A stretch of 64,000 bases of DNA, taken from NCBI GenBank assembly GCA_030427145.1, contig JAUHWT010000001.1, positions 1-64,000 of the forward strand. The letters are read 5' to 3'. Source of the DNA: Alphaproteobacteria bacterium. GTDB lineage: Bacteria; Pseudomonadota; Alphaproteobacteria; Rhodobacterales; Rhodobacteraceae. The notes beneath the pieces were generated by a model, which searched no databases, was not told where the DNA came from, and saw nothing but the letters and a program-made list of their open reading frames with translations. A program made the translations under genes and the position numbers. Below are positions 1 through 64,000 of this stretch, piece by piece; position 1 is the stretch's first letter; each line of letters starts with the position of its first letter.

Positions 1-84
1 CAGGCGCTCGGAGACATCTGCGATCTGTTCGACCCGCAGGAGTGCTGGAATTTCCTCAAAGCTGCAGGGTATGCCTCAGATTAA
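1..84 (+). CDS. IS630-family transposase, C-terminal end (partial)
   Basis: The first 28 codons read in frame to a TAA stop. They end in a motif resembling the C-terminus of IS630/Tc1-type DDE transposases (WNFLKAAGYASD; the family commonly ends in a ...YF..AGY-type sequence). The catalytic part lies outside the window, so it cannot be judged whether the element is intact. The stop lies only 12 bases before the stop codon of the convergent polysaccharide-export gene, so one end of the element must abut or overlap that gene's 3' end. The family assignment rests on a short tail only. Confidence 0.6.
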   Translation, partial: QALGDICDLFDPQECWNFLKAAGYASD

Positions 85-96
85 ACGCAAAACGCT

Positions 97-1224
97 TTAG
101 TTCGCGATTGCCGCAACCGATCCGGCCAGCGAGACAACGGTCGCCGTCAACGCCGCCACACGCCCCCAGGACGAGAACGGAGCCTCGGTGATATAGACCG
201 TGTCCTCGTTCCGAATAACGAATTCCTGGGCTGCGAACATTCCGTCGGCCGCCGTCAGATCCATCACATAGGCCACCCTCTGTGGTCCAACGAGGTCGCT
301 GCGCGCCAGAACCCTGTTGGCGGTCGCGGAATCCTCGGTCCGGAACACAAAGATACCGGTGGGATCCGCCGAATTCCCGTCGAGTCCCCCGGATGCGGCC
401 AGGGCCTCAATGGCCGACATGTCGCGTTTGTTGAAACTGATACGCGCCTGCCCCTCGGTCGCGCCCAGCGCGGTGAAGGAACGCCGGTCCTGCTCGATCA
501 AAATGCGGTCGCCGGGGCGGAGGGCAATATCCAGCTCGGGCCGGTCATAGAGATCCTGCAGCCAAATACGCTGCGCACGCCCGCCGCGTTCAACCCGGAT
601 CTGCGCCACTTCGGGCACGATGGACACTCCGCCCGCCCGCGCAATCATCGACGAGAGGCTGCGCGTTGACGTCTCGATCGGATAAACTCCGGGCGACCCA
701 ACGTCACCCAGGATGCTCACCGTGGTCCCGTTGCCCGCGATACGGCGGACCTCAACCTGCGGGTCCGGCGTCTGGTTGCTGAGTTTTTCCGTCACATCAA
801 TACGAACCTGCTCTGGCGTCCGTCCGGACACACTTACGCGGCCCACATGCGGCACGTAGATCCGACCGGTTTCGTCCACCTGTATCTGGTCCACGGCCGT
901 AAACTTCTGACCGACACTGGCAAGCAGGCTGCTGTCCACCGTTTCCCAGACCGTTATGGAGAGAATATCGCCGGGGTTAATGACATCCGACGACAGAAGA
1001 CTGTTGCCGATCAAACTGCTGTCAAACCCGAGCGTTTCGCTGTCCGCGGTTGCCGCGGCGATGGCCGAGGTCACCTCGACTATGTGAATGTCGCTGGCGG
1101 CATCCCTGTCGCTGGAAAGAATCTCTCCCGCAGTCGGCCCGGACCTCGGCAGGGTACATCCCGAGATTAATGAAACCAGCGCTACCGCGCACGCCAACCG
1201 TGCGTTTGACCTAAAAAACCGCAT
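97..1224 (-). CDS. Polysaccharide export lipoprotein (Wza/SLBB family)
   Basis: 375-residue outer-membrane lipoprotein of the polysaccharide export family (Wza/KpsD/BexD), which forms the outer-membrane part of capsule or exopolysaccharide secretion. The ATG at 1224 is preferred over the longer open frame because it begins a lipoprotein signal: basic MRFFRSN, hydrophobic stretch, then lipobox LISGC with Cys at about residue 23. A Poly_export domain spans about residues 80-165 (PGDILSITVWE, then IYVPHVGRV), followed by SLBB-type segments (about 170-215, VSILGDVGSPGVYPI, and about 255-345). The hydrophobic C-terminus (about 350-375) resembles the membrane-spanning end of this family. No polymerase or glycosyltransferase genes are visible; they may lie to the left beyond the IS remnant. 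The last codons are next to the transposase tail. Confidence 0.85.
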   Translation of the reverse strand: MRFFRSNARLACAVALVSLISGCTLPRSGPTAGEILSSDRDAASDIHIVEVTSAIAAATADSETLGFDSSLIGNSLLSSDVINPGDILSITVWETVDSSLLASVGQKFTAVDQIQVDETGRIYVPHVGRVSVSGRTPEQVRIDVTEKLSNQTPDPQVEVRRIAGNGTTVSILGDVGSPGVYPIETSTRSLSSMIARAGGVSIVPEVAQIRVERGGRAQRIWLQDLYDRPELDIALRPGDRILIEQDRRSFTALGATEGQARISFNKRDMSAIEALAASGGLDGNSADPTGIFVFRTEDSATANRVLARSDLVGPQRVAYVMDLTAADGMFAAQEFVIRNEDTVYITEAPFSSWGRVAALTATVVSLAGSVAAIAN

Positions 1225-1402
1225 CGTCCGCCTCACATTCACTGTTTTCCAGCTTTTGGCCGAAATCGTAGCGTTTTTGTCACGTGTTAACCAGATGCCA
1301 TGGTTTTTCGGCGGCATGTGAAGCATTGTGGACACGCATCGTGACTTGCCCCAGAGGGTTCTCCGGTCTAGGACGCACCCGAAACGGAGCCGGACGGGAC
1401 GC

Positions 1403-2044
1403 ATGTTTACTGGAATCATCACCGACATCGGTCGGATAGAGCACCTCGAGAACCGGGGTGATCTGCGCGCACGCATCTCAAGCAGCTATGACCCCGAAAC
1501 CATCGAACTCGGAGCCTCCATCGCCTGCCACGGCATCTGCCTGACGGTTGTGGACATCGGAGAAACCAAAACCGGCTGCTGGTTTGATGTGGATATTTCA
1601 GCCGAAACCGTCTCGAAAACCAGCATCAGCAACGGTCCGGGCAACCGCACGCCCTGGATTGAGGGCGGTCGCATCAACCTTGAACGGGCGCTGAAGCTCG
1701 GAGACGAACTCGGCGGACATATCGTTTCCGGTCATGTGGATGGCGTTGCGATCATAACGAAAATCCGCGATGAGGGTGACAGCACACGGGTAACCTTCGA
1801 GGCCCCAGGCGACCTCGCCAAATTCATCGCACCCAAGGGCTCTGTCGCACTCAACGGGACATCGCTTACGGTCAACGAGGTGAATGGCGACCGGTTCGGC
1901 GTCAACTTCATCCCGCACACAAAATCGGCCACGACGTGGGGCGACGCGACCGAGGGCGACCCGGTGAACCTGGAAATCGACACGCTGGCACGCTATGTCG
2001 CCCGTTTGGGAGAATATTCTGCCGCGAAGGAGACCGGCGCATGA
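1403..2044 (+). CDS. ribE: Riboflavin synthase, alpha chain
   Basis: 213-residue riboflavin synthase, which dismutates two 6,7-dimethyl-8-ribityllumazine molecules to riboflavin plus a pyrimidinedione. The start at 1403 gives the family-typical N-terminus MFTGIITDIG; the longer frame adds 25 residues without family character. Two lumazine-binding barrels are visible. The first (about 1-97) has the motif ACHGICLTV. The second has the internally similar ALNGTSLTVNEV, with GGHIVSGHVDGVA at the junction. It is the first gene of a tight ribE-ribB-ribH-nusB cluster and its stop overlaps the next ATG (ATGA). No FMN riboswitch core was found in the 178-bp upstream gap, and ribD is not in the window. 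Confidence 0.95.
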   Translation: MFTGIITDIGRIEHLENRGDLRARISSSYDPETIELGASIACHGICLTVVDIGETKTGCWFDVDISAETVSKTSISNGPGNRTPWIEGGRINLERALKLGDELGGHIVSGHVDGVAIITKIRDEGDSTRVTFEAPGDLAKFIAPKGSVALNGTSLTVNEVNGDRFGVNFIPHTKSATTWGDATEGDPVNLEIDTLARYVARLGEYSAAKETGA

Positions 2045-3144
2045 GCAACACGGAATTCCAGGATGTGATCTCCTCGGTCGAGGAAATCATTGAGGACGCC
2101 CGCAACGGCCGCATGTTCATTCTGGTCGACCACGAGGACCGGGAGAACGAGGGCGACCTGGTCATTCCGGCCCAGATGTGCACCCCGGACGCCATCAACT
2201 TCATGGCGAAATACGGTCGTGGCCTCATCTGTCTTACACTTACGGGCGAAAGGCTGGACGCGCTGAACCTGCCGCTGATGTCCGCATCGAACTCGTCCCG
2301 GCATGAAACGGCGTTTACCACATCGATCGAGGCCCGCGAAGGCGTCACCACCGGCATCTCGGCCGCCGACCGCGCACGTACCGTTGCCGTGGCCATCGAC
2401 CCGACCTCCGGCCCGCAGGACATCGCAACACCAGGCCACATCTTCCCCCTGCGCGCACGCGAAGGCGGCGTTCTCATCCGCGCCGGCCACACCGAAGCGG
2501 CAGTCGACATTTCGCGCCTTGCAGGTCTGAACCCTTCCGGCGTCATCTGTGAAATCATGAATGACGACGGCACAATGGCCCGTCTGCCCGATCTTGTGGC
2601 CTTTTCGCAGCTTCACAACATCAAGATCGGCACCATCTCCGACCTGATCGCGTATCGCCGCCGCCACGACAATCTCGTGCGGCAGACGGATGCGGAAACG
2701 GTTGAAAGTGAATACGGCGGAAGCTGGCAAATGCGCGTCTTCACGGACGAGGCCGCTGGCGGTGAACATATCGTGCTTTCCAAGGGTGACATCACGACCG
2801 GTGAGCCCGTCCTCGTTCGGATGCATGCGGTCAACACGATGGAAGACCTCCTCGGACTTCATCCGGGCCGCACCCACCAGTTGCGCGATTCCATGCTGGC
2901 CATTGCCGCCGAAAAACGCGGCGTTCTCGTGCTGCTGCGCGACACGGCCATGAAGCTTGAAACCGGGGATCATGTAAGCCCCAACAAACTGCGGCAGTAC
3001 GGCGTGGGCGCACAAATCCTGAGTGCTCTTAGCATCACCAACATGATACTGCTGACGAATTCACCCACCCCGAAGGTGGTGGGCCTCGACGGATACGGCC
3101 TGAGCATCGCCGGCACCCGTCCGATAGTGGAAACAAAGGACTGA
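2041..3144 (+). CDS. ribB: 3,4-dihydroxy-2-butanone 4-phosphate synthase with degenerate GTP cyclohydrolase II-like domain
   Basis: 367 residues. The N-terminal half (about 10-210) is a complete DHBP synthase, converting ribulose 5-phosphate to the four-carbon riboflavin precursor. It shows the metal/phosphate motif DHEDRENEGDL, the loop RHETAFTTSIEAREGVTTGIS and the segment RAGHTEAAVDI. The C-terminal half aligns with GTP cyclohydrolase II (GEPVLVRMH ... LLTNSPTPKV), but the zinc-binding cysteines of that enzyme (Cys-x10-Cys-x-Cys in the E. coli protein) are absent, replaced around HAVNTMEDLLGLHPGRT. The second half is therefore unlikely to hydrolyse GTP. Such RibB-X hybrids are known in proteobacteria, so a separate GTP cyclohydrolase II should exist elsewhere. 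It overlaps ribE by 4 bases; ribH begins 1 base after its stop. Confidence 0.93.
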   Translation: MSNTEFQDVISSVEEIIEDARNGRMFILVDHEDRENEGDLVIPAQMCTPDAINFMAKYGRGLICLTLTGERLDALNLPLMSASNSSRHETAFTTSIEAREGVTTGISAADRARTVAVAIDPTSGPQDIATPGHIFPLRAREGGVLIRAGHTEAAVDISRLAGLNPSGVICEIMNDDGTMARLPDLVAFSQLHNIKIGTISDLIAYRRRHDNLVRQTDAETVESEYGGSWQMRVFTDEAAGGEHIVLSKGDITTGEPVLVRMHAVNTMEDLLGLHPGRTHQLRDSMLAIAAEKRGVLVLLRDTAMKLETGDHVSPNKLRQYGVGAQILSALSITNMILLTNSPTPKVVGLDGYGLSIAGTRPIVETKD

Positions 3145-3145
3145 C

Positions 3146-3682
3146 ATGGCTACCCATGACCCCAGCGACGCATTGCCCCGGCCGGAATTCGACCGCCCGG
3201 TTCGCGTTCTGATCGTAATCGCACCCTTCTACCGCGAAATCGCCGGTCATCTGCTGGCGGGCGCCCGGGCCTCTCTCGATGCCGCAGGCGTGAGCCACGA
3301 AACGGTTGAGGTGCCCGGAGCGCTTGAAATCCCAACGGCCATAGCCTTGGCCGAGCGGACGAAGAAATACGACGGCTACGTGGCGCTGGGATGCGTCATC
3401 CGCGGCGAAACCACCCACTACGACACCGTCTGCAACGACAGCTCGCGCGGCATCACTCTGCTGGGCCTGAGGGAGATCTGCATCGGGAACGGCATTTTAA
3501 CTGTGGAAAACGAGGCCCAGGCCCTCGCCCGCGCAATTCCAGATGAGATGAACAAGGGCGGTGGCGCGGCCGACGCCTGCCTGCATCTGATTGCGCTCTC
3601 CCGCATGTTTCCCGTTCCGCCCCGCCCTCTGCCTGAAGGCAGCATCCTGATGGCAGGCGACCAGAACAGGGACACCGCCTGA
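3146..3682 (+). CDS. ribH: 6,7-dimethyl-8-ribityllumazine synthase
   Basis: 178-residue lumazine synthase, joining the ribB product to 5-amino-6-ribitylaminouracil. Family features in order: substrate-binding strand VLIVIAPFYREI, the PGALEIPTAIALAERT loop, ALGCVIRGETTHYD containing the catalytic-region His, and GNGILTVENEAQALAR near the C-terminus. The N-terminal 15 residues are variable. Only 1 base separates it from ribB and 1 base from nusB, so the four genes are almost certainly cotranscribed. The length is slightly above the usual 150-160 residues owing to both tails. Confidence 0.95.
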   Translation: MATHDPSDALPRPEFDRPVRVLIVIAPFYREIAGHLLAGARASLDAAGVSHETVEVPGALEIPTAIALAERTKKYDGYVALGCVIRGETTHYDTVCNDSSRGITLLGLREICIGNGILTVENEAQALARAIPDEMNKGGGAADACLHLIALSRMFPVPPRPLPEGSILMAGDQNRDTA

Positions 3683-3683
3683 A

Positions 3684-4172
3684 ATGACCGAACAGCCCAG
3701 AAAACTCAGCTCCGCCGACCGCCGACGCATGCGATCCGCGGCCCGGTTCTACATCGTGCAGGCCCTATTTCAGATGGAAGCCTCCGACTCCGGCCTCGAC
3801 GACGTGCTGGATGAATTCGAAACCTACCGCCTCGGCGCCGAAATCGACGGCGTGGAATATGCGGAAGCTGACAAAAATCACTTCCGTGACATTATGACGG
3901 CCGCCGTTGACCGTCAGGCCGCGATTGACCAGCTGACGCACCGCGCCCTCGTAGCCCGTTGGCCCATCGACCGGATCGACCCCACAATCCGGGCAGTATT
4001 CCGGGCCGCCGGTGCGGAATTCCTCGCAAGCGATACGCCACCAAAGGTCGCAATCACCGAGTACGTGGACGTGGCAAAGGCCTTTTTCCCAGACGGGAAA
4101 GAGCCTAAATTCGTCAACGGTGTGCTCGACCACATGGCCCGTGAGGCAAAACCCGAGAGCTTCTCGGACTAG
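3684..4172 (+). CDS. nusB: Transcription antitermination factor NusB
   Basis: 162-residue all-helical NusB, which binds boxA RNA together with NusE and supports antitermination of rRNA operons. Recognisable elements are the N-terminal helix RSAARFYIVQALFQME, the central LTHRALVARWPIDRIDPTIRAVFR and the C-terminal VAITEYVDVAKAFFPDGKEPKFVNGVLD, close to the family signature. The gene lies immediately behind ribH, the common ribH-nusB arrangement of proteobacteria. Confidence 0.95.
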   Translation: MTEQPRKLSSADRRRMRSAARFYIVQALFQMEASDSGLDDVLDEFETYRLGAEIDGVEYAEADKNHFRDIMTAAVDRQAAIDQLTHRALVARWPIDRIDPTIRAVFRAAGAEFLASDTPPKVAITEYVDVAKAFFPDGKEPKFVNGVLDHMAREAKPESFSD

Positions 4173-4208
4173 ATCGGGCTGGCGCAAAACGCGGGGATGT
4201 AAGGCAAA

Positions 4209-4946
4209 ATGACCGAACCACAACTCAAGGCACCCGAACTGGTCGGGGACGGTTTCAAGCTGCTCTTCGCCAATTTTAGCGTGCTTTATGCCCTCGCAAT
4301 GGTGTTCGCGCTGGTTGAACAGGTCATTTATATCATCGTCGGGGACGGTTTCAGCATGCCAGGCCCGGACCAAACCTTCGACGGCGGTGCTTTTCTGTCA
4401 TCCATGCTTCTGATCACGGTGATTTGGAATTACGCCAGCGGCGTGCTTTGCCTTGCAACGGTTGACTGCCTCAACGAACGCCGGCGTCCCCTCGCGGAAT
4501 ACCTGACCCGGCCAATCCCCAAAATCGGCCCAATGGTTGTTCTTGGCCTGCTGGTCGCGATTGCCACCGGGTTGGGCGCGTTCCTGTTCATCGTGCCAGG
4601 TTTTTACATTTACGCCATGTACCTTGTGCTTGTCCCGGTTATCGTTCTGGAGGACGGGGACTGGCGCAGTCTAACCCGCACCCGTGATCTGACGCACGGA
4701 CACCGTTGGACAATCGTGTTGGCGCTGGTGATCCTTGTCGTGATGCTCATCGGTGCATCAATGGTGGTCTCGCCCGTCATCACGCCCAACGCGACCGGAG
4801 AGTTCAGCCTGATGGGCAACGTTCTCGCCGCACTCGTTCAGGGCATGACATTCGCAGTGTTCTCGATCTTCACGACGCTGGTTTACGTCCGCCTCGTGGG
4901 ATTGAGGGACCGGGTAAAGCCGTCCGAGCTTTACCCGCTCAACTAA
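4209..4946 (+). CDS. Multi-pass membrane protein of unknown function
   Basis: 245-residue integral membrane protein. Hydrophobic segments lie near residues 20-40, 58-80, 102-135, 138-155, 170-195 and 205-235. It carries short repeated cues of the family related to the membrane domain of glycerophosphodiester phosphodiesterase (DGFKLLFANFSVLYALA; VPGFYIYAMYLVLVPVIVLE; then a RTRDLTHGHRW-like segment after the third helix pair). No catalytic motif is visible and I do not assign a function. It starts 36 bases after nusB and could be the last gene of that transcript. Its stop overlaps the stop of the convergent short-chain dehydrogenase gene by 3 bases. Confidence 0.75.
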   Translation: MTEPQLKAPELVGDGFKLLFANFSVLYALAMVFALVEQVIYIIVGDGFSMPGPDQTFDGGAFLSSMLLITVIWNYASGVLCLATVDCLNERRRPLAEYLTRPIPKIGPMVVLGLLVAIATGLGAFLFIVPGFYIYAMYLVLVPVIVLEDGDWRSLTRTRDLTHGHRWTIVLALVILVVMLIGASMVVSPVITPNATGEFSLMGNVLAALVQGMTFAVFSIFTTLVYVRLVGLRDRVKPSELYPLN

Positions 4947-5683
4947 CGCCCGCCTGAGACTTCCATCGTCGTACCCGTGACATAGGACGCCGCGTCAGAC
5001 AGAAGCCAGATCGCGGCCTCCGCCACTTCGGTCGCTCCTCCCGGCCGTCCCATCGGCGTTGTCACACCCAGCCGTTTGGCCCGTCCCGGTTCACCGCCGG
5101 AGGCATGGATATCCGTCAAAATCAGTCCGGGCCGTATGCCATTGACCCGCACCCCTTCTGCGGCAAGCTCCTTCGCGAGCCCAATAGTCATCGCATCCAT
5201 CGCGCCTTTGGTGGCGGCGTAATCCACATATTCGCCCGGCGCACCGAGCTTTGCCGCAATCGACGACATGTTGACGATGGAACCGCCCTGCCCGCCACTG
5301 GCCCTAGACATCCGCCGCGCGGCCTCACGCGCGCCGAGAAACGCGCCGGTAATGTTGATCCGGAACAGCCGTTCCATGCGCTCCAGGCTCATATCAGCAA
5401 CCTTTGAGGCCGGGGCAACCACACCCGCGTTATTCACGAACCCGGTGATCGGCCCAAACGCCGCTTCGGCCGCGTCCCACATGGCTTGGACATCGGCTTC
5501 CACGGAGGCGTCGCCCTTGATCGCAAGCGCATTGCCACCCGCCGCTTTCACCGCCGCTACCGTTTCCCCTGCAGCACTGGCATCACTGACATAATTGACG
5601 GATACCGACCAGCCTCGCGCCCCGGCGAGCCGGGCAATCGCGGCTCCGATTCCACGCGATCCACCCGTGATCAAAACGTGCAT
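4943..5683 (-). CDS. SDR family oxidoreductase
   Basis: 246-residue classical short-chain dehydrogenase/reductase. The start at 5683 (MHVLITGGSRGIG) is chosen because a G-rich ribosome-binding site lies just upstream; the alternative is six codons longer. Visible motifs are the nucleotide-binding TGGSRGIG, the NNAGVV stabilising motif, catalytic Ser in SIVNMSSIAAK, Tyr-x3-Lys in YVDYAATKGA, and a PG cofactor loop (NGIRPGLILTDI). The end DAASYVTGTTMEVSGGR is typical. The substrate cannot be inferred. It overlaps the upstream convergent gene tail to tail and lies 26 bases from parC. Confidence 0.88.
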   Translation of the reverse strand: MHVLITGGSRGIGAAIARLAGARGWSVSVNYVSDASAAGETVAAVKAAGGNALAIKGDASVEADVQAMWDAAEAAFGPITGFVNNAGVVAPASKVADMSLERMERLFRINITGAFLGAREAARRMSRASGGQGGSIVNMSSIAAKLGAPGEYVDYAATKGAMDAMTIGLAKELAAEGVRVNGIRPGLILTDIHASGGEPGRAKRLGVTTPMGRPGGATEVAEAAIWLLSDAASYVTGTTMEVSGGR

Positions 5684-5709
5684 CCTATCCCCCCTGTTCA
5701 ACCATAAAT

Positions 5710-7950
5710 TCAGTTAAAGCGGTTGTCCTTCGGGAACCCGCGCGGCGCCATCCGTCCGGCGGCAGCCCTCGGCCCCATCCAGTCGGCAAGATCCTCCACC
5801 GTGCGCGTCCGGCCGGCCGGATCAAGCCAGGAAAGCCCATCGTTGAGGTCAAAGGTAATGGCGTCGTTCAACCCGCCATCCTTGTATTTCTGCAGCCGCA
5901 CGCCCTTGCCACGGGCAAGCTCGGGCAGACTTTCCGTCGGGAAAACCAAAACCTTGCGGTTTTCTCCAACCACTGCCACGTGGTCGCCCTGAACCGGCCG
6001 GCAGACCCTCGCACGCACGCCCTCCCGCACGTTGAGCACCTGTTTCCCTGCCCGCTTTTGCGCAATCGCCTCATTCTCCTGAAGGATAAAGCCATCCCCG
6101 GCCGTTGACGCCACGAGCAGTTTGCCACCTGGAACATGCACAAACAGCGCGATGGGTTCCGCCTCATTCGGCATGTCGACCATCAGGCGCACGGGCTCGC
6201 CCATGCCCCGCCCGCCGGGCAACTGCGCGGCGGACAGTGTGAACATGCGACCGTTGGAAGCAAACATCAGGAGCCGGTCGGTGGTTTCCGCATGAAGGAT
6301 AAATCCGGGCCCATCCCCGTCCTTGAACTTCAATTCGCTGTCCAGGTCGATATGCCCCTTCATGGCGCGTATCCAGCCCATTTTCGAGCAGACGACCGTG
6401 AGCGGTTCGCGCTCGATCATCGACTCAAAGGAAACGTCCTCGATCTCAGGCGCGTCCTCAAAGCCGGTCCGTCGTGCGCCACCCGGCGCCCTGGAGCCAA
6501 ATTTCTTACGCGCATCGCGCAACTCATCGGAAATACGGCCCCACTGAAGGTCTCCGGAACCAACCAGAGCCTCCAGATCCGCCTTCTCCGCCAGCAGATT
6601 ATCCCGCTCCTGCCGCAGTTCCATTTCCTCAAGCTTGCGCAGATTGCGCAGGCGCATGTTGAGAATGGCCTCGGCCTGAACATCCGTCAGCTCAAACTCG
6701 GCCATCAACACGGCCTTGGGCTGATCCTCATAGCGGATAATCTCAATAACCCGATCGAGGTTGAGATAGGCGATAATATAGCCCGACAGCACCTCCAGCC
6801 GGGCCTCGATCTTATCGAGCCGGAACCGCGACCGGCGCAGCAAAACGTCGCGACGGTGATCCAGAAACGCCCGCAGAACATCCTTGAGCGAACAAACCTG
6901 CGGCGTGCGACCGTCGATCAGAACGTTCATGTTCATGGAAAAGCGGTTCTCTAGGTCCGTATTCTTAAACAGCGACTCCATGAGAACCATCGGATCAACC
7001 GTACGCGACCGCGGTTCCAGAATCAGGCGAATGTCCTCGGCACTCTCATCCCGTATGTCGCCGAGCAGAGGCACCTTTTTGGCATTAATCAGATCGGCGA
7101 TCCGCTCGATCAGTTTACCCTTCTGCACCTGATAGGGCATTTCCGTGACAACAATCTGCCACTGACCGCGCCCGAGTTCCTCAACCTGCCACCGGGCGCG
7201 CACCCGCATGGACCCGCGACCGGTGCGATAGGCTTCCTTGATGGTCGCGCGCGGCTCAATAATGATGCCGCCGGTCGGGAAATCCGGTCCCTGTACGAAA
7301 TCCATCAGCTTCTCATCCCCCGCATTGGGGAATTTAATCAGATGCAGAGAGGCGTTGCAGAGTTCCTCGATATTGTGCGGCGGAATGTTGGTGGCCATTC
7401 CAACCGCAATCCCGCTGGACCCGTTGGCCAGCAGGTTGGGAAATGCCGCAGGCAAAACAACCGGCTCGGATTCCGATCCGTCGTAGTTGTCACGGAAATC
7501 CACCGCATTTTCGTTCAGCCCCACCATCAGGGCCTCGGCGGCCTCGGTCAGACGCGCCTCGGTGTACCGCTGCGCCGCAGCGTTGTCGCCGTCGATGTTG
7601 CCGAAATTGCCCTGGCCGTCCACGAGTGGATACCGAACTGCAAAATCCTGGGCGAGACGCACGAGCGCATCATAAATTGCCTGGTCCCCATGCGGGTGAT
7701 AGTTACCCATCACCTCACCGACGATTTTGGCGCATTTCCGGAACGAGCCCTTGGGATCCAGTTTCAGGCCACGCATTGCGAACAGAATACGCCTGTGAAC
7801 CGGCTTCAGCCCGTCACGCGCGTCCGGAAGTGCCCGGTGCATGATGGTCGAAAGGGCATAGGTCAGATACCGGTCGCCAAGGGCACGGCCCAGGGGCTCG
7901 ACCGCTATTTTTCCATCGTCTATTTCGGGGGTGTCGGTATCGTCACTCAT
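5710..7950 (-). CDS. parC: DNA topoisomerase IV subunit A
   Basis: 746-residue ParC, the DNA-cleaving subunit that with ParE decatenates daughter chromosomes. The ATG at 7950 is chosen because the family begins shortly before [20 protein letters not shown]; the longer open frame adds 113 unrelated residues. Landmarks: [34 protein letters not shown], catalytic tyrosine in [11 protein letters not shown], and [25 protein letters not shown] coiled-coil follows around residues 400-500, then a C-terminal part (about 510-746) with partial beta-pinwheel blades such as [14 protein letters not shown]. The length and the shortened C-terminal pinwheel favour ParC over GyrA. Confidence 0.95.
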
Positions 7951-8028
7951 AGATATGATGTCTACTCCAAGGAACCCCCCCGGTCCAGAATTATTGGGTA
8001 AACGGAATATGAACGGAAGGCGTATTGG

Positions 8029-8514
8029 ATGACGCAAACGCATACGGGGCTGCTGTCCCCGGCCGAACTCTTTGGCATGTCGGGCATGGAATATTTCTCC
8101 GGCGTCATCGAGGGCAAATACCCCGCTCCGCCAATCTGCGACACCGTCCCGATGGAATTTGTGGAGGCAAGCCCCGAACGGCTTATCCTCTCCAGCCAGG
8201 CGACCGAACAGTTTCTCAACCCGATGGGCACGGTCCATGCGGGATTCACCGCCACCCTTCTCGACACCGCCGCGGCCTGCATCGTTCACATCTCTCTAAC
8301 AGCTGGCGAGGCCTACACCACGCTTGAGATCAAATTAACGCTTCACCGCGCAATAACGCGGGAGACAGGCGAACTTCGCGTTGAGGGCAACATGGTAAAC
8401 CGCGGGCGGCGCGTTGCAGCGTCCAAATCCTCCGTCAGTGACAGTCGCGGGCGACTGCTGGCCTCCGCAACCAGCACGTGCCTGATCATGCCAGCGTCAG
8501 AGGTCAGGGGATGA
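8029..8514 (+). CDS. PaaI-family hotdog thioesterase
   Basis: 161-residue single-hotdog protein of the PaaI/acyl-CoA thioesterase group. The key motif is [20 protein letters not shown]: HxGG-like helix entry with the Asp of the active-site helix. It is followed by the beta-strand [14 protein letters not shown] and the family-typical [29 protein letters not shown]. The likely reaction is hydrolysis of an acyl-CoA of unknown chain. Its stop overlaps the ATG of the following dehydrogenase (ATGA), which suggests coupled translation. It is divergent from parC, with 78 bases between the starts. Confidence 0.87.
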
Positions 8515-9341
8515 CGCGATCGGTCCTGATCACCGGCTGCTCATCCGGGATTGGCCTCGATTTCGCGCAGACCCTGCACCGGCGCGGCTGGCAGGTGCTG
8601 GCCACCTGCCGCAAACAGGCGGATTGCGACAGGCTGACCGCGGAGGGTCTGACCAGTTTCATACTCGATCACGACGAAGACGCGAGCATCACAAACGCCA
8701 TTCAAACAACGCTGAAACTCACCGAAGGACGCCTTGACGCGGTCGTCCTCAATGGAGCTTTCGCCCAGCCCGGCGCGATGGAGGACATACCCCGCGACGC
8801 CATGCGGGCCGTCTACGAGACCAACCTGTTTGGCCCGTTCGAGATCATACGTCAGGTGATCCCGGTCATGCGCGAACAGGGTCATGGACGTATCGTAAAT
8901 ATCTCCAGCGTTCTGGGCATCCTCCCCCTGCGCATGCGCGGCCCCTACTGCGGCACCAAATTCGCAATGGAAGGCATGACCCAGGCTTTGCGCCTCGAAC
9001 TCGCGGGCAGTGGCATTCATGTCTCCGTCATCCAGCCCGGTCCGATCACCAGCCGCATCCGGCAAAATGCCGCCGCCCATTTCGAACGCTGGATCGACTG
9101 GGAAAATTCCGCGCAGCGAAAGGTCTACGAAAAAAGCCTCATGCCGCGCCTCTACGCCAACAAGGAACGCCCCGACCGTTTCGAACTGCCACCGTCCGCC
9201 TGCACCAAAAAGCTCATTCACGCCCTCGAACACGCCCATCCACGCCCAAAATATCGTGTAACGGTTCCCACCACCCTTGGCGAAATCGTGCGACGCGCCC
9301 TGCCAACCAGCCTTCAGGACCGGCTTCTCGTCAAACAGTAA
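8511..9341 (+). CDS. SDR family NAD(P)-dependent oxidoreductase
   Basis: 276-residue short-chain dehydrogenase. The ATG at 8511 overlaps the thioesterase stop by 4 bases and gives [15 protein letters not shown], the cofactor-binding turn. Other motifs are VLNGAFAQPG in place of the usual NNAG, catalytic Ser in RIVNISSVLG, Tyr-x3-Lys in YCGTKFAMEG, and VIQPGPITS. It is longer than the roughly 250-residue core; the C-terminal 60 residues (HPRPKYRVTVPTTLGEIVRRALP) match the YbbO/retinol-dehydrogenase-like subgroup. Coupling with a thioesterase hints at lipid or acyl substrates, but this is inference. Confidence 0.87.
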   Translation: MTRSVLITGCSSGIGLDFAQTLHRRGWQVLATCRKQADCDRLTAEGLTSFILDHDEDASITNAIQTTLKLTEGRLDAVVLNGAFAQPGAMEDIPRDAMRAVYETNLFGPFEIIRQVIPVMREQGHGRIVNISSVLGILPLRMRGPYCGTKFAMEGMTQALRLELAGSGIHVSVIQPGPITSRIRQNAAAHFERWIDWENSAQRKVYEKSLMPRLYANKERPDRFELPPSACTKKLIHALEHAHPRPKYRVTVPTTLGEIVRRALPTSLQDRLLVKQ

Positions 9342-9408
9342 CGTGATCCGGTCGGCTTGCAATTTTCCTCGAAAGGATTAGTCCGGGGACAGGAAACAGG
9401 GGAATTCA

Positions 9409-9612
9409 ATGGCACAGGATCCACTTTTCATCGTCGTGGCGGTTGCCTGTCTGCTGGTACTGGCAATTCTGGTTTTCGGCGTCGGCACCTTCGGCAAGGG
9501 CGGCGATTTCAACCGGAAATACGCGAACAAGATCATGCGCGCCCGCCTGGTGGCGCAGTTTGTTGCGGTAATTCTTATACTTGTATTCGTCTGGGCACGG
9601 AGCGGAGGTTAA
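9409..9612 (+). CDS. Small twin-transmembrane protein
   Basis: 67-residue protein with two predicted membrane helices (about 7-27 and 46-64) joined by a basic loop, FGKGGDFNRKYANKIMRARL. This matches the small twin-transmembrane (HIG1-like) proteins found throughout Rhodobacterales directly upstream of the cobalamin adenosyltransferase gene. Its function is unknown; the HIG1 relatives of mitochondria associate with respiratory complexes, but that link is only analogy. It lies 4 bases from the next gene. Confidence 0.8.
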   Translation: MAQDPLFIVVAVACLLVLAILVFGVGTFGKGGDFNRKYANKIMRARLVAQFVAVILILVFVWARSGG

Positions 9613-9616
9613 CTGT

Positions 9617-10189
9617 ATGGTCGTTCTGAGCAAAATCTACACCCGAACCGGCGACAAGGGAGACACCGCGCTCGGTGACGGCTCCCGCGTTGCGAAGCAC
9701 TCGGCCCGGGTCAACGCTTACGGTACGGTTGACGAGTTGAACGCCGCGGTTGGCCTGGCCCGTGTCGAGTATGACGGCGACGAACACACCGCGCTTTCCC
9801 GCATTCAAAACGACCTGTTCGACCTCGGCGCGGACCTCTGCCGCCCGGAAGTAGAGGACGGAGAGGAGCCGGAATACCCGCCGCTGCGCGTCACGCCGGA
9901 ACAGACCGCACGCCTCGAGGCCGAAATCGATCTGATGAACGAGCGCCTTGAACCGCTCCGCAGCTTTGTTCTGCCCGGCGGATCACGCCTTGCGGCACAT
10001 CTCCATGTGTGCCGGACCGTCTGCCGTCGTGCGGAACGTCTCGTGGTGGAACTGGCTGGCGATGAAAAAATCAATCCGGCGGCCGTGACGTACCTCAACC
10101 GTCTGTCGGACTGGTTTTTTGTTGCCGCCCGCGTTGCCAATGACGATGGTCGCAACGACGTTCTCTGGGTGCCTGGGGCCAACCGCTAA
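9617..10189 (+). CDS. Cob(I)yrinic acid a,c-diamide / cob(I)alamin adenosyltransferase (PduO type)
   Basis: 190-residue PduO/MMAB-type ATP:cob(I)alamin adenosyltransferase, which makes adenosylcobalamin for B12-dependent mutases. The start at 9617 follows GGAGG with suitable spacing, giving MVVLSKIYTRTGDKGDTALGDG, the ATP-binding N-terminal motif. Further family motifs are NAYGTVDELNA, FVLPGG, CRTVCRRAER and YLNRLSDWFFVAAR. Together with the ETF and acyl-CoA genes nearby, it fits the needs of methylmalonyl-CoA and ethylmalonyl-CoA mutases, although no mutase gene is in the window. About 200 bases without a recognisable gene follow before etfB and probably carry the etf promoter. Confidence 0.92.
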   Translation: MVVLSKIYTRTGDKGDTALGDGSRVAKHSARVNAYGTVDELNAAVGLARVEYDGDEHTALSRIQNDLFDLGADLCRPEVEDGEEPEYPPLRVTPEQTARLEAEIDLMNERLEPLRSFVLPGGSRLAAHLHVCRTVCRRAERLVVELAGDEKINPAAVTYLNRLSDWFFVAARVANDDGRNDVLWVPGANR

Positions 10190-10388
10190 ACGCTGCAATC
10201 CCTCCCCAACGCTAACTTCTCGCTCCTCATCGTGATGTCGCCGGGCATTTTTGGCAGCTGTTAACGCCAAGTTATGGTTGCACCTGCTGCCGCACGAACG
10301 TATCCACTCGCTTCAGGTGAATTTAAGCTGCGAGGCGTCCAGTCACCTGCGGTTTGCGGGCGCCCGCGTTCAAACATTGGGGAGCGCC

Positions 10389-11150
10389 ATGAAGGTTCTC
10401 GTGCCTGTCAAACGCGTGATCGACTACAATGTGAAGGTGCGGGTGAAGGCCGACGGCACCGGTGTTGATCTGGCAAACGTAAAAATGTCGATGAATCCCT
10501 TCGACGAGATCGCTGTCGAGGAAGCAATCCGTCTGAAGGAAAAAGGCGTCGCAACCGAGGTTGTGGTTGTTTCCATCGGCGTGAAGAAGGCACAGGAAAC
10601 CCTGCGTACCGCGCTTGCCATGGGGGCCGACCGCGCCATTCTGGTCGAGGCTACCGACGACGTTCACACAGATATCGAGCCCCTGGCCGTTGCGAAAATC
10701 CTCAAGGGTGTCGCCGACGCCGAGGAACCCGGTCTGATCATCGCCGGCAAACAGGCCATCGACAACGACATGAACGCGACCGGCCAGATGCTGGCCGCCC
10801 TGCTCGGCTGGCCGCAAGCGACATTCGCCTCCGAGATCGAAATGGGTGACGGCTCCGCGACGGTTACGCGTGAGGTGGACGGCGGCCTGCAGGTCATCAA
10901 GGTGAACCTGCCTGCAATCGTAACCGCCGACCTGCGCCTCAACGAGCCGCGCTACGCCTCGCTGCCCAACATCATGAAGGCCAAGAAAAAGCCGCTCGAA
11001 GAGAAAACGCCCGCCGATTACGGCGTGGATGTGACCCCGCGCCTGAAAATCGTCGGCACGGCCGAGCCATCCACCCGCAAGGCGGGCGTCATGGTCGGAT
11101 CGGTTGACGAGCTGGTCGAGAAACTCAAAACGGAAGCGGGGGTTATCTGA
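10389..11150 (+). CDS. etfB: Electron transfer flavoprotein, beta subunit
   Basis: 253-residue EtfB. With EtfA it carries electrons from acyl-CoA dehydrogenases to ETF:quinone oxidoreductase. The start at 10389 gives the family N-terminus [20 protein letters not shown]. Recognisable motifs are [30 protein letters not shown], the AMP-region segment [20 protein letters not shown], and the signature [25 protein letters not shown]. The ORF extends upstream in frame, but those codons have no family character. The stop overlaps the etfA start by one base. Confidence 0.95.
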
Positions 11151-12079
11151 TGGCTGTCCTTGTTTACGCAAAACACGACAACAGCGAACTGAATGACGCC
11201 ACGTCCAGGGCCGTCGCAGCGGCAAAAGCAATCGGCGGTGACATCACCGTTCTGGTCGCCGGCGAAAACTGTGGCGATGTGGCCTCTGCCGCTGCCGCGC
11301 TCGATGGCGTCGCCGCCGTTCTCCACGTTGAGGGCGCTCATTACGCCCACCGCCTCGCGGAGCCGCTGACCGACCTGATACTCGGTCTGGCTGATGGTTA
11401 CGAGCACATCGTGTTCCCGGCCACCACCACCGGCAAAAACGTCGCACCGCGCCTTGCCGCGCTTCTCGATGTCATGGTCATCTCCGACATTACCGGCGTA
11501 GTGGATGCCAACACGTTTGAGCGCCCGATCTATGCTGGTAACGCGATTCAGACCGTGGAAAGCACCGACGCCAAAAAAATCATCACCGTGCGTGGCGCGA
11601 GCTTCGACGGTGTTGGCGAGCAGGCTGCCGCAGACATCAGCACCGGTGAGGCCGCGGCCGATCCGGGCGTGTCCAGTTTCGTCGAGGACCGGGTACAGGA
11701 ATCCGACCGCCCCGAACTTTCCTCCGCAGGCATCGTGGTCTCCGGCGGTCGGGGTGTTGGCTCCGAGGAAAACTTCGCCATTATCGAAAAACTGGCGGAC
11801 AAACTCGGTGCAGCGGTTGGCGCCTCCCGTGCTGCCGTCGATTCCGGCTATGCCCCCAATGACTGGCAGGTTGGCCAGACAGGCAAGGTCGTGGCCCCTG
11901 AACTTTACATCGCCGTCGGCATCTCCGGCGCGATTCAGCACCTTGCCGGCATGAAGGACTCCAAGGTCATCGTTGCCATCAACAAGGACGAGGAAGCCCC
12001 GATCTTCCAGGTGGCCGACTACGGTCTCGTCGCCGACCTCTTCGAGGCCGTTCCGGCCCTTGAGGAAAAACTCGGCTGA
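11150..12079 (+). CDS. etfA: Electron transfer flavoprotein, alpha subunit
   Basis: 309-residue EtfA with the FAD-binding C-terminal domain. Visible are the N-terminal [38 protein letters not shown], and the FAD signature region [12 protein letters not shown] ... [23 protein letters not shown] ... [20 protein letters not shown]. It is cotranscribed with etfB and followed by a hairpin terminator. The likely electron donors include the acyl-CoA dehydrogenase encoded at 23867-25561. Confidence 0.95.
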
Positions 12080-12086
12080 TCCAATC

Positions 12087-12120
12087 CGGCCCGCTTCCGC
12101 TGTTGGGAGCGGGCCGATTT
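12087..12120 (+). terminator. Rho-independent terminator after etfA
   Basis: Just after the etfA stop there is a hairpin with a 9-bp GC-rich stem (CGGCCCGCT at 12087-12095 pairing with AGCGGGCCG at 12108-12116), a 12-base loop that can pair further, and a short T run. Confidence 0.7.
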
Positions 12121-12203
12121 CGCAGTGCGGCACATAGAGGTTGCACGCGCCCTGCCCCCCATCCTATTGTCATTGCGATAACGGAACACGAGGCACTCCC
12201 CCC

Positions 12204-13079
12204 ATGGAAATCAGCAGCGTAGGCGTCATTGGCGCGGGTCAGATGGGCAATGGCATCGCCCATGTTTTTGCACTCGCGGGCTACAACGTTACGCTCAACG
12301 ACATTTCCGAGGAGGCCCTCGAAAAAGCCCTCGCGACGATCCGCAAAAACATGGATCGCCAGGTTTCACGGGAAACGATTTCCGCCGAGGATCAGGAAAA
12401 CGCCCTCGCCCGGCTCAAGCCCACAACGGACATTGCCGAGGTCGGCGGGTCCGACCTGATCGTGGAATCCGCTACGGAAAACGAGGCGATCAAACACAAA
12501 ATATTTGAGGGCCTGGCCCCTCATCTCGGCCCCAACACACTCCTGACCTCGAACACCTCCTCCATTTCGATCACCCGCCTCGCCGCCAATACGGACCGGC
12601 CGGAGAGATTCATGGGGTTCCATTTCATGAACCCGGTGCCGCTGATGCAGCTGGTGGAACTGATCCGCGGCATCGCGACCGACCAGGAAACCTACGAGAC
12701 CCTGCGCGGCGTGGTCGAAAAGCTCGGGAAAACCCATGCAAGCTCCGAGGACTACCCGGCGTTCATTGTAAACCGCATCCTGATCCCGATGATCAACGAG
12801 GCGGTCTACGCACTTTACGAGGGTGTGGGCTCGGTGCAGTCCATCGACACATCCCTGAAACTCGGCGCAAACCACCCCATGGGACCGCTGGAACTCGCGG
12901 ATTTCATCGGTCTGGACACCTGCCTTGCCATCATGAACGTGCTGCATGACGGTCTGGCCGACACCAAATACCGCCCCTGCCCGCTTCTGACCAAATATGT
13001 CGAAGCCGGTTGGCTGGGCCGCAAGACCAAACGCGGTTTCTACGATTACCGCGGCGAGAAACCCGTCCCGACGCGGTAA
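12204..13079 (+). CDS. 3-hydroxybutyryl-CoA dehydrogenase
   Basis: 291-residue 3-hydroxyacyl-CoA dehydrogenase of the short, single-function type. It oxidises (S)-3-hydroxybutyryl-CoA, or the reverse, with NAD(P). Motifs: Rossmann GVIGAGQMGNGIAHVFA; substrate/catalytic region SNTSSISITRLA; GFHFMNPVPLMQLVE with the catalytic-dyad His; and the C-terminal helical domain motif NHPMGPLELADFIGLD. The ATG at 12204 is chosen for its canonical Rossmann start. It lies between etfA and convergent genes. It could serve the ethylmalonyl-CoA pathway, polyhydroxybutyrate turnover or fatty-acid oxidation. Confidence 0.92.
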   Translation: MEISSVGVIGAGQMGNGIAHVFALAGYNVTLNDISEEALEKALATIRKNMDRQVSRETISAEDQENALARLKPTTDIAEVGGSDLIVESATENEAIKHKIFEGLAPHLGPNTLLTSNTSSISITRLAANTDRPERFMGFHFMNPVPLMQLVELIRGIATDQETYETLRGVVEKLGKTHASSEDYPAFIVNRILIPMINEAVYALYEGVGSVQSIDTSLKLGANHPMGPLELADFIGLDTCLAIMNVLHDGLADTKYRPCPLLTKYVEAGWLGRKTKRGFYDYRGEKPVPTR

Positions 13080-13090
13080 CGGTCCCGCCC

Positions 13091-14632
13091 CTATCCGGTT
13101 CGCGTGATTTTCAGCTCGAGGCTTCCGGAATTGTTGCCATATGTCTGCCAGGCATCGTTGGCGTAGACATAGAGAAACCCGTCCGCAGAAGGTGTGAATC
13201 CCGTCACACCGTTTCCGATTTCGAAGGTCTCATGTGATCCGGGGCCACCGTCCCCGGCATTGTTCGCAACAACGCCCACCAGCGAAAACCAGCTGAACTC
13301 CTCATGCCGACGGGTGAGGAGAAAATCCGTCTCCGTGTTCCTGGTGACCTTCCGGAACAGGCGTTCAAGCAGGCCCAGACCGGTTCCCGCCACATGCGCA
13401 ATCTCGCCGGGCTGAAAATCCCCGTCATCGGTTCCGCCTGGACCACAGGTTACCGTACCATCCGTCCACTGGCCGGATGCGCTGAAATCGTAGGTTTCTC
13501 CGGCACGCAGATAAAATGGCGTCCGGTTCCATCTGGGCCGCGCCATGGCCTCGGTGACTTCCGTCTGACCAACGGCCAAGTTGCTATGGACCCAGTAATC
13601 CGGATCCGCCGCCGGCGGCGCGGCCTTGCGGGCCACGGCGGCCGGATGCACTGATGCCTCTTCCATGCCTTCACCGAACAGCGGCACCGCTCGCGGACGT
13701 GTTTTGAGTTTTTTGAACACACCCGAGAGCGAATCGTGCAGGAACCCGTCAGGTCTCTCCTCACCGAGCGAGGCCTCCGCATCGGGCTTGAACGCGAGTT
13801 CCTGATCCTCGGCCTCCCGCATCATCCATCGCAGTGAAATGTTGCTAAGCTCAGGCTCCGGATACCCACCACCCACATCACCGTGAACACCGGGGAACCA
13901 GATCTGTTTTACGTCGCGATGCTCTTCCAGCCCGGTCCAGAATGTCGGCGTAAAACTCTGCCGCTGCTCATCCATCGCCAGCGCATGGCGCGCATGGGCA
14001 ACCACATTACTCAGTTCGGTGTCGTGAAACGCGTGCCAGGCCGGGTTGTCGAGAACGTTCAGGAAACCCAGATCATCGGGGATGCCAAGCGAGCCAACCG
14101 TATCCCAAACACCCAGGAAGTGAACCGGCGTCTGCTTGCGCCCCGTCGACCCGGCCGGAGTATTGAAGAACGACAGTTTCGACGAAAACTCCGCGTCGTC
14201 CTGACTGCGGTACATGTTGAATATGCGGCGAACCTGCGCGTCACGCTCATCCTCATTGAGGTCCGGCCCGGTCAGGTCCAGCAGCCCATATCCCGAAATC
14301 ATCCCGGCCAGGCTCCGCACCGTATAGGCGCCACGACTGAACCCAAACAGATATATCCGGTCGCCGGGCGTGTAGTTCGTGGCAAGCCAAAGATAGCCTT
14401 CCCGAATATCCTCGCTGAGGCCAAGCCCCAAACCACCGCCGGTCAGGCGCTGAACAAAACTTTCACCAGCACCGATGCCCGTGATGTAGTGGCATTTTTG
14501 AGGCAAACCATTGTTGTCCGTATCTCCAAGAAACTTCACCAGGCGGCTCACGTTCGAGGCGGTGGACACGCCACTTTCCTCATCGTCGGGGGTCTGCCAG
14601 GTGCCATCGGCACAGACAACCAGATTAGCCAT
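13091..14632 (-). CDS. DUF2235 alpha/beta-hydrolase fused to a LecA-like lectin domain
   Basis: 513 residues. The N-terminal part (about 1-330) is a DUF2235 alpha/beta hydrolase, the fold of many type VI secretion phospholipase effectors. It has the opening VVCADGTW, nucleophile elbow GFSRGAYTVRSLAGM (GxSxG) and WFPGVHGDVGGGYPE, with likely catalytic Asp/His. The C-terminal part (about 370-513) resembles Pseudomonas aeruginosa lectin PA-IL (LecA). Near the end, ANDAWQTYGNNSGSLEL aligns with the LecA calcium/galactose loop; all four C-terminal calcium ligands (D, T, N, N at D100/T104/N107/N108 spacing) are kept. No signal peptide is seen, and no vgrG, hcp or immunity-type gene is adjacent. It starts 82 bases after the AlkC-like gene on the same strand. 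A secreted lipase targeted to sugars, or a cytoplasmic enzyme, remain possible. Confidence 0.8.
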   Translation of the reverse strand: MANLVVCADGTWQTPDDEESGVSTASNVSRLVKFLGDTDNNGLPQKCHYITGIGAGESFVQRLTGGGLGLGLSEDIREGYLWLATNYTPGDRIYLFGFSRGAYTVRSLAGMISGYGLLDLTGPDLNEDERDAQVRRIFNMYRSQDDAEFSSKLSFFNTPAGSTGRKQTPVHFLGVWDTVGSLGIPDDLGFLNVLDNPAWHAFHDTELSNVVAHARHALAMDEQRQSFTPTFWTGLEEHRDVKQIWFPGVHGDVGGGYPEPELSNISLRWMMREAEDQELAFKPDAEASLGEERPDGFLHDSLSGVFKKLKTRPRAVPLFGEGMEEASVHPAAVARKAAPPAADPDYWVHSNLAVGQTEVTEAMARPRWNRTPFYLRAGETYDFSASGQWTDGTVTCGPGGTDDGDFQPGEIAHVAGTGLGLLERLFRKVTRNTETDFLLTRRHEEFSWFSLVGVVANNAGDGGPGSHETFEIGNGVTGFTPSADGFLYVYANDAWQTYGNNSGSLELKITRTG

Positions 14633-14714
14633 ACCAAAATCCTTTAACCGTTGAACTCACCCCGACTATAACACGTCAGACGATTTTCGCCAGGATTGTG
14701 GAGTTTGGCGCCTG

Positions 14715-15845
14715 TCAGACCCCGGTCAGCTCAAAATCAAGTCCCGCCAGCACCGCACCGTTGGCCAGTATCTCAACCCTGTGCGTCCCGCTGTTGAACC
14801 GTCGCGTCGTAATCGGGCGCATGGCATGCCGTTTGCTGATCGAGACCGTCTCACCGGGCGGAAGCTTCAACACCTTAAGCTTGAACACTTTCGGCGCCCG
14901 CGATCCGTTGGCCTTAACGTAATGCACCTGGTAGTCGAGAATTATGTCCTGCACCTCATCCGCCCGCGAGTTCATGTCAAACCGGAATTCCAGAGCGGTT
15001 CCGAACTCAACCACATCCGACGCCAGCCAAAACCGGGACACATCCACCTGCGCGGGCCCATAGCCCAGCGCCTTCAGCGTCGCCGGATGCCCCTGCTTGA
15101 TCAGCGTTCTGCAGGCATGTTTGACCAGCCGCGCCCGGTTTTTGCCCGCATCCTCCATCCACTCCGCCGCGATCCCCGCGACCAGATCCGGGTGATCCTT
15201 GGCGATGTCGTTGAGATTGTTGGCAACCGAGCGACGGACATATTCCTCCGGATCATCACGCAGCATCTCCAGAACCGGCAGCACGGGCGCGGGATCCCGG
15301 ACAAACGTGTTCAGCCTGATCCCCCACGGCAATCTGGGCCGCGACCCTTCCGAGGCGAGCCTGCGCACATGGAAATTCGTATCCTGCGCCCAGGCTCTCA
15401 CATGCTCCATTGCCCGCGCCTCGTCGGCTACAATGAACGGGCGAACCGCAAACTCCGACGAGAACCGCTTCGTCAGGTCCCTCAGCAGATCCATTGCCCG
15501 GTCAAAATCCCCCATACCCCGCTCCGCGACGAAATCGCCGATCGGCATGATGGCCCAGCCCCGAATGCCACGGTCATCCGTCGCCATATCGGACAGGACA
15601 GCCTCCTCTTCCGGATGCAGGGCCGCGGCAATCACGTCCGCCGCGGCCTCAAAATTTTCGGGCAGGTAGCGCACCAGTGCCGCGGTGATCTGCCGCGAGC
15701 GATCCCGCAACTCCAGATCCTCAAGCCCGTCTGCCGCAGTGCGAACGAATCCCTCCCGGTCGAATTCAGGCATGTGTTGCGCCAGATGTCCGCCAAGCGA
15801 CGCAACCAAATCAGGGCTGAAAAGGTTTTTGAACGGTTCGGGCAT
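14715..15845 (-). CDS. DNA alkylation repair protein (AlkC-like)
   Basis: 376-residue HEAT-like repeat protein of the AlkC/AlkD DNA glycosylase superfamily, which removes alkylated purines. Helical repeats run to about residue 260, with segments such as HVRRLASEGSRPRLPWGIRL and EEYVRRSVANNLNDIAKDHPDLV typical of the family. The C-terminal 110 residues (about 265-376) are beta-rich and end in THRVEILANGAVLAGLDFELTGV, like the extra Ig-like domain that distinguishes AlkC from AlkD. The nucleotide interval to the lectin-hydrolase gene is 82 bases, so cotranscription is possible. It is divergent from the first yceI gene. Confidence 0.82.
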   Translation of the reverse strand: MPEPFKNLFSPDLVASLGGHLAQHMPEFDREGFVRTAADGLEDLELRDRSRQITAALVRYLPENFEAAADVIAAALHPEEEAVLSDMATDDRGIRGWAIMPIGDFVAERGMGDFDRAMDLLRDLTKRFSSEFAVRPFIVADEARAMEHVRAWAQDTNFHVRRLASEGSRPRLPWGIRLNTFVRDPAPVLPVLEMLRDDPEEYVRRSVANNLNDIAKDHPDLVAGIAAEWMEDAGKNRARLVKHACRTLIKQGHPATLKALGYGPAQVDVSRFWLASDVVEFGTALEFRFDMNSRADEVQDIILDYQVHYVKANGSRAPKVFKLKVLKLPPGETVSISKRHAMRPITTRRFNSGTHRVEILANGAVLAGLDFELTGV

Positions 15846-15941
15846 TGGCTCCCATCACATCGGCATCAGCGTTGCGGACCACCCGCGACAGATCGGTCCG
15901 CAGGCTGTAGCATGGTGCTACTGCAAAGGAGTGTCAGTGTC

Positions 15942-16505
15942 ATGCGGTTGATCCTCGGCGTCATTTTCGCGCTGCTTCTCGCTACCACCCCGCCGCGGGC
16001 GGCACCGTGGGTCATCAGCCCTGAGTCCCAGGTCACCGTCAGTGTAAAATGGGCCGGCGGGACCGCCAGGGTCGTGTTCCCGGAAATCCTCGGAGAGATT
16101 GACTTCGATGCGGCCCACCCCGAACGGGTCGAGGCGGAGGTGCACGTGCGTGCCCGCTCCGGGTCGACCGGCGTCGCTCTCGCCGACCAACTGCTGCAAA
16201 GCAGGGATTATCTCAGTTCAGCCGAGTATCCGGAGATCAGCTTCGATCTTACTGGCCTCGAACAGACCTCCCGAAGCACCGCGGATATTTTCGGGAACAT
16301 AACCCTGCGCGGCATCACCCGCCCCATCACGTTCAGGGCATCCGTCTTCCGCTACGGCCCGTCCTCCGACGACCCCGACCGCTTCGAGGCAGGCTTCGAC
16401 ATGTCCGGCCGGGTCGACCGCAGGGAGTTTGGGTCAACCGAGGGCGCGCCCGAGATTGCCACAATCCTCCCCGTGGGGATCAGACTTCTGATCACATCGA
16501 AATAG
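15942..16505 (+). CDS. YceI family periplasmic protein (first copy)
   Basis: 187-residue YceI-type lipocalin-like barrel protein. The start at 15942 has AGGAG 10 bases upstream and begins a signal peptide (MRLILGVIFALLLATTPPRAA, cleavage near residue 20-22). The mature part has the family order WVISPESQVTVSVK ... AEVHVRARSGSTG ... YPEISFDLTGLEQT ... FGNITLRGITRPITF ... FDMSGRVDRREFG. Such proteins bind isoprenoid-like lipids in the periplasm. It is divergent from the AlkC-like gene. It shares a yceI-yceI-cytochrome b561 arrangement with the two genes downstream. Confidence 0.85.
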   Translation: MRLILGVIFALLLATTPPRAAPWVISPESQVTVSVKWAGGTARVVFPEILGEIDFDAAHPERVEAEVHVRARSGSTGVALADQLLQSRDYLSSAEYPEISFDLTGLEQTSRSTADIFGNITLRGITRPITFRASVFRYGPSSDDPDRFEAGFDMSGRVDRREFGSTEGAPEIATILPVGIRLLITSK

Positions 16506-16646
16506 AATTTACCTCCAATTTCGACGCAAATGTGAGGGTTGAGCCGCCTTCGTTTCCACTCGGGAAACAAAATGTTGGCACACAAATGGCTGGATTATTG
16601 GCGACAAAAACACGATCTGGGGTTCAGCAACAAGGAAGGACCTGAC

Positions 16647-17213
16647 ATGAAATTCATCCATCTGGCCGCTGCCGCCGCCATTTCCGTCGCTCCGCTGCCC
16701 GCTTTTGCGGAGTGGACGCTCGACAAATCCCACGCCTCGATCTTCTTCGATGTGGAACACCTTGGTTTCTCCACCGTGACCGGAACCTTCGAGGAGTTCG
16801 ATGCGGACATCACCTTCGATCCCGAGGATCTCGCCGCAACCGAAGTGGCGGTGACCATCGCGGCCGACAGCGTAAACACTTTTTTCGAGGCCCGTGACGA
16901 GCACGTCAAAAACGCGGATTTCCTCGATGTGGCCAACCACCCGGAAATCACCTTCGTTTCCACCGGCATCGAAATGACCGGTGACAATACCGCTGAACTG
17001 ACCGGCGACGTGACAATCAAGGGCACGACCAATTCCGAAACCTTTGACGTTGTCATGAACCAGGTCGGTGAAAACCCGTTCAACCCGGAACAGCAGGTCG
17101 CAGGCTTCACCATCACCGGTGACATTGACCGCACCGACTACGGTATCGATTTTGGCGCACCGGTCATCGGCGCGGTTCTGCCGGTCACGATCAATATCGA
17201 GCTGAACAACTGA
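16647..17213 (+). CDS. YceI family periplasmic protein (second copy)
   Basis: 188-residue YceI protein with a clear signal peptide (MKFIHLAAAAAISVAPLPAFA, cleavage before EWTLDKSHASI). The start at 16647 follows AAGGAAGGA. The mature domain shows SIFFDVEHLGFSTVTGTF, DSVNTFFEARDEHVKNADFLD and HPEITFVSTGIEMTGDNTA, close to the E. coli YceI pattern and more typical than the first copy. A 141-base gap separates it from the first copy and only 30 bases from the cytochrome b561 gene. This suggests cotranscription and a periplasmic lipid or redox role, not proven. Confidence 0.9.
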   Translation: MKFIHLAAAAAISVAPLPAFAEWTLDKSHASIFFDVEHLGFSTVTGTFEEFDADITFDPEDLAATEVAVTIAADSVNTFFEARDEHVKNADFLDVANHPEITFVSTGIEMTGDNTAELTGDVTIKGTTNSETFDVVMNQVGENPFNPEQQVAGFTITGDIDRTDYGIDFGAPVIGAVLPVTINIELNN

Positions 17214-17243
17214 TAGCGGATTCTGGAAGCGGAGCGGACGGCC

Positions 17244-17816
17244 ATGCAGGCGGTAAACACAACTGAAAGCTGGGGGTGGGTAACCCGTCTCATTCACTGG
17301 GTTATGGCCGTCCTTATCCTCTTTCAACTCGGCATGGGGCTTTACATGACCAATGCCGTTGACGATCTTCTGCGGCAGTACAGCCTGACGCAGACCCACA
17401 AGAGCTGGGGCTTCGTTGTGTTCGTGCTGGCCGTCCTCCGTATCATGTGGCGGCTGGTCCAGCGCAAATCCCCCGGGCGACCCGGCGACACACCCGTGTG
17501 GCAATGGACGGTCGCGGAGGTCACACACAAAATTCTTTACCTGATGATGTTCATCATGCCGCTTTCGGGCTGGGCCATGTCAGCCGCCTCGCCCAACCAG
17601 GACCTGCTGAACATGAAAAACATGGTGTTCGGGGTTTGGGAAATGCCGGACCCCTGGGTGCCAGGTGTCAAATCCGTGGAGGCCTTTTTCGCCTCCGTCC
17701 ACTGGTTTGGGGCGCTGCTGCTCACCGCAATTTTGCTGGCGCACGCCGGCGCGGCGATCAAGCATCACCTGATCAACCGCGACGACGTGCTCAAGCGCAT
17801 GACTTACGGCCGTTAG
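17244..17816 (+). CDS. Cytochrome b561
   Basis: 190-residue di-heme cytochrome b561 with four membrane helices (about 14-34, 54-70, 92-112, 146-168). Candidate heme-ligand histidines occur in RLIHWVMAVLI, THKSWGF, VTHKILYLMMFIMPLSGW and VHWFGALLL/LLAHAGAAIKHH. Electron transfer across the membrane, probably from quinol, is the family role. The neighbouring yceI pair is a frequent partner of b561 genes in proteobacteria. A hairpin follows about 58 bases after the stop. Confidence 0.9.
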   Translation: MQAVNTTESWGWVTRLIHWVMAVLILFQLGMGLYMTNAVDDLLRQYSLTQTHKSWGFVVFVLAVLRIMWRLVQRKSPGRPGDTPVWQWTVAEVTHKILYLMMFIMPLSGWAMSAASPNQDLLNMKNMVFGVWEMPDPWVPGVKSVEAFFASVHWFGALLLTAILLAHAGAAIKHHLINRDDVLKRMTYGR

Positions 17817-17873
17817 AGCTTCTCCGGCCTGGCGGAAGACCAATGCCCCGCCGCCAGCCTTTGAACACCCGAT

Positions 17874-17894
17874 GCCCCCACACTTGGTGGGGGC
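17874..17894. terminator. Hairpin between convergent genes
   Basis: A perfect 8-bp inverted repeat (GCCCCCAC / GTGGGGGC) with a 5-base loop lies between the stops of cytochrome b561 and the DUF2852 gene. It has no T tract on either side, so it would be a weak bidirectional terminator. Confidence 0.45.
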
Positions 17895-17915
17895 ACCCGA
17901 TCGCAACCGACCCGA

Positions 17916-18290
17916 TCAGGCCGCTGCGTCCGGGCTCCTGCGGCTGTTCATGAACTGGTCGAACTCGGCCCGGTCCTTCGCGGAGCGCAGTTCCTCAAGG
18001 AACGTCACAAACGCGTCGCGCTCCTCTTCCAGACGTTTCAGGGTTTCCTCGCGATAGCTGTCGAACGCGACGTTCCCGGTTTTACCGAAATCCGCCCGGC
18101 GACTGCGACGGTTTTTCCACTTGCTGCTGCATCCCATGCGCTTGCTCCATATCATGTAAAATAGAATTCCAAGACCGATCGGCCAAAACACGATGAATCC
18201 TGCGACCATCGCGATAATCCAGGCCGACTTACCCCGCTCATCCAGCCAATCGCGGGATTTTTCCAACCATTGGGACACCGTGTCCATCAT
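17916..18290 (-). CDS. DUF2852 domain-containing membrane protein
   Basis: 124-residue protein with one strong membrane helix (about 24-48: WIIAMVAGFIVFWPIGLGILFYMIW). It is followed by a basic segment and a C-terminal acidic coiled-coil (EETLKRLEEERDAFVTFLEELRSAKDRAEFDQFM), the hallmark of DUF2852. Function unknown. It is preceded on its own strand by a 130-base AT-rich region (18291-18420) likely to hold its promoter. Confidence 0.85.
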   Translation of the reverse strand: MMDTVSQWLEKSRDWLDERGKSAWIIAMVAGFIVFWPIGLGILFYMIWSKRMGCSSKWKNRRSRRADFGKTGNVAFDSYREETLKRLEEERDAFVTFLEELRSAKDRAEFDQFMNSRRSPDAAA

Positions 18291-18420
18291 GCGCTCCTTT
18301 CAATGTTAATGTTAATTACATTCACATATTTGGGATGCCGGGTTCCAAAGTCAATATTCCGGGGCAACTTTTTTCGAGATTTGTCCGTTTCGACCAAAAT
18401 CCTTGGCAAAAACGCAGGTT

Positions 18421-18954
18421 TTACCCGGTTTCGAGCACGTACATGTCCACTTCAGCCTGCGAAAGCTCAGGGTAAATCACGAACCCCGCCTTGCGAAGAA
18501 CCCGCGCTGACGCGGAATTTGACCTGTCCACACCGCCAATAAGCCGCAACTTCGCACCGTCCGAGGCCGCCTCAACGAGCCCGCTCACCATCTCTGATGC
18601 CAGACCCCGCCCCCAGACCGCTTCGCCCAGAAGATAGCCAATATGGAGCGCAGGAACGTCGCCACGCTCCGCATCCACTGCAAGGATAATGAGCCCAACC
18701 AATCGCCCATCGTCCCGGAGGCGCACCAGCAAAACCTCGCTCTCTTCCGCCCGGGCGTCGACCCAGGAACTCACCGCGTTCCGCCCTGAGCCCAACTGAA
18801 GCGGCGGAGGCAGATGCTCAAGCACCGGCGGGGTCAAAATCTCCGCAAGTGACTTTTCAATCCGGTCTCTCGCCAATGGATCCGTGAGGTCCGAACGCCA
18901 GTGACGCACATGCAGTTGCGGCGTCACGAACCCGTGCGGCATGATGGCGGTCAC
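18421..18954 (-). CDS. GNAT family N-acetyltransferase (RimJ/RimL type)
   Basis: 177-residue acetyltransferase of the GNAT_3 group. The acetyl-CoA-binding region is visible as LLGEAVWGRGLASEMVSGLVE (pyrophosphate-loop type), followed by GGVDRSNSASARVLRKAGF, the common end of RimJ/RimL-like enzymes. The GTG at 18954 is preferred because it overlaps the stop of the TetR gene (GTGA). An ATG four codons further in (18942) is possible. The substrate is unknown. It is probably translated together with the regulator upstream. Confidence 0.82.
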   Translation of the reverse strand: MTAIMPHGFVTPQLHVRHWRSDLTDPLARDRIEKSLAEILTPPVLEHLPPPLQLGSGRNAVSSWVDARAEESEVLLVRLRDDGRLVGLIILAVDAERGDVPALHIGYLLGEAVWGRGLASEMVSGLVEAASDGAKLRLIGGVDRSNSASARVLRKAGFVIYPELSQAEVDMYVLETG

Positions 18955-19574
18955 CGTATCAATCCCAGCCCACGCAGATAAATCGCCGCACCGCTTTCCA
19001 GCATCTCATCGGCTGAATACGGCGCTCTGGCTCCCGGCGCTCCACGACTGAACAACTCCACAACGCCGTGGCTCAAGGCCCAGATGTGATTGGCGACCAT
19101 GCCCGGCGGCGGCCGCTTCTCCGGCGGCAGGGCATCAGCCAGCTGTTCGGCCGCCTTGCGCAAAACACCCATCGCGCGCTCCGTCGCCCGTGCAAGCTCG
19201 GAGTTTCCGGCGATTGAAACACCGCTTTCAAACATCGCGATGTAATAACCGGGATTTTCCCGCGCGAATTCCAGATAGGCCCGCCCCGTCGCCATGAATG
19301 CTGACAGCGTTGAGGGTCTGCCATCGTTGAACACCGCCTCAAGCCGATCCGCAAACATCGTAAAGCCGCGCAGGGCGACCTCCTCAATCAACTCGTCCCG
19401 GCCCCGAAAATGACGATAGGGTGCGGCGGCACTCACCCCTGCAACCCGCGCGGCCTCGGCCAGCGTAAACCCAAGCGGACCTTTTTCCTCGATCAGGCCA
19501 AGCGTAGCCTCAACGAGGGCTTCCCGCAGGTTGCCGTGATGGTATTTCCGTCTGGTGCCTTTGCCCTCAGTCAT
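18951..19574 (-). CDS. TetR/AcrR family regulator with WHG-type C-terminal domain
   Basis: 207-residue TetR-type repressor. The N-terminal helix-turn-helix is clear: YHHGNLREALVEATLGLIEEKGPLGFTLAEAARVAGVSAAAPYRHF in short consecutive segments. The C-terminal domain contains the WHG-family signature ANHIWALSHGVVELF. The ATG at 19574 is chosen over a GTG six codons upstream because GGTAGG precedes it. The target is unknown; it may control itself and the coupled acetyltransferase gene. Confidence 0.87.
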   Translation of the reverse strand: MTEGKGTRRKYHHGNLREALVEATLGLIEEKGPLGFTLAEAARVAGVSAAAPYRHFRGRDELIEEVALRGFTMFADRLEAVFNDGRPSTLSAFMATGRAYLEFARENPGYYIAMFESGVSIAGNSELARATERAMGVLRKAAEQLADALPPEKRPPPGMVANHIWALSHGVVELFSRGAPGARAPYSADEMLESGAAIYLRGLGLIR

Positions 19575-19641
19575 ACCGTGACCTACCGGCACTCAACGCG
19601 GGTGACAACCACCCGCAACGCCTGCACCCGGGCCCATGCGG

Positions 19642-19908
19642 TCAGGACGGTTCGCCGAAACGGTTTGCGACGAGGGATTTGATTTCGTCAGCGACCTCCT
19701 CGCTGTCGTCGCCCTCTATCTCGACCTCAATGTGACTTCCCCAGGACGCGCCCAGGCTCATCAGACCCATTATGGAGTCCCCTGGCACCTCGATGCCGTC
19801 CTTGCGTACCGTCACACGCGAGCCGAACCGCTCGACCACTTCGACAAATTTCGCCGAAGCACGCGCATGCAGCCCCTTCGTGTTTACCATTTCAAGGCTG
19901 AATTTCAT
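19642..19908 (-). CDS. ptsH: HPr phosphocarrier protein
   Basis: 88-residue HPr. The active-site histidine lies in NTKGLHARASAKFVE, and the regulatory serine region is SIMGLMSLGASWGS, the site used by HPr kinase. The start at 19908 gives the normal HPr length; the longer frame overlaps the EIIA gene. In Rhodobacterales HPr with EIIA, HprK and RapZ forms a regulatory phosphotransfer branch with no sugar permease nearby, as here. It is the last gene of the hprK-rapZ-EIIA-HPr cluster. Confidence 0.93.
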   Translation of the reverse strand: MKFSLEMVNTKGLHARASAKFVEVVERFGSRVTVRKDGIEVPGDSIMGLMSLGASWGSHIEVEIEGDDSEEVADEIKSLVANRFGEPS

Positions 19909-19930
19909 TCCGTCCCCAGGCAGTGTTTTC

Positions 19931-20347
19931 TCAGGTTTTGGCGCCTGACACCGCTCTGGCATCAAACCCTGCCAAACTGTTGATGTACTTGCGCCCGGTC
20001 GTCAAGGCGGAGGCCACCGCCTCATCAAGGGACAGATGCCTGGTTTTGGCCAGTTTGATCAGGAGCGGCATGTTCACGCCGTAAAGCACCCGGTGCCGCG
20101 AGGTGTTGCACGCGCATACGGCCAGGTTCGACGGCGTGCCGCCAAACATGTCCGTCACGATGATGACACCGTCCCCGTCATCCACGGCGGCCACCGCGTC
20201 GTCGATCTCATCCTGTTTGGTTTCGGCATTGTCGTCCGGGCCCACGGCAACCGAAATGGTGCCGGGCCGTTTCCCGACCACATGCTCCATCGCCGAAAGA
20301 TATTCCCCGGCAAGTCCGCCATGCGCGACGATGACAATACCAATCAC
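19931..20347 (-). CDS. PTS mannose-family EIIA component
   Basis: 138-residue mannose-type EIIA domain standing alone. It begins MIGIVIVAHGGLAGE, with the phosphorylatable His in the first strand-loop, and shows TDMFGGTPSNLAVCA, the family signature. Single-domain EIIA-Man proteins in alphaproteobacteria act as regulators rather than sugar transporters. It lies 7 bases after rapZ and its stop is 22 bases before the HPr start. Confidence 0.92.
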   Translation of the reverse strand: MIGIVIVAHGGLAGEYLSAMEHVVGKRPGTISVAVGPDDNAETKQDEIDDAVAAVDDGDGVIIVTDMFGGTPSNLAVCACNTSRHRVLYGVNMPLLIKLAKTRHLSLDEAVASALTTGRKYINSLAGFDARAVSGAKT

Positions 20348-20354
20348 TAACAGG

Positions 20355-21329
20355 TCACTCCACTACCTCACGGTCCGGCTGTCCCGCCCCCAGCCTTTCA
20401 AGATCACGATGGCGGGCCGACACCGACCACCCCTCACGGGCGAGACTTGCTGCAAACATCTCCGTTACCGACACTGATCTGTGCTTCCCTCCCGTACAGC
20501 CAAAACCAATACTGAAGTAACTCTTGCCCTCCCGCTGATACGCGGGAAGAAGAAACAGTACCAGATCCAGTAACCGGGTATAGAACGGATCGAAGGCCCG
20601 GTCTTCCTGGACAAACTGCTGTATTGTTTTTTCCAGCCCCGTCCGGGGCCGAAGTTCCATTACATAGTGCGGATTTCGCAAAAACCGCACGTCTATTACC
20701 ATGTCAGCGCCCCGCGGCACTCCGCGCCGGTAGGAAAACGACTGAAGATTGACGACAAGCGCGTTGCCGTTCTCCTCGGCCTGAAACTGCCGCACTATCT
20801 CGGCGCGTAACTCATGTACGTTCAAAGGCCCGGTCCGGATCAAAACATCCGCGGCCAGGCGTAGCGGTTCCAGCAGGGCGATCTCCCGGTCGATGCCAGT
20901 TTTGGGATCCCCGTCCGGGCTCATCGGATGCCGCCGCCGCGTTTCGCTGTAGCGCTGGATCAACGTGTCCGCATCGCAGTCGAGATAGGTCAGCACCGGG
21001 GCCTTGCCCGTGCGGCTTTCCACCTCCGCCAGCGCCTCGAACAGACCTTCGACGGCAAAATCCCGGTTCCGCGGATCAATCCCGACCACCAGGGGGCGCG
21101 AAACGACCGGGTCGGAAAACAGGCGGGTCAGAAGGGATATGGGCAGGTTGTCGATCGCCTCATACCCCATGTCCTCAAGAGCGTTGATTGCAGTAGACCG
21201 GCCCGAGCCACCTGGTCCGGTAACAACCACCACATCCTGTTGCGGTCTTATTGCGCCTGCGCTGGACAACGTCCTGGTGCCCCGTAACTCTGAACAAACT
21301 CGGACGTCAGTCGGACATCCTGCCGGCAT
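20355..21329 (-). CDS. rapZ: RNase adapter / nucleotide-binding protein RapZ
   Basis: 324-residue RapZ (YvcJ) family P-loop protein. Walker A is TGPGGSGRST; the conserved C-terminal domain has FSYRRGVPRGADMVIDVRFLRNPHY, QREGKSYFSIGFGCTGGKHRSV and a REGW end. In enterobacteria RapZ steers RNase E to a small RNA; in alphaproteobacteria the role is less clear, but it is regularly linked to the HPr kinase branch. The start at 21329 overlaps the hprK stop region by 23 bases. The first 30 residues are not conserved, so a start further in is possible. Confidence 0.92.
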   Translation of the reverse strand: MPAGCPTDVRVCSELRGTRTLSSAGAIRPQQDVVVVTGPGGSGRSTAINALEDMGYEAIDNLPISLLTRLFSDPVVSRPLVVGIDPRNRDFAVEGLFEALAEVESRTGKAPVLTYLDCDADTLIQRYSETRRRHPMSPDGDPKTGIDREIALLEPLRLAADVLIRTGPLNVHELRAEIVRQFQAEENGNALVVNLQSFSYRRGVPRGADMVIDVRFLRNPHYVMELRPRTGLEKTIQQFVQEDRAFDPFYTRLLDLVLFLLPAYQREGKSYFSIGFGCTGGKHRSVSVTEMFAASLAREGWSVSARHRDLERLGAGQPDREVVE

Positions 21330-21732
21330 TGTTCATTAATAGTGTCAACACATCGTCAATATTTGGAACATTCGCCCCGGAAATCAATCTCACGGAACTT
21401 CCCAGGTACGTTATGTACTGCGGCTGTGGCATTCGGGTTTGGCTTTCCTGGTCCAGATCGACCACAAGTTGCAACGCAGCATCATCACACACGTCTACGG
21501 ACAAAAGCCCCAGCATCCGCGCCTCGATCCGCCCGCGAATCGCATCAGGCGCCCGCATCGCCACCTGTGCCCCTGCCTGGCGCAGCTCCACCCGGTCATC
21601 GGAGACGAGCATCGCGCCCCGCGCCATAAGGCGAATGGCAAGCCCGGATTTACCCGATCCGGTGGCGCCGAGGATCAGCAGACCCCGCCCGTCAAAGGCC
21701 ACCGCGGTCCCGCGAACACTCAACATGGGCAT
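21307..21732 (-). CDS. hprK: HPr kinase/phosphatase, short form
   Basis: 141-residue HPr kinase/phosphatase lacking the N-terminal domain of the Firmicutes enzyme, as is usual in alphaproteobacteria. Walker A is LGATGSGKSGLA. The second motif DDRVEL and the signature RGRIEARMLGLL follow. It phosphorylates the serine of HPr encoded 1.8 kb downstream. In many alphaproteobacteria chvI and chvG lie between pckA and hprK; here the two genes face away from each other with 287 bases between and no two-component genes. Confidence 0.9.
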   Translation of the reverse strand: MPMLSVRGTAVAFDGRGLLILGATGSGKSGLAIRLMARGAMLVSDDRVELRQAGAQVAMRAPDAIRGRIEARMLGLLSVDVCDDAALQLVVDLDQESQTRMPQPQYITYLGSSVRLISGANVPNIDDVLTLLMNNAGRMSD

Positions 21733-22019
21733 TTACGACTCATTTGTGACGTTCGGGCATTTTTCCCACGCAGCTTTCGTTTTCCGCGAAAACGAAAGCA
21801 ACTGAACATCAACAGCAACACAGACCAACAAAATCCTGGGAGCATTTTCCCCAAATCCCGCCTCTTAACCATATCCCACCACAAATTTCGCGGTTCCCTC
21901 ATGTTATACAGTGTTCAGGCCGTTTGTTTTGCACCCGCGAAGCAGCGGCCAATTGTTGGGACAGACCTCATTAACAGGCCGGCGGGGGCCAACAGGGGTT
22001 TAACAGGAGAATAACGATT

Positions 22020-23624
22020 ATGGCGACGGCTTTGGTCAATCCGGATCTTACACTCGAAACCACAGGATTCCCAGGCGCGTCGAGCGTCCATTACAACCTT
22101 CTTGAGCCTGCTCTGGTCGAGGCCGCGCTGCGCCGCGGCGAAGGTGAACTGGGCCAGGGTGGCGCGTTCCTCTGCTCCACCGGGAAGCATACCGGCCGCT
22201 CGCCCAAGGACAAATTCGTGGTGGACGAACCAGGCACCCGGGACAGCATCTGGTGGGAAAACAACGGCCGGATGCAGCCGGAACATTTTGAACGGCTCGA
22301 AGCCGACATGAAGGCCCATATCGCGGGTGGCGAACTTTTCGTTCAGGACCTTTATGCCGGCGCCGACGTAAACTACCGTCTCAACGTGCGCGTGATCACC
22401 GAACTGGCCTGGCACGGTCTGTTCATCCGTCACCTTCTGCGCCGCCCGGATATTGCCGATCTGGAGACCTTTGTCCCCGGCTTCACGATCCTGAACTGCC
22501 CGAGCTTCCGCGCCGATCCGGAGCGTCACGGCTGCCGCTCCGACACCGTGATCGCCATTTCTTTCGAGAAAAAACAAATACTTATTGGCGGCACAGCCTA
22601 TGCTGGCGAGAACAAAAAATCCGTGTTCTCCGTGATGAACTATCTGCTGCCGGAACAGGGCGCGATGCCCATGCACTGCTCCGCCAACCACGCCAAGGGC
22701 GATCCCGGCGACGTGGCCGTGTTCTTTGGACTTTCCGGCACCGGCAAAACCACGCTCTCCGCCGATCCGAACCGTGTCCTGATCGGTGACGACGAGCATG
22801 GCTGGTCCGATACCGGCGTGTTCAACTTTGAGGGCGGCTGCTACGCCAAGACCATCAACCTCTCCGAGAAAGCCGAGCCGGAGATTTACGCGACCACCAA
22901 ACGCTTCGGCACCATCGTTGAGAACATGGTCCATGACCCGGTCACCCGGGAGCTTGACTTCAACGATGACAGCCTCACGGCCAACACCCGTTGCGCCTAC
23001 CCGCTCGACGCGATCTCGAACGCCTCGCCGGTTGCTCGCGGTGGATTGCCGAGCAATATCATCATGTTGACCTGCGACGCATTTGGTGTTCTGCCGCCAA
23101 TCGCGCGTCTGTCGCCGGCACAGGCCATGTACCATTTCCTTTCAGGCTTCACCTCCAAGGTCGCCGGAACCGAACGCGGCGTGACCGAGCCGCAGCCGAC
23201 ATTCTCCACCTGCTTTGGCGCGCCCTTCATGCCGCGTCGCCCGGAGGTTTACGGCACCCTGCTGCGCGACAAAATTGCCGAGCATGGCGCGACCTGCTGG
23301 CTGGTGAACACCGGATGGACCGGCGGCGCGTATGGTACCGGATCGCGTATGCCAATTGCGGCAACCCGTGGGCTTTTGACCGCGGCGCTCGATGGCACCC
23401 TGAACGATGTGGAATTCCGGCGCGATCCTAACTTCGGATTTGAGGTTCCGGTCGCGGTTGCGGGTGTGGACAACAGCCTGCTGGACCCGCGCGGGACCTG
23501 GGCCGATCCGGAAGCGTATGATGCACAGGCTGCGAAGCTGGTCGAGATGTTCTCGGAAAACTTCGCGCAATACGAGGCAAGCGTCGGAGACGACGTTATT
23601 GCGGCGGCGGTGCGTGCCGCCTGA
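22020..23624 (+). CDS. pckA: Phosphoenolpyruvate carboxykinase (ATP)
   Basis: 534-residue ATP-dependent PEP carboxykinase, which converts oxaloacetate to PEP for gluconeogenesis. AGGAGA sits 9 bases before the ATG. Motifs: [17 protein letters not shown], kinase loop [15 protein letters not shown] (Walker A-like), GDDEHGWSD metal site, [10 protein letters not shown], and [12 protein letters not shown]. It is divergent from hprK, a common alphaproteobacterial arrangement linking gluconeogenesis to the regulatory PTS. A TTAACCAT octamer lies at 21865-21872 in the shared upstream region. A strong terminator follows. Confidence 0.96.
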
Positions 23625-23655
23625 AAGGGTTAGGGCAATGGGGAGCCCTTAACCC

Positions 23656-23688
23656 GAAAAAAGAGCTCCACCGGGGGCTCTTTTTTTT
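23656..23688 (+). terminator. Rho-independent terminator after pckA
   Basis: Hairpin formed by AAAAAGAGC and GGCTCTTTTT arms around a short GC loop, ending in eight T residues, about 30 bases after the pckA stop. Confidence 0.85.
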
Positions 23689-23866
23689 AACCTCGCGGCG
23701 GCGCAAAAAATCACGTTCCGCAAGAAAGTTCTGCAAGCGGATCAATTCAATGAATTTTCTTTCGCAAGATTGACGCCCAGGCCGAGGCTTATTACCCTAA
23801 ACGCAACTGCAGCATTTGATTCGGCATCGCACAAACGATGCCTCCACCTCACCGGAAGGTACGCCC

Positions 23867-25561
23867 ATGAACAAGCAGCCCGGAACCGAACTTCATTCCG
23901 CAATCATCCTGCCGGACCTGATCGGTCTGTGTGATGAGGCGGTGGCGGCTGCGGGTTCCGTGGCGGAACTGGCCCGCGACAGGCTGCGGGACCGGACGGT
24001 GATGGACGGGCGCGTTTCGGGCGCGGCCCTGGAGGCCGAACAGACCGCGGCCCACGCGCTGTCCTGGGTGACGACATATGTGGAAAGCCTTCGCGAGCTT
24101 CTGGGCTGGGCCAAAAACTTCAATGATTCCGGTGACTTCGGAGAAATGGAGCAGCTGCTCCTCCAAATCGCCTTTGGTGAGTATCTCTGGCAAATTTATG
24201 GCGGCATTCCGATGTCCCAGGGCGAAATCGTACGGCTTCAGGACACGGGCCTCTCCCAGGACGACCAGCGTGGGCTGATGAACGGGGCCGTGATGAGCCT
24301 CACGCAGAGCGGTAACACCGATGGCGCGCGCAAACGTCTGGTTGAGTTGATGATCCAGGCGGATGGCAGCGCGTCGTTTGGGGCCACCGGTCTCGACGAT
24401 GACTACGACATGATCCGCGACCAGTTCCGGCGGTTCGTCGAGGATCGTGTGGTGCCCCATGCCCATGAATGGCACCTGAAGGACGAGCTTATCCCTCTGG
24501 AAATACTGGAGGAAATGGGCGAGCTGGGCGTGTTCGGCCTGACCATCCCGGAGGAGTATGGCGGCTTCGGCATGTCCAAAACGGCCATGTGCGTTGTCAC
24601 CGAGGAGCTGAGCCGGGGCTATATCGGTGTTGGGTCGCTCGGCACCCGCTCCGAAATTGCGGCGGAGTTGATCATTGGCGGCGGTACGGAGGAGCAGAAG
24701 CAGCACTGGCTGCCGATGATTTCCTCCGCTGAGATCCTGCCTACGGCGGTGTTCACGGAGCCCAACACCGGCTCGGATCTCGGCTCCCTGCGCACCCGCG
24801 CGGTGCGGGACGGGGACGATTATGTGGTGACGGGCAACAAGACCTGGATCACCCATGCGGCCCGCACGGATGTGATGACCATGCTGGTCCGGACTGACCC
24901 CAAGACCGATAATTATTCAGGTCTTTCAATGCTTTTGGCGGAAAAGCCGCGCGGCACGGATGACAACCCCTTCCCGGCTGAAGGCATGACCGGCGGCGAA
25001 ATTGAGGTGCTGGGATACCGCGGGATGAAGGAATATGAGCTTGGGTTTGACGGGTTCCGGGTAAAGGCCGACAACCTGCTCGGCGGTGTCGAGGGTCAGG
25101 GCTTCAAGCAGCTGATGCGGACCTTTGAAAGTGCGCGGATCCAGACGGCAGCGCGGGCGATTGGGGTGGCGCAGAACGCGCTGGAGCTGGGACTGAAATA
25201 CGCCCAAGACCGGAAGCAGTTCGGCAAACCGCTGGTCAGTTTCCCACGGATCTATTCGAAACTGGCCATGATGGCGGTTGAAATCATGATCACGCGGCAG
25301 CTAACTTACTATTCCGCAAGGGAAAAAGACGAGGGCCGCCGCTGTGACCTCGTGGCCGGGATGGCGAAGCTTCTGGGCGCGAGGGTCGCGTGGGCGTCGG
25401 CGGACAACAGTTTGCAGATCCACGGCGGCAACGGGTTTGCGCAGGAATATCCCATCAGCCGGGTTCTGTGTGACGCGCGGATTTTGAATATTTTCGAGGG
25501 TGCGGCGGAGATCCAGGCGCAGGTGATTGCGCGCAGGCTGTTAGAAATGCCGAAGGCCTGA
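23867..25561 (+). CDS. mcd: Acyl-CoA dehydrogenase, methylsuccinyl-CoA dehydrogenase type
   Basis: 564 residues, about 180 longer than an ordinary acyl-CoA dehydrogenase. The extra N-terminal part (about 1-170, containing ALSWVTTYVESLRELLGWAKN) is the mark of methylsuccinyl-CoA dehydrogenase of the ethylmalonyl-CoA pathway. The core has LGVFGLTIPEEYGGFGMS, FTEPNTGSDLGSLRT, ITHAARTDVMTMLVRT, RIQTAARAIGVAQNALE and the catalytic glutamate region NIFEGAAEIQ. It would oxidise (2S)-methylsuccinyl-CoA to mesaconyl-CoA and pass electrons to ETF, whose genes lie at 10389-12079. No other pathway genes adjoin it. The specific assignment rests on length and N-terminal character; a different acyl-CoA substrate is possible. 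Confidence 0.8.
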   Translation: MNKQPGTELHSAIILPDLIGLCDEAVAAAGSVAELARDRLRDRTVMDGRVSGAALEAEQTAAHALSWVTTYVESLRELLGWAKNFNDSGDFGEMEQLLLQIAFGEYLWQIYGGIPMSQGEIVRLQDTGLSQDDQRGLMNGAVMSLTQSGNTDGARKRLVELMIQADGSASFGATGLDDDYDMIRDQFRRFVEDRVVPHAHEWHLKDELIPLEILEEMGELGVFGLTIPEEYGGFGMSKTAMCVVTEELSRGYIGVGSLGTRSEIAAELIIGGGTEEQKQHWLPMISSAEILPTAVFTEPNTGSDLGSLRTRAVRDGDDYVVTGNKTWITHAARTDVMTMLVRTDPKTDNYSGLSMLLAEKPRGTDDNPFPAEGMTGGEIEVLGYRGMKEYELGFDGFRVKADNLLGGVEGQGFKQLMRTFESARIQTAARAIGVAQNALELGLKYAQDRKQFGKPLVSFPRIYSKLAMMAVEIMITRQLTYYSAREKDEGRRCDLVAGMAKLLGARVAWASADNSLQIHGGNGFAQEYPISRVLCDARILNIFEGAAEIQAQVIARRLLEMPKA

Positions 25562-25572
25562 GCCGAAAAAAT

Positions 25573-26325
25573 CTATGCGGGCTGGGGGTTTAGCCCGCGC
25601 TGGATGCTTTCGACCGCACGTGCGCGGGCGGAGGGGAGACGTTCCTGATTGAGGGTTGGGGCGAGCCATTTGTCGAGAAACCAGCCGGTCAGGCGAAATC
25701 CGGCGGCGAGATCGGAGGGCTGCGCCTGATCCCCCGACTCCCAACCGTCACGCAAAAAAACAGGCAATTCCAGCAACTTGTCGGACCACGGCGCCCCGGC
25801 CTCACTGCTGACGGCACGGCCGGATTTAGGGGAGACCCAGATGAGGTCGGCGGTGGTGCCGGTGCCGGCGCATTTGGTGAGGTCGAGGCCGAAGCCGAGT
25901 TCGCGCAGCAGGGCGAGCTCCCAGGCGGCATAAAGCTGCGGCCAATCCTGCGATGCGCCCAAAACAGTCAACAATTCCAACGTCCTGGCGTAAAGCCAGG
26001 GGTGTGGTTCACGCTCCGCGAGGCTCACCGAAACGAGGGCCGTGACGGAAGATAATGTCGCCAGAGCGGCTCTATTTGACATAATCTGAGCGGTTCGCGC
26101 CGGAAGTGGATCGACGCGGAAATTGCCGAGATGTTCCTCGAGACGGGCGGACCAGTCGAGGGAGAGGATGGCGCCGGGCTGGAGGATTGGGGCCATTTTT
26201 CGGCTGGCGCCGCCGCGCACAACGCCAGGGTGACGGCCGTGTGCCTTCGTCAAAACCTCAATGATTACAGAGGTTTCGCCGTGCCGTCGGGCAGAAAGAA
26301 GTATCCCCTCGTCGCGCCATTCCAT
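25573..26325 (-). CDS. recO: DNA repair protein RecO
   Basis: 250-residue RecO, the recombination mediator that loads RecA with RecF/RecR. It begins MEWRDEGILLSARRHGETSVIIEVLTKAHGRHPGVVRGG, an OB-fold start typical of alphaproteobacteria. The helical part contains AWELALLRELGFGLDLTKCAGTG. It is the last gene of the lepB-rnc-era-DUF1491-recO run, 9 bases after DUF1491. Convergent with the acyl-CoA dehydrogenase gene, 11 bases apart. Confidence 0.92.
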   Translation of the reverse strand: MEWRDEGILLSARRHGETSVIIEVLTKAHGRHPGVVRGGASRKMAPILQPGAILSLDWSARLEEHLGNFRVDPLPARTAQIMSNRAALATLSSVTALVSVSLAEREPHPWLYARTLELLTVLGASQDWPQLYAAWELALLRELGFGLDLTKCAGTGTTADLIWVSPKSGRAVSSEAGAPWSDKLLELPVFLRDGWESGDQAQPSDLAAGFRLTGWFLDKWLAPTLNQERLPSARARAVESIQRGLNPQPA

Positions 26326-26334
26326 TGCAAAAAT

Positions 26335-26667
26335 CTAGCCGGAAAGGCCCGGTTCGTCCAGCAGGGTTCGGCCGTGGCGGTCCTCGACCTCGATAATCCA
26401 GATGTCGGGATCGAAGCTGCGTTGCCGGGCGAGGTAAGCCTCAACATCGGCGTCGGCACCTTCGCTGAAGACGGTCCAGACGCGATTGCCGGCCGCATCC
26501 CAACTTCTTGAAAAGGCTTGGGAATTACCATCCAAAGTGTTGAGCTTCACGATTACCGAACCGGCGGTCGCGTCGCCTTTGGAGGTCACGAAAGCGGGAA
26601 TGTCATTGAGGCGGAGGCGGGTGAGATAGGCCTGGACCCAGAATTCGGCCGTGAGGCGCGGTGTCAT
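26335..26667 (-). CDS. DUF1491 family protein
   Basis: 110-residue protein matching DUF1491 (MTPRLTAEFWVQAYLTRLRLNDIPAFV ... GDATAGSVIVKLNTLDG ... WIIEVEDRHGRTLLDE, read in short segments). The family regularly sits between era and recO in Rhodobacterales. Function unknown. A 136-base gap with a four-copy repeat separates it from era, wider than other gaps in this operon. Confidence 0.87.
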   Translation of the reverse strand: MTPRLTAEFWVQAYLTRLRLNDIPAFVTSKGDATAGSVIVKLNTLDGNSQAFSRSWDAAGNRVWTVFSEGADADVEAYLARQRSFDPDIWIIEVEDRHGRTLLDEPGLSG

Positions 26668-26696
26668 GCGCGGAAGTGTCCGTTTTGGGTGATAAG

Positions 26697-26780
26697 TGGC
26701 ACAGACTGAGAGTCAGTTGGCACAGATTGTGAATCAAATGGCACAGATTGCACGAAAAACGGCAAATTTGGCGCAGATTG
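26697..26780. repeat. Four-copy TGGCACAGATTG repeat upstream of DUF1491-recO
   Basis: A 12-bp motif, TGGCACAGATTG or one-base variants, occurs at 26697, 26718, 26739 and 26769. The first three copies are spaced exactly 21 bp (two helical turns) and the last 30 bp. The array lies between the stop of era and the start of DUF1491. It may be an operator or promoter element, or a degenerating microsatellite. Read on the plus strand the 21-bp period gives a heptad-like peptide, but that frame then runs antisense through era and is probably not a gene. Confidence 0.7.
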
Positions 26781-26803
26781 CACGTGGTTTTGCCCTGCGC
26801 GGC

Positions 26804-27727
26804 TCAACTGTCCCCGTCCGAGAAGTTCAGACCCATTTCCGAATACCGCTCGGCCTCGTCGAGCCATCCGGGGCGGACCTTGACGGTCAGGAAGAGGTGA
26901 ACCTCCTGGCCCAGGAATTCCTTAAGCTCGGTCCGGGCGGCCTTGCCGACGGCCTTGACGGTCTCGCCCTTCGGTCCGAGCAGGATGCCCTTGTGACCGT
27001 CACGGGCGACGTAAATGACCTGGTCGATTTTGACGGAGCCGTCCGGACGCTCCTCCCAGGCCTCGGTTTCCACGGTCAGCTGATAGGGCAGTTCCTGGTG
27101 GAGGCGCAGGGTGAGTTTTTCGCGGGTGATCTCGGCAGCGATCTGGCGGGTGGCCATGTCGGCAATCTGGTCGTCGGGATAGAGCCAGGGCCCCTCCGGC
27201 ACTTCCGACGCCAGCCATTTGCGCAGGTCGTCGATGCCGTGACCGCGCTCGGCGGAGATCATGAAGGTGGAGGCGAAACTGAACTTTTCATTCATCTTCG
27301 CGCTGAGGGCCAGAAGCTGTTCGGCCTTCACCCGGTCGATCTTGTTGATGGCCAGGGCGACTTTCGTGTTTTTCGGCATCTGCTCGAGCATGGCGTCGAG
27401 GATGTGCTGAACGCCGGGGGTGCAGCCGCGATGGGCCTCAATGAGCAGGACCACGAGATCCGCGTCGGAAGCTCCGCCCCAGGCGGCGCGCACCATGGCG
27501 CGGTCGAGACGGCGGCGGGGCCGGAAGAGGCCGGGCGTGTCGATGAAAACGAGCTGCGCGTCGCCCTCTGAGACGATGCCGCGAATGCGGGTGCGGGTTG
27601 TCTGAACCTTGTGGGTGACGATTGAGATTTTGGCGCCAACCATGCGGTTCATCAGGGTGGACTTACCGGCATTGGGCTCGCCAATCAGGGCGACGAGGCC
27701 GCAACGGCTGTTTTCGGGGCTATTCAT
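26804..27727 (-). CDS. era: GTPase Era
   Basis: 307-residue ribosome-assembly GTPase. G1 is GEPNAGKST, G2 region VQTTRTRIRGI, G3 DTPGLF, G4 NKIDR, G5 ISAERGHG. The C-terminal KH domain has KGILLGPKGETVKAVGKAARTELKEFLG. Its start overlaps the stop of rnc by 4 bases (ATGA). It acts in 16S rRNA maturation with RNase III encoded just upstream. Confidence 0.96.
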   Translation of the reverse strand: MNSPENSRCGLVALIGEPNAGKSTLMNRMVGAKISIVTHKVQTTRTRIRGIVSEGDAQLVFIDTPGLFRPRRRLDRAMVRAAWGGASDADLVVLLIEAHRGCTPGVQHILDAMLEQMPKNTKVALAINKIDRVKAEQLLALSAKMNEKFSFASTFMISAERGHGIDDLRKWLASEVPEGPWLYPDDQIADMATRQIAAEITREKLTLRLHQELPYQLTVETEAWEERPDGSVKIDQVIYVARDGHKGILLGPKGETVKAVGKAARTELKEFLGQEVHLFLTVKVRPGWLDEAERYSEMGLNFSDGDS

Positions 27728-28404
27728 TCTGTCCCATCCACCTTGTTGAGCAGGGATTCCGCCGCCAGCTGCTGGGCCGCGCGTTTTGATGGTGCCTGAC
27801 CTTTGGCGCTGCGGCCATCGGAAAGTCGGGCCTCGACCTCAAAAACCGGGGCATGGTCGGGGCCGGAGCGGTTGAGATCGACATAAGCCGGCGGCTGCTG
27901 TCCGCGGGCCTGGGCCCATTCCTGCAGCGCGGTTTTAGCGTCAATGGCCTGGCTTTGCGCCTTTGCGATGCGTTTGCCCCAGAGACGCAGAACCAGTGTG
28001 CGGGCCGCATCCATGCCGCCATCGATATAAACGGCGGCGATCACGGCTTCCATCGCGTCGCCCAGGATGGCGCGTTTGCGGCGGCCGCCGGAGATCATTT
28101 CCGAGCGGCCCATGCGGATGGCTTCGCCGAGATTGACCTCGGCCGCGACCTCGGCACAGGTTTCCTTGCGCACCAGCGCGTTGAGGCGCGGGGCGAGTTT
28201 GCCCTCGTCGGCTTTCGGGTCCTGGTCCAGCAGGGCCTCGGCAATGACAAGACCCAGCACGCGGTCGCCCAGAAACTCCAGGCGCTGGTACTGGGTGCCG
28301 CCACCCATGGAGGGGTGCGTCATGGCCTCGATAAAAACGTCCGGGTTCGTGAACCCGTAGCCGAGGCGTTCCGCCGCCGCGGCCAGTGTCCGGCTCAGTT
28401 TCAA
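27724..28404 (-). CDS. rnc: Ribonuclease III
   Basis: 226-residue RNase III, which cuts double-stranded rRNA precursors and mRNAs. The catalytic signature is RLEFLGDRVLGLVIAEAL; the second acidic region is GDAMEAVIAAVYIDGG; the C-terminal dsRNA-binding domain runs from about residue 150 (TALQEWAQARGQQPP ... GQAPSKRAAQQLAAESLL). The start codon is TTG at 28404, overlapping the lepB stop (TTGA); no ATG is available near the conserved N-terminus. Confidence 0.95.
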   Translation of the reverse strand: MKLSRTLAAAAERLGYGFTNPDVFIEAMTHPSMGGGTQYQRLEFLGDRVLGLVIAEALLDQDPKADEGKLAPRLNALVRKETCAEVAAEVNLGEAIRMGRSEMISGGRRKRAILGDAMEAVIAAVYIDGGMDAARTLVLRLWGKRIAKAQSQAIDAKTALQEWAQARGQQPPAYVDLNRSGPDHAPVFEVEARLSDGRSAKGQAPSKRAAQQLAAESLLNKVDGTE

Positions 28405-29195
28405 TCAACCCTCACGAAAAACCGGTCCGGACGCCAGGTCCAGAAGGCGAGCATGGACGATCCGGCGGAGGAGAAAATCACCCTGTCCGCACGGCCCACA
28501 AGGTTTTCAAACGGCACCATGCCAACCCCGCCCGCGCTCTGGGAGAAGCGGCTGTCCATGGAATTGTCGCGGTTGTCGCCCATGAAGAAATAGTGGTCCT
28601 CGGGAACGGTGAAGACCGGCGTGTTGTCGCCAAAGCCGTTGTCGATGTTGAGGATTGCGTGCTCCGTGCCTTCGGGGAAGGTCTCGAGGCTTTCCTCCTT
28701 GAAGCATTCGTCACCGCGGGAGGCGCGGTTGGCGCAGCGCGGCAGGTTGCCCATCGGTCCCTGGGGCTCGTTGAGTTCCACGAATGGGGACTGCGGTTCC
28801 TGCGGGGCGGGGCTGCCGTTGATGTTGAGCACGCCATTGACCACCTGGACGGTGTCACCGGGCAGGCCCACCACACGTTTGATGAAATCGGTGCCCTGGG
28901 TGGGGTGTTTGAACACGATCACGTCGCCGCGCTCGGGCTCGGAGCCGAGGATGCGGCCGGAGAACGGACAGATCGGGAAGGTGGTCGAGAACGGGCAGGA
29001 ATGGCGGGAGTAGCCATAGGCCATTTTGTTGACGAAGAGGAAATCCCCGATCAGCAGTGTCGGTTTCATGGAGCCGGAGGGGATCCAGAACGGCTGGAAA
29101 AACAGCGTGCGGATCAGACCCGCCAGGAGCAGCGCATAGACGATGGTTTTGACCAGTTCGACGAAGCCGCCCTGAGCTTTGGTTTTGCTCGACAT
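28401..29195 (-). CDS. lepB: Signal peptidase I
   Basis: 264-residue leader peptidase. One N-terminal membrane helix (about 12-34) is followed by box B with the nucleophile Ser (IPSGSMKPTLLIGDFLFVNK), the catalytic-lysine box (DFIKRVVGLPGDTV) and GDNRDNSMDSR. It is the first gene of the run lepB-rnc-era-DUF1491-recO. In other Rhodobacterales acpS precedes it directly; here a hairpin repeat lies upstream instead and acpS is about 9 kb away on the other strand. Confidence 0.95.
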   Translation of the reverse strand: MSSKTKAQGGFVELVKTIVYALLLAGLIRTLFFQPFWIPSGSMKPTLLIGDFLFVNKMAYGYSRHSCPFSTTFPICPFSGRILGSEPERGDVIVFKHPTQGTDFIKRVVGLPGDTVQVVNGVLNINGSPAPQEPQSPFVELNEPQGPMGNLPRCANRASRGDECFKEESLETFPEGTEHAILNIDNGFGDNTPVFTVPEDHYFFMGDNRDNSMDSRFSQSAGGVGMVPFENLVGRADRVIFSSAGSSMLAFWTWRPDRFFVRVD

Positions 29196-29296
29196 GGGGT
29201 ATTCCTGGAAAAATGTTGCGGTCGCCTTGTGGCGGCTGGCCGGATTGGAGTCAAGGTGGGGTTACTGTGTGGGGTGGGGGAGCGAAGCCCTCAGAA

Positions 29297-29392
29297 GTCC
29301 CGCCCGGCGGTAACGCCGGGCAGCGCCGAACCTCCCTCGAGGCAGGCGCTATCGCGCCCCCAGGTTCTGCGCTGCCCTCGTTGTCTGGGCGA
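29297..29392 (-). repeat. Double-hairpin interspersed repeat, copy A
   Basis: About 96 bp, in minus orientation relative to copies B (38703-38799) and C (42903-42995). Read on the minus strand it has a conserved lead-in (CGCCCAGACAACGAGGGC), then an outer stem GGGCAGCGC...GAACCT pairing with AGGTTC...GCGCTGCCC and enclosing a small GC hairpin. It ends with a perfect second hairpin (GCCCGGCG, four-base loop, CGCCGGGC) and a terminal GGGAC. It fills the gap between the lepB start and the TRIC gene stop. Confidence 0.85.
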
Positions 29393-29409
29393 AGCGTGGT
29401 CAGTAGGCC

Positions 29410-30033
29410 CTACTGCCGCGGTGGAAAACTGCGGTAGGTGGGCAGGCTCCAGCCAAACAGAATGCTGCCGGCGCGCAGGGCGAGGGTGATGGCGACGCAG
29501 GCGATCACGGCGAGAAACTCTGATCCAGTGAGCGAAAACACCACCACGTTGCCGAGCGCCCCCGCGAAGGCGGCGGTGACGTAAAGCTCGCCCTGTTTGA
29601 GGACCAGCGGCACCTCGTTGCCCACCACGTCGCGCATCAGGCCGCCGAGGCAGCCGGTGGTCACGCCCATCATCAGGATCACGGGCCAGGAAGCGGGCAG
29701 TTCGCGGGCGATTTCCGCGCCGGCCGTTACCGCCACTGCCAGGGCTAGCGCGTCGAGCCAGATGATGGCGCGGTAGCGGCTTTCCAGCCTGTGGGCCAGG
29801 AAGTAGACGATTACCGCCGCGGTGCAGGCCAAACCCACATAGGCCGGGTTCTGCACCCAGAACACCGCGCCACGGTCGAGGACGAGATCGCGCACCGTGC
29901 CGCCGCCGATGGCGGTGAGGCAGGCGAAGAACAGGAAGCCGATGAAATCAAGCTGTGCCCGGCTGGCGACAAGCGCGCCGGTCAGTGCGAAGACGAACAC
30001 CGAGGCAAAATCCAGAAACTGCGCGAGGCTCAT
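29410..30033 (-). CDS. Trimeric intracellular cation (TRIC) channel family protein
   Basis: 207-residue UPF0126/TRIC protein with about seven membrane helices in two similar halves. Each half contains the signature glycine/Arg-Asp motif ([18 protein letters not shown] and [17 protein letters not shown]). It probably forms a potassium-permeable trimer in the inner membrane. Its start overlaps the rnhA stop (ATGA), so it is translated with rnhA and the methyltransferase. Confidence 0.9.
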
Positions 30034-30503
30034 TCGGCGGCCTTCTTCTTCTCCGGCTTAAACGGCTCCATGCCCTGGCGGGCCAGTTCATCGGCGCGTT
30101 CGTTTTCCGGGTGGCCCGCATGGCCCTTGACCCATTCCCAGGTGATGTTGTGGCGCTGTGCCGCCGCGTCGAGGCGTTTCCACAGCTCCTCGTTTTTCAC
30201 GGGCTTTTTCGCGGCGGTTTTCCAACCGTTGCGTTTCCAGCCGTGAATCCACTTGGTCAGGCCGTCCTTGACGTAGACGCTGTCGGTGACAACCGTGACC
30301 GGCGAGGGGCGCGAGAGGGCTTCCAGCGCGGAAATGGCGGCCATCAGCTCCATGCGGTTGTTGGTGGTTTCCGGCTCGCCGCCGTTCAGTTCGCGTTCCT
30401 TGACCACGGTGTCGCCTTCACGGGCGATCAGAATGGCGCCCCAGCCGCCGGGGCCGGGATTTCCGGAACAGGCGCCGTCCGTATAGGCAAAAATCTCGGT
30501 CAT
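30030..30503 (-). CDS. rnhA: Ribonuclease HI
   Basis: 157-residue RNase HI, which removes RNA from RNA/DNA hybrids. The four acidic active-site positions are visible: [40 protein letters not shown], and NERADELA near the end; the His of GHAGHPENE is also present. The C-terminus has a short lysine-rich tail. It overlaps both neighbours by 4 bases. Confidence 0.96.
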
Positions 30504-31093
30504 GTGCGTCGCGCCCTGAGAATGATGAAGGGTGATGTGGTTCCGTCGAGCCCGGTGGAGGAGCCCCTGCGCAGGGCGGTGATCTGAAATTCGGCTTCCC
30601 TCAGCATGTCGCGCAACTCGTCCTCTCCGAAATAGCTGTAGAACCGTCCGATTTTGTCGCGGCGCTCGCCCTCGCCGGCTTTGAGGCCGAGGTGGAACAG
30701 GCCCTGGGGTTTCAGCGCGCGGGCGATCCGGGCGAGGTTTGCGGGCATGTCGGCGCGCGGGGCGTGGAGCAGCGAGAAATTGGCCCAGATCCCGTCGTAG
30801 TGGGCTTCGGCGTCGAGGTCGTCGAACCGGGCAAGGCGGGCCGCGACGCCGGGGGTTTGTCCGGCCATTTCCACCATGGCGGGCGTGGCGTCCCAGGCCT
30901 CCACGGTCAGCCCGGCCTGCGCCATGAAGGCAGCCGCGTGGCCCGGGCCGCAGCCGAGGTCGAGGACGTGAGCGGCCTGGGGGAGTTCGTCCATGAAGGC
31001 CTGAAGATCGGCATCGGGTTTTTCCCGGCCGAAACGGCTGGCGTAGTCCTGGAACCGCTCGCCATAGATTTCCAGTGTTCGCGCGTCACTCAT
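30500..31093 (-). CDS. Class I SAM-dependent methyltransferase
   Basis: 197-residue methyltransferase with motif [20 protein letters not shown], the acidic end of strand 2 ([10 protein letters not shown]), and [17 protein letters not shown] as the motif IV region. The C-terminus [19 protein letters not shown] resembles the small methyltransferases often found beside rnhA in Rhodobacterales. Its substrate is unknown. The stop overlaps the rnhA start by 4 bases. Confidence 0.87.
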
Positions 31094-31114
31094 GGGAAAA
31101 CCGCACCCGCCGCC

Positions 31115-31576
31115 TTAGCCATGCAGGGCCCCGACCAGCAGGCAGAGAATGACGCCGGTGGTCAGGGGAAGCCGCAGTGAAATCCAGTATTCGGGCGTCA
31201 CGCCGCGCCGGTGCAGCCAGAGGTCAATGCCCTGGAGCACCGCAAAGCCGAAGGCCAGGCCCGCGCAGCTCAGTTCCGGCTCGGGCCGCATGGAGAACAG
31301 GGCAATGGCGGCGGGGATGATGCTGGCGAAGAGAAGGCCAAGCTTTGGGACACGGCCCGGTGCGGAGGCAAACCCCCACAGGCAGCCGCCCATGAAGCCG
31401 AGTATTATGGCACCGAAATCCTGCAACAGCTTCACGCCGCCGTCGGGAGTCGGGTCAAAAATTCCAAAACCCGGCAGGACGCCCGGGCCGGAGAGGATGA
31501 GCATCACGCCGTAGACGAAGGGGATCAGCCCGGCGACGCCGAGGGCGGATGACGCAAACGGAACCCCGCGCATCAT
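31115..31576 (-). CDS. DUF3429 domain-containing membrane protein
   Basis: 153-residue membrane protein with four to five hydrophobic helices and the DUF3429 pattern (ALGVAGLIPFVYGV, LLQDFGAIILGFMGGCLWG, GLLFASIIPAAIALF, LCLLVGALHG). Function unknown. The ATG at 31576 is chosen; a GTG three codons upstream is the alternative. It lies between ispH and the methyltransferase on the same strand. Confidence 0.83.
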   Translation of the reverse strand: MMRGVPFASSALGVAGLIPFVYGVMLILSGPGVLPGFGIFDPTPDGGVKLLQDFGAIILGFMGGCLWGFASAPGRVPKLGLLFASIIPAAIALFSMRPEPELSCAGLAFGFAVLQGIDLWLHRRGVTPEYWISLRLPLTTGVILCLLVGALHG

Positions 31577-31592
31577 GCCCGGCACCGCCCCG

Positions 31593-32546
31593 TCACGCGC
31601 TTACCTGCTGGCGCAGTACGCGTGGCACCTTGAACTCCACATCCTCCTTGGCGGTCTCAACGAGTTTCTCGGTCACGTCATAGCGTTCCCGAAAGGCCGC
31701 GATGACCTCCTCTACCAGGACCTCCGGCGCGGAGGCACCGGCGGTGATGCCGACCGAGCGGATGCCGTCGAGGGCGCGCCAGTCGATATCGGCCGCCCGC
31801 TGCACCAGCTGGGAGTAGGAACAGCCCTCGCGGCTGCCGACCTCGACGAGACGCCGGGAATTGGAGGAGTTGGGCGCGCCGATCACCAGCAGCGCGTCGA
31901 TTTGCGAGGCCATCGCCTTGACCGCCGCCTGGCGGTTGGTGGTGGCGTAGCAGATGTCCTCCTTGTGCGGCCCGATGATCTGCGGGAAGCGGGCCTGGAG
32001 GGTTTCGACGATCTCGGCCGTGTCATCCACGCTCAGGGTGGTCTGGGTGATGTAGGCCAGTTTCGAGGGGTCACGGGGGCTGATTTCAGCGACATCGGCC
32101 GGAGTTTCCACCAGGATCACCTCACCGTCGGGCAGCTGACCCATGGTGCCGATCACCTCCGGATGGCCACGATGGCCGATCATAACCATCTGCAGGCCGT
32201 TCTCGTAGTGCCGTGCGGCCTCGATATGGACCTTGCTCACCAGCGGGCAGGTCGCGTCGACATAGAGCATGTTGCGGCCCTCGGCCTCGGCAGGCACGGA
32301 TTTCGGGACGCCATGGGCGGAGAAGATCACCGGCCGGTCCGTGGGGCATTCCTCCAACTCGTCCACGAAGACCGCACCCTTGTCGCGCAGGCCATCGACC
32401 ACGAAACGGTTATGCACGATCTCGTGGCGCACATAGACCGGCGCGCCCCATTTTTCGAGCGCCATTTCGACGATCTTGATGGCGCGGTCCACACCCGCAC
32501 AAAATCCGCGTGGAGCGGCCAGGTAGAGATACAAAGGCTGTGCCAT
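31593..32546 (-). CDS. ispH: 4-hydroxy-3-methylbut-2-enyl diphosphate reductase
   Basis: 317-residue IspH (LytB), the last step of the non-mevalonate isoprenoid pathway, giving IPP and DMAPP. The three iron-sulfur cysteines are present: [27 protein letters not shown], and [23 protein letters not shown] and [16 protein letters not shown] are further family motifs. It lies 15 bases after the uracil-DNA glycosylase gene. Confidence 0.96.
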
Positions 32547-32561
32547 GCTACATCCGGAAGT

Positions 32562-33188
32562 TCAGTTTCGATTCACGTCTATATAGTCGTGCAGCCGTCC
32601 AATGACAGCCGCAAACATCGCGGGCGTCAAACGCCCCGTGTTCATGTTGTAACGCGAACAGTGGTAACTGTCGAACAGCCGCAGACCGTCCACGTCATGT
32701 TCCGCGCCATGGGCAAAAGCGTGGTCCTTCAGCCGCAGCCCCAACGCCCGCAGAACCGCGTCATGGGAAATACGGCCCAGACAAAGAACCGCGCGCAGAC
32801 GCGGCATTCCGGCCATTTCCTCGATCAGATAAGGCCGGCAGTTCGCGATTTCCGCCGCGACGGGACGGTTTTGCGGTGGCACGCAGCGCACGACATTTGT
32901 AATGGCGCAGTCGCGCAGCACCGGTTTGCCGCCGCTCTGCCCCGCCACAAACCCGTAGGTTTCAAGCGCGGCAAAGAGTGCGTCGCCCGAGCCGTCGCCG
33001 GTGAACGGCACACCCGTGCGGTTGGCCCCGGCAAGACCAGGTGCCAGGCCCGCAATCAGAACCTGCGCGTCGGATGAACCAATGGGGGGAACCGGGGCAT
33101 TGTGCCAGTCCGGGTGTTTGAGACTGTTTTCCTGCCTGTAGGCCACAAGCCTCGGGCAGGAACCGCAGTTAGCGGGTGCGGGGATCAG
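32562..33188 (-). CDS. Family 5 uracil-DNA glycosylase (UdgB-like), probable CTG start
   Basis: 208 residues if begun at the CTG at 33188; 194 if begun at the GTG at 33146. The enzyme removes uracil, and in this family also hypoxanthine or xanthine, from DNA. Motifs: GLAPGLAGANRTGVPFTGDGSGD, VRCVPPQNRP ... NCRPYL with two cluster cysteines, and HCSRYNMNTGRLTP. Family 5 enzymes carry an iron-sulfur cluster whose other two cysteines lie near the N-terminus. Here they occur as CGSCPRLVAYRQE, in frame but upstream of the GTG. No ATG, GTG or TTG exists between an upstream stop and these cysteines, but CTG overlaps the stop of the NYN gene as CTGA, like the ATGA couplings around it. I therefore prefer CTG. 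Confidence 0.8.
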   Translation of the reverse strand: MIPAPANCGSCPRLVAYRQENSLKHPDWHNAPVPPIGSSDAQVLIAGLAPGLAGANRTGVPFTGDGSGDALFAALETYGFVAGQSGGKPVLRDCAITNVVRCVPPQNRPVAAEIANCRPYLIEEMAGMPRLRAVLCLGRISHDAVLRALGLRLKDHAFAHGAEHDVDGLRLFDSYHCSRYNMNTGRLTPAMFAAVIGRLHDYIDVNRN

Positions 33189-33763
33189 TCGTCCCCGTCG
33201 TCGTCATCATTCTGACGGGAGGAATGGTCGTCATTGCGCGGCGGGCGGCCAATGACGTCACGCAGCTCATCAAGTTCGATGAAGTTGTCGGCCTGGCGGC
33301 GCAGTTCATCAGCGATCATCGGCGGGCTGGTGCGGATGGTGGAGACCACCGAGACGCGTACGCCCTGACGCTGAAGCGATTCAGCCAGCGGCCGGAAGTC
33401 CCCGTCGCCGGAGAACAGCACAATGTGATCCACATGTGGCGCGATTTCCATGGCATCGACCGTGAGTTCGATATCCATGTTACCCTTCACCTTGCGCCGT
33501 CCGGTGGCGTCGGTGAATTCCTTGGCCGGCTTGGTGACCATGGAAAATCCGTTATAATGCAGCCAGTCAACCAGAGGGCGAATGGGCGAGTGTTCGTCGT
33601 TTTCCAGGAGAGCCGTATAATAGAAGGCACGAAGGAGCTTCCCGCGACGCATGAATTCGGTGCGCAGCAGCTTGTAGTCGATATCAAAGCCCAAAGCCCG
33701 CGCGGCCGCATATAGGTTCGCCCCGTCGATGAAGAGAGCAAGGCGTTCGTCACGGTAGAACAT
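33185..33763 (-). CDS. NYN domain-containing protein (LabA/DUF88 family)
   Basis: 192-residue PIN-like NYN protein, presumably an RNase. Conserved acidic positions appear as LALFIDGANLYAAA, DIELTVDAMEIAPH and IVLFSGDGDFRPLAESLQRQGVRV. The family is usual next to the uracil-DNA glycosylase and ispH genes in this order. The C-terminus is a low-complexity Asp-rich tail (residues about 175-192). It faces away from rpoZ across a 459-base gap. Confidence 0.9.
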   Translation of the reverse strand: MFYRDERLALFIDGANLYAAARALGFDIDYKLLRTEFMRRGKLLRAFYYTALLENDEHSPIRPLVDWLHYNGFSMVTKPAKEFTDATGRRKVKGNMDIELTVDAMEIAPHVDHIVLFSGDGDFRPLAESLQRQGVRVSVVSTIRTSPPMIADELRRQADNFIELDELRDVIGRPPRNDDHSSRQNDDDDGDD

Positions 33764-34222
33764 GCGACGGTTTTCTCCTGTTGTTTAGAGTGGAATACGC
33801 CGCAGGGTTACAAGCGGATCATTCCGTGAAGGACGACTGTATATTCAGCACAATTGCGTTTGAAAAGTTGTATCGTCCCGTCAAATCCCCGAATCTGTCA
33901 CTTGAGACTGTAACGTTCGGTTTGATTTTGCAATCTTTCGTTTTGTTTTTAGTGGGTTGCGCGGAAATCCACCGCCTCGAAAGCTTGTAACATTTGTGGC
34001 AACTTAAGATGTCATACCAGAACACCACCATACCACTAATCGCATTTGGAGCATGTTTTATGACATATGCAGGACTGGACAGACCTTTTGAAACGTCTAA
34101 AGTGGCGCAAAAGGCCAAAATTCGCGTGATTATTGCGCCCGGCCCCTGATTCGGGGGTTGCGTCGCTATTTGCGCCCATTTATGAAACTGCCTTCCCCGC
34201 GTCCGGATATTTGGAGATCGCT
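33764..34222. other. Long AT-richer gap between the NYN gene and rpoZ
   Basis: 459 bases without a supported gene, with visibly lower GC than both sides. It must contain the promoters of the divergent NYN and rpoZ-rsh transcripts. Short frames occur (for example 33781-33990, 69 codons) but have no conserved features or ribosome-binding site. A small hairpin (CCCCTGATTCGGGG) lies at about 34144-34157, about 65 bases before the rpoZ start. I see no tRNA or recognisable small RNA. Confidence 0.6.
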
Positions 34223-34576
34223 TTGGCCCGCGTAACCGTAGAAGACTGTGTCGACAAAGTACCGAACCGGTTTGAGCTTGTAATGCTTGCCGCGCACCGT
34301 GCGCGCATGCTTGCCTCCGGTGCCGAAATCACCATCGACCGTGACAACGACAAGAACCCGGTTGTTGCCCTCCGCGAAATTGCCGAGGAAACGCTGACGG
34401 CCGACTCCCTGCGCGAGTCCGCGATTGAGAGCCACCAGCGCCAGATCGAGGTTGATGAGCCCGAGGAGGACGTCATGACCCTCCTGACCGGCTCCAATGA
34501 CGAACCCGCTGAGGACGACATGTCGGAAGAGAAACTCCTCCGCGCCCTCATGGAAGCCCAGGGCGAAAACAACTGA
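34223..34576 (+). CDS. rpoZ: RNA polymerase omega subunit
   Basis: 117-residue omega subunit of RNA polymerase. The family N-terminus [29 protein letters not shown] begins directly after a TTG codon at 34223, and GGAG lies 6 bases before it, so TTG is taken as start. Omega binds ppGpp at the polymerase interface in proteobacteria, and the next gene makes ppGpp. The acidic C-terminal tail is typical of the alphaproteobacterial protein. Confidence 0.92.
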
Positions 34577-34644
34577 CCGTCATTCCACCAGGATCCGTAA
34601 TCGCAGACACCTCCGACAGAACGGGGCCAGATGCGGTTACGCCG

Positions 34645-36783
34645 GTGGAACCGCTCGTATCGCTGATACGCAGCTACAATCCCCAGTCAAATTCCGGGAT
34701 GATTGCCGAGGCCTATGCCTATGGCATGAAGATGCATGAGGGGCAGTTCCGCTCCTCCGGTGAGCCGTATTTCAATCATCCGATCGCCGTGGCCCTTCTG
34801 CTGGCTGAGCAGAAACTCGACGACGCCTCGATCATCACGGCCCTTTTGCACGACGTGATTGAGGATACCGGCTCGACCTGGTCCGAGATCGCCTCCCGCT
34901 TTGGCAATGAGGTCGCGACGCTGGTGGATGGGGTGACCAAGCTGACCAATCTGGAGCTGTCCTCCAAGGACAACGCCCAGGCCGACAATTTCCGCAAGCT
35001 GCTGATGGCCATGTCGAAGGACGTGCGCGTTCTGCTGGTCAAGCTGGCCGACCGTCTGCACAACATGCGCACCATCCGCCATCTGCGCCCCGAGAAGCAG
35101 AAGCGCAAGGCGCATGAGACCATGGATATCTTTGCGCCCCTGGCCGGTCGCATGGGTATGCAGTGGATGCGCGATGAGCTGGAGGATATTTCCTTCCGCG
35201 TTCTTAATCCTGACGGGCGCAAGTCGATCATTCGCCGTTTCATCAAGATGCGCAGCGAGTCCGGTGACGTGATTGCACGCATCACCGAGGACATTCGCAC
35301 CGTCCTGAAACAGGCCAATGTCGAGGCCGAGGTGTTCGGTCGCGAGAAGAAACCCTATTCCATCTGGCGCAAGATGGAGGAGAAGAACGAGAGCTTCTCA
35401 CGTCTGTCGGACATTTACGGCTTCCGCATCATAACCAACAGCCCGGTGGACTGCTACCTGGCGCTGGGGGCGGTTCACAAACGCTGGGCCGCGGTGCCGG
35501 GCCGGTTCAAGGACTATATCAGCCAGCCCAAATCCAACGGATACCGCTCGATTCACACTACGGTTTCCGGGCGCGACGGCAAGCGGGTGGAGATCCAGAT
35601 CCGCACCCATGAGATGCACACGGTGGCCGAGACGGGTGTTGCCGCGCACTGGTCCTATCGCGATGGGGTGCGGTTCGAGAACCCGTTTGCCGTGGACCCG
35701 TTCAAGTGGCTCGCCACCATCGCCGAGCGGTTTGAGCATGGCGAGGACAGCCAGGATTTCCTCGAACACGTCAAAATGGACATGTTCCAGGACCAGGTGT
35801 TCTGCTTCACGCCGAAGGGCATGGTGGTCAAACTGCCCCGTGGCGCGACGCCCATTGATTTTGCCTATGCCATTCACACGCGGATCGGCAATTCCTGCGT
35901 CGGCGCGAAGGTCGACAACAGCCGGGTGCCGCTCTGGACCAAGCTGCGCAACGGCCAGTCGGTGGAGATCATCCGCGCCGAGGGCCAGCGCCCCCAGGCG
36001 ACCTGGGAGGACATGGTCGTCACGGGCCGCGCCAAATCCGCCATCCGCCGCTCTCTGCGCGACGAGCGCAAGGCCACCTGGATCCGGCTGGGCCGCGAGA
36101 TCGCCCGTGTGGCGCTGAGCCGGGTGGGCAAGGAAAGCACCGACAAGGCGCTCGACACCGCCGCGCGGCGTCTGAGCCTGCATGACCGGGATGACGTTTT
36201 GGCCGGCCTGGGTTCGGCGGAACTGACGGGGCATGATCTCGTTGGGGCGCTCTACCCTGAGCTGTTGCGGGACAATGTTCTGCCAACGCTGGATGATAAC
36301 GCCTCGCCGGTGGTGATTGGTCTGGAGTCCGGCCAGGAGGGTCGCCCCGCGCCCTGCTGCAACCCGATCCCGGGCGAGCGCATCGTTGGCATCGCCACCC
36401 GCGGCAAGGGCGTGATGATCCACGCGATCGACTGCGCCGAACTGGTGGAGGTCGAGGATGAACCCGTGCGCTGGCTCGACCTGCGCTGGGGTCCGGGCCA
36501 TGACCGCGCCGATCACGAGGTCCGGATCGAGATGATCATGGCCAACGGAACGGGCGTGCTGGGACGCATCTGCACACTGATTGGCGAGCAGAGATCGAAC
36601 ATCGTGGATATCCGGTTTCTGGACCGCAAACCGGATTATTTCAGATTATTCATTGATATCTCCGTCCGCGATATGGAACACCTGACCAATGTGTTAACGG
36701 CGATCGACGCCGATTCGGACATTGCGGAGGTACATCGGCATCGCGCAGCGGCACCGGTACAGAACCGGACCACGACTGATTAG
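34645..36783 (+). CDS. rsh: Bifunctional (p)ppGpp synthetase/hydrolase (RelA/SpoT homologue)
   Basis: 712-residue Rsh, the single long stringent-response enzyme of alphaproteobacteria. The HD hydrolase domain is intact (FNHPIAVALLLAEQK, LLHDVIEDTG, KLADRLHNMRTI). The synthetase domain follows (VFGREKKPYSIWRKM, DIYGFRIITNSPVDCY, ISQPKSNGYRSIHTTV). Then come a TGS domain (about 390-450, KLPRGATPIDFAYAIHTRIG) and a C-terminal ACT domain (about 635-705). The first codon is GTG at 34645; the exact start is uncertain by a few codons. It follows rpoZ by 68 bases and precedes DUF2062, pdxJ and acpS. Confidence 0.94.
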   Translation: MEPLVSLIRSYNPQSNSGMIAEAYAYGMKMHEGQFRSSGEPYFNHPIAVALLLAEQKLDDASIITALLHDVIEDTGSTWSEIASRFGNEVATLVDGVTKLTNLELSSKDNAQADNFRKLLMAMSKDVRVLLVKLADRLHNMRTIRHLRPEKQKRKAHETMDIFAPLAGRMGMQWMRDELEDISFRVLNPDGRKSIIRRFIKMRSESGDVIARITEDIRTVLKQANVEAEVFGREKKPYSIWRKMEEKNESFSRLSDIYGFRIITNSPVDCYLALGAVHKRWAAVPGRFKDYISQPKSNGYRSIHTTVSGRDGKRVEIQIRTHEMHTVAETGVAAHWSYRDGVRFENPFAVDPFKWLATIAERFEHGEDSQDFLEHVKMDMFQDQVFCFTPKGMVVKLPRGATPIDFAYAIHTRIGNSCVGAKVDNSRVPLWTKLRNGQSVEIIRAEGQRPQATWEDMVVTGRAKSAIRRSLRDERKATWIRLGREIARVALSRVGKESTDKALDTAARRLSLHDRDDVLAGLGSAELTGHDLVGALYPELLRDNVLPTLDDNASPVVIGLESGQEGRPAPCCNPIPGERIVGIATRGKGVMIHAIDCAELVEVEDEPVRWLDLRWGPGHDRADHEVRIEMIMANGTGVLGRICTLIGEQRSNIVDIRFLDRKPDYFRLFIDISVRDMEHLTNVLTAIDADSDIAEVHRHRAAAPVQNRTTTD

Positions 36784-36830
36784 TGATTTCCTGCCAGGGT
36801 GTGCAGGGAACGGAGAATCATTGCGGATCC

Positions 36831-37520
36831 ATGGTATTTAAACGGCGCAACAAGCTGGGAATTGGCCGTCGGCTGCTTCATTTCGTTGCCCCGCCAAAGG
36901 GGTGGCGGCGCGGCGTGGAATATATTGGCCATCGCCTGCGCCGTCTGCCCGACACGCCGCATCGCATTGCCGTTGGTCTCGCCTGTGGCACTTTCGTGTC
37001 GTTTACGCCGCTCTTTGGGCTGCACTTTTTTCTTTCCATGGGGCTTGCGCGTTTATTGGGCGGCAACATCCTGGCGAGCCTGCTCGGCACGTTTTTTGGC
37101 AATCCGCTGACCTTTCCGCTGATCGCGTCCTTCTCGCTCGGCTTCGGTCGCCGCATCCTGGGTCATGGGCTGTCGGGTCGGGATTTCTCGCGCGTCACGG
37201 ATGCCTTTGCAGAGTTTTTCATCGGCCTGTGGGAGAGTTTCTGGAGCATTTTCGGCTACGGTGATGCGCAGTGGGGCAAGGTCATGCTCTTCATGGAGGA
37301 CATTCTGTTCCCCTATCTGATCGGTGGGCTTCTGCCCGGTGTGATCTGTGCCGTCGCGGTGTATTTCATCTCGAGACCCATTATTGTCACCTGGCAGACC
37401 CGCCACCGCGCCCGGGCCCTTAAAATTGCCGCGATGAAGCGCAAACAGCGCAAATCCCCGAGTGACGGCGTCTCCCGGCAGTCCTATGTTGGCAAGAAGA
37501 AAAAACCCGTCACCGGATAG
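36831..37520 (+). CDS. DUF2062 domain-containing membrane protein
   Basis: 229-residue membrane protein with the DUF2062 pattern. After a basic N-terminus come DTPHRIAVGLACGTFVSFTPLFGLHFFLSMGLARLL (in short segments), NILASLLGTFFGNPLTFPLIA, and a last helix LIGGLLPGVICAVAVYF. The Lys/Arg-rich C-terminus is presumably cytoplasmic. Function unknown. Its position between rsh and pdxJ is conserved in Rhodobacterales. The start at 36831 is chosen over an upstream frame of 16 unconserved codons. Confidence 0.88.
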   Translation: MVFKRRNKLGIGRRLLHFVAPPKGWRRGVEYIGHRLRRLPDTPHRIAVGLACGTFVSFTPLFGLHFFLSMGLARLLGGNILASLLGTFFGNPLTFPLIASFSLGFGRRILGHGLSGRDFSRVTDAFAEFFIGLWESFWSIFGYGDAQWGKVMLFMEDILFPYLIGGLLPGVICAVAVYFISRPIIVTWQTRHRARALKIAAMKRKQRKSPSDGVSRQSYVGKKKKPVTG

Positions 37521-37532
37521 GGATTGAAGAGA

Positions 37533-38315
37533 ATGCCGCCTGCAAAACCATTGGGCCGACTTCGGCTCGGTGTGAATATCGATCACGTCGCAACTGTCCG
37601 CAATGCCCGTGGGGGCCCCTGGCCCGACCCGGTCCGCGCCGCAAAAGCCGCCGAGGCGGCGGGGGCGGATGGCATCACCGCGCATCTGCGCGAGGACCGC
37701 CGTCACATCACGGACACGGATATTGACGCGCTGGTGGAAAACCTCTCGGTGCCGCTCAACCTGGAGATGGCCGCGACTGAGGAGATGCAGGCCATTGCGC
37801 TGCGCCACAAACCCCATGCGGTCTGCATCGTGCCGGAAAAGCGCGAGGAACGCACCACCGAGGGCGGGCTGGAAGTGGCGCGTGAGGAAAACCACCTGGC
37901 CCATTTTATCGCGCCGCTGCGCGAGGTGGGCTGCCGTGTGTCGATCTTTATCGCGGCCGACCGGCGCCAGATCGAGGCCGCCCACCGCATCGGCGCGCCG
38001 GTGATCGAGCTCCATACCGGTGCCTATTGCGAGCATGACATTGCCGGTGACATTGAGGCCCGCGACGCGGAACTGGAACGCCTGCGCGAGATGGCGACAT
38101 TCGCCAGTTCGCTGGGGCTGGAGGTTCATGCGGGCCATGGCCTGACCTTCGACAATGTCAAACCGGTCGCGGCCTTTCCGGAGGTTATGGAGCTGAATAT
38201 CGGCCATTTCCTGGTGGGCGAGGCGATTTTCAGCGGCCTCGATGGCTCGATCCGGCAGATGCGCGCCCTGATGGACGAGGCCCGGGCGGAGGCATTCGGG
38301 GACGCGTCCGCGTGA
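37533..38315 (+). CDS. pdxJ: Pyridoxine 5'-phosphate synthase
   Basis: 260-residue PdxJ TIM barrel, which condenses deoxyxylulose 5-phosphate with 3-amino-2-oxopropyl phosphate to form pyridoxine phosphate. Motifs: [75 protein letters not shown] and [17 protein letters not shown]. The ATG at 37533 follows GAAGAGA; a TTG three codons upstream is the alternative. The stop overlaps the acpS start (GTGA). Confidence 0.96.
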
Positions 38316-38716
38316 TTATCGGCATCGGCTCCGACCTCGCCAATATCGACCGGATCGCCGGGACCATCGAGCGGTTCGGCGACCGGTTCATCAACCGGGT
38401 TTTCACCGAGCGCGAACAGGCCACCGCCAACCGCAGGCGGGAAACCATCGCCACCTACGCCAAACGCTGGGCGGCCAAGGAGGCCTGCTCAAAAGCGCTT
38501 GGCACCGGGTTGCGTATGGGCATTTCGTGGAAGGACATGGGTGTCGTGAACCTGCGCACGGGCCAGCCCACCATGGAGCTGACCGGCTGGGCATACGACC
38601 GCATGTACGCCCTCATGCCCCCCGGCCACACCCCACACATGCACGTCACCATCACCGACGACCACCCCTGGGCACAGGCGTTCGTGGTCCTGGAGGCGCT
38701 TCCGCCCAATAAATGA
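38312..38716 (+). CDS. acpS: Holo-[acyl-carrier-protein] synthase
   Basis: 134-residue AcpS, which attaches phosphopantetheine to acyl-carrier protein. It begins GTG ATT ATC and shows [14 protein letters not shown] (metal site), [32 protein letters not shown], and [21 protein letters not shown]. The last codons (PPNK and the TGA stop) lie inside the lead-in of hairpin repeat copy B. In relatives lepB follows directly; here it is 9 kb away on the minus strand. Confidence 0.94.
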
Positions 38717-38799
38717 GGGCGGCGCCTGACCCTGGTGGGTGCGATAGCGCCCTCCTGGCGGAGGGTCGGGCGCTGCCCGGCGTTGCCGCCAGGCGGGAC
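38703..38799 (+). repeat. Double-hairpin interspersed repeat, copy B
   Basis: About 97 bp in plus orientation, inverted relative to copy A. It starts with CGCCCAATAAATGAGGGC, which contains the acpS stop. It then has the outer stem GGGCGGCGCC...GACCC with GGGTC...GGCGCTGCCC (only G-T wobble differences), an inner hairpin GGTGCGATAGCGCC-like, and the second hairpin GCCCGGCG/CGCCAGGC ending in GGGAC. It lies between acpS and the proline-racemase-family gene. Confidence 0.85.
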
Positions 38800-38853
38800 G
38801 GTTGACGGGTTTCGACCTGGATCAGCGCCCTGGAGATTGCGGCAGTTTTTGCG

Positions 38854-39882
38854 TTACCGCGCGCCCCAGGTGTCGGAGAGGCGGTAGCCTTCGGGCCAGG
38901 GGTCGTCGGGGTCGAGCATGTGCTGGTGGGTGCCGGTGATCCAGCCGCGACCGGAGATTTCGGGGTGGATGGCGGGGGTGTCGCCGACCCGGGTTTCACT
39001 GAGGATTTTGCCCTGAAATGTTGAGCCGATGAGCGAGCGGACGTGCAGGCGGTCGCCGGTTTTCATGACGCTGCGGGCGTGGAGCGTGGCCATGCGGGCG
39101 GAAAGGGCGGTGCCGGTAGGGGAGCGGTCAATTTTGCCTGGGCGGATGGCGACGGCGGCGGCGGTCTCATAGCCCTGCGCGCCTTCGGTCAGGGGGCCGG
39201 CGAAAAGGCAGAAGGAGATGTGGCGCCAGTCGGGGTTTTCGGGGTGGTCAAAGCCGAGTTGGGCGTTGGCGGCGGCGGTGATCCGCACGCCGAGACGGGC
39301 GAGGTCGTGGGCCTCGTCGGGGGTTAGAAAGAAGCCCAGTTTTTCGGCGTCCACGATCACGAAACTGTCGCCGCCATAGGCCGTGTCGACGGTGAGGGTG
39401 CCGAGGGTTTCGACCTCGAGTGGTGCGTCGAGGCGGGAGGCGAAGGAAGGCAGGTTGCGGACGTGGATGCGTTCGGCCTTGCCGTTGCGGCATTCGGCGC
39501 GGACGCGGACGAGACCGCCGGGGGCCTCGAGCACCAGGTGGGTTTCGGGTTCGGACATGGGGATGATGCCGCTGTCGAGCAGGACGGTTGAGACGCAAAT
39601 GGAGTTGGAGCCGGACATGGGCGGGGTGTCCTCGGGCTCCATAATGATGAAGGCGGCCTGGGCCTCGGGGTGTTTGGGCGGGACGAGCAGGTTCACATGG
39701 CGGAAGACGCCGCCGCGGGGTTCGTTGAGGACGAAATTGCGCAAGGCGCCGTCGCGGGCGATCCAGCGGCTTTGCTCCCAGATGGTGTCGCCGGGCGGCG
39801 GGGTGACGCCGCCGACGATGACGTCCCCCACCTCGCCCTCGGCGTGGCAGGAGATGGTATGGATGGTTTTGGTGCTGCGCAT
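38854..39882 (-). CDS. Proline racemase family protein (hydroxyproline epimerase/dehydratase-like)
   Basis: 342-residue diaminopimelate-epimerase-fold protein of the proline racemase family. The ATG at 39882 has GGGAGA upstream and gives [25 protein letters not shown]. In racemases and 4-hydroxyproline epimerases the two catalytic residues are cysteines (MCGHG and SPCGTG). Here the equivalent places read MSGSNS and DRSPTGTA, with Ser and Thr. Trans-3-hydroxyproline dehydratases have Cys/Thr, so this Ser/Thr pair is neither common type. The enzyme may be a dehydratase or a variant of unknown activity. No hydroxyproline catabolic genes adjoin it. The gene is bounded by repeat B on one side and a hairpin cluster on the other. 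Confidence 0.82.
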
Positions 39883-39935
39883 TTGGGTCTCCCGGTTTGG
39901 CGGGAGGGTTGCCTGGGTGGGTGTGGGCGTCAAGC

Positions 39936-40025
39936 GGCACGGAATCCAGGGGCGAAGCCCCGCCGTGCCTGCGCCGGACCGGCCGGAAGGGCCGGCGCAT
40001 TTGGGGTGGAACCGCGCGAGTGCGG
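39936..40025. repeat. Cluster of three hairpins between fmt and the racemase-family gene
   Basis: Three successive inverted repeats. First, GGCACGG (39936) pairs with CCGTGCC (39963-39969), enclosing GGGGC-GAA-GCCCC. Second, TGCGCCGG (39970) pairs with CCGGCGCA (39992-39999), with an inner CCGG palindrome. Third is a weak CCGCGC/TGCGG arm pair at about 40012-40025. The sequence differs from copies A-C but has a similar nested layout. It could terminate the def-fmt transcript or be another repetitive element. The gap 39883-40117 contains nothing else I recognise. Confidence 0.6.
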
Positions 40026-40117
40026 AGCGAAGAGGTACAGGACGCCATAAAAACGCGTCACCCAGGCGTGGGACGCGCCACCCCCCGGTCCGACTCAGGC
40101 ACGGCTGTCGTCAGGTT

Positions 40118-41026
40118 TCAGCTAAACGTCGCACCCGTTGGCACTGGAAACCCGCGCAGGAAATCGCCGGTGTCGGCGGCGCCCTTGCCGGCGCGCTGAA
40201 GGCGGAGGAGCTGGACGGCGCCGTCGCCGCAGGCCACGGTGAGGCTTTCGTCGAGGACCTGGCCGGGGGTACCGGTGCCGTCGGCGATGCGGCTCAACAG
40301 GAGTTTGACGCGGGTGCCGTCGATTTCGGTCCAGGCACCTGGGAACGGGGCGAGGCCGCGGATCTGGCGGTCGACTTCGATCGCCGGGCGGGTCCAGTCG
40401 ATGCGGGCCTCGGCCTTGTCGATTTTGTGGGCGTAGGTGACGCCTTCCGCGGGCTGTGGTTCGGGCGTGAGGCTGTCGAGGCGGGCGAGTGTGTCCACGA
40501 TCAAGCCCGCGCCGATGGAGGCGAGGCGGTCGTGGAGGCTACCGGCGGTGTCGTCGGGCGCGATGGGGGTGGCCTCGCGGGTGAGGACGGGGCCGGTGTC
40601 GAGGCCCGCTTCCATCTGCATGATGCAGACGCCGCTTTCCGCATCTCCGGCCATAATCGCGCGCTGGATGGGGGCAGCGCCGCGCCAGCGGGGGAGAAGC
40701 GAGGCGTGGATGTTCAGACAGCCGCGTTGGGGTGCGTCGAGCACGGCCTGGGGGAGGATCAGGCCATAGGCGACGACCACGGCGGCTTCGGCGTTGAGGT
40801 CGGAGAGGGCCTTTTGCTCCTCGGGCGATTTCAGGCTGACGGGGCAGCGCACGGGCAGGCCCAGGACCTCGGCGCGTTGATGTACCGGAGAGGGGCGCGG
40901 TTTTTTGCCACGACCGGCGGGACGCGGGGGCTGGCTGTAGACGCAGGCGATCTCGTGGCCCGCATCGACCAGGGCGTCGAGAATGGTGACGGAAAAATCC
41001 GGGGTGCCCATGAAGATCAGGCGCAT
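40118..41026 (-). CDS. fmt: Methionyl-tRNA formyltransferase
   Basis: 302-residue Fmt, which formylates initiator Met-tRNA with 10-formyl-tetrahydrofolate. It starts [40 protein letters not shown], with [14 protein letters not shown], the catalytic Asn/His region [22 protein letters not shown] and Asp in GLDTGPVL. The C-terminal beta domain has [26 protein letters not shown]. It is 27 bases downstream of def, the standard def-fmt pair. Confidence 0.96.
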
Positions 41027-41053
41027 TTTGGTTCCCCCCTGCCCGTTTCAGGT

Positions 41054-41575
41054 TCAGGCGCGTGTGCGCTCTTTTTTGACCTTCTTCATCTTGGACATGA
41101 TCATGCGGCGTTTTACCGGGCCGAGATAGTCCACAAAGAGCTTGCCGTTGAGATGGTCGATCTCGTGCTGGGCGCAGACGGCCCAGCGGTCGCCGAATTC
41201 CTGCTCGTGGACCTGGCCGTCAAGCCCAAGCCAGCGCAGGCGGATGCGTTCAGGGCGCGTGACATCCTCGAAAATGTCGGGGATGGAGAGGCAGCCCTCC
41301 TCGCTGGTCTCAAGTTCCTCGGACGTCCAGGTGATCTCGGGGTTGAGGATGACCATCGGGTTTGGTTCCTCATCCTCGCCGGTGGCGCAGTCCATGACGA
41401 AAACGCGCTTCATCACGCCGATCTGGGGCGCGGCGAGGCCGATGCCGGGCGCGTCATACATGGTTTCGAGCATGTCATCGCCAAGGCGGCGGATGTCATC
41501 GGTTACCCCGTCAACCGGTTCTACGGTTTTGCGGAGGCGGGGATCGGGTACCAGCAGGATCTGTCTCAGGGCCAT
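41054..41575 (-). CDS. def: Peptide deformylase
   Basis: 173-residue peptide deformylase, which removes the N-formyl group added through Fmt. The three motifs are intact: GIGLAAPQIG, EEGCLSIPDI with the metal Cys, and CAQHEIDHLNGKLFVDYL with the two metal His and catalytic Glu. The C-terminus is lysine/arginine-rich (KRRMIMSKMKKVKKERTRA). The ATG at 41575 gives the family-typical short N-terminus. It is divergent from patB. Confidence 0.96.
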   Translation of the reverse strand: MALRQILLVPDPRLRKTVEPVDGVTDDIRRLGDDMLETMYDAPGIGLAAPQIGVMKRVFVMDCATGEDEEPNPMVILNPEITWTSEELETSEEGCLSIPDIFEDVTRPERIRLRWLGLDGQVHEQEFGDRWAVCAQHEIDHLNGKLFVDYLGPVKRRMIMSKMKKVKKERTRA

Positions 41576-41667
41576 GAGCGCGATTTAGGGCATGGTGGCC
41601 CCCTTGACAAGACACGGCGCGGCCATACCCATGGCCGCAAACCCGTTTCAACCGGACAGGATCACCA

Positions 41668-42840
41668 ATGTACGACTTTGACGAGGAAATCGACAGGTAC
41701 AACACCCATTCCCAGAAATGGGACGGAATGGAGGACGCGTATGGCGTTTCTCCGGAGGACGGCCTGGCCATGTGGGTGGCGGAGATGGATTTCCGGCCGC
41801 CAAAAGAGGTCAATGACGTGGTCATGGAGGCGGCAAGGCACGGGATTCACGGGTATTTTGCCAAACCGGAGGAGTACCTGGCGTCGATCACCGGATGGAT
41901 GGAACGGCGGCATGGCTGGACCGTGCAGCCGCGCGAGATTGCCTCGGTGCACGGGATTGTCGCCGGTGTGGGCAAGGCCCTGCGCGCCTATTCCGAGCGG
42001 GGCGACGGGATCATTCTGTTCACGCCGGTCTATCATGCCTTCGCGCGGGTGATTAAGGCCAACAAACGCGAGGTTGTGGAATCTCCGCTTGAGCTGCGCG
42101 ACGGGCGGTTTGAGATGAACCTGGAACGGCTGGAGGCGAACCTGACAGGGCGGGAGAAGATGGTGATTTTCTGCTCGCCGCACAATCCGGGTGGACGTGT
42201 CTGGTCGCGGGACGAGCTGCGAGCGGTGGCCGCGTTCTGTGAGAAGCATGACCTCGTGCTGGTGTCCGATGAGATCCACCACGATCTGGTGTTTCCCGGT
42301 GAGAAGCATATCCCAATGGTTTTGGCCGCGCCGGAGCAGATTGACCGGACGGTGATGATGTCGGCCACCACGAAGGCGTTCAACATTGCCGGTGCGCTGA
42401 CCGGGAATGTCATCATTCAGGACGACAGTCTGCGCCGGAAGTTCGACACGGACCATTCGGCCACGGGCAAGTCGATGAACCGGATTGGCGCGTTGATGGC
42501 CACGGCGGCTTATCAGCACGGGGATGAATGGCTGGATGCGCTTTGCCCCTATCTGGCGCGGAATGCGGAGGTGTTTCGCGAAGGGGTCGAGGCCATCCCT
42601 GGGGCGAAAGTGCATCCGATGCAGGGCACGTACCTGGCCTGGGCCGATTTCAGCGGCACGGGCATGGAGAACGCCGAGATCGTGCGGCGTTTTCAGGAAG
42701 ATGCGAAGATCGCGGCGAGCCATGGTCCGGATTTTGGCACCGGTGGCGCGCAGTGCATGCGGGTTAATATCGGCACGACCCGGGAGCGGGTTGAGGAGGC
42801 GGTCAGCCGGCTTCAGCGGGCGTTTGGGGATTTGCAGTAG
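41668..42840 (+). CDS. patB: MalY/PatB family aminotransferase class I/II, cystathionine beta-lyase-like
   Basis: 390-residue PLP enzyme of the MalY/PatB group, typically a C-S beta-lyase acting on cystathionine or cysteine conjugates. It begins FDEEIDRYNTHSQKWDGM and has WVAEMDFRPPKEV, TPVYHAFARVIKANKREVVESPL, FCSPHNPGGRVW, DEIHHDLVFPGEKHIPM and the PLP lysine in SATTKAFNIAGALTGNVI. The C-terminal arginine region is QCMRVNIGTTRERVEEAV. The family may also carry regulatory roles, as MalY does in E. coli. Repeat copy C begins 62 bases after its stop. Confidence 0.92.
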   Translation: MYDFDEEIDRYNTHSQKWDGMEDAYGVSPEDGLAMWVAEMDFRPPKEVNDVVMEAARHGIHGYFAKPEEYLASITGWMERRHGWTVQPREIASVHGIVAGVGKALRAYSERGDGIILFTPVYHAFARVIKANKREVVESPLELRDGRFEMNLERLEANLTGREKMVIFCSPHNPGGRVWSRDELRAVAAFCEKHDLVLVSDEIHHDLVFPGEKHIPMVLAAPEQIDRTVMMSATTKAFNIAGALTGNVIIQDDSLRRKFDTDHSATGKSMNRIGALMATAAYQHGDEWLDALCPYLARNAEVFREGVEAIPGAKVHPMQGTYLAWADFSGTGMENAEIVRRFQEDAKIAASHGPDFGTGGAQCMRVNIGTTRERVEEAVSRLQRAFGDLQ

Positions 42841-42902
42841 GGATTTTTGGGGGGCCATTTAGAGAAATAACCCCAAATGCTAGGCCGTTTCTCTCCGGTG
42901 TC

Positions 42903-42995
42903 CGCCCAAGAAACAAGGGCAGCGCCGGACCTGGGGGCGCGAATGCGCCTCCTGGGGGAGGTTCGGCGCAGCCCGGCGTAAACGCCGGGCGGGAC
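42903..42995 (+). repeat. Double-hairpin interspersed repeat, copy C
   Basis: About 93 bp in plus orientation. Lead-in CGCCCAAGAAACAAGGGC, outer stem GGGCAGCGCCGGACCT pairing with AGGTTCGGCGCAGCCC (one mismatch and one G-T), inner GGCGC-GAAT-GCGCC, then a perfect hairpin GCCCGGCG-TAAA-CGCCGGGC and terminal GGGAC. It lies between patB and the DUF1127-like gene, whose stop is 18 bases further on. Confidence 0.85.
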
Positions 42996-43013
42996 AATTT
43001 AGATGGGCGCGCC

Positions 43014-43349
43014 TCAATTTGGATAGATGTGTCTCGATTGCGGCCTGCCTTTCCCTCTCGTCAGCATCTCAGCCTCCGCGATCCGGCGTTTTTTGGCGGT
43101 GTCGTGGAGCCATTGCGCGGCATTGATGTGAATGGGCAGCATCGCGGCCTGGGTGACCTCGGCCCGGGTGACGCCAATATCGTCGAGCATCCGGTCGCTG
43201 AGGCGGACCGTGCGACGAAAGGCGTGGCGGGCGGCGATCTGGTCCGGGGTTGGGCCCATGCGGGAGGCACCGGCAAAAAAGCGGCGGGCGAATGCGCGGA
43301 TGGACGGGATTTCAAAGCGTCCGGCGGGGGCGGTTGGGATGAAGGTCAT
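43014..43349 (-). CDS. DUF1127-like small protein
   Basis: 111-residue protein. The ATG at 43349 follows AGGAGACCACC. The central segment HAFRRTVRLSDRMLDDIGVTRAEVTQAA matches the DUF1127 core (LSDRxLxDIGL-type motif), with an unusually long N-terminal part (about 50 residues) and a basic C-terminus. Short DUF1127 proteins are RNA-binding or regulatory in alphaproteobacteria; whether that holds for this longer form is unknown. It is divergent from the LysR-type regulator gene, with 106 bases between, suggesting possible control by it. Confidence 0.75.
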   Translation of the reverse strand: MTFIPTAPAGRFEIPSIRAFARRFFAGASRMGPTPDQIAARHAFRRTVRLSDRMLDDIGVTRAEVTQAAMLPIHINAAQWLHDTAKKRRIAEAEMLTRGKGRPQSRHIYPN

Positions 43350-43455
43350 GGTGGTCTCCTTTGTGATGGGACCAACATGAGCCAAAGGTATTGATCAATC
43401 AAACGAATAGGACTTATGCTACCTGTCAGAGATTCTGATAGATAGGAGATGCGCC

Positions 43456-44358
43456 ATGCAGCCCCAGGAGAACGCGCTGCTGGAACTCGATCTGGTCCGC
43501 AGTTTCGTGACCGTCTCGGAGACCGGAAGTTTCACCGCCGCCGCAAAGCGGGTCGGGCGCACGCCATCGGCCATCAGCATGCAGATGAAGAAGCTCGAGG
43601 ATCTGCTCGGGCGGCCGGTGATCGTGCGGCACCCGCGGCATGTGACGCTGAACCCGGATGGCGAGGCCTTTCTGGTGCATTGCCACGAGATGCTGCGCAT
43701 TCAGGAACAGGCCCTGTCGCGGTTTCGTATTCCACCCCTGGAGGGGCATGTGCGGTTTGGGGCGCCGGATGATTTTGGGATTACCCATCTGCCGGACATT
43801 CTGCGCCGGTTTGCCTCGACCCATCCGCTGGTGGAGGTGGATGTGGTGCTCTCGACCACGAAGCGGATTTTGGCGGATGTGGACAGTGGCGCGATCGACC
43901 TGGCGCTGACCACATCCGAGAACGTGGCGGATGCGCCGGGGCGGCTTTTGCACAGTGAGAAACTGGTTTGGGTTGGCGCGCGGGACGGACGGGCGCACCG
44001 ACGCACCCCCCTGCCCCTGGCGCTGGCCTCCCAGGGGTGCGCGTGGCGGTCGGCGGCTTTGGCGGATCTGAACGGGCGGGGGAAATCCTACCGGATTGCC
44101 TATACCTCGGAGACCGGCGCGGGGCAGCTGGCGGCGGTGCGGGCGGACCTGGCGATTGCCCCCCTGCCCGCGGGTCTGGTCGGGCCGGAGTTCCGGATTT
44201 TGGATGAGCGTGAGGGGCTGCCGGCCTTCGGGCCGTTCCATCTGCGGCTGGTGGAGGCCCGCGACACCGGGCCCGCGGCCAAGGCGCTGGGGCGGCATGT
44301 GGAGGAGAGCCTGGCCCTGAGCGGCGCGACGGCGGGAATTCACCGGCTGAGCGCCTAG
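43456..44358 (+). CDS. LysR family transcriptional regulator
   Basis: 300-residue LysR-type regulator. The winged helix covers about residues 8-68 (LDLVRSFVTVSETGSFTAAAKRVGRTPSAISMQMKKLEDLLG in short segments). The C-terminal periplasmic-binding-type effector domain starts around residue 92 (EGHVRFGAPDDFGITHLPDILRRFA). By position it may regulate the divergent DUF1127-like gene and itself. The effector is unknown. It is followed by a bidirectional terminator shared with the giant gene. Confidence 0.92.
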   Translation: MQPQENALLELDLVRSFVTVSETGSFTAAAKRVGRTPSAISMQMKKLEDLLGRPVIVRHPRHVTLNPDGEAFLVHCHEMLRIQEQALSRFRIPPLEGHVRFGAPDDFGITHLPDILRRFASTHPLVEVDVVLSTTKRILADVDSGAIDLALTTSENVADAPGRLLHSEKLVWVGARDGRAHRRTPLPLALASQGCAWRSAALADLNGRGKSYRIAYTSETGAGQLAAVRADLAIAPLPAGLVGPEFRILDEREGLPAFGPFHLRLVEARDTGPAAKALGRHVEESLALSGATAGIHRLSA

Positions 44359-44375
44359 ACGTTTGAAATCCAGAC

Positions 44376-44410
44376 AAAAAAAAAGAGCCCGGTGCGAACA
44401 CCGGGCTTTT
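44376..44410. terminator. Bidirectional terminator between the LysR gene and the giant gene
   Basis: Perfect 8-bp stem GCCCGGTG/CACCGGGC with loop CGAA. It is flanked by nine A residues on the left and four T on the right. On the minus strand this reads as hairpin plus a T9 run, so it best serves the giant gene ending at 44462. It can also stop the LysR transcript. Confidence 0.88.
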
Positions 44411-44422
44411 GAGTGGGGTTAC

Positions 44423-44449
44423 GTCACCCCCCGGAGACCGGAGGGTGAC
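44423..44449. terminator. Second hairpin just downstream of the giant gene
   Basis: Stem GTCACCC-x-CCGG / CCGG-x-GGGTGAC around a three-base loop, between the giant-gene stop and the stronger terminator. It has no T tract of its own. It may protect the mRNA 3' end or assist termination. Confidence 0.5.
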
Positions 44450-44461
44450 GGTTCCGGGATG

Positions 44462-47400
44462 TTACCCGAAATCATCGTAGTTGATGATCAGCTTCGCGGC
44501 TTCACCGTCCGAGTTGAACGCGTGGGCTGCGCGGCCACCGGAGCCGGTGATCCGGAAGGACAGGGCGTCGAGGGCATCGATGCCGCCATCCTCGATCAGG
44601 GCCTCGATCAGCGTGCTGATGTCGGCGGACTGGTAGTTCTGGTTCTCGGTCCACTGCTCGACATTGTTCCACTCGACCTCCTCGTTCAGGTAGGACCGGC
44701 TGTTGCCGTCACCATTGGTGAAGGTCGGGTTGTCCAGCGTGTCCTCGATCTGGATCACGAAGTTCGCGGAACCGCTGCTGTCCTCGAAGGCGTTGAACTC
44801 GAAATAGGCGCTTTCGATGTCTGCCGTGTCGGACAGGGTGATGCCTGTGAAGCGAAGGTCGGCATACTGCTCGTTCGGACCATTCAGGCCAAGTTCGATA
44901 TCGGAGCTTCCGATGCCACCGAACTCCTCGCGGTCATCCGATCCGGCTGCGATCGAGGAGACGATCGTTCCCGGGGTCGGCTCGCCGCCACCGCCGCCGT
45001 TGTCACCGCCATCCGTCGGGTCACCCTCAACGAAGGTGGAGTTTGCGGCGTTGATGCCCTGGCCGGTGCCTTTCATCAGCTCCCAGTAGTCAAGGTGGTA
45101 ACCCTGCGAGCGTCCGGCGAAGGTGATCGTGTGAACACCGGCGTCGAGCGTGAAGGTCGCCTGGAAGTTGGGATCGGGTTCTCCGTCCAGGTTCTGACCA
45201 AAGCCCCAGTTGCTTGTTCCGGTTCCGTAGACCTTTACGAAGCCACTGTTGGAGACGGTTGGCGACTGGTTGGTTTGCAGCGCTTCGGCGTCGTCGTCAA
45301 TTTTGAGCCAGACGTCGTTCTGCTGGTCGCCCGCGCCACCCGGATCGCGCGATGCACGGACCCGCATGGTGTAGTTGCCCTCGTCTCCCTCGGGGATGTA
45401 GATCGTGTACTCCAGGAAGCTGTTGGCCTGCGGGTTGTTGAGGCTCTCGCTGTCCTCGTCTCCCCAGAGGTAGTAGCCGTCGCCCTGGAAACCGTTCTGG
45501 TTGCCATCGCCATCCGCACTGTCAAGGAAGCTCCAGTTGCCGCCAGGGTTCTGGCCGCCAGGACCGTTTTCGTCCTCGAACTGGACCTTGAAGCGTGCAT
45601 TGGACGCACCGCTGTTGATGATCTGGTAGTAACCATCAACCGGCGTGTGGCCTCCGCCGCCCTCAACCGGGCCGCCCACGTTGGTCAGGTAGACCGGAGA
45701 CGTCACCGCACCCACCGGCAGGCCGGAGCCTGGCTCGATGACCGATGCCACGAAGGCGATCGGAGCCGTGGTGTCGCCGTCGAAGCTGCCCTTTCCGGTG
45801 CCGTTGGCCGACCCGTAGTTGAACATGGACGAGGCGTCGAACGTGCCGTTCGCACCGATCACCACATCGACCGACTGCTCATCAAAGGCGTTGTTTGCCT
45901 TGAAGTCGTAGCGGGCAAGGCGGCTTTCCACCAGACCGTCGATACCGCTGCTGGTGTTGGTCACGGGGTCGAAACCACGCGACATGGTGATGCGGACGGT
46001 GTCCCCCGGCTCGCCGGTCACGATGACCGTCGGCAGGGTCTGGCCGTAGGTTCCGATGCTGCCCTGAGCGGTGCCGTTGACCGCGATGGACACGTCGTTG
46101 CCTGCCGGTGCCTGGGTGGCAAGAGCGTGCGAACCCGCGTTGCTCTTGTCGCTGCCAAGCTGGCCGCTCGCCGTGGTGCCGTCGTCGAAGAGGACGGTGA
46201 ACAGCGATCCGATCAGTTCGTGACCGGAAATTCCGCCCACATCCCAGCCCTGGGTCGCTCCGGTGTCGACACCGTCGGTGCCGTTCTTGGCCAGACCCGC
46301 GATCGAGTTGGGGTCCATGTCGCCGGAGAAGCCAACGGTCTCACCATTCTGGAAGCCGCCGTCACTGCTGTCGGAGAACTTGACCATCGCGCCCTTGAAG
46401 CCGCCATTCGAGGGCAGTGAGCCCGCGATGGGAGCCTGACCGGGCAGGTAGTAGCCCGATCCGGACACGTAGGCGCCGGTGTTGCCGTCGCTGTTGACCG
46501 CCCAGGGCTTGGCGGCGTTGTCGCCACCCTTACCGTCGGGATCGAACACGCTGTCCTGGTAGAGGGCGCCGCTGACGTCGATGAAGATCGCGGAGATCTT
46601 CTTGTCGCCGGTGTTGGTGACCTCAAAGGAGTTATTGCCGTAGTTCGACGACTGGACGTTGCTTTCGCCGGTCATGATCTCAAGGACCGCGGAGCCTACG
46701 GCGTTGCCGCCATATGTGGCATCGGTCTTGAGGTCGCTTTCACCCTCGAAGGCTTCAAGTGCGCCGGTCGGGTCGACCGGGGCGGAACCGCCGTTGGCCG
46801 TGACCTTGAAGCTGTCCATTGCCGTCTGGAACGGAGCGTCCACACCGCTGTACTGGGTCTGGGTGAAGCCCGCGCCCACACCGGTGTCGGTGTCGAAGAT
46901 CGCCGCGGCGAGTGCGCCGGTGACGTTCAGCGTACCGAAGCTGACATTGGTGGCGCCCGCAATCGGGTTGCCGCCGGCGTCAAGGAAGGTGGCGAAGCCC
47001 TGGAGGCTGGCGGAGCTGGCCGAACCGGCCTGGACGACCATTTTCAGGTCTACCGCGCTGAACCCGTCGAGACCGACCGGGAGAGCACCACCCAGCTTGT
47101 CCTCCGCGTCGTTGGTGCGGCTGGAGAACTCGAAGGTTTCCCCGGTGAAACCGAACACCAGCTTGGCGAAGTCCGTGCTGTCGACACCCACATGGATACC
47201 CACCTGGTCAAAGTTGGCGGCTCCGGAGGAGAGGAACGGGTTGTCCACCCGGGCCTCAACCGTGAAGTCGCTGTTTTTGATACCAAGCTGGTAGTCGTCA
47301 TCGGGGTTGTTGGTGCCACCCGTGTCGCCGTTGGAGGCGGTCACGTTCAGCTTGCCACCCGAGACCGTCGCCGTGCCGGTTTCCTCGTCGAAGTTGGCGA

Positions 47401-50400
47401 GGGCCGAGCTTCCTGGCGTGCCGCCCTGAAGCAGACCGGTGAAGCCGTTCTGGTAGACGGTGCCGTCCGTATCGAAGTTGAGTTCGATGGAGGCGCCGGT
47501 TTCCAGCAGGGTGCCGTTCTCTGCATCCCAGGCGAAGTGGTCGTTGATGTTGTCAATGCCGTCGCCGTCAATGTCCGTATCCACGGAATTGGCGATGTCG
47601 TCATTGTCGAGGTCACCATCCGGAGCGAACGGATCCTCGTTGGTCGCGCCGATATCGATGGTGAAGCCGTTCGACGTCGTCTCGGCGATGGCATTGGCCG
47701 CGGGCGAGGCATCCGCCACCGCACCGTCCGGGATACGGACCGCGAAGGTGGTGCTTTCGCTCCAGCCGCCGTTCGGGGCCGCGAAGGAGAACTCCGCCAC
47801 ACCGGTTCCGGCGTCGAAGCCGACCAGGGTTGCCTGGCTTCCGGTCTCGAAACCGGCGGCCACGAGGATGAGATCCTCCGCACCCAGGGTTGCCGCGTCG
47901 ATGCCGCTGGCGTCCGCGAAGGTCACCAGGATGGTCAGGTCGCTGTTAGCGTCTTCTGGATTGACGATCTCGAAGGTCGCGGTCGGTGCCTGCTCGTCGA
48001 CCACCGCAACACCGCCGGCATCCACATGAAGGTACTCATATGTCGCCTCGAACTGCGGCTTGTTGTTGTAGTGGCTCTGGGTGACACCCACGCCCACGGT
48101 GGCAGCCGGGTCGGCAAGCGCCGTTCCGAGATCGCCATCGAGGGTCTGCGGGCCAAGCTCGATCGGGTCGCCGATCTGGCCGGTGGCGCCGATGAGCGTC
48201 ACGGTTCCGTTGGCTGTCGACACGCCGCCCTCGATCTCAACGGAGATGTTGAGAACCAGTTCGTCGATATCGGCGAAGGCCACGCCGCCGGGCAGTCCGG
48301 TGGATACCTTGCCTTCCGAGCCGCCAATGTCCTTGGTCAGCTCAAAGGTGTTGGCGCCGGAGCCGTAGACCAGTTTCAGGAAGTTGTCCTGATCGAGGCC
48401 CAGGGCCAGTCCGATCTGCTGGTAGTTGGTGGGAGCCGCGTCCTTGAACGGGTTGGCGATGCGGGTTTCGACCGTGAAGTCGTCGTCGCGCTTGATGCCG
48501 ACCATGAAGTTGTTCTGGCCGCTGTTCGCGCCACCGTTGTCGCCGTTGGAGGTCAGGACACGCAGGGCACCGTCCGAGACGCTGGCGTTTTCAGCCACTT
48601 CCTCGTTGTACCCCGCATCCGGGCTCTGCAACAGACCGGTCAGACCGTTCTGGTACGGCGTGCCGTCGGTGTCGAACTCCAGGTGGATGCTCTGGCCGTC
48701 CAGAAGAACCTGGCCGTTCTGGGCATCCCAGGCGAAGGCGTCGTCGACATTGTCGATACCGTCACCGTCGATGTCGCTGTCGGCGGAGTTGATGGTGTCG
48801 TCATCGTCCAGATCGCCCTGCGGTGCATACGGATCAACCTCACCGTCATCCACATCCGTGACCGCCAGCTGGAAGTCAGCCGAGGCGTCGGGTGTGGCAC
48901 CCACGGTGTCGTCGTCAACCGTGACCGTTACGTCGAGGGCTGTCTGCGTCTCGTAGTCGAGAGCCGCGTCGGCCTTGAGGAACAGCCCGTCTCCGATGAT
49001 CTCGAAGGAGGCCGCATCAGCGCCGTCGAGAGCAAGGACACTGGTGCCCAGCGCGTCGTCGGTGATGACGATGTCGGCCACGCGGATACCGAGCGAGGTG
49101 TCCGCATCCTCAGCGAGGCTGGTGACGATGGGCGTCAGAGCCACGGTCGGGGCCTCGTTGCCGTCAGTGATCGCGAGGACCAGGTCGGCGGTTGCGTCCG
49201 GGGTATTCCCGACGGTCGCGTCGTCCACCTCCACCGTTACGTTCAGCTCGGCCAGGGTCTCGAAGTCGAGGGCGGCGTTCGCTTTCAGGAACAGTTCCTC
49301 GCCGACAATCTCGAAGAGATCGGCATTGGCGCCCGACAGGGTCAGCACGTTGGTGCCATCGAGGTCGTCCGTGACGGTGATGTCGGCCACCTTGATGGCG
49401 GCGGTGACATCGGCCAGTTCGGACAGTTCCGTCAGAACCGGTGTCAGGGCAACGGTCGGTGCCGCGTTCACCGGTACGGCGTCAACCGTGATGGTGAAGG
49501 TGTTCGGCACGATGACGCCGGAGTTTGCCGGTCCATCGGTGGCCCCCACGGTCACCTGGAAGGTGCCCGCCTCGGTCGGTGTGCCCGTCAGAACCCCGTT
49601 TTCCATCGTCAGCCACGCGGGGCCGGAGATGAGGGAGTATGTCAGGGCATCCTCCTCGGGGTCGTTGAACGCGCCAATCGCCATCAGATCCAGTTCGATC
49701 GGGCCGGCGATGGCCTGCTCGATGTTGTCGATGGGCGAGGCCGCCGGGGCGAGGTTGACCTCACCTGCTGCCGGGATCAGTTCGATGTAGTCGAACCGGG
49801 CGTGCTCGAATTCCTTCGAGCTGGCCTGCAGACGCAGAACCGTGTCGTCGCCAATCTCGAGACCGTTGAATGTCAGGGTGCGGCGGTTCTGGATCTGGGC
49901 GCCGTTTCCGCCGCCGTCCTGGTCGAACTCCCATTCCGCGAAGGTCACGAATTCCTCACCGCCGGTCTGGTAGGCGAGCGATGCCGAGGAAACCCCGTCA
50001 TTCTCGTCGTAGAAGGCGACGCGGACATCGTAGGATCCACGGGCGTCGAAGTTGGCGCCGAGGTCGATGGTGGCCTCACCGTCACGGTTGCGCAGCATCT
50101 GGATGATCTCCGGGCCGTCCGAGGTCTGGCGGGTGAAGAAGCCCTGCGGTGCGAGGTCCATGTCCTCGGCCTCGATCCGGATGGTTTCCCGCTGCTCGCC
50201 GAGAACGTCGAAGATGAAGGTCGAGCTGACCTCAAATTCGCCGTCGGAGGCGATCACGGTGACCGGGACGGAGCCTGCTGCCAGCGGCGAGCCGGAGAAG
50301 ACGCCGTTCTCGAAGGTCAGGCCGGCGGGCAGTCCGCCCTCAACCCGGAATTCGAGCACGTCACCCACATCCTGATCGGAGAAGTACGCATTGACGTCGA

Positions 50401-53400
50401 GGGATACCGCGGAGCCCACGGAGACGGCCTGACGGGGGATGCCCGTGGTTTCAGGTGCATCGTTTTTGTCCTCAACCGTGATGTCGAAGGTCTCGACCGT
50501 GGTGCTGTTGCCGTCGCTGGCGGTGACGGTCACCGTGAAGGTGCCGATGTCGCCCGCTTCCGGCGTGCCGGAGAGAACACCGTCCGTGATGGTCAGCCAT
50601 TCGGGTCCGGAAACCTCGAAGGTCATTGGATCCTCTTCCGGATCGTAGAACTCGGACGCCACGTCGTACTCGAAGGCGTCCCGTTCGATGACGGACTGGT
50701 CCTGGAGGCCGAAGGGCGCTTCCGGCGCCTCGTTCTCCGGGTCGACAACCGGTGCGAGCGGTGTGAACTCGAAGTAGTCGACGCGGACATGCTCGGCCTG
50801 GTCGCGGGTTCCGTTCAGGGTGAGAACGGAATTTGCGTCCACCGTGACGGTGGTCAGGACCTTGGTGCGCAGGCTGGAGGCCTGGGCCGCATTGCCGCTG
50901 GTCGCGTCGTCATCCATCACGAGGCTTGCCGTGGTGGTGCCGCTGTCGCCGGTGACGGAGATGTCGAGCGTGCTTTCGCCGTCGTTCTCGTCAAAGTAGG
51001 CGATCGCCATGCGGTAGGTGCCCGGAGCGAGCTGCTCACCGATGTTGAAGGTCGCGGTACCGGCGGACTGGCCGAGCGGCACGTAGATCAGGGCATTGCC
51101 GTCGGAGGCATTGTTGTTCTGAACCTGGTAGCCGGTCATGGTATCGGCATCCTCACCCTGGATCCGGACCGGATCGGCCGGAGGAGTGACGGTGCCGTCG
51201 CTCACGACGATGTCGAAGCTGTCGGTTGCGACTTCAAAAGCCTGGTCGGTGGCCGTTACGGTCACCGTGTAGGTGCCAGGCGTGGTCGGCGTTCCGGAGA
51301 TGACACCGTCCGAATAAGCGACGCCATCCGGCAGGTCGGTGACCTCGATGGAGAGGCTGTCGCCGCTGTCGTGATCGTCGTCGGCGAACATGTCCTCAGG
51401 CAGCGTGAGCGAGAAGGCCTCGCCTACCGTGCCGGTGGTGTCGTCGGTCGGGATTTCGAGCGTCGGTGCGTCATTGGTGTTGTTCACCGTCAGGTCGAAG
51501 TCCTGGGAGACCGAGAGACCTTCGCCATCCGTGGCCGTGACGCGGACCGACAGGGCCGCAACATCGGCGTCCAGCGGCGTACCGGTGAAGGTCGTGCCGT
51601 CGAAGGTGAGCCATGCGGGCAGGTCCGATCCGTCCGCCAGCGTTGCCGTCAGGATCAGGTTTTCCGCACCGGCGTCGTCGGCGAAAGCGTCGGACGGTAC
51701 GGTGAAGGAAAGGGCCGCGTCCTCGTCGATTTGCTGTGCCGCAATGACCTGGTCCACTGTCGGGGCCGCATTTTCCAGGCCCTCGACGACGATTTCGAAG
51801 CTGTCGGTTGCGACTTCCAGATCCCCGTCAGTGGCCGTAACCGTGACGGTGTAGGTGCCGGCGGTTGTCGGCGTTCCGGAGATCGCGCCATCCACGTAAG
51901 CGACGCCATCGGGCAGGTCTGTGACGGTGATCGTCAGGCTGTCATCGCTGTCGAGGTCGTCATCAGCGAACATGCCATCCGGAAGTTCCAGCAAGAAGGC
52001 TTCTCCAACCTTGCCGGTTGTGTCGGCGGTCGGGATTTCCAGGGTCGGCGCGTCATTGGTGTTGAGCACGTCGAGATCGAAGTCCTGGGAGACCGAGAGA
52101 CCGCCCTGGTCCGTGGCAGTGACGCGGACCGAGATGGTCCCAACATCGGCGTCCAGCGGCGTGCCGGTGAAGGTCGTGCCGGTGAAGGAGAGCCATGCGG
52201 GCAGCTCCGATCCGTCCGCCAGCGTTGCGGTCAGCGTCAGTTCAGCCAGATCGGCGTCGTCCGCGAAGGCGTCAGCCGGTACGGCGAAGGAGAATGCCGC
52301 GTCCTCGTCGGTGGTCTGGGCGCCGATGGCTTGGTCCACGGTCGGGGCCTCATTTGCCGGCGGTGTGCCGAGCGACTGGACCTCGAGGAAGTCGTAGGAG
52401 ACGCTGAAGGTGTCACGGCTGTTGCCTGTCGGTGTGGAAGTCTGGATGACACCTGCACCGACCGGATCACCAGCCAGAATGGCGGCGCCGAGAGTTCCAA
52501 GAATTTCCAGTCCGTTACTCAGAAGCGGTGCTGTTTCCGAGATGGCTTCGTCGTTCGCGTTGAACAGGGTTCCAAGTGCACGGAACATCGGCACGGGGGT
52601 ACCATTGTCGTCCTCGATATAGGCTTCCAGAGTGACTTCAACAGAAGCCGCGTCAGCATTTCCAAAGCTTTCAAGGTACACCGGCGCTGCAACCGCAGCG
52701 TTCCCGCCGACATTGTCCTGAGCCAGTTCAAACTCAAAACCGGTTCGGCCGAATACAATCTTCATCAGGTTGTCCTGGTCGGTACCGATAACGACACCTG
52801 CCGACTGGAAGTTCGTAGGCGCATCCAACTCCGCAGTAGTGGAGATGAAATCCGGCATGTCGAACCGGGTGGTGACACGCAGACCTTCCGCTGCCGAATA
52901 GGCCGCCACGAGAGCGTTTTGCTGACCATTGGCGTTGTTGTGATGGTCGCCGCTGGTCGCAGTGATGTTCAGCTTGCCGCCGGAGACGGAGGCGTCAGCC
53001 AATTTGATCTCCTCCACTTCCGGCTTGTTGCTGACCAGAGCGCCGGTGAGGCCGTTTTCGAACGGGGTGCCGTCGGTGTCGAACTCGAGGCGGACGGTCT
53101 GACCGGCGGTCAGGGCGGTGCCTGCGTTGGTGGCGTCGTAGACGAAAGTCTCGTCGCCGTTGAGCAGCGTGTCGCCGTCGATGTCGTCGTCCTCGCTGTT
53201 GGCCACTCCGTCCTGATCGAGGTCGTCGCCCGGTGCGAAACCGACCGGAAGCGGTGCGGCGTCGCCATCGGTAATGGTGACGGTGGCCGGAGTGGCCGAG
53301 AAGTCGACCGCGCCGTTGGCGTCAGTGGCACCGGTGATGGTGACCGTGAAGGTCTCCGCGCCCTCGTCCAGCTCATCGTTGTTGAGCGTGATGTCGACGG

Positions 53401-56400
53401 TTGCGGTGGTTTCGCCAGCGGCGATGACGACCGTGCCCGAAGGTGCGGTGTAGTCGTCGCCCGAGGTCGCCGACACGTCGGTCAGGCTGTAGGAGACGGT
53501 GATGGCCTCATCGGTCGGACCGGTGCGGGTGAACTCGACCGTGCCGAGACCGGTTTCCTCGTCGAAGGAGGCGTCGGCCACGGAGACGGCAGCGGTTTCA
53601 ACAACCGGCTCAACCGCCTCGCGGATGACGATTGCGGAGACCTTGGCGCGGTCATAGGGTTCGCCCTCGCCGTCGAGCGCAACGTCGAACGAAAGGTCAA
53701 TTTTTCCATTCGCGCCGGGCGAAATTGGGTCAGACAGTTCGATGATCACCGGAGCGTTAATGTCACCGCCGTTTGCGGCAAGAACATCGAAGTTGGCTAG
53801 AACGGGTTCCGCGCCATCTTCCGCAGAGACGTTGAAGATGCGGACGCCGGGGTCGCTTGCGTAGATCTCAGCGAAATACAGATCAACGAAGTAGGACTTG
53901 GATGGGTCAAGATCGTCCGAGGAGAAGGTGAAGTTTCCGTCTCCGTTATCGTTGACTTCGGTCTCGTAGACAGTGCCATCAAAGAGCGGCTGATGCTTGT
54001 TTCCGCCGTTGTTATCCTCAAAATCCGTCCCGCCGGCGAAAACACCGCCGCCATTCGAAGCGCCAACAAACGTAACGCCATCCCCTTCAACGTTTCCTCC
54101 TCCCGCATTATACGCAAGGACCATGTCGCCGCGAATGAGGGTCGGGGCGTCCGTGTCATCCTCCGTGACGGTGCCGGAAGCGGTGCCGTTGGTGGCGGAG
54201 ATGAGGAACGTGTCGGATGCGGCGTTGGAACCGCCGGTCAGGGTCACGTCGATCGTGTCGTCGCCATTGTCGTCGTCGTCATTGGCAACGTCGATGGTCA
54301 GGGTGGCAGCACCGTTCACGAAGGTCAGCGTCTGCGTCTGGCCCGGCGCGCCGGTGGCGTTAAAGGTGACGTCGACGTCTCCGTTGAAGCCCGCATCGGA
54401 TGCTGTGACTGCAAATTCAAGAGTGGTGTCGTTAATGTCGCCCGCTTCCACAAGGGTTGGAGCGTCGGAAATTGATAGGGTGATATCGGCCACTGGTGCC
54501 TCCGTTACGATGAAATTAAATGAGGCTGTGGTCGGGTTGCCGCCCTGGTTCAGCCAAAGTGTGTAGGTGCCCTCGCCGAGAGGACCGGTGAAGCCGGTGA
54601 TCGGCACACCTTCCTGGGTGAATGCCCCGATGTCGGGCAGGATGTTGTCGCCGATCTCGCCTGGGCTGTAGACCAGGCCGCCGAGCAGCGGCGTGCCGTC
54701 CGGATCGGGCTGACCCGTTACCGGATCGACCGTGAGGGCCGTGCCTTCCTGGAGGCCGAGGAACCCGAACGGTGCGATCTCGGTCGTCTCGTAGCCGTCA
54801 AGCTCAATGGCTGAGAGCACGTGGCCGGTGGGAACCGTGAAGGTGATGTAGTCGCGGTCACGCTCCTCCTCGATGCCCGGACCCTGCTGGGTTGCGGTCA
54901 GGAGGTTGTCGCCGAGCGAGAGCGTACCGCCATCGGTCGGGTCCAGCCGGTCGTCGGACAGGTCGCCGAACGCCGTGCCGAAGGCCGTGTCACCGGGATC
55001 CGCCGCCTGCTGTGGCGAGGTGACGCTGAGGAAGTCCCAGCTGGCCTCAAAGCTGCCCAGGTCCTGGTAGTCGGTGGAGGTGACACCCACCACGCTGGTG
55101 CCGCCATTCAGGGCTGCGACAACATCCGCCGGCATCGCCAGGGCCGGAGCCGTGAGGAAGCCTGGTGTGGCTTCGGGGCGCACGCCGCCGAGGATGGCAC
55201 CCTGCGCGTCGAAGAAGGTCACGATCTGTGCCACGGTCGGGGATGCGGCGCTGCGGTCAACCGCAAGGCTCATTTCCACCGAGGCGATATCCGCGAGACC
55301 AAACGGCGCGGCCGCGGCTGCGGAGATATCGGAGATCAGGATCTTCTGGTCGATCTCGCCCTGCGACCACATCTGGATGGCGTTGCCGCCATTGCCGCCG
55401 AAGACGGTTTTGACGAACTGGTCCTCATCCTGGGCATTCGCCGCAGTAGTCGAGATCAGGATACCCTGTTGGGCGTAGTTCGGAATGACACCGTTGGTCA
55501 CGCCGTTTGCCGCGAGGACATCCGCCGTGAACGGATTGTCGAACCGGGTGGTCAGATAGATCTCGGTCAGGGCCTGATCCGTCAGGTCCACGGATTTGAC
55601 GAAGTCGTTCTTGCTCGCCGTCTGTGGCGCTTCTGAGAGGTCGCCATTGGAGGTTTCAACGATCAGTTTCCCGCCGGAAACCGTGGTCTGAACGGCGGCA
55701 TCGAGTGCGCCGCTGCCGCCGAGGACACCGTCGAAGCCGCCTTCGGTAAGCGGGTCGCCATTGGTCTCGAAGTCGAGCTCAAGGATGGTGCCGCCCGCCG
55801 GGATCTGGAGGTCCGAGTCGCTGGCGCCGATGGTGACGGTGCCGGTGGCGTCCGCGATGACCGCGTCGCCGGAGACGCCGGTGATGGAGACGGTGAAAAT
55901 CTCAGCCGGTTCCTCGTCACTGTCGTCGGTAATGGCGATGGGCAGGGTCACCGAGCCGCTGTTTGCCGGGATCACGACGCTGCCGGTGAGGGCCGCGCTG
56001 ATGTCCGACGCGTCAGCCGAACCGGGGTTGATCTGGTAGTCGACCGTGACGGCCTCGGTGAGGTCGCCGATGCGGGTGAAGGTGACGGTTGCGTCGCCGC
56101 CCTCGACCGCCGTGGCGTCGGCAACGGAGATGGTTGCGGGCAGGTCGGACGGTACCGCCTCGTAGACCGCGATGGCGCTGTAACCGGCCTCGCCCTGGGA
56201 GCTGTCTACCGTGACGGTGATGGTGCCGTCGGTTACCAGCACGTTGTGGGTGCGGGAGATCGGCTTGTCGGCGCCACCGGCTTCGGCAAAGACGTCGAAG
56301 TCGTTCAGAACCAGGTCACCCTGGACGTAGAAGTCACCGACGCGGGCATTGGCCGAGGAGTGGTAGAGTTCCGCGAAGTGCAGTTCGACCACGTAGCTGC

Positions 56401-59400
56401 CATTGGCGAAGCCCGAGTAGGTTGCCGTCCAGGTGTTCGATCCGGAGTCGCGGTAGGTGTGGTAGGCCGATCCGTCGAGATCGACACCGCCGCTGTTGCT
56501 TGTCGGGAACTGGCCGTCAACGTTGCTGTTGAGCTGCGCGTTGGTTTTGGCACCCGTGTACCAGTCGTTGTTGTCGGCCTCAAAGTCGATCGGGTTTCCG
56601 GCCGCATCCGTGATGAGCGTGTCGCCGGTGATGGCGGCGCCGTAACGGTTGTTGTCGGTGATGCCGTCGATCGGGTCGGCGCCGAGGGTTCCGGCCGTGG
56701 TGTCGGTGGTGCCGACATTGATGGCGCGGACGACGTTGCCGCGAACGAGGGCTGCAAGGTTGGCCTCAAGGATAAATGCGGCACTTGCGGCTTCGGTCGT
56801 GTTGTCGGCGGCGTCGGAATAGGCTCCGGCCGCGATGGAGATCTGACCCTCGCCATTCGGCCAGGCGTTGTCATCGCGGGACAGGGTGTAGATCAGCGTG
56901 GCGGTTTTGCCGTCGGCGCTGATGTCCACGTCGGGTGCCGAGATGGTGTCGGGCACGATGCCGGTGAACTGAAGTTCATCGCCGTCGAGGCCGGTGAAGT
57001 CATCCGCATCAAAGCCGGTCTCATCGGAGAGAACCACGGTTGCGGTGCGCTCTCCGTCCTGGATGCTCTGTTCGTTCTCGACCGTGATCGAGACGATTTC
57101 AGGCGCGGTTTCGTCCGCTGGCGGCGTGTAGGTGCCGCCGAGTTTCCAGACCGCCAGGCCGCTCAGTTTGGCCTGGTCGACCTCGAGGCTGAACTCGACA
57201 TTCAGCTGGCCGTCGGTGACCACGACCTCGTAGGTCTTGATGACCTCGATGCCCGCACCACCGGCATCGTCGATGATGTCGTAATTGTCCTCAACCAGCT
57301 GATCCTCAACGAAGATGTCGAAGACACGCATGTTGTCGGGATCGGAGCTGGTATGGAGACCGTGATAGATTTCCGCAAACAGCAGATCGACGAGGTAGGT
57401 GCCGTTTTCGACCGGAATGGAGTAGCCCCATTTGGCCGCCGGAGCGGACGAACGCTCGACCGCGTGGATCGCGTCCAGTTCCGTGTTCGGGAAGTCGTGG
57501 GAGTTCGATGACGCGTTCGAGTGGGTTTTGAAGTCACCCGTCGACGTGTAGCCATCGCCCTGGCCGCCGGACGTGTTGGATTTAAAGTCGATGACCATGT
57601 CGCGCATGGTCACGCCTGTTACGGCCGGACCACCGGCGTTGATGGCGATGACGGGCGCCAGGGCCGGTTCAACCGCGATCCGCACGCCGTCGGAGGCCTG
57701 GGTGATCGAAATGGACGCGGCACCATCGGCCGGGTCGTAATCGGCAAGGTCGGGACCGGTCAGGGTGATGGTCTGGCCGCCGATGGTAATCTCAGCGGAG
57801 CCGGCCGAGCCGCCGAAGGTCGGCGTGCCGATGGTGTTGAGGGTTTCGCCCTCAATGATGACCTCGTCCTGGAAGGAGAAATCGGTGATTTCGTCGCCGC
57901 CCAGGTCCTCAAGAGTACCGCGCACACTGTCGGCACCCTCGCGGGTGATGACGGTGTTGTTGCCCGAGCCCACGCGGATCAGGTTGTCGAGGTCGTTGGC
58001 CTCAACCGTGAAGTCGGCGGAGGAGCCGGTGCCGTCGAAACGCTCCACATTCGCGGCCATCGGATCGAGATCCGTGTCGGTGCCGGTGTAGATCAGCGTG
58101 TCGGTGCCGGCGGATCCGTTTTGGTCAACCTCATCGGCGTTGGTGGCATAGAGCTCGTTGCCGAAAGCCTCGATCTCGATGCTGTTGAAGTCGATGGCTT
58201 CCAGCGGATTGCCTTCGGAGGTTTCCGCAAGAACACCTATTGCGGCACCCGAGGACAGAACCGGGCCGTCGCCGTCGGTGATGGTGTGGTTGCCGGTCAG
58301 AACGTCGCGCAGGACGCCCACGGGCAATGTGCTGTTGCTGAGCGGAATGGAGGTGAAGCCCGCGTCGCCTTCGAGGTGGTAGGATGTTTCAATCTCGAAG
58401 GTGTTGATGTTGACTTCGAACTTGAGCTCAACGGTGCCGATGGACGACGATGTCAGCGAAGGCACGGCTGCGGTGCCGAGCACCTGGTAGCCGCTGTCGC
58501 CGGTCTCGATGCCAACCTCAAAGCCTGGAACGCCGCCCACCGAGCCGAAGACGAAGCGGACGAAGTTTGCCTGCGTACCGTCGCCAAACATCATGCCGAC
58601 GAGCTGGCCGGGCTGGAGACCGCCATCCACGGACGGCACCCAGTTTTTGATGTTGAACACGGCCTCGACACGGTCGGTGTCGCTGGACGGTTTGATGCCG
58701 GTGTGCAGAACGTCACGGGCATCGTTCTCGGAACCAACGACGCTGCCAGGAACGACCGCCTTGATCTGAAGGCGGGGTGCGTTCGCGCCGGGGATGATGT
58801 TGCCGCCGTTGTCGAACAGGCCGTCAACAACCGCGCCGGGCTCGGCACCATCGGCGATGGTTGTCGCGTCCTTGTTGGGCGTTTCGCCGTCCAGGGCCGC
58901 GCCAAGCAGGCCGGTGTTGGACAGGGTGCCGGGGAAGTCGGTGGACAGGGCCTCGAATTCCAGGGACAGCTTCTGGCCCGGCGCGATGTCGTAGCCGTTG
59001 CTGGAGCTGTATTCGAACGGGTCGTGGATATTGTCGACGCCGTCGAAGTCATTGTCGGTCGGGTCAACAATTTCCTGGCCTGCGAGAGGAACGGCACCGT
59101 TCGCGGGCTGCAGAATTTGAATGGAGTTCTGGCCGAGTTTGGCGATCCAGATGGAGCCCTGGAAGGGCTGGGACAGGCCCTGGTTGAAATACTGGTCGCC
59201 AAGCGTTGCAATGCCGAGCGGGTTTCCTCCACCAAGGCTTATTACCTCGCGGTCAGCCGCAACGGTGAAGCCCTGGCCGTTGGTGGTGGTGCCAACGGTT
59301 CCATCTGCCTCACGTCCGATGATGATCAGCTCACCATTGTAGTCGGTGGTGAGGATCGCGCCGGACATGTCGATATTGCCCTCGTCCAGGATGGTCGAGG

Positions 59401-61123
59401 TGTACTCGGCGAGGCCGTTGACCGAACCGTTGCCGGTGTCGACGGCGCCGTCGTATTTGCCGGCTTCCTTATAGTCGCCTTCGATTTTGTTGGGTTCAGC
59501 GACGATGTCCGCGATATCGGCGGGCAGTCCGGACTGGCCCAGCAGAGTGGAGTTGGCCGGAGCATCCTCACCAACGGGAAGGGCAACGCCGGTGCCGTCC
59601 TCGAGTTTGTAGATGTTGTATTCGATGCCAGGCTCAACAGCCAGAACGCGACTGGTCAGTTCACCGGCATCGGCGCCGTAAACGCCGGTTGTGGGATAGA
59701 GCGCATCATTGTTCTCAAGGCTTTCGAGGAACGCGATCACCTGGTCGTAGTCGGTCGGGGCGCCCTCGGTGTCGTCATAGCTCGCCTTGTTGGAGATCAG
59801 CAGGAAGGCGTCGTCCGTACCGTTGCCGGGCGAGAACAGAAGTCCGGCAAGCGCACCTTCGGCGCGGGTCGGGTTCGGATGACCACCATAGACATAGGTC
59901 AGGCCGTTGGATTCGTACGTGACCGGGCCGGTGTTGCCCTGCGACAGGTCCCGCCCGTCAAGGTCGTCGGAGCGGGTGACCTCATGGAAGTTATCCTTGT
60001 TGGACGGGTTCCAGTTGACGAGGTTGATGTCATCATCCGCGTCGCCGTCACCGTTATTGAGGTTGGTGGAGATGTAATTGAGCGCCTGGGCCAGATCGAC
60101 CGCGCCATTTTCGCCGGCCTCACCGATGGGGCGGCCACCCCAGGAGTTGTTCGCACCGTTGTCGTAGGTCCAGACACGGCCGTCCTCGGTAACTTCCACG
60201 TCGTAGGAATTGCGATAGCCCGGCGAATAGATCTGCACCGGGCTGTCAGCTTCAATTTTTGCGCTGTTCAGGCCGTCATTGCCGCCCTGCGGGTCGTTGT
60301 TATCGTTTTCGCCGTCACGGGTCGGGTCGTCGAGGGTCGGCATGTCGTAGACATAGGACCGGCCGCTGCTGGCATCGGTCAGGATGTCCATGGCGTTGAT
60401 CGCGTCGAGGTCAACCTCAAGGATCGCGGCGCTGTAGGGCTGTTCCTGCTGACCGGCGAAGTTGTTGGACGGGGCGCCGGTGTTGGCGTTACCGCCGTTT
60501 GCAACGAGAAGGCGCTCGGAGATGAGGACACCGTTGGCGTCGACCTCCTGAATGATCTCCAGACCGTTCAGAGCGTGGTTTTCCTCGGACCGGGCCAGGC
60601 CGCGAACGATGTCGATGGGCTCCCAGCTGTCCGGGCCGGTCTGCACCAGCTTGGTGATAACGCCGGAGTTGGTGTCGAGATTGACGTCGCCGCCGCCGGT
60701 CCCGGCGCCGATGCGCTGGTCGGTCGAGGTGACGTACATCGTCACGGCGGGGGTATCCGTGGGTGTTGTCGTCAGCTGGCCGTTGGTGTCGATATAAAGG
60801 CGGTTGCCGCTGTCGTCGTACTGGTTGGTGACGTCGATACCTGTCACCTGGCGCGTGGTGCCGGGGTTGGGGGTGCCGTCGTCGTTGAAGTTGGGGATGT
60901 TTTTGACATCGGAGATCGTCGTCATGTCGGTGACGAAGAACTTGGCCTCCGGGTTGGCGTCGCTGGGGCTGTCGCCGAACTCAACCGTCATGACGTGAAC
61001 GTCGCCGGTCACTTCCGTCACGTAGAGCCTGCCGTCGGAGCCCCAGACGAGCGCGCTTGGCGAGTTCAGATTAAAACCGTTGAGGTCGAGAACGCTTGCC
61101 GAAAAATTGTCGGTAACAGCCAT
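44462..61123 (-). CDS. Giant multidomain secreted protein, putative type I secretion substrate
   Basis: 5553 residues in one uninterrupted frame, acidic and with no cysteine noticed. AGGGGA precedes the ATG by about 8 bases. No Sec signal peptide is seen. Approximate modules: propeller-like region with SGKL- and NHL-type features (1-670); TSP3-like calcium stretch plus jelly roll (685-975); RTX-like patch (1040-1085); malectin-like (1155-1330, 1465-1655, 2330-2498); Calx-beta-like (1665-1775, 2210-2328, 2505-2625); jelly rolls (1775-2035, 2668-2918, 4135-4372, 4531-4775); PPC-like (2040-2208); cadherin/Ig-like (2925-3311, 3465-3638, 3795-4089); CBM6-like (3315-3462, 3641-3788); carbohydrate-binding-like (5155-5365); and a C-terminal beta-sandwich (5381-5553). 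The ABC transporter and HlyD genes upstream on the same strand suggest type I export. It is likely a surface adhesin or polysaccharide-binding protein; a role in biofilm or attachment is inference. Confidence 0.85.
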   Translation of the reverse strand: MAVTDNFSASVLDLNGFNLNSPSALVWGSDGRLYVTEVTGDVHVMTVEFGDSPSDANPEAKFFVTDMTTISDVKNIPNFNDDGTPNPGTTRQVTGIDVTNQYDDSGNRLYIDTNGQLTTTPTDTPAVTMYVTSTDQRIGAGTGGGDVNLDTNSGVITKLVQTGPDSWEPIDIVRGLARSEENHALNGLEIIQEVDANGVLISERLLVANGGNANTGAPSNNFAGQQEQPYSAAILEVDLDAINAMDILTDASSGRSYVYDMPTLDDPTRDGENDNNDPQGGNDGLNSAKIEADSPVQIYSPGYRNSYDVEVTEDGRVWTYDNGANNSWGGRPIGEAGENGAVDLAQALNYISTNLNNGDGDADDDINLVNWNPSNKDNFHEVTRSDDLDGRDLSQGNTGPVTYESNGLTYVYGGHPNPTRAEGALAGLLFSPGNGTDDAFLLISNKASYDDTEGAPTDYDQVIAFLESLENNDALYPTTGVYGADAGELTSRVLAVEPGIEYNIYKLEDGTGVALPVGEDAPANSTLLGQSGLPADIADIVAEPNKIEGDYKEAGKYDGAVDTGNGSVNGLAEYTSTILDEGNIDMSGAILTTDYNGELIIIGREADGTVGTTTNGQGFTVAADREVISLGGGNPLGIATLGDQYFNQGLSQPFQGSIWIAKLGQNSIQILQPANGAVPLAGQEIVDPTDNDFDGVDNIHDPFEYSSSNGYDIAPGQKLSLEFEALSTDFPGTLSNTGLLGAALDGETPNKDATTIADGAEPGAVVDGLFDNGGNIIPGANAPRLQIKAVVPGSVVGSENDARDVLHTGIKPSSDTDRVEAVFNIKNWVPSVDGGLQPGQLVGMMFGDGTQANFVRFVFGSVGGVPGFEVGIETGDSGYQVLGTAAVPSLTSSSIGTVELKFEVNINTFEIETSYHLEGDAGFTSIPLSNSTLPVGVLRDVLTGNHTITDGDGPVLSSGAAIGVLAETSEGNPLEAIDFNSIEIEAFGNELYATNADEVDQNGSAGTDTLIYTGTDTDLDPMAANVERFDGTGSSADFTVEANDLDNLIRVGSGNNTVITREGADSVRGTLEDLGGDEITDFSFQDEVIIEGETLNTIGTPTFGGSAGSAEITIGGQTITLTGPDLADYDPADGAASISITQASDGVRIAVEPALAPVIAINAGGPAVTGVTMRDMVIDFKSNTSGGQGDGYTSTGDFKTHSNASSNSHDFPNTELDAIHAVERSSAPAAKWGYSIPVENGTYLVDLLFAEIYHGLHTSSDPDNMRVFDIFVEDQLVEDNYDIIDDAGGAGIEVIKTYEVVVTDGQLNVEFSLEVDQAKLSGLAVWKLGGTYTPPADETAPEIVSITVENEQSIQDGERTATVVLSDETGFDADDFTGLDGDELQFTGIVPDTISAPDVDISADGKTATLIYTLSRDDNAWPNGEGQISIAAGAYSDAADNTTEAASAAFILEANLAALVRGNVVRAINVGTTDTTAGTLGADPIDGITDNNRYGAAITGDTLITDAAGNPIDFEADNNDWYTGAKTNAQLNSNVDGQFPTSNSGGVDLDGSAYHTYRDSGSNTWTATYSGFANGSYVVELHFAELYHSSANARVGDFYVQGDLVLNDFDVFAEAGGADKPISRTHNVLVTDGTITVTVDSSQGEAGYSAIAVYEAVPSDLPATISVADATAVEGGDATVTFTRIGDLTEAVTVDYQINPGSADASDISAALTGSVVIPANSGSVTLPIAITDDSDEEPAEIFTVSITGVSGDAVIADATGTVTIGASDSDLQIPAGGTILELDFETNGDPLTEGGFDGVLGGSGALDAAVQTTVSGGKLIVETSNGDLSEAPQTASKNDFVKSVDLTDQALTEIYLTTRFDNPFTADVLAANGVTNGVIPNYAQQGILISTTAANAQDEDQFVKTVFGGNGGNAIQMWSQGEIDQKILISDISAAAAAPFGLADIASVEMSLAVDRSAASPTVAQIVTFFDAQGAILGGVRPEATPGFLTAPALAMPADVVAALNGGTSVVGVTSTDYQDLGSFEASWDFLSVTSPQQAADPGDTAFGTAFGDLSDDRLDPTDGGTLSLGDNLLTATQQGPGIEEERDRDYITFTVPTGHVLSAIELDGYETTEIAPFGFLGLQEGTALTVDPVTGQPDPDGTPLLGGLVYSPGEIGDNILPDIGAFTQEGVPITGFTGPLGEGTYTLWLNQGGNPTTASFNFIVTEAPVADITLSISDAPTLVEAGDINDTTLEFAVTASDAGFNGDVDVTFNATGAPGQTQTLTFVNGAATLTIDVANDDDDNGDDTIDVTLTGGSNAASDTFLISATNGTASGTVTEDDTDAPTLIRGDMVLAYNAGGGNVEGDGVTFVGASNGGGVFAGGTDFEDNNGGNKHQPLFDGTVYETEVNDNGDGNFTFSSDDLDPSKSYFVDLYFAEIYASDPGVRIFNVSAEDGAEPVLANFDVLAANGGDINAPVIIELSDPISPGANGKIDLSFDVALDGEGEPYDRAKVSAIVIREAVEPVVETAAVSVADASFDEETGLGTVEFTRTGPTDEAITVSYSLTDVSATSGDDYTAPSGTVVIAAGETTATVDITLNNDELDEGAETFTVTITGATDANGAVDFSATPATVTITDGDAAPLPVGFAPGDDLDQDGVANSEDDDIDGDTLLNGDETFVYDATNAGTALTAGQTVRLEFDTDGTPFENGLTGALVSNKPEVEEIKLADASVSGGKLNITATSGDHHNNANGQQNALVAAYSAAEGLRVTTRFDMPDFISTTAELDAPTNFQSAGVVIGTDQDNLMKIVFGRTGFEFELAQDNVGGNAAVAAPVYLESFGNADAASVEVTLEAYIEDDNGTPVPMFRALGTLFNANDEAISETAPLLSNGLEILGTLGAAILAGDPVGAGVIQTSTPTGNSRDTFSVSYDFLEVQSLGTPPANEAPTVDQAIGAQTTDEDAAFSFAVPADAFADDADLAELTLTATLADGSELPAWLSFTGTTFTGTPLDADVGTISVRVTATDQGGLSVSQDFDLDVLNTNDAPTLEIPTADTTGKVGEAFLLELPDGMFADDDLDSDDSLTITVTDLPDGVAYVDGAISGTPTTAGTYTVTVTATDGDLEVATDSFEIVVEGLENAAPTVDQVIAAQQIDEDAALSFTVPSDAFADDAGAENLILTATLADGSDLPAWLTFDGTTFTGTPLDADVAALSVRVTATDGEGLSVSQDFDLTVNNTNDAPTLEIPTDDTTGTVGEAFSLTLPEDMFADDDHDSGDSLSIEVTDLPDGVAYSDGVISGTPTTPGTYTVTVTATDQAFEVATDSFDIVVSDGTVTPPADPVRIQGEDADTMTGYQVQNNNASDGNALIYVPLGQSAGTATFNIGEQLAPGTYRMAIAYFDENDGESTLDISVTGDSGTTTASLVMDDDATSGNAAQASSLRTKVLTTVTVDANSVLTLNGTRDQAEHVRVDYFEFTPLAPVVDPENEAPEAPFGLQDQSVIERDAFEYDVASEFYDPEEDPMTFEVSGPEWLTITDGVLSGTPEAGDIGTFTVTVTASDGNSTTVETFDITVEDKNDAPETTGIPRQAVSVGSAVSLDVNAYFSDQDVGDVLEFRVEGGLPAGLTFENGVFSGSPLAAGSVPVTVIASDGEFEVSSTFIFDVLGEQRETIRIEAEDMDLAPQGFFTRQTSDGPEIIQMLRNRDGEATIDLGANFDARGSYDVRVAFYDENDGVSSASLAYQTGGEEFVTFAEWEFDQDGGGNGAQIQNRRTLTFNGLEIGDDTVLRLQASSKEFEHARFDYIELIPAAGEVNLAPAASPIDNIEQAIAGPIELDLMAIGAFNDPEEDALTYSLISGPAWLTMENGVLTGTPTEAGTFQVTVGATDGPANSGVIVPNTFTITVDAVPVNAAPTVALTPVLTELSELADVTAAIKVADITVTDDLDGTNVLTLSGANADLFEIVGEELFLKANAALDFETLAELNVTVEVDDATVGNTPDATADLVLAITDGNEAPTVALTPIVTSLAEDADTSLGIRVADIVITDDALGTSVLALDGADAASFEIIGDGLFLKADAALDYETQTALDVTVTVDDDTVGATPDASADFQLAVTDVDDGEVDPYAPQGDLDDDDTINSADSDIDGDGIDNVDDAFAWDAQNGQVLLDGQSIHLEFDTDGTPYQNGLTGLLQSPDAGYNEEVAENASVSDGALRVLTSNGDNGGANSGQNNFMVGIKRDDDFTVETRIANPFKDAAPTNYQQIGLALGLDQDNFLKLVYGSGANTFELTKDIGGSEGKVSTGLPGGVAFADIDELVLNISVEIEGGVSTANGTVTLIGATGQIGDPIELGPQTLDGDLGTALADPAATVGVGVTQSHYNNKPQFEATYEYLHVDAGGVAVVDEQAPTATFEIVNPEDANSDLTILVTFADASGIDAATLGAEDLILVAAGFETGSQATLVGFDAGTGVAEFSFAAPNGGWSESTTFAVRIPDGAVADASPAANAIAETTSNGFTIDIGATNEDPFAPDGDLDNDDIANSVDTDIDGDGIDNINDHFAWDAENGTLLETGASIELNFDTDGTVYQNGFTGLLQGGTPGSSALANFDEETGTATVSGGKLNVTASNGDTGGTNNPDDDYQLGIKNSDFTVEARVDNPFLSSGAANFDQVGIHVGVDSTDFAKLVFGFTGETFEFSSRTNDAEDKLGGALPVGLDGFSAVDLKMVVQAGSASSASLQGFATFLDAGGNPIAGATNVSFGTLNVTGALAAAIFDTDTGVGAGFTQTQYSGVDAPFQTAMDSFKVTANGGSAPVDPTGALEAFEGESDLKTDATYGGNAVGSAVLEIMTGESNVQSSNYGNNSFEVTNTGDKKISAIFIDVSGALYQDSVFDPDGKGGDNAAKPWAVNSDGNTGAYVSGSGYYLPGQAPIAGSLPSNGGFKGAMVKFSDSSDGGFQNGETVGFSGDMDPNSIAGLAKNGTDGVDTGATQGWDVGGISGHELIGSLFTVLFDDGTTASGQLGSDKSNAGSHALATQAPAGNDVSIAVNGTAQGSIGTYGQTLPTVIVTGEPGDTVRITMSRGFDPVTNTSSGIDGLVESRLARYDFKANNAFDEQSVDVVIGANGTFDASSMFNYGSANGTGKGSFDGDTTAPIAFVASVIEPGSGLPVGAVTSPVYLTNVGGPVEGGGGHTPVDGYYQIINSGASNARFKVQFEDENGPGGQNPGGNWSFLDSADGDGNQNGFQGDGYYLWGDEDSESLNNPQANSFLEYTIYIPEGDEGNYTMRVRASRDPGGAGDQQNDVWLKIDDDAEALQTNQSPTVSNSGFVKVYGTGTSNWGFGQNLDGEPDPNFQATFTLDAGVHTITFAGRSQGYHLDYWELMKGTGQGINAANSTFVEGDPTDGGDNGGGGGEPTPGTIVSSIAAGSDDREEFGGIGSSDIELGLNGPNEQYADLRFTGITLSDTADIESAYFEFNAFEDSSGSANFVIQIEDTLDNPTFTNGDGNSRSYLNEEVEWNNVEQWTENQNYQSADISTLIEALIEDGGIDALDALSFRITGSGGRAAHAFNSDGEAAKLIINYDDFG
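48855..49475 (-). repeat. Tandem pair of cadherin-like units inside the giant gene
   Basis: Two adjacent units of about 310 bp (residues about 3882-3985 and 3986-4089). Both begin APTVALTP, share IRVADI/IKVADI ... SFEI or LFEI ... LFLKA-AALD-ET and end in a VDD-TVG-TPDA-AD segment. They form one direct duplication within the coding region. Confidence 0.75.
51190..52355 (-). repeat. Tandem duplication of a two-domain cadherin/Ig block in the giant gene
   Basis: Two direct copies of about 580 bp (residues about 2925-3115 and 3116-3311). Each encodes APTVDQ.I.AQ ... TFTGTPLDADV ... RVTATD ... LSVSQDFDL followed by NTNDAPTLEIPT ... GEAF.L.LP ... SGTPTT.GTYTVTVTATD. The copies are nearly identical in protein over long stretches, indicating a fairly recent duplication or gene conversion. 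Confidence 0.78.
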
Positions 61124-61511
61124 GATATATTCCCCTAGTACTCAAATTCCGCAAAAAACGCGGAAAACACCCATTAAAAGGCCAACTACACCAGCACCTC
61201 CCGAAGTGTTTCTTCGGACGATGAGCTTCGTATTGCATTCGCTTTAGGAAAAACCGGTCGATTGAACCGTCCGTTTGGCTGCGTGATCGAATACCCGCTG
61301 TTCCAAAATACGCTGGAACCCCTGATCGTGCAGCCTGTGCCCTCCCGGTTCGACTACTGCCGAACGTTGGATTACACTTTAGACAAATTTTTACTCAATA
61401 AAACGATTTGTTAGGTTAATTTTAGGCAGGGTTAACCGGTTAATTTTGTTTGTTTTCAATGATTATTTGTGACTCATTTTGTTACTTAAATAAATGTGTT
61501 CGAAAAGAAGT
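61124..61511. promoter_or_regulatory. AT-rich upstream region of the giant gene
   Basis: A 388-base non-coding stretch between the terminator after the HlyD gene and the giant-gene start, clearly richer in A+T than its surroundings around 61370-61510. It must contain the promoter and leader of the giant gene. Apart from the GGTTAA cluster listed separately I see no recognised regulator site and no gene. Confidence 0.6.
61414..61443. promoter_or_regulatory. GGTTAA cluster with TTAACCGGTTAA palindrome
   Basis: GGTTAA occurs at 61414, 61430 and 61438. The last lies within the perfect 12-bp palindrome TTAACCGGTTAA (61432-61443), about 310 bases before the giant-gene start. TTAACC resembles half of the CtrA site of alphaproteobacteria, but the 7-base spacing of the full CtrA box is not present. 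It could bind a dimeric regulator. No target is proven. Confidence 0.35.
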
Positions 61512-61536
61512 GGAGGCCGGAACGGGTCCGGCCTCC
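61512..61536 (-). terminator. Hairpin terminator after the HlyD-type adaptor gene
   Basis: Perfect 10-bp stem (GGAGGCCGGA / TCCGGCCTCC) with a five-base loop. It is followed on the minus strand by a short T-rich stretch (CTTCTTTTCG), 37 bases after the adaptor-gene stop. It separates the transporter genes from the giant gene transcriptionally. Confidence 0.75.
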
Positions 61537-61572
61537 AGTGCGATGTTGCTGATTCCTTCCTTTGGGAGAGAT

Positions 61573-62880
61573 CTACCTCTCGCGGAAGGCCCGGTAGAAG
61601 TAGTCCGCCAGCGGCTGGGTAAAGTAGCTCAGCGGCGTACGGTCCTCGGTGCTGATGAAGGCCTCCACCGGCATGCCGGGCAACAGGCGGCGGTCATCGA
61701 GCTTTTCCATGCTTTCCGCGTCGATGGCCAGGTCGGTCCGGTAGAACGGCTGACCCGTGACTTCGTCGAGGAAAACATCCGCTGAGACGTGCTCCACATG
61801 GCCGGTCATGTCCGGGGTGGTGCGGGCGTCGAATGCGGCAAAGCGCAGGATCGCGGACTGGCCCTGGCGGACCTGGTCGATGGCGGCGGCCTCGATGCGG
61901 GTGCGCACGATCAGCTCAACGTCCTGGGGGACGATATAGAGGATCGGTTCAGCCGGTTTCATGACCTCCCGGATTGTGTCGGCCGCGCTGTTGTAGACGA
62001 TACCGGCCACGGGTGCGCGCACCTCAAGGCGGGCGATGTCGTCTTTCAGGGTGCGGCGGCGGGCGCGAAGTTCGATTTCGCGGTATTCCACGTCGCGCAG
62101 CTCATCGATGGCTTCCTCACGCTGGAGGGTGCTGAGTTTGAGCTTTTCGATCTCGGTTTCCGCGAGTGCCCCGCGCATTTCGGCAACCTCGGACAGGATC
62201 TGCGCCCGGGCCCCGCGCAACTGCGACAGCTCGCGGCGGGCGGTCAGGACGCGGCTCGACTGGGTCAGGCCCTGTTTCAGCAGCGCCTCCATCGAGGCAA
62301 GGTCCTCTTCCATGAAGCCGATCTGTTCGTCAGTGGCGACCCGCTGACCCTCAAGGCCGTCAAGCTGGCTCAGGATCTGGCCGTGGCGTTCCTCAAGCTG
62401 GTCAAGTTCCTGGCGGATCGCGCCGCGACGGGTGGCATACTGACTCACCTGGGCCTGCATCAGCTCGGCAAGATCAGGGGTGGTTTCGGCCCGTTCGATC
62501 AGTTCCGGGTGGAATTCGATCTCCTCGCGCTCGTCCCGCTGGGCCGCGAGACGGTCCTTGCGGGCGATGAGTTCGAAATACTGCCCCTCGACAATTTCAA
62601 GCTCGGCGAGCAGCGTGTCGCCCTCAAGACGAAGGAGAACGTCGCCCTGCTCCACCGCATCGCCGTCGCGGACGAGGATTTCCTCCACGACGCCGCCGGT
62701 TGGATGCTGCACAACCTGGCGGTTGCCGCTGACCTCCACGGTTCCGCTGGAGATCACGGCACCGGCGATGCGGGCGTTGACGCTCCAGCCGCCCAGGGCG
62801 AACACGAGGAAGCAGAGGGCTGTGAAGCCGATCAGGACGAACAGCCTGAACCGGATGACGGGTGTCTGCTGAATGTTCAT
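61573..62880 (-). CDS. HlyD family type I secretion periplasmic adaptor
   Basis: 435-residue membrane-fusion protein linking the inner-membrane ABC transporter to an outer-membrane TolC-type channel. A single N-terminal membrane helix (about 12-34, FVLIGFTALCFLVFALGGW) precedes a lipoyl-like segment (VEVSGNRQVVQHPTGGVVEEILVRDGD). Two long coiled-coil regions (about 100-285) and a barrel domain with VRTRIEAAAIDQVRQGQSA follow. The C-terminus LLPGMPVEAFISTEDRTPLSYFTQPL is the HlyD-type I secretion signature. It overlaps the ABC gene by 4 bases. No TolC gene is in the window. Confidence 0.94.
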   Translation of the reverse strand: MNIQQTPVIRFRLFVLIGFTALCFLVFALGGWSVNARIAGAVISSGTVEVSGNRQVVQHPTGGVVEEILVRDGDAVEQGDVLLRLEGDTLLAELEIVEGQYFELIARKDRLAAQRDEREEIEFHPELIERAETTPDLAELMQAQVSQYATRRGAIRQELDQLEERHGQILSQLDGLEGQRVATDEQIGFMEEDLASMEALLKQGLTQSSRVLTARRELSQLRGARAQILSEVAEMRGALAETEIEKLKLSTLQREEAIDELRDVEYREIELRARRRTLKDDIARLEVRAPVAGIVYNSAADTIREVMKPAEPILYIVPQDVELIVRTRIEAAAIDQVRQGQSAILRFAAFDARTTPDMTGHVEHVSADVFLDEVTGQPFYRTDLAIDAESMEKLDDRRLLPGMPVEAFISTEDRTPLSYFTQPLADYFYRAFRER

Positions 62881-64000
62881 GGCCGGGCTCCTGCGCTGCT
62901 GGTTTTGGGATGGATGGCGGCGACGCCCGCGTGGCTGCGGCCCTGTTCGCGCAGGATTTCCTCACGCGGACCGAAGGCCTGGACCACGCCGTTGCCGAGA
63001 ACGAGCAGCATGTCGCATTCGCTGATCGCGGCAGGACGGTGGGCCATGATGACGACGAGTTTGCCCTCCTCACGGAAACTGCGGATGGCGCTGGCGAGTG
63101 CTTCGGCACCGGCGCCGTCGAGGTTGGAGTTCGGCTCGTCGAGCACCAGCATGACCGGCTCGCCATAAAGCGCGCGGGCCAGGGCCAGACGCTGACGCTG
63201 TCCACCGGACAGACGTGCGCCGCCGACCATGATCTGGGTGTCATAGCCCTGGGGCAGTGCCAGGATCATCTCGTGCGCGCCGGCCTTTTTGGCGGCCTCG
63301 ACCACCGCTTTCGGATCGGGGCGGAGGGCCATACGGGCAATGTTTTCCGCAACCGTGCCGTCAAACAGGGAGACGTCCTGCGGCAGATAACCGATATGGC
63401 GGCCCAGATCCTCACCGTACTGGCTGAGTTCCGCGCCATCGAGACGCACCGCGCCGTTGGCCGCGGGCCAGATGCCGGTCAGGATGCGTGCGAGCGTGGA
63501 TTTGCCCGATGCGCTGGGACCGATCACGCCGAGCGCCTGGCCGGGCTCAAGCCGGAATTTTACGCCGCGCAGGGTCGGCACCTGCTGCTCGGGCGGCAGG
63601 GCTGTAACGTTGTTGACGGTCAGAACCGGTTTCGGATTCGGAAGCGGGGTGCGCTCCTCCTGGCCCGGAATGGAGGCCAGAACGCCCTTGAGCTGCTTCC
63701 AGCCCGCGCTGGCGCGGCTGACAAGCGCCCAGCCGCCGATGGCCTGTTCGACCGGCGCGAGGGCACGGCCCATCAGGATGGAACCCGCGATCATGGCCCC
63801 GGCGGTCATTTCGCCCTTCAGCACCACAAAGGCGCCGAGACCGAGCATGGCGGACTGGAGGAAGAAACGCAGGGTTTTCGACATGGTAGTGAACTGGTTG
63901 ACCACGTCGTTGGAAGCGAGGTTCGCCATCATTGCGCGGGTGCGGTTGATGCGCCAGCGGTCCCGGACGGCAGCCCCCATGCCAAGCCCGTGAACCGCCT
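62877..64000 (-). CDS. Type I secretion ABC transporter, permease/ATPase (5' end outside window)
   Basis: C-terminal 374 residues of a PrtD/HlyB-type transporter; the frame stays open through the window edge. Part of the membrane domain is present (FFLQSAMLGLGAFVVLKGEMTAGAMIAGSILMGRALAPVEQ). The ATPase domain has Walker A GPSASGKST, Q-loop IGYLPQDVSLFDG, signature LSGGQRQRLALARALYG, Walker B VMLVLDEPNSNLD and switch His MAHRPAAIS. It is the upstream partner of the HlyD gene and the probable exporter of the giant protein. Confidence 0.93.
   Translation of the reverse strand, partial: AVHGLGMGAAVRDRWRINRTRAMMANLASNDVVNQFTTMSKTLRFFLQSAMLGLGAFVVLKGEMTAGAMIAGSILMGRALAPVEQAIGGWALVSRASAGWKQLKGVLASIPGQEERTPLPNPKPVLTVNNVTALPPEQQVPTLRGVKFRLEPGQALGVIGPSASGKSTLARILTGIWPAANGAVRLDGAELSQYGEDLGRHIGYLPQDVSLFDGTVAENIARMALRPDPKAVVEAAKKAGAHEMILALPQGYDTQIMVGGARLSGGQRQRLALARALYGEPVMLVLDEPNSNLDGAGAEALASAIRSFREEGKLVVIMAHRPAAISECDMLLVLGNGVVQAFGPREEILREQGRSHAGVAAIHPKTSSAGARP

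Follow-up and report, generated by a model that had tools for sequence, protein, structure and literature searches.

The giant gene, the exporter genes and the modules

In the window analysed here, i.e. the first 64,000 nucleotides of contig JAUHWT010000001.1 from an alphaproteobacterium of the Rhodobacteraceae, a gene for a giant protein was found at 44462..61123 of the minus strand, stop codon included, as a single open frame of 5,553 codons from ATG with zero internal stops. A sequence-only reading of this DNA had described a 16.7-kb frame with the same coordinates and length, and the strand can be given as minus, since the plus-strand reading of 44462-61123 contains stops. The predicted product (5,553 residues, 574 kDa, pI 4.05, 10.6% Asp) is devoid of an N-terminal leader. 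The GC content of the gene by codon position was 63/46/80%, as expected for coding DNA, and this pattern, together with the existence of long homologous frames in other genomes, led us to reject a chance open frame or an antisense artefact. Two plus-strand frames that lie opposite the giant gene (window 47192-53800 and 57521-61138; 2,202 and 1,205 aa) most likely arise from the GC richness of its third codon positions. The features flanking the gene were as follows:

44386..44407, minus strand: terminator-like hairpin 3' of the giant gene (hairpin scan)
61511..61537, minus strand: terminator-like hairpin in the hlyD-giant gap (hairpin scan)
61573..62880, minus strand: HlyD-type membrane fusion protein of 435 aa, with 449 bp between its gene and the giant gene downstream
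62877..64000, minus strand: ABC transporter of the PrtD type for type I secretion, 579 aa; its gene shares 4 bp with hlyD and continues to contig position 64616

A transporter had been proposed to lie beside the giant, and genes for an ABC protein and an HlyD protein do lie immediately upstream in the same orientation. The ABC protein scored 662 bits against the PrtD model, for which the curated cut-off is 510; one other locus in the same genome passes this cut-off too. No outer-membrane component was seen next to the ABC-HlyD pair. Hairpin scans gave two matches each in the hlyD-giant gap and behind the giant gene, where shuffled sequences gave means of 1.3 and 0.6, respectively. Because terminator-like hairpins are present on both sides, the giant gene may be its own transcription unit. 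Elsewhere in the window (13091-14632, minus strand) a protein matches the Tle1-like phospholipase catalytic domain (PF09994; type VI secretion) at 270 bits, and about 4.4 kb beyond the ABC gene an HNOB (haem-NO-binding) protein is encoded beside a hybrid histidine kinase (L011 7033-9129, plus strand).

The domain map of the giant was assembled from Pfam searches, structure models and comparisons among modules and orthologs. From the N- to the C-terminus it reads:

59069..61123, minus strand: N-terminal GSDH-type beta-propeller, residues 1-685 (structure model)
58154..59068, minus strand: jelly-roll-like module 1 and partial TSP3-like linker, residues 686-990 (homology among modules)
57659..58153, minus strand: short degenerate RTX-like stretch, residues 991-1155 (PF00353 below cut-off)
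57104..57658, minus strand: malectin 1, residues 1156-1340 (Pfam)
56738..57103, minus strand: Ig-like module, residues 1341-1462 (homologous segment in 7/7 orthologs; fold inferred from sequence)
56159..56737, minus strand: malectin 2, residues 1463-1655 (Pfam)
55808..56158, minus strand: Calx-beta-like 1, residues 1656-1772 (Pfam; homologous segment in 6/7 orthologs)
55049..55807, minus strand: jelly-roll-like module 2, residues 1773-2025 (ortholog comparison and module homology)
54503..55048, minus strand: module, type not assigned, residues 2026-2207 (homologous segment in 6/7 orthologs)
54128..54502, minus strand: Calx-beta-like 2, residues 2208-2332 (Pfam; ortholog comparison)
53606..54127, minus strand: malectin 3, residues 2333-2506 (Pfam)
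53258..53605, minus strand: Calx-beta 3, residues 2507-2622 (Pfam)
52370..53257, minus strand: TSP3-like linker and jelly-roll-like module 3, residues 2623-2918 (module homology)
51182..52369, minus strand: He_PIG/Big_9 repeats, residues 2919-3314 (Pfam)
50840..51181, minus strand: CBM6-like by eye, residues 3315-3428 (without profile match)
50198..50839, minus strand: He_PIG repeats, residues 3429-3642 (Pfam)
49808..50197, minus strand: second CBM6-like by eye, residues 3643-3772 (without profile match)
48833..49807, minus strand: He_PIG and cadherin-like repeats, residues 3773-4097 (Pfam; cadherin below cut-off)
48002..48832, minus strand: TSP3-like linker and jelly-roll-like module 4, residues 4098-4374 (module homology; Pfam below cut-off)
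47648..48001, minus strand: Ig-like module by eye, residues 4375-4492 (without profile match; similar segments in orthologs)
46778..47647, minus strand: TSP3-like linker and jelly-roll-like module 5, residues 4493-4782 (module homology; Pfam below cut-off)
45650..46777, minus strand: conserved C-terminal block, type not assigned, residues 4783-5158 (ortholog comparison)
44975..45649, minus strand: CBM6/GH115-C-like module, residues 5159-5383 (GH115_C below cut-off; Foldseek)
44465..44974, minus strand: conserved C-terminal domain, presumed carrier of the secretion signal, residues 5384-5553 (7/7 orthologs, 25-53% identity)

Most of the domains that had been proposed from the letters alone were recovered. 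Malectin (PF11721) matched at three places with 92, 69 and 40 bits (cut-off 23), so that all three malectin-like domains hold, and Calx-beta reached 65 bits against a cut-off of 27. The repeats described as cadherin-like were matched over cut-off by He_PIG and Big_9 but by Cadherin only below it. The five modules described as jelly-roll-like are mutually homologous, modules 2-5 being 25-44% identical to module 1, and a clear TSP3-like DxDxDG linker precedes three of them; their fold label is based on sequence, with DUF1349 matches below cut-off in two of the five and one weak match in a PDB sequence search with their alignment. The pair of CBM6-like domains (at about residues 3315-3428 and 3643-3772) was not confirmed as such: the two show homology to one another and to their counterparts in relatives, but their alignment had no match among PDB sequences at E up to 1, and Pfam gave chance-level matches only (best E 0.11, no sensible family). 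The RTX-like stretch gave PF00353 matches in all seven orthologs tested, over cut-off in one of them, the window copy being below cut-off. A Foldseek search with the C-terminal block, whose model was poor overall (mean pLDDT 62.8), returned GH115 enzymes and CBM6cm-2; these rows stem from a low-confidence region, all other rows were treated as chance, and the result gives a weak indication that a CBM6/GH115-like domain may be present near the C-terminus. A search of the giant against NCBIfam gave partial matches only, far below cut-off.

Family architecture and export

A scan for the propeller in one genome for each of 84,980 species yielded 388 stretches, the best 80 of which were kept. The closest 28 loci, with 51-66% identity in the best segment, comprised 13 from Rhodobacterales, 14 from Halomonadaceae and one from a cyanobacterial MAG. 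The latter (L024; Halomicronema, 62% identity) nonetheless falls among Rhodobacterales in the tree, and its placement in the MAG is probably a binning error. A search with the C-terminal 770 residues, run on the 19 genomes that contribute 20 of the 28 close loci, gave a match in all 19; the surrounding frame was 5,651-7,207 residues long in nine of them and shorter in the other ten, and stops inside a match were present in three of the 19. Seven of the nine long frames were fetched for comparison module by module. All seven keep, in order, the propeller, jelly-roll module 1, the RTX-like stretch, the Ig-like module, malectin 2 and jelly-roll module 2, whereas malectin 1, Calx-beta 1 and the module at residues 2026-2207 were each found in six. 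A variable middle follows in all seven, and then the same three C-terminal modules, the last of which in Halomonas ventosae is only 25% identical and located behind an extra repeat. Leaderless multi-lectin giants that start with a propeller are a real, large and patchily distributed family. The sequence-only reading had suggested a very large, calcium-stiffened glycan-binding protein, secreted or on the surface, in a combination of domains that it did not recognise. Size, acidity, lectin folds, calcium-type motifs and the adjacent exporter agree with a large, probably exported protein that would bind glycans and calcium; that its combination of domains stands alone is not supported, the ends and many modules being common to similar giants.

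Among near kin, the propeller was present in three of 61 related genomes, and the C-terminal query matched six of 101, own genome included in both counts, the other five of the six matching only partially. The LysR gene neighbouring the giant had no match at E 1e-60 in 10 congeners, and the comparison of congener loci was uninformative. Many hosts belong to marine or saline genera, judged by name, and seven plasmid records, two of them haloarchaeal, also carry the propeller. Roseivivax jejudonensis (L061 9959-19552, and L038) has two members, one of 7,207 aa in the main clade and one of 3,198 aa that groups with Methylobacteriaceae. Searches of the open-access literature, judged by titles and the starts of abstracts, turned up no description of the propeller-giant family, which is apparently unstudied so far; the identity of the propeller, the family with shared ends, the leader split and the neighbouring exopolysaccharide genes are new here.

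The presence of a hydrophobic leader was assessed in the 80 kept loci as hydropathy over 12 residues above 1.6, taking the first upstream ATG as the start. The leader was absent from the window protein and from 37 of 37 proteobacterial-type loci (grouped by record title, cyanobacterial MAG included), in which the propeller is located at or near the first methionine. By contrast, it was present in all 43 other loci, from Bacteroidota, Rhodothermota, Verrucomicrobiota, Myxococcota and one unplaced bacterium. In a tree built by a quick method, the window and the 37 leaderless loci separate from the 43 leader-bearing ones at the deepest drawn branch, where the method warns of long branches meeting. 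Outside the 80, a Parasedimentitalea relative appeared by eye to be leaderless and two haloarchaeal relatives to carry a leader. In the latter, encoded on Halobellus and Haloarcula plasmids (L179 5077-12729; L181 5023-11364), the propeller begins ~300 residues into proteins of 2,550 and 2,113 aa, unlike in the giant; the Haloarcula protein ends in dockerin-like repeats. Proteins of Rufibacter, Hymenobacter and Halobellus annotated as 'malectin domain-containing carbohydrate-binding protein' contain the same propeller at 34-38% identity, and no described function was found for them in the open-access literature searched. The type IX sorting model, run on 10 C-termini of the leader-bearing set, was matched over cut-off by five and below it by two; one of the 10 has a dockerin-like end, its profile match being below cut-off. 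Several Bacteroidota relatives (L048, L067, L068, L077, L078, L085 and others) end in two dockerin-like repeats and not in a type IX sorting domain. From the split of 37 versus 43 loci, one propeller module seems to use different exporters, the machine differing across lineages.

Adjacent ABC and membrane fusion genes and RTX nonapeptide repeats are both frequent, not universal, among type I substrates, and an acidic residue followed by a hydrophobic tail is the motif expected of a C-terminal type I secretion signal. The C-terminal ends of several orthologs read as such a residue and tail. Linkage to HlyD was found at one of the 28 close loci, five of which include less than 5 kb of upstream sequence. 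HlyD was found near the giant (within about 11 kb) in the own genome and in two of 13 others: type I genes adjoin the giant in the window and in Halomonas gemina, and are located about 11 kb upstream in Roseobacter sp. WL0113. The remaining 11 of these 14 genomes gave no HlyD match near the giant on the same contig, several giants being close to contig ends. With linkage this rare, a transporter-substrate pair conserved across the family is not supported. All 14 genomes contain at least one HlyD relative, however, so that export by an unlinked system is possible. On these sequence grounds, the giant is probably exported by type I secretion.

A type I substrate of this size could be a surface-held adhesin of LapA-like working, i.e. 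a calcium-stiffened arm to foreign glycans (e.g. algal surfaces) with the propeller as a plug stuck in the exporter. We regard this as possible but doubtful. It would account for the size, the Calx-beta and Ig-like extender domains and the adjacent exporter genes, and anchoring by an N-terminal propeller has been proposed, untried, for BapP of Pseudoalteromonas tunicata (PMC12153261). BapP, the nearest published analogue found, is reported to have a calcium-influenced role in biofilm formation and by its description resembles the giant in having an N-terminal propeller followed by Calx-beta and BIg_9, with putative type I secretion genes adjacent (PMC12153261). By the same description, however, its propeller is a five-bladed domain of 226 aa and a Sec signal peptide is predicted, whereas the propeller of the giant is ~690 aa long, of the sugar-dehydrogenase kind and without a leader; the malectin and jelly-roll-like modules go beyond the BapP plan (PMC12153261). 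LapA-type RTX adhesins such as AhLap of Aeromonas (5,047 aa), as described in PMC12077191, are likewise half-megadalton type I substrates with extender domains and carbohydrate-binding modules. Unlike these, the giant has neither a retention module, its propeller beginning within the first few residues, nor a recognised terminal RTX block, and LapG (PF06035) was not found in its own genome (97.7% complete); four of 20 genomes were positive, all Halomonadaceae by locus of origin. With retention module and LapG both not found, membership in the LapA type was rejected. In addition, leader-bearing relatives from Bacteroidota and other phyla keep the same propeller, whose role is therefore probably not tied to the type I exporter.

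The N-terminal propeller

The propeller-like N-terminus noticed in the sequence was confirmed by a structure model, in which the first ~690 residues fold confidently as a propeller. Its best structural matches were PQQ sugar dehydrogenases and AA12, and NHL and lactonase propellers scored within about 1.5-3 Z units of the best of them. By model, the fold is common to the giant and to GSDH/PQQ sugar dehydrogenases and CAZy AA12 (3a9g, 3das, 6i1t), but identity is only 12-18% among the dehydrogenase matches listed, and insertions make the propeller of the giant ~1.5 to 2 times as long. At the sequence level, the first 700 residues matched no Pfam family. The window protein did not match PF07995 at E up to 10, and an ordinary GSDH enzyme was rejected on this basis; three of five propeller-family members did match at E up to 10 (best 2.4e-5). 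PDB sequence searches gave one chance-level match with the propeller alone and weak propeller matches only with alignment A1. An alignment of 44 propellers shows His183, Arg304 and Asn305 to be invariant. For comparison with GSDH, 25 loci were fetched and one (L101) was left out as short; in the resulting weak and partial profile comparison (probability 23%, no confident C-terminal half), Arg304-Asn305 is aligned with the Arg-Asn conserved in ordinary GSDH proteins, and His183, tentatively, with a conserved GSDH His. By best match, the propeller is of the sugar-dehydrogenase kind, and its enzymatic role is only putative.

These matches and the invariant residues are what would be expected if the main role of the giant were enzymatic, as a sugar dehydrogenase of the GSDH/AA12 kind that uses PQQ, sits on a lectin scaffold and oxidises the ends of poly- or oligosaccharides. 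The lack of a PF07995 match, the low probability of the profile comparison and the nearly as good scores of NHL and lactonase propellers make this improbable, as does a search for PqqC, which turned up in 12 of 20 genomes but not in that of the window.

Exopolysaccharide genes and the role of the giant

On a plasmid of Parasedimentitalea psychrophila, a relative of 2,087 aa is flanked by a sugar transferase on one side and two glycosyltransferases on the other; a gene for polysaccharide export comes next. Six genes, five from this cluster plus the distant Poly_export gene of the window itself, were used as queries in the flanks of the 80 loci, and four of the six were counted. The two left out, for UDP-glucuronate decarboxylase and sulfotransferase, matched two and none of the 37 proteobacterial-type loci, respectively, and neither matched a control. 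Markers were found at eight of the 28 close loci (9 genes in 298 kb) versus two of 40 controls (5 genes in 800 kb), the controls being hand-placed 20-kb regions from nine of the relatives' genomes. This corresponds to a Fisher P of 0.012, which becomes 0.050 after collapsing two near-identical pairs. The other nine proteobacterial-type loci had none, giving 8/37 overall, and 20 of the 28 close loci had no marker in the flank, though many flanks are cut. Nine extra downstream stretches gave a marker match in three, and leader-bearing loci gave one in 10 of 43, without a matched control. Pfam confirmed the Wza, Wzc and sugar transferase neighbours. In Halomonas gemina, a complete exporter and the giant are inside an exopolysaccharide cluster with the order Wza-Wzc-ABC-HlyD-OEP-giant-Wza, the last Wza being identified by BLAST alone. 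An ABC-HlyD pair, Wza, Wzc and a sugar transferase are found within about 14 kb upstream of the giant in Roseobacter sp. WL0113. The 64 kb of the window contain no adjacent exopolysaccharide gene, the only marker match being the query Poly_export gene itself, 43 kb away. Since the test came after the pattern had caught attention and the window copy has no near marker, the link of the giants to exopolysaccharide genes is rated as suggestive; it is based on few loci and is marginal after collapsing.

A lectin released to scavenge polysaccharide, dissolved or in particles, for uptake, and without relation to the coat of its producer, would suit the many different sugar-binding modules and the many hosts in marine or saline genera, but is very unlikely given that the subset of neighbouring frames scanned contained no sugar-uptake gene and that exopolysaccharide genes surround some relatives.

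The explanation that we favour, with a probability of roughly 0.55, is that the giant is exported and acts as a multivalent glycan binder in the exopolysaccharide coat or matrix. It draws on the lack of a leader, the adjacent PrtD-type ABC and HlyD genes, the malectin domains and, with less weight, other sugar-binding folds, the fixed ends and the exopolysaccharide neighbours; the window copy without an adjacent exopolysaccharide gene, the 20 of 28 relatives without a marker, the marginal enrichment and the rare HlyD linkage count against it. In such a scheme, the chain would be made without an N-terminal signal and would exit C-terminus first through the adjacent PrtD-type ABC-HlyD exporter, the outer-membrane channel being encoded elsewhere. 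Outside the cell it would fold with calcium, as suggested by the acidic chain and the TSP3-like, Calx-beta and RTX-like motifs. The malectin, jelly-roll-like and CBM-like modules of a half-megadalton chain could then bind polysaccharide at many points, probably that of the producer's own coat or of the surrounding matrix, resulting in cross-linking or docking. The fixed first ~2,000 and last ~770 residues would carry the essential functions, and the repeat-rich middle may serve as a spacer of variable length.

An extension of this matrix role, which we consider unlikely, is that an ancient propeller-plus-malectin module acts as a matrix-resident sugar oxidoreductase or sensor and is exported by whichever machine the lineage owns: type I in Pseudomonadota, Sec plus type IX sorting in Bacteroidota and a leader-dependent route in haloarchaea. 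In Pseudomonadota the module would have expanded to a lectin scaffold of half a megadalton that leaves the cell together with exopolysaccharide and acts on it at the cell surface.

Most giant proteins that marine bacteria export have yet to be read, and the family described here is definable by three parts: a fixed N-terminal block that opens with a sugar-dehydrogenase-like propeller, a variable middle and a fixed C-terminal block. The occurrence of the same propeller in leaderless and leader-bearing lineages offers a way to tell the function of the module apart from its route of export. If the link to exopolysaccharide genes is true, a protein partner of bacterial slime would have been named that is open to deletion and testing.
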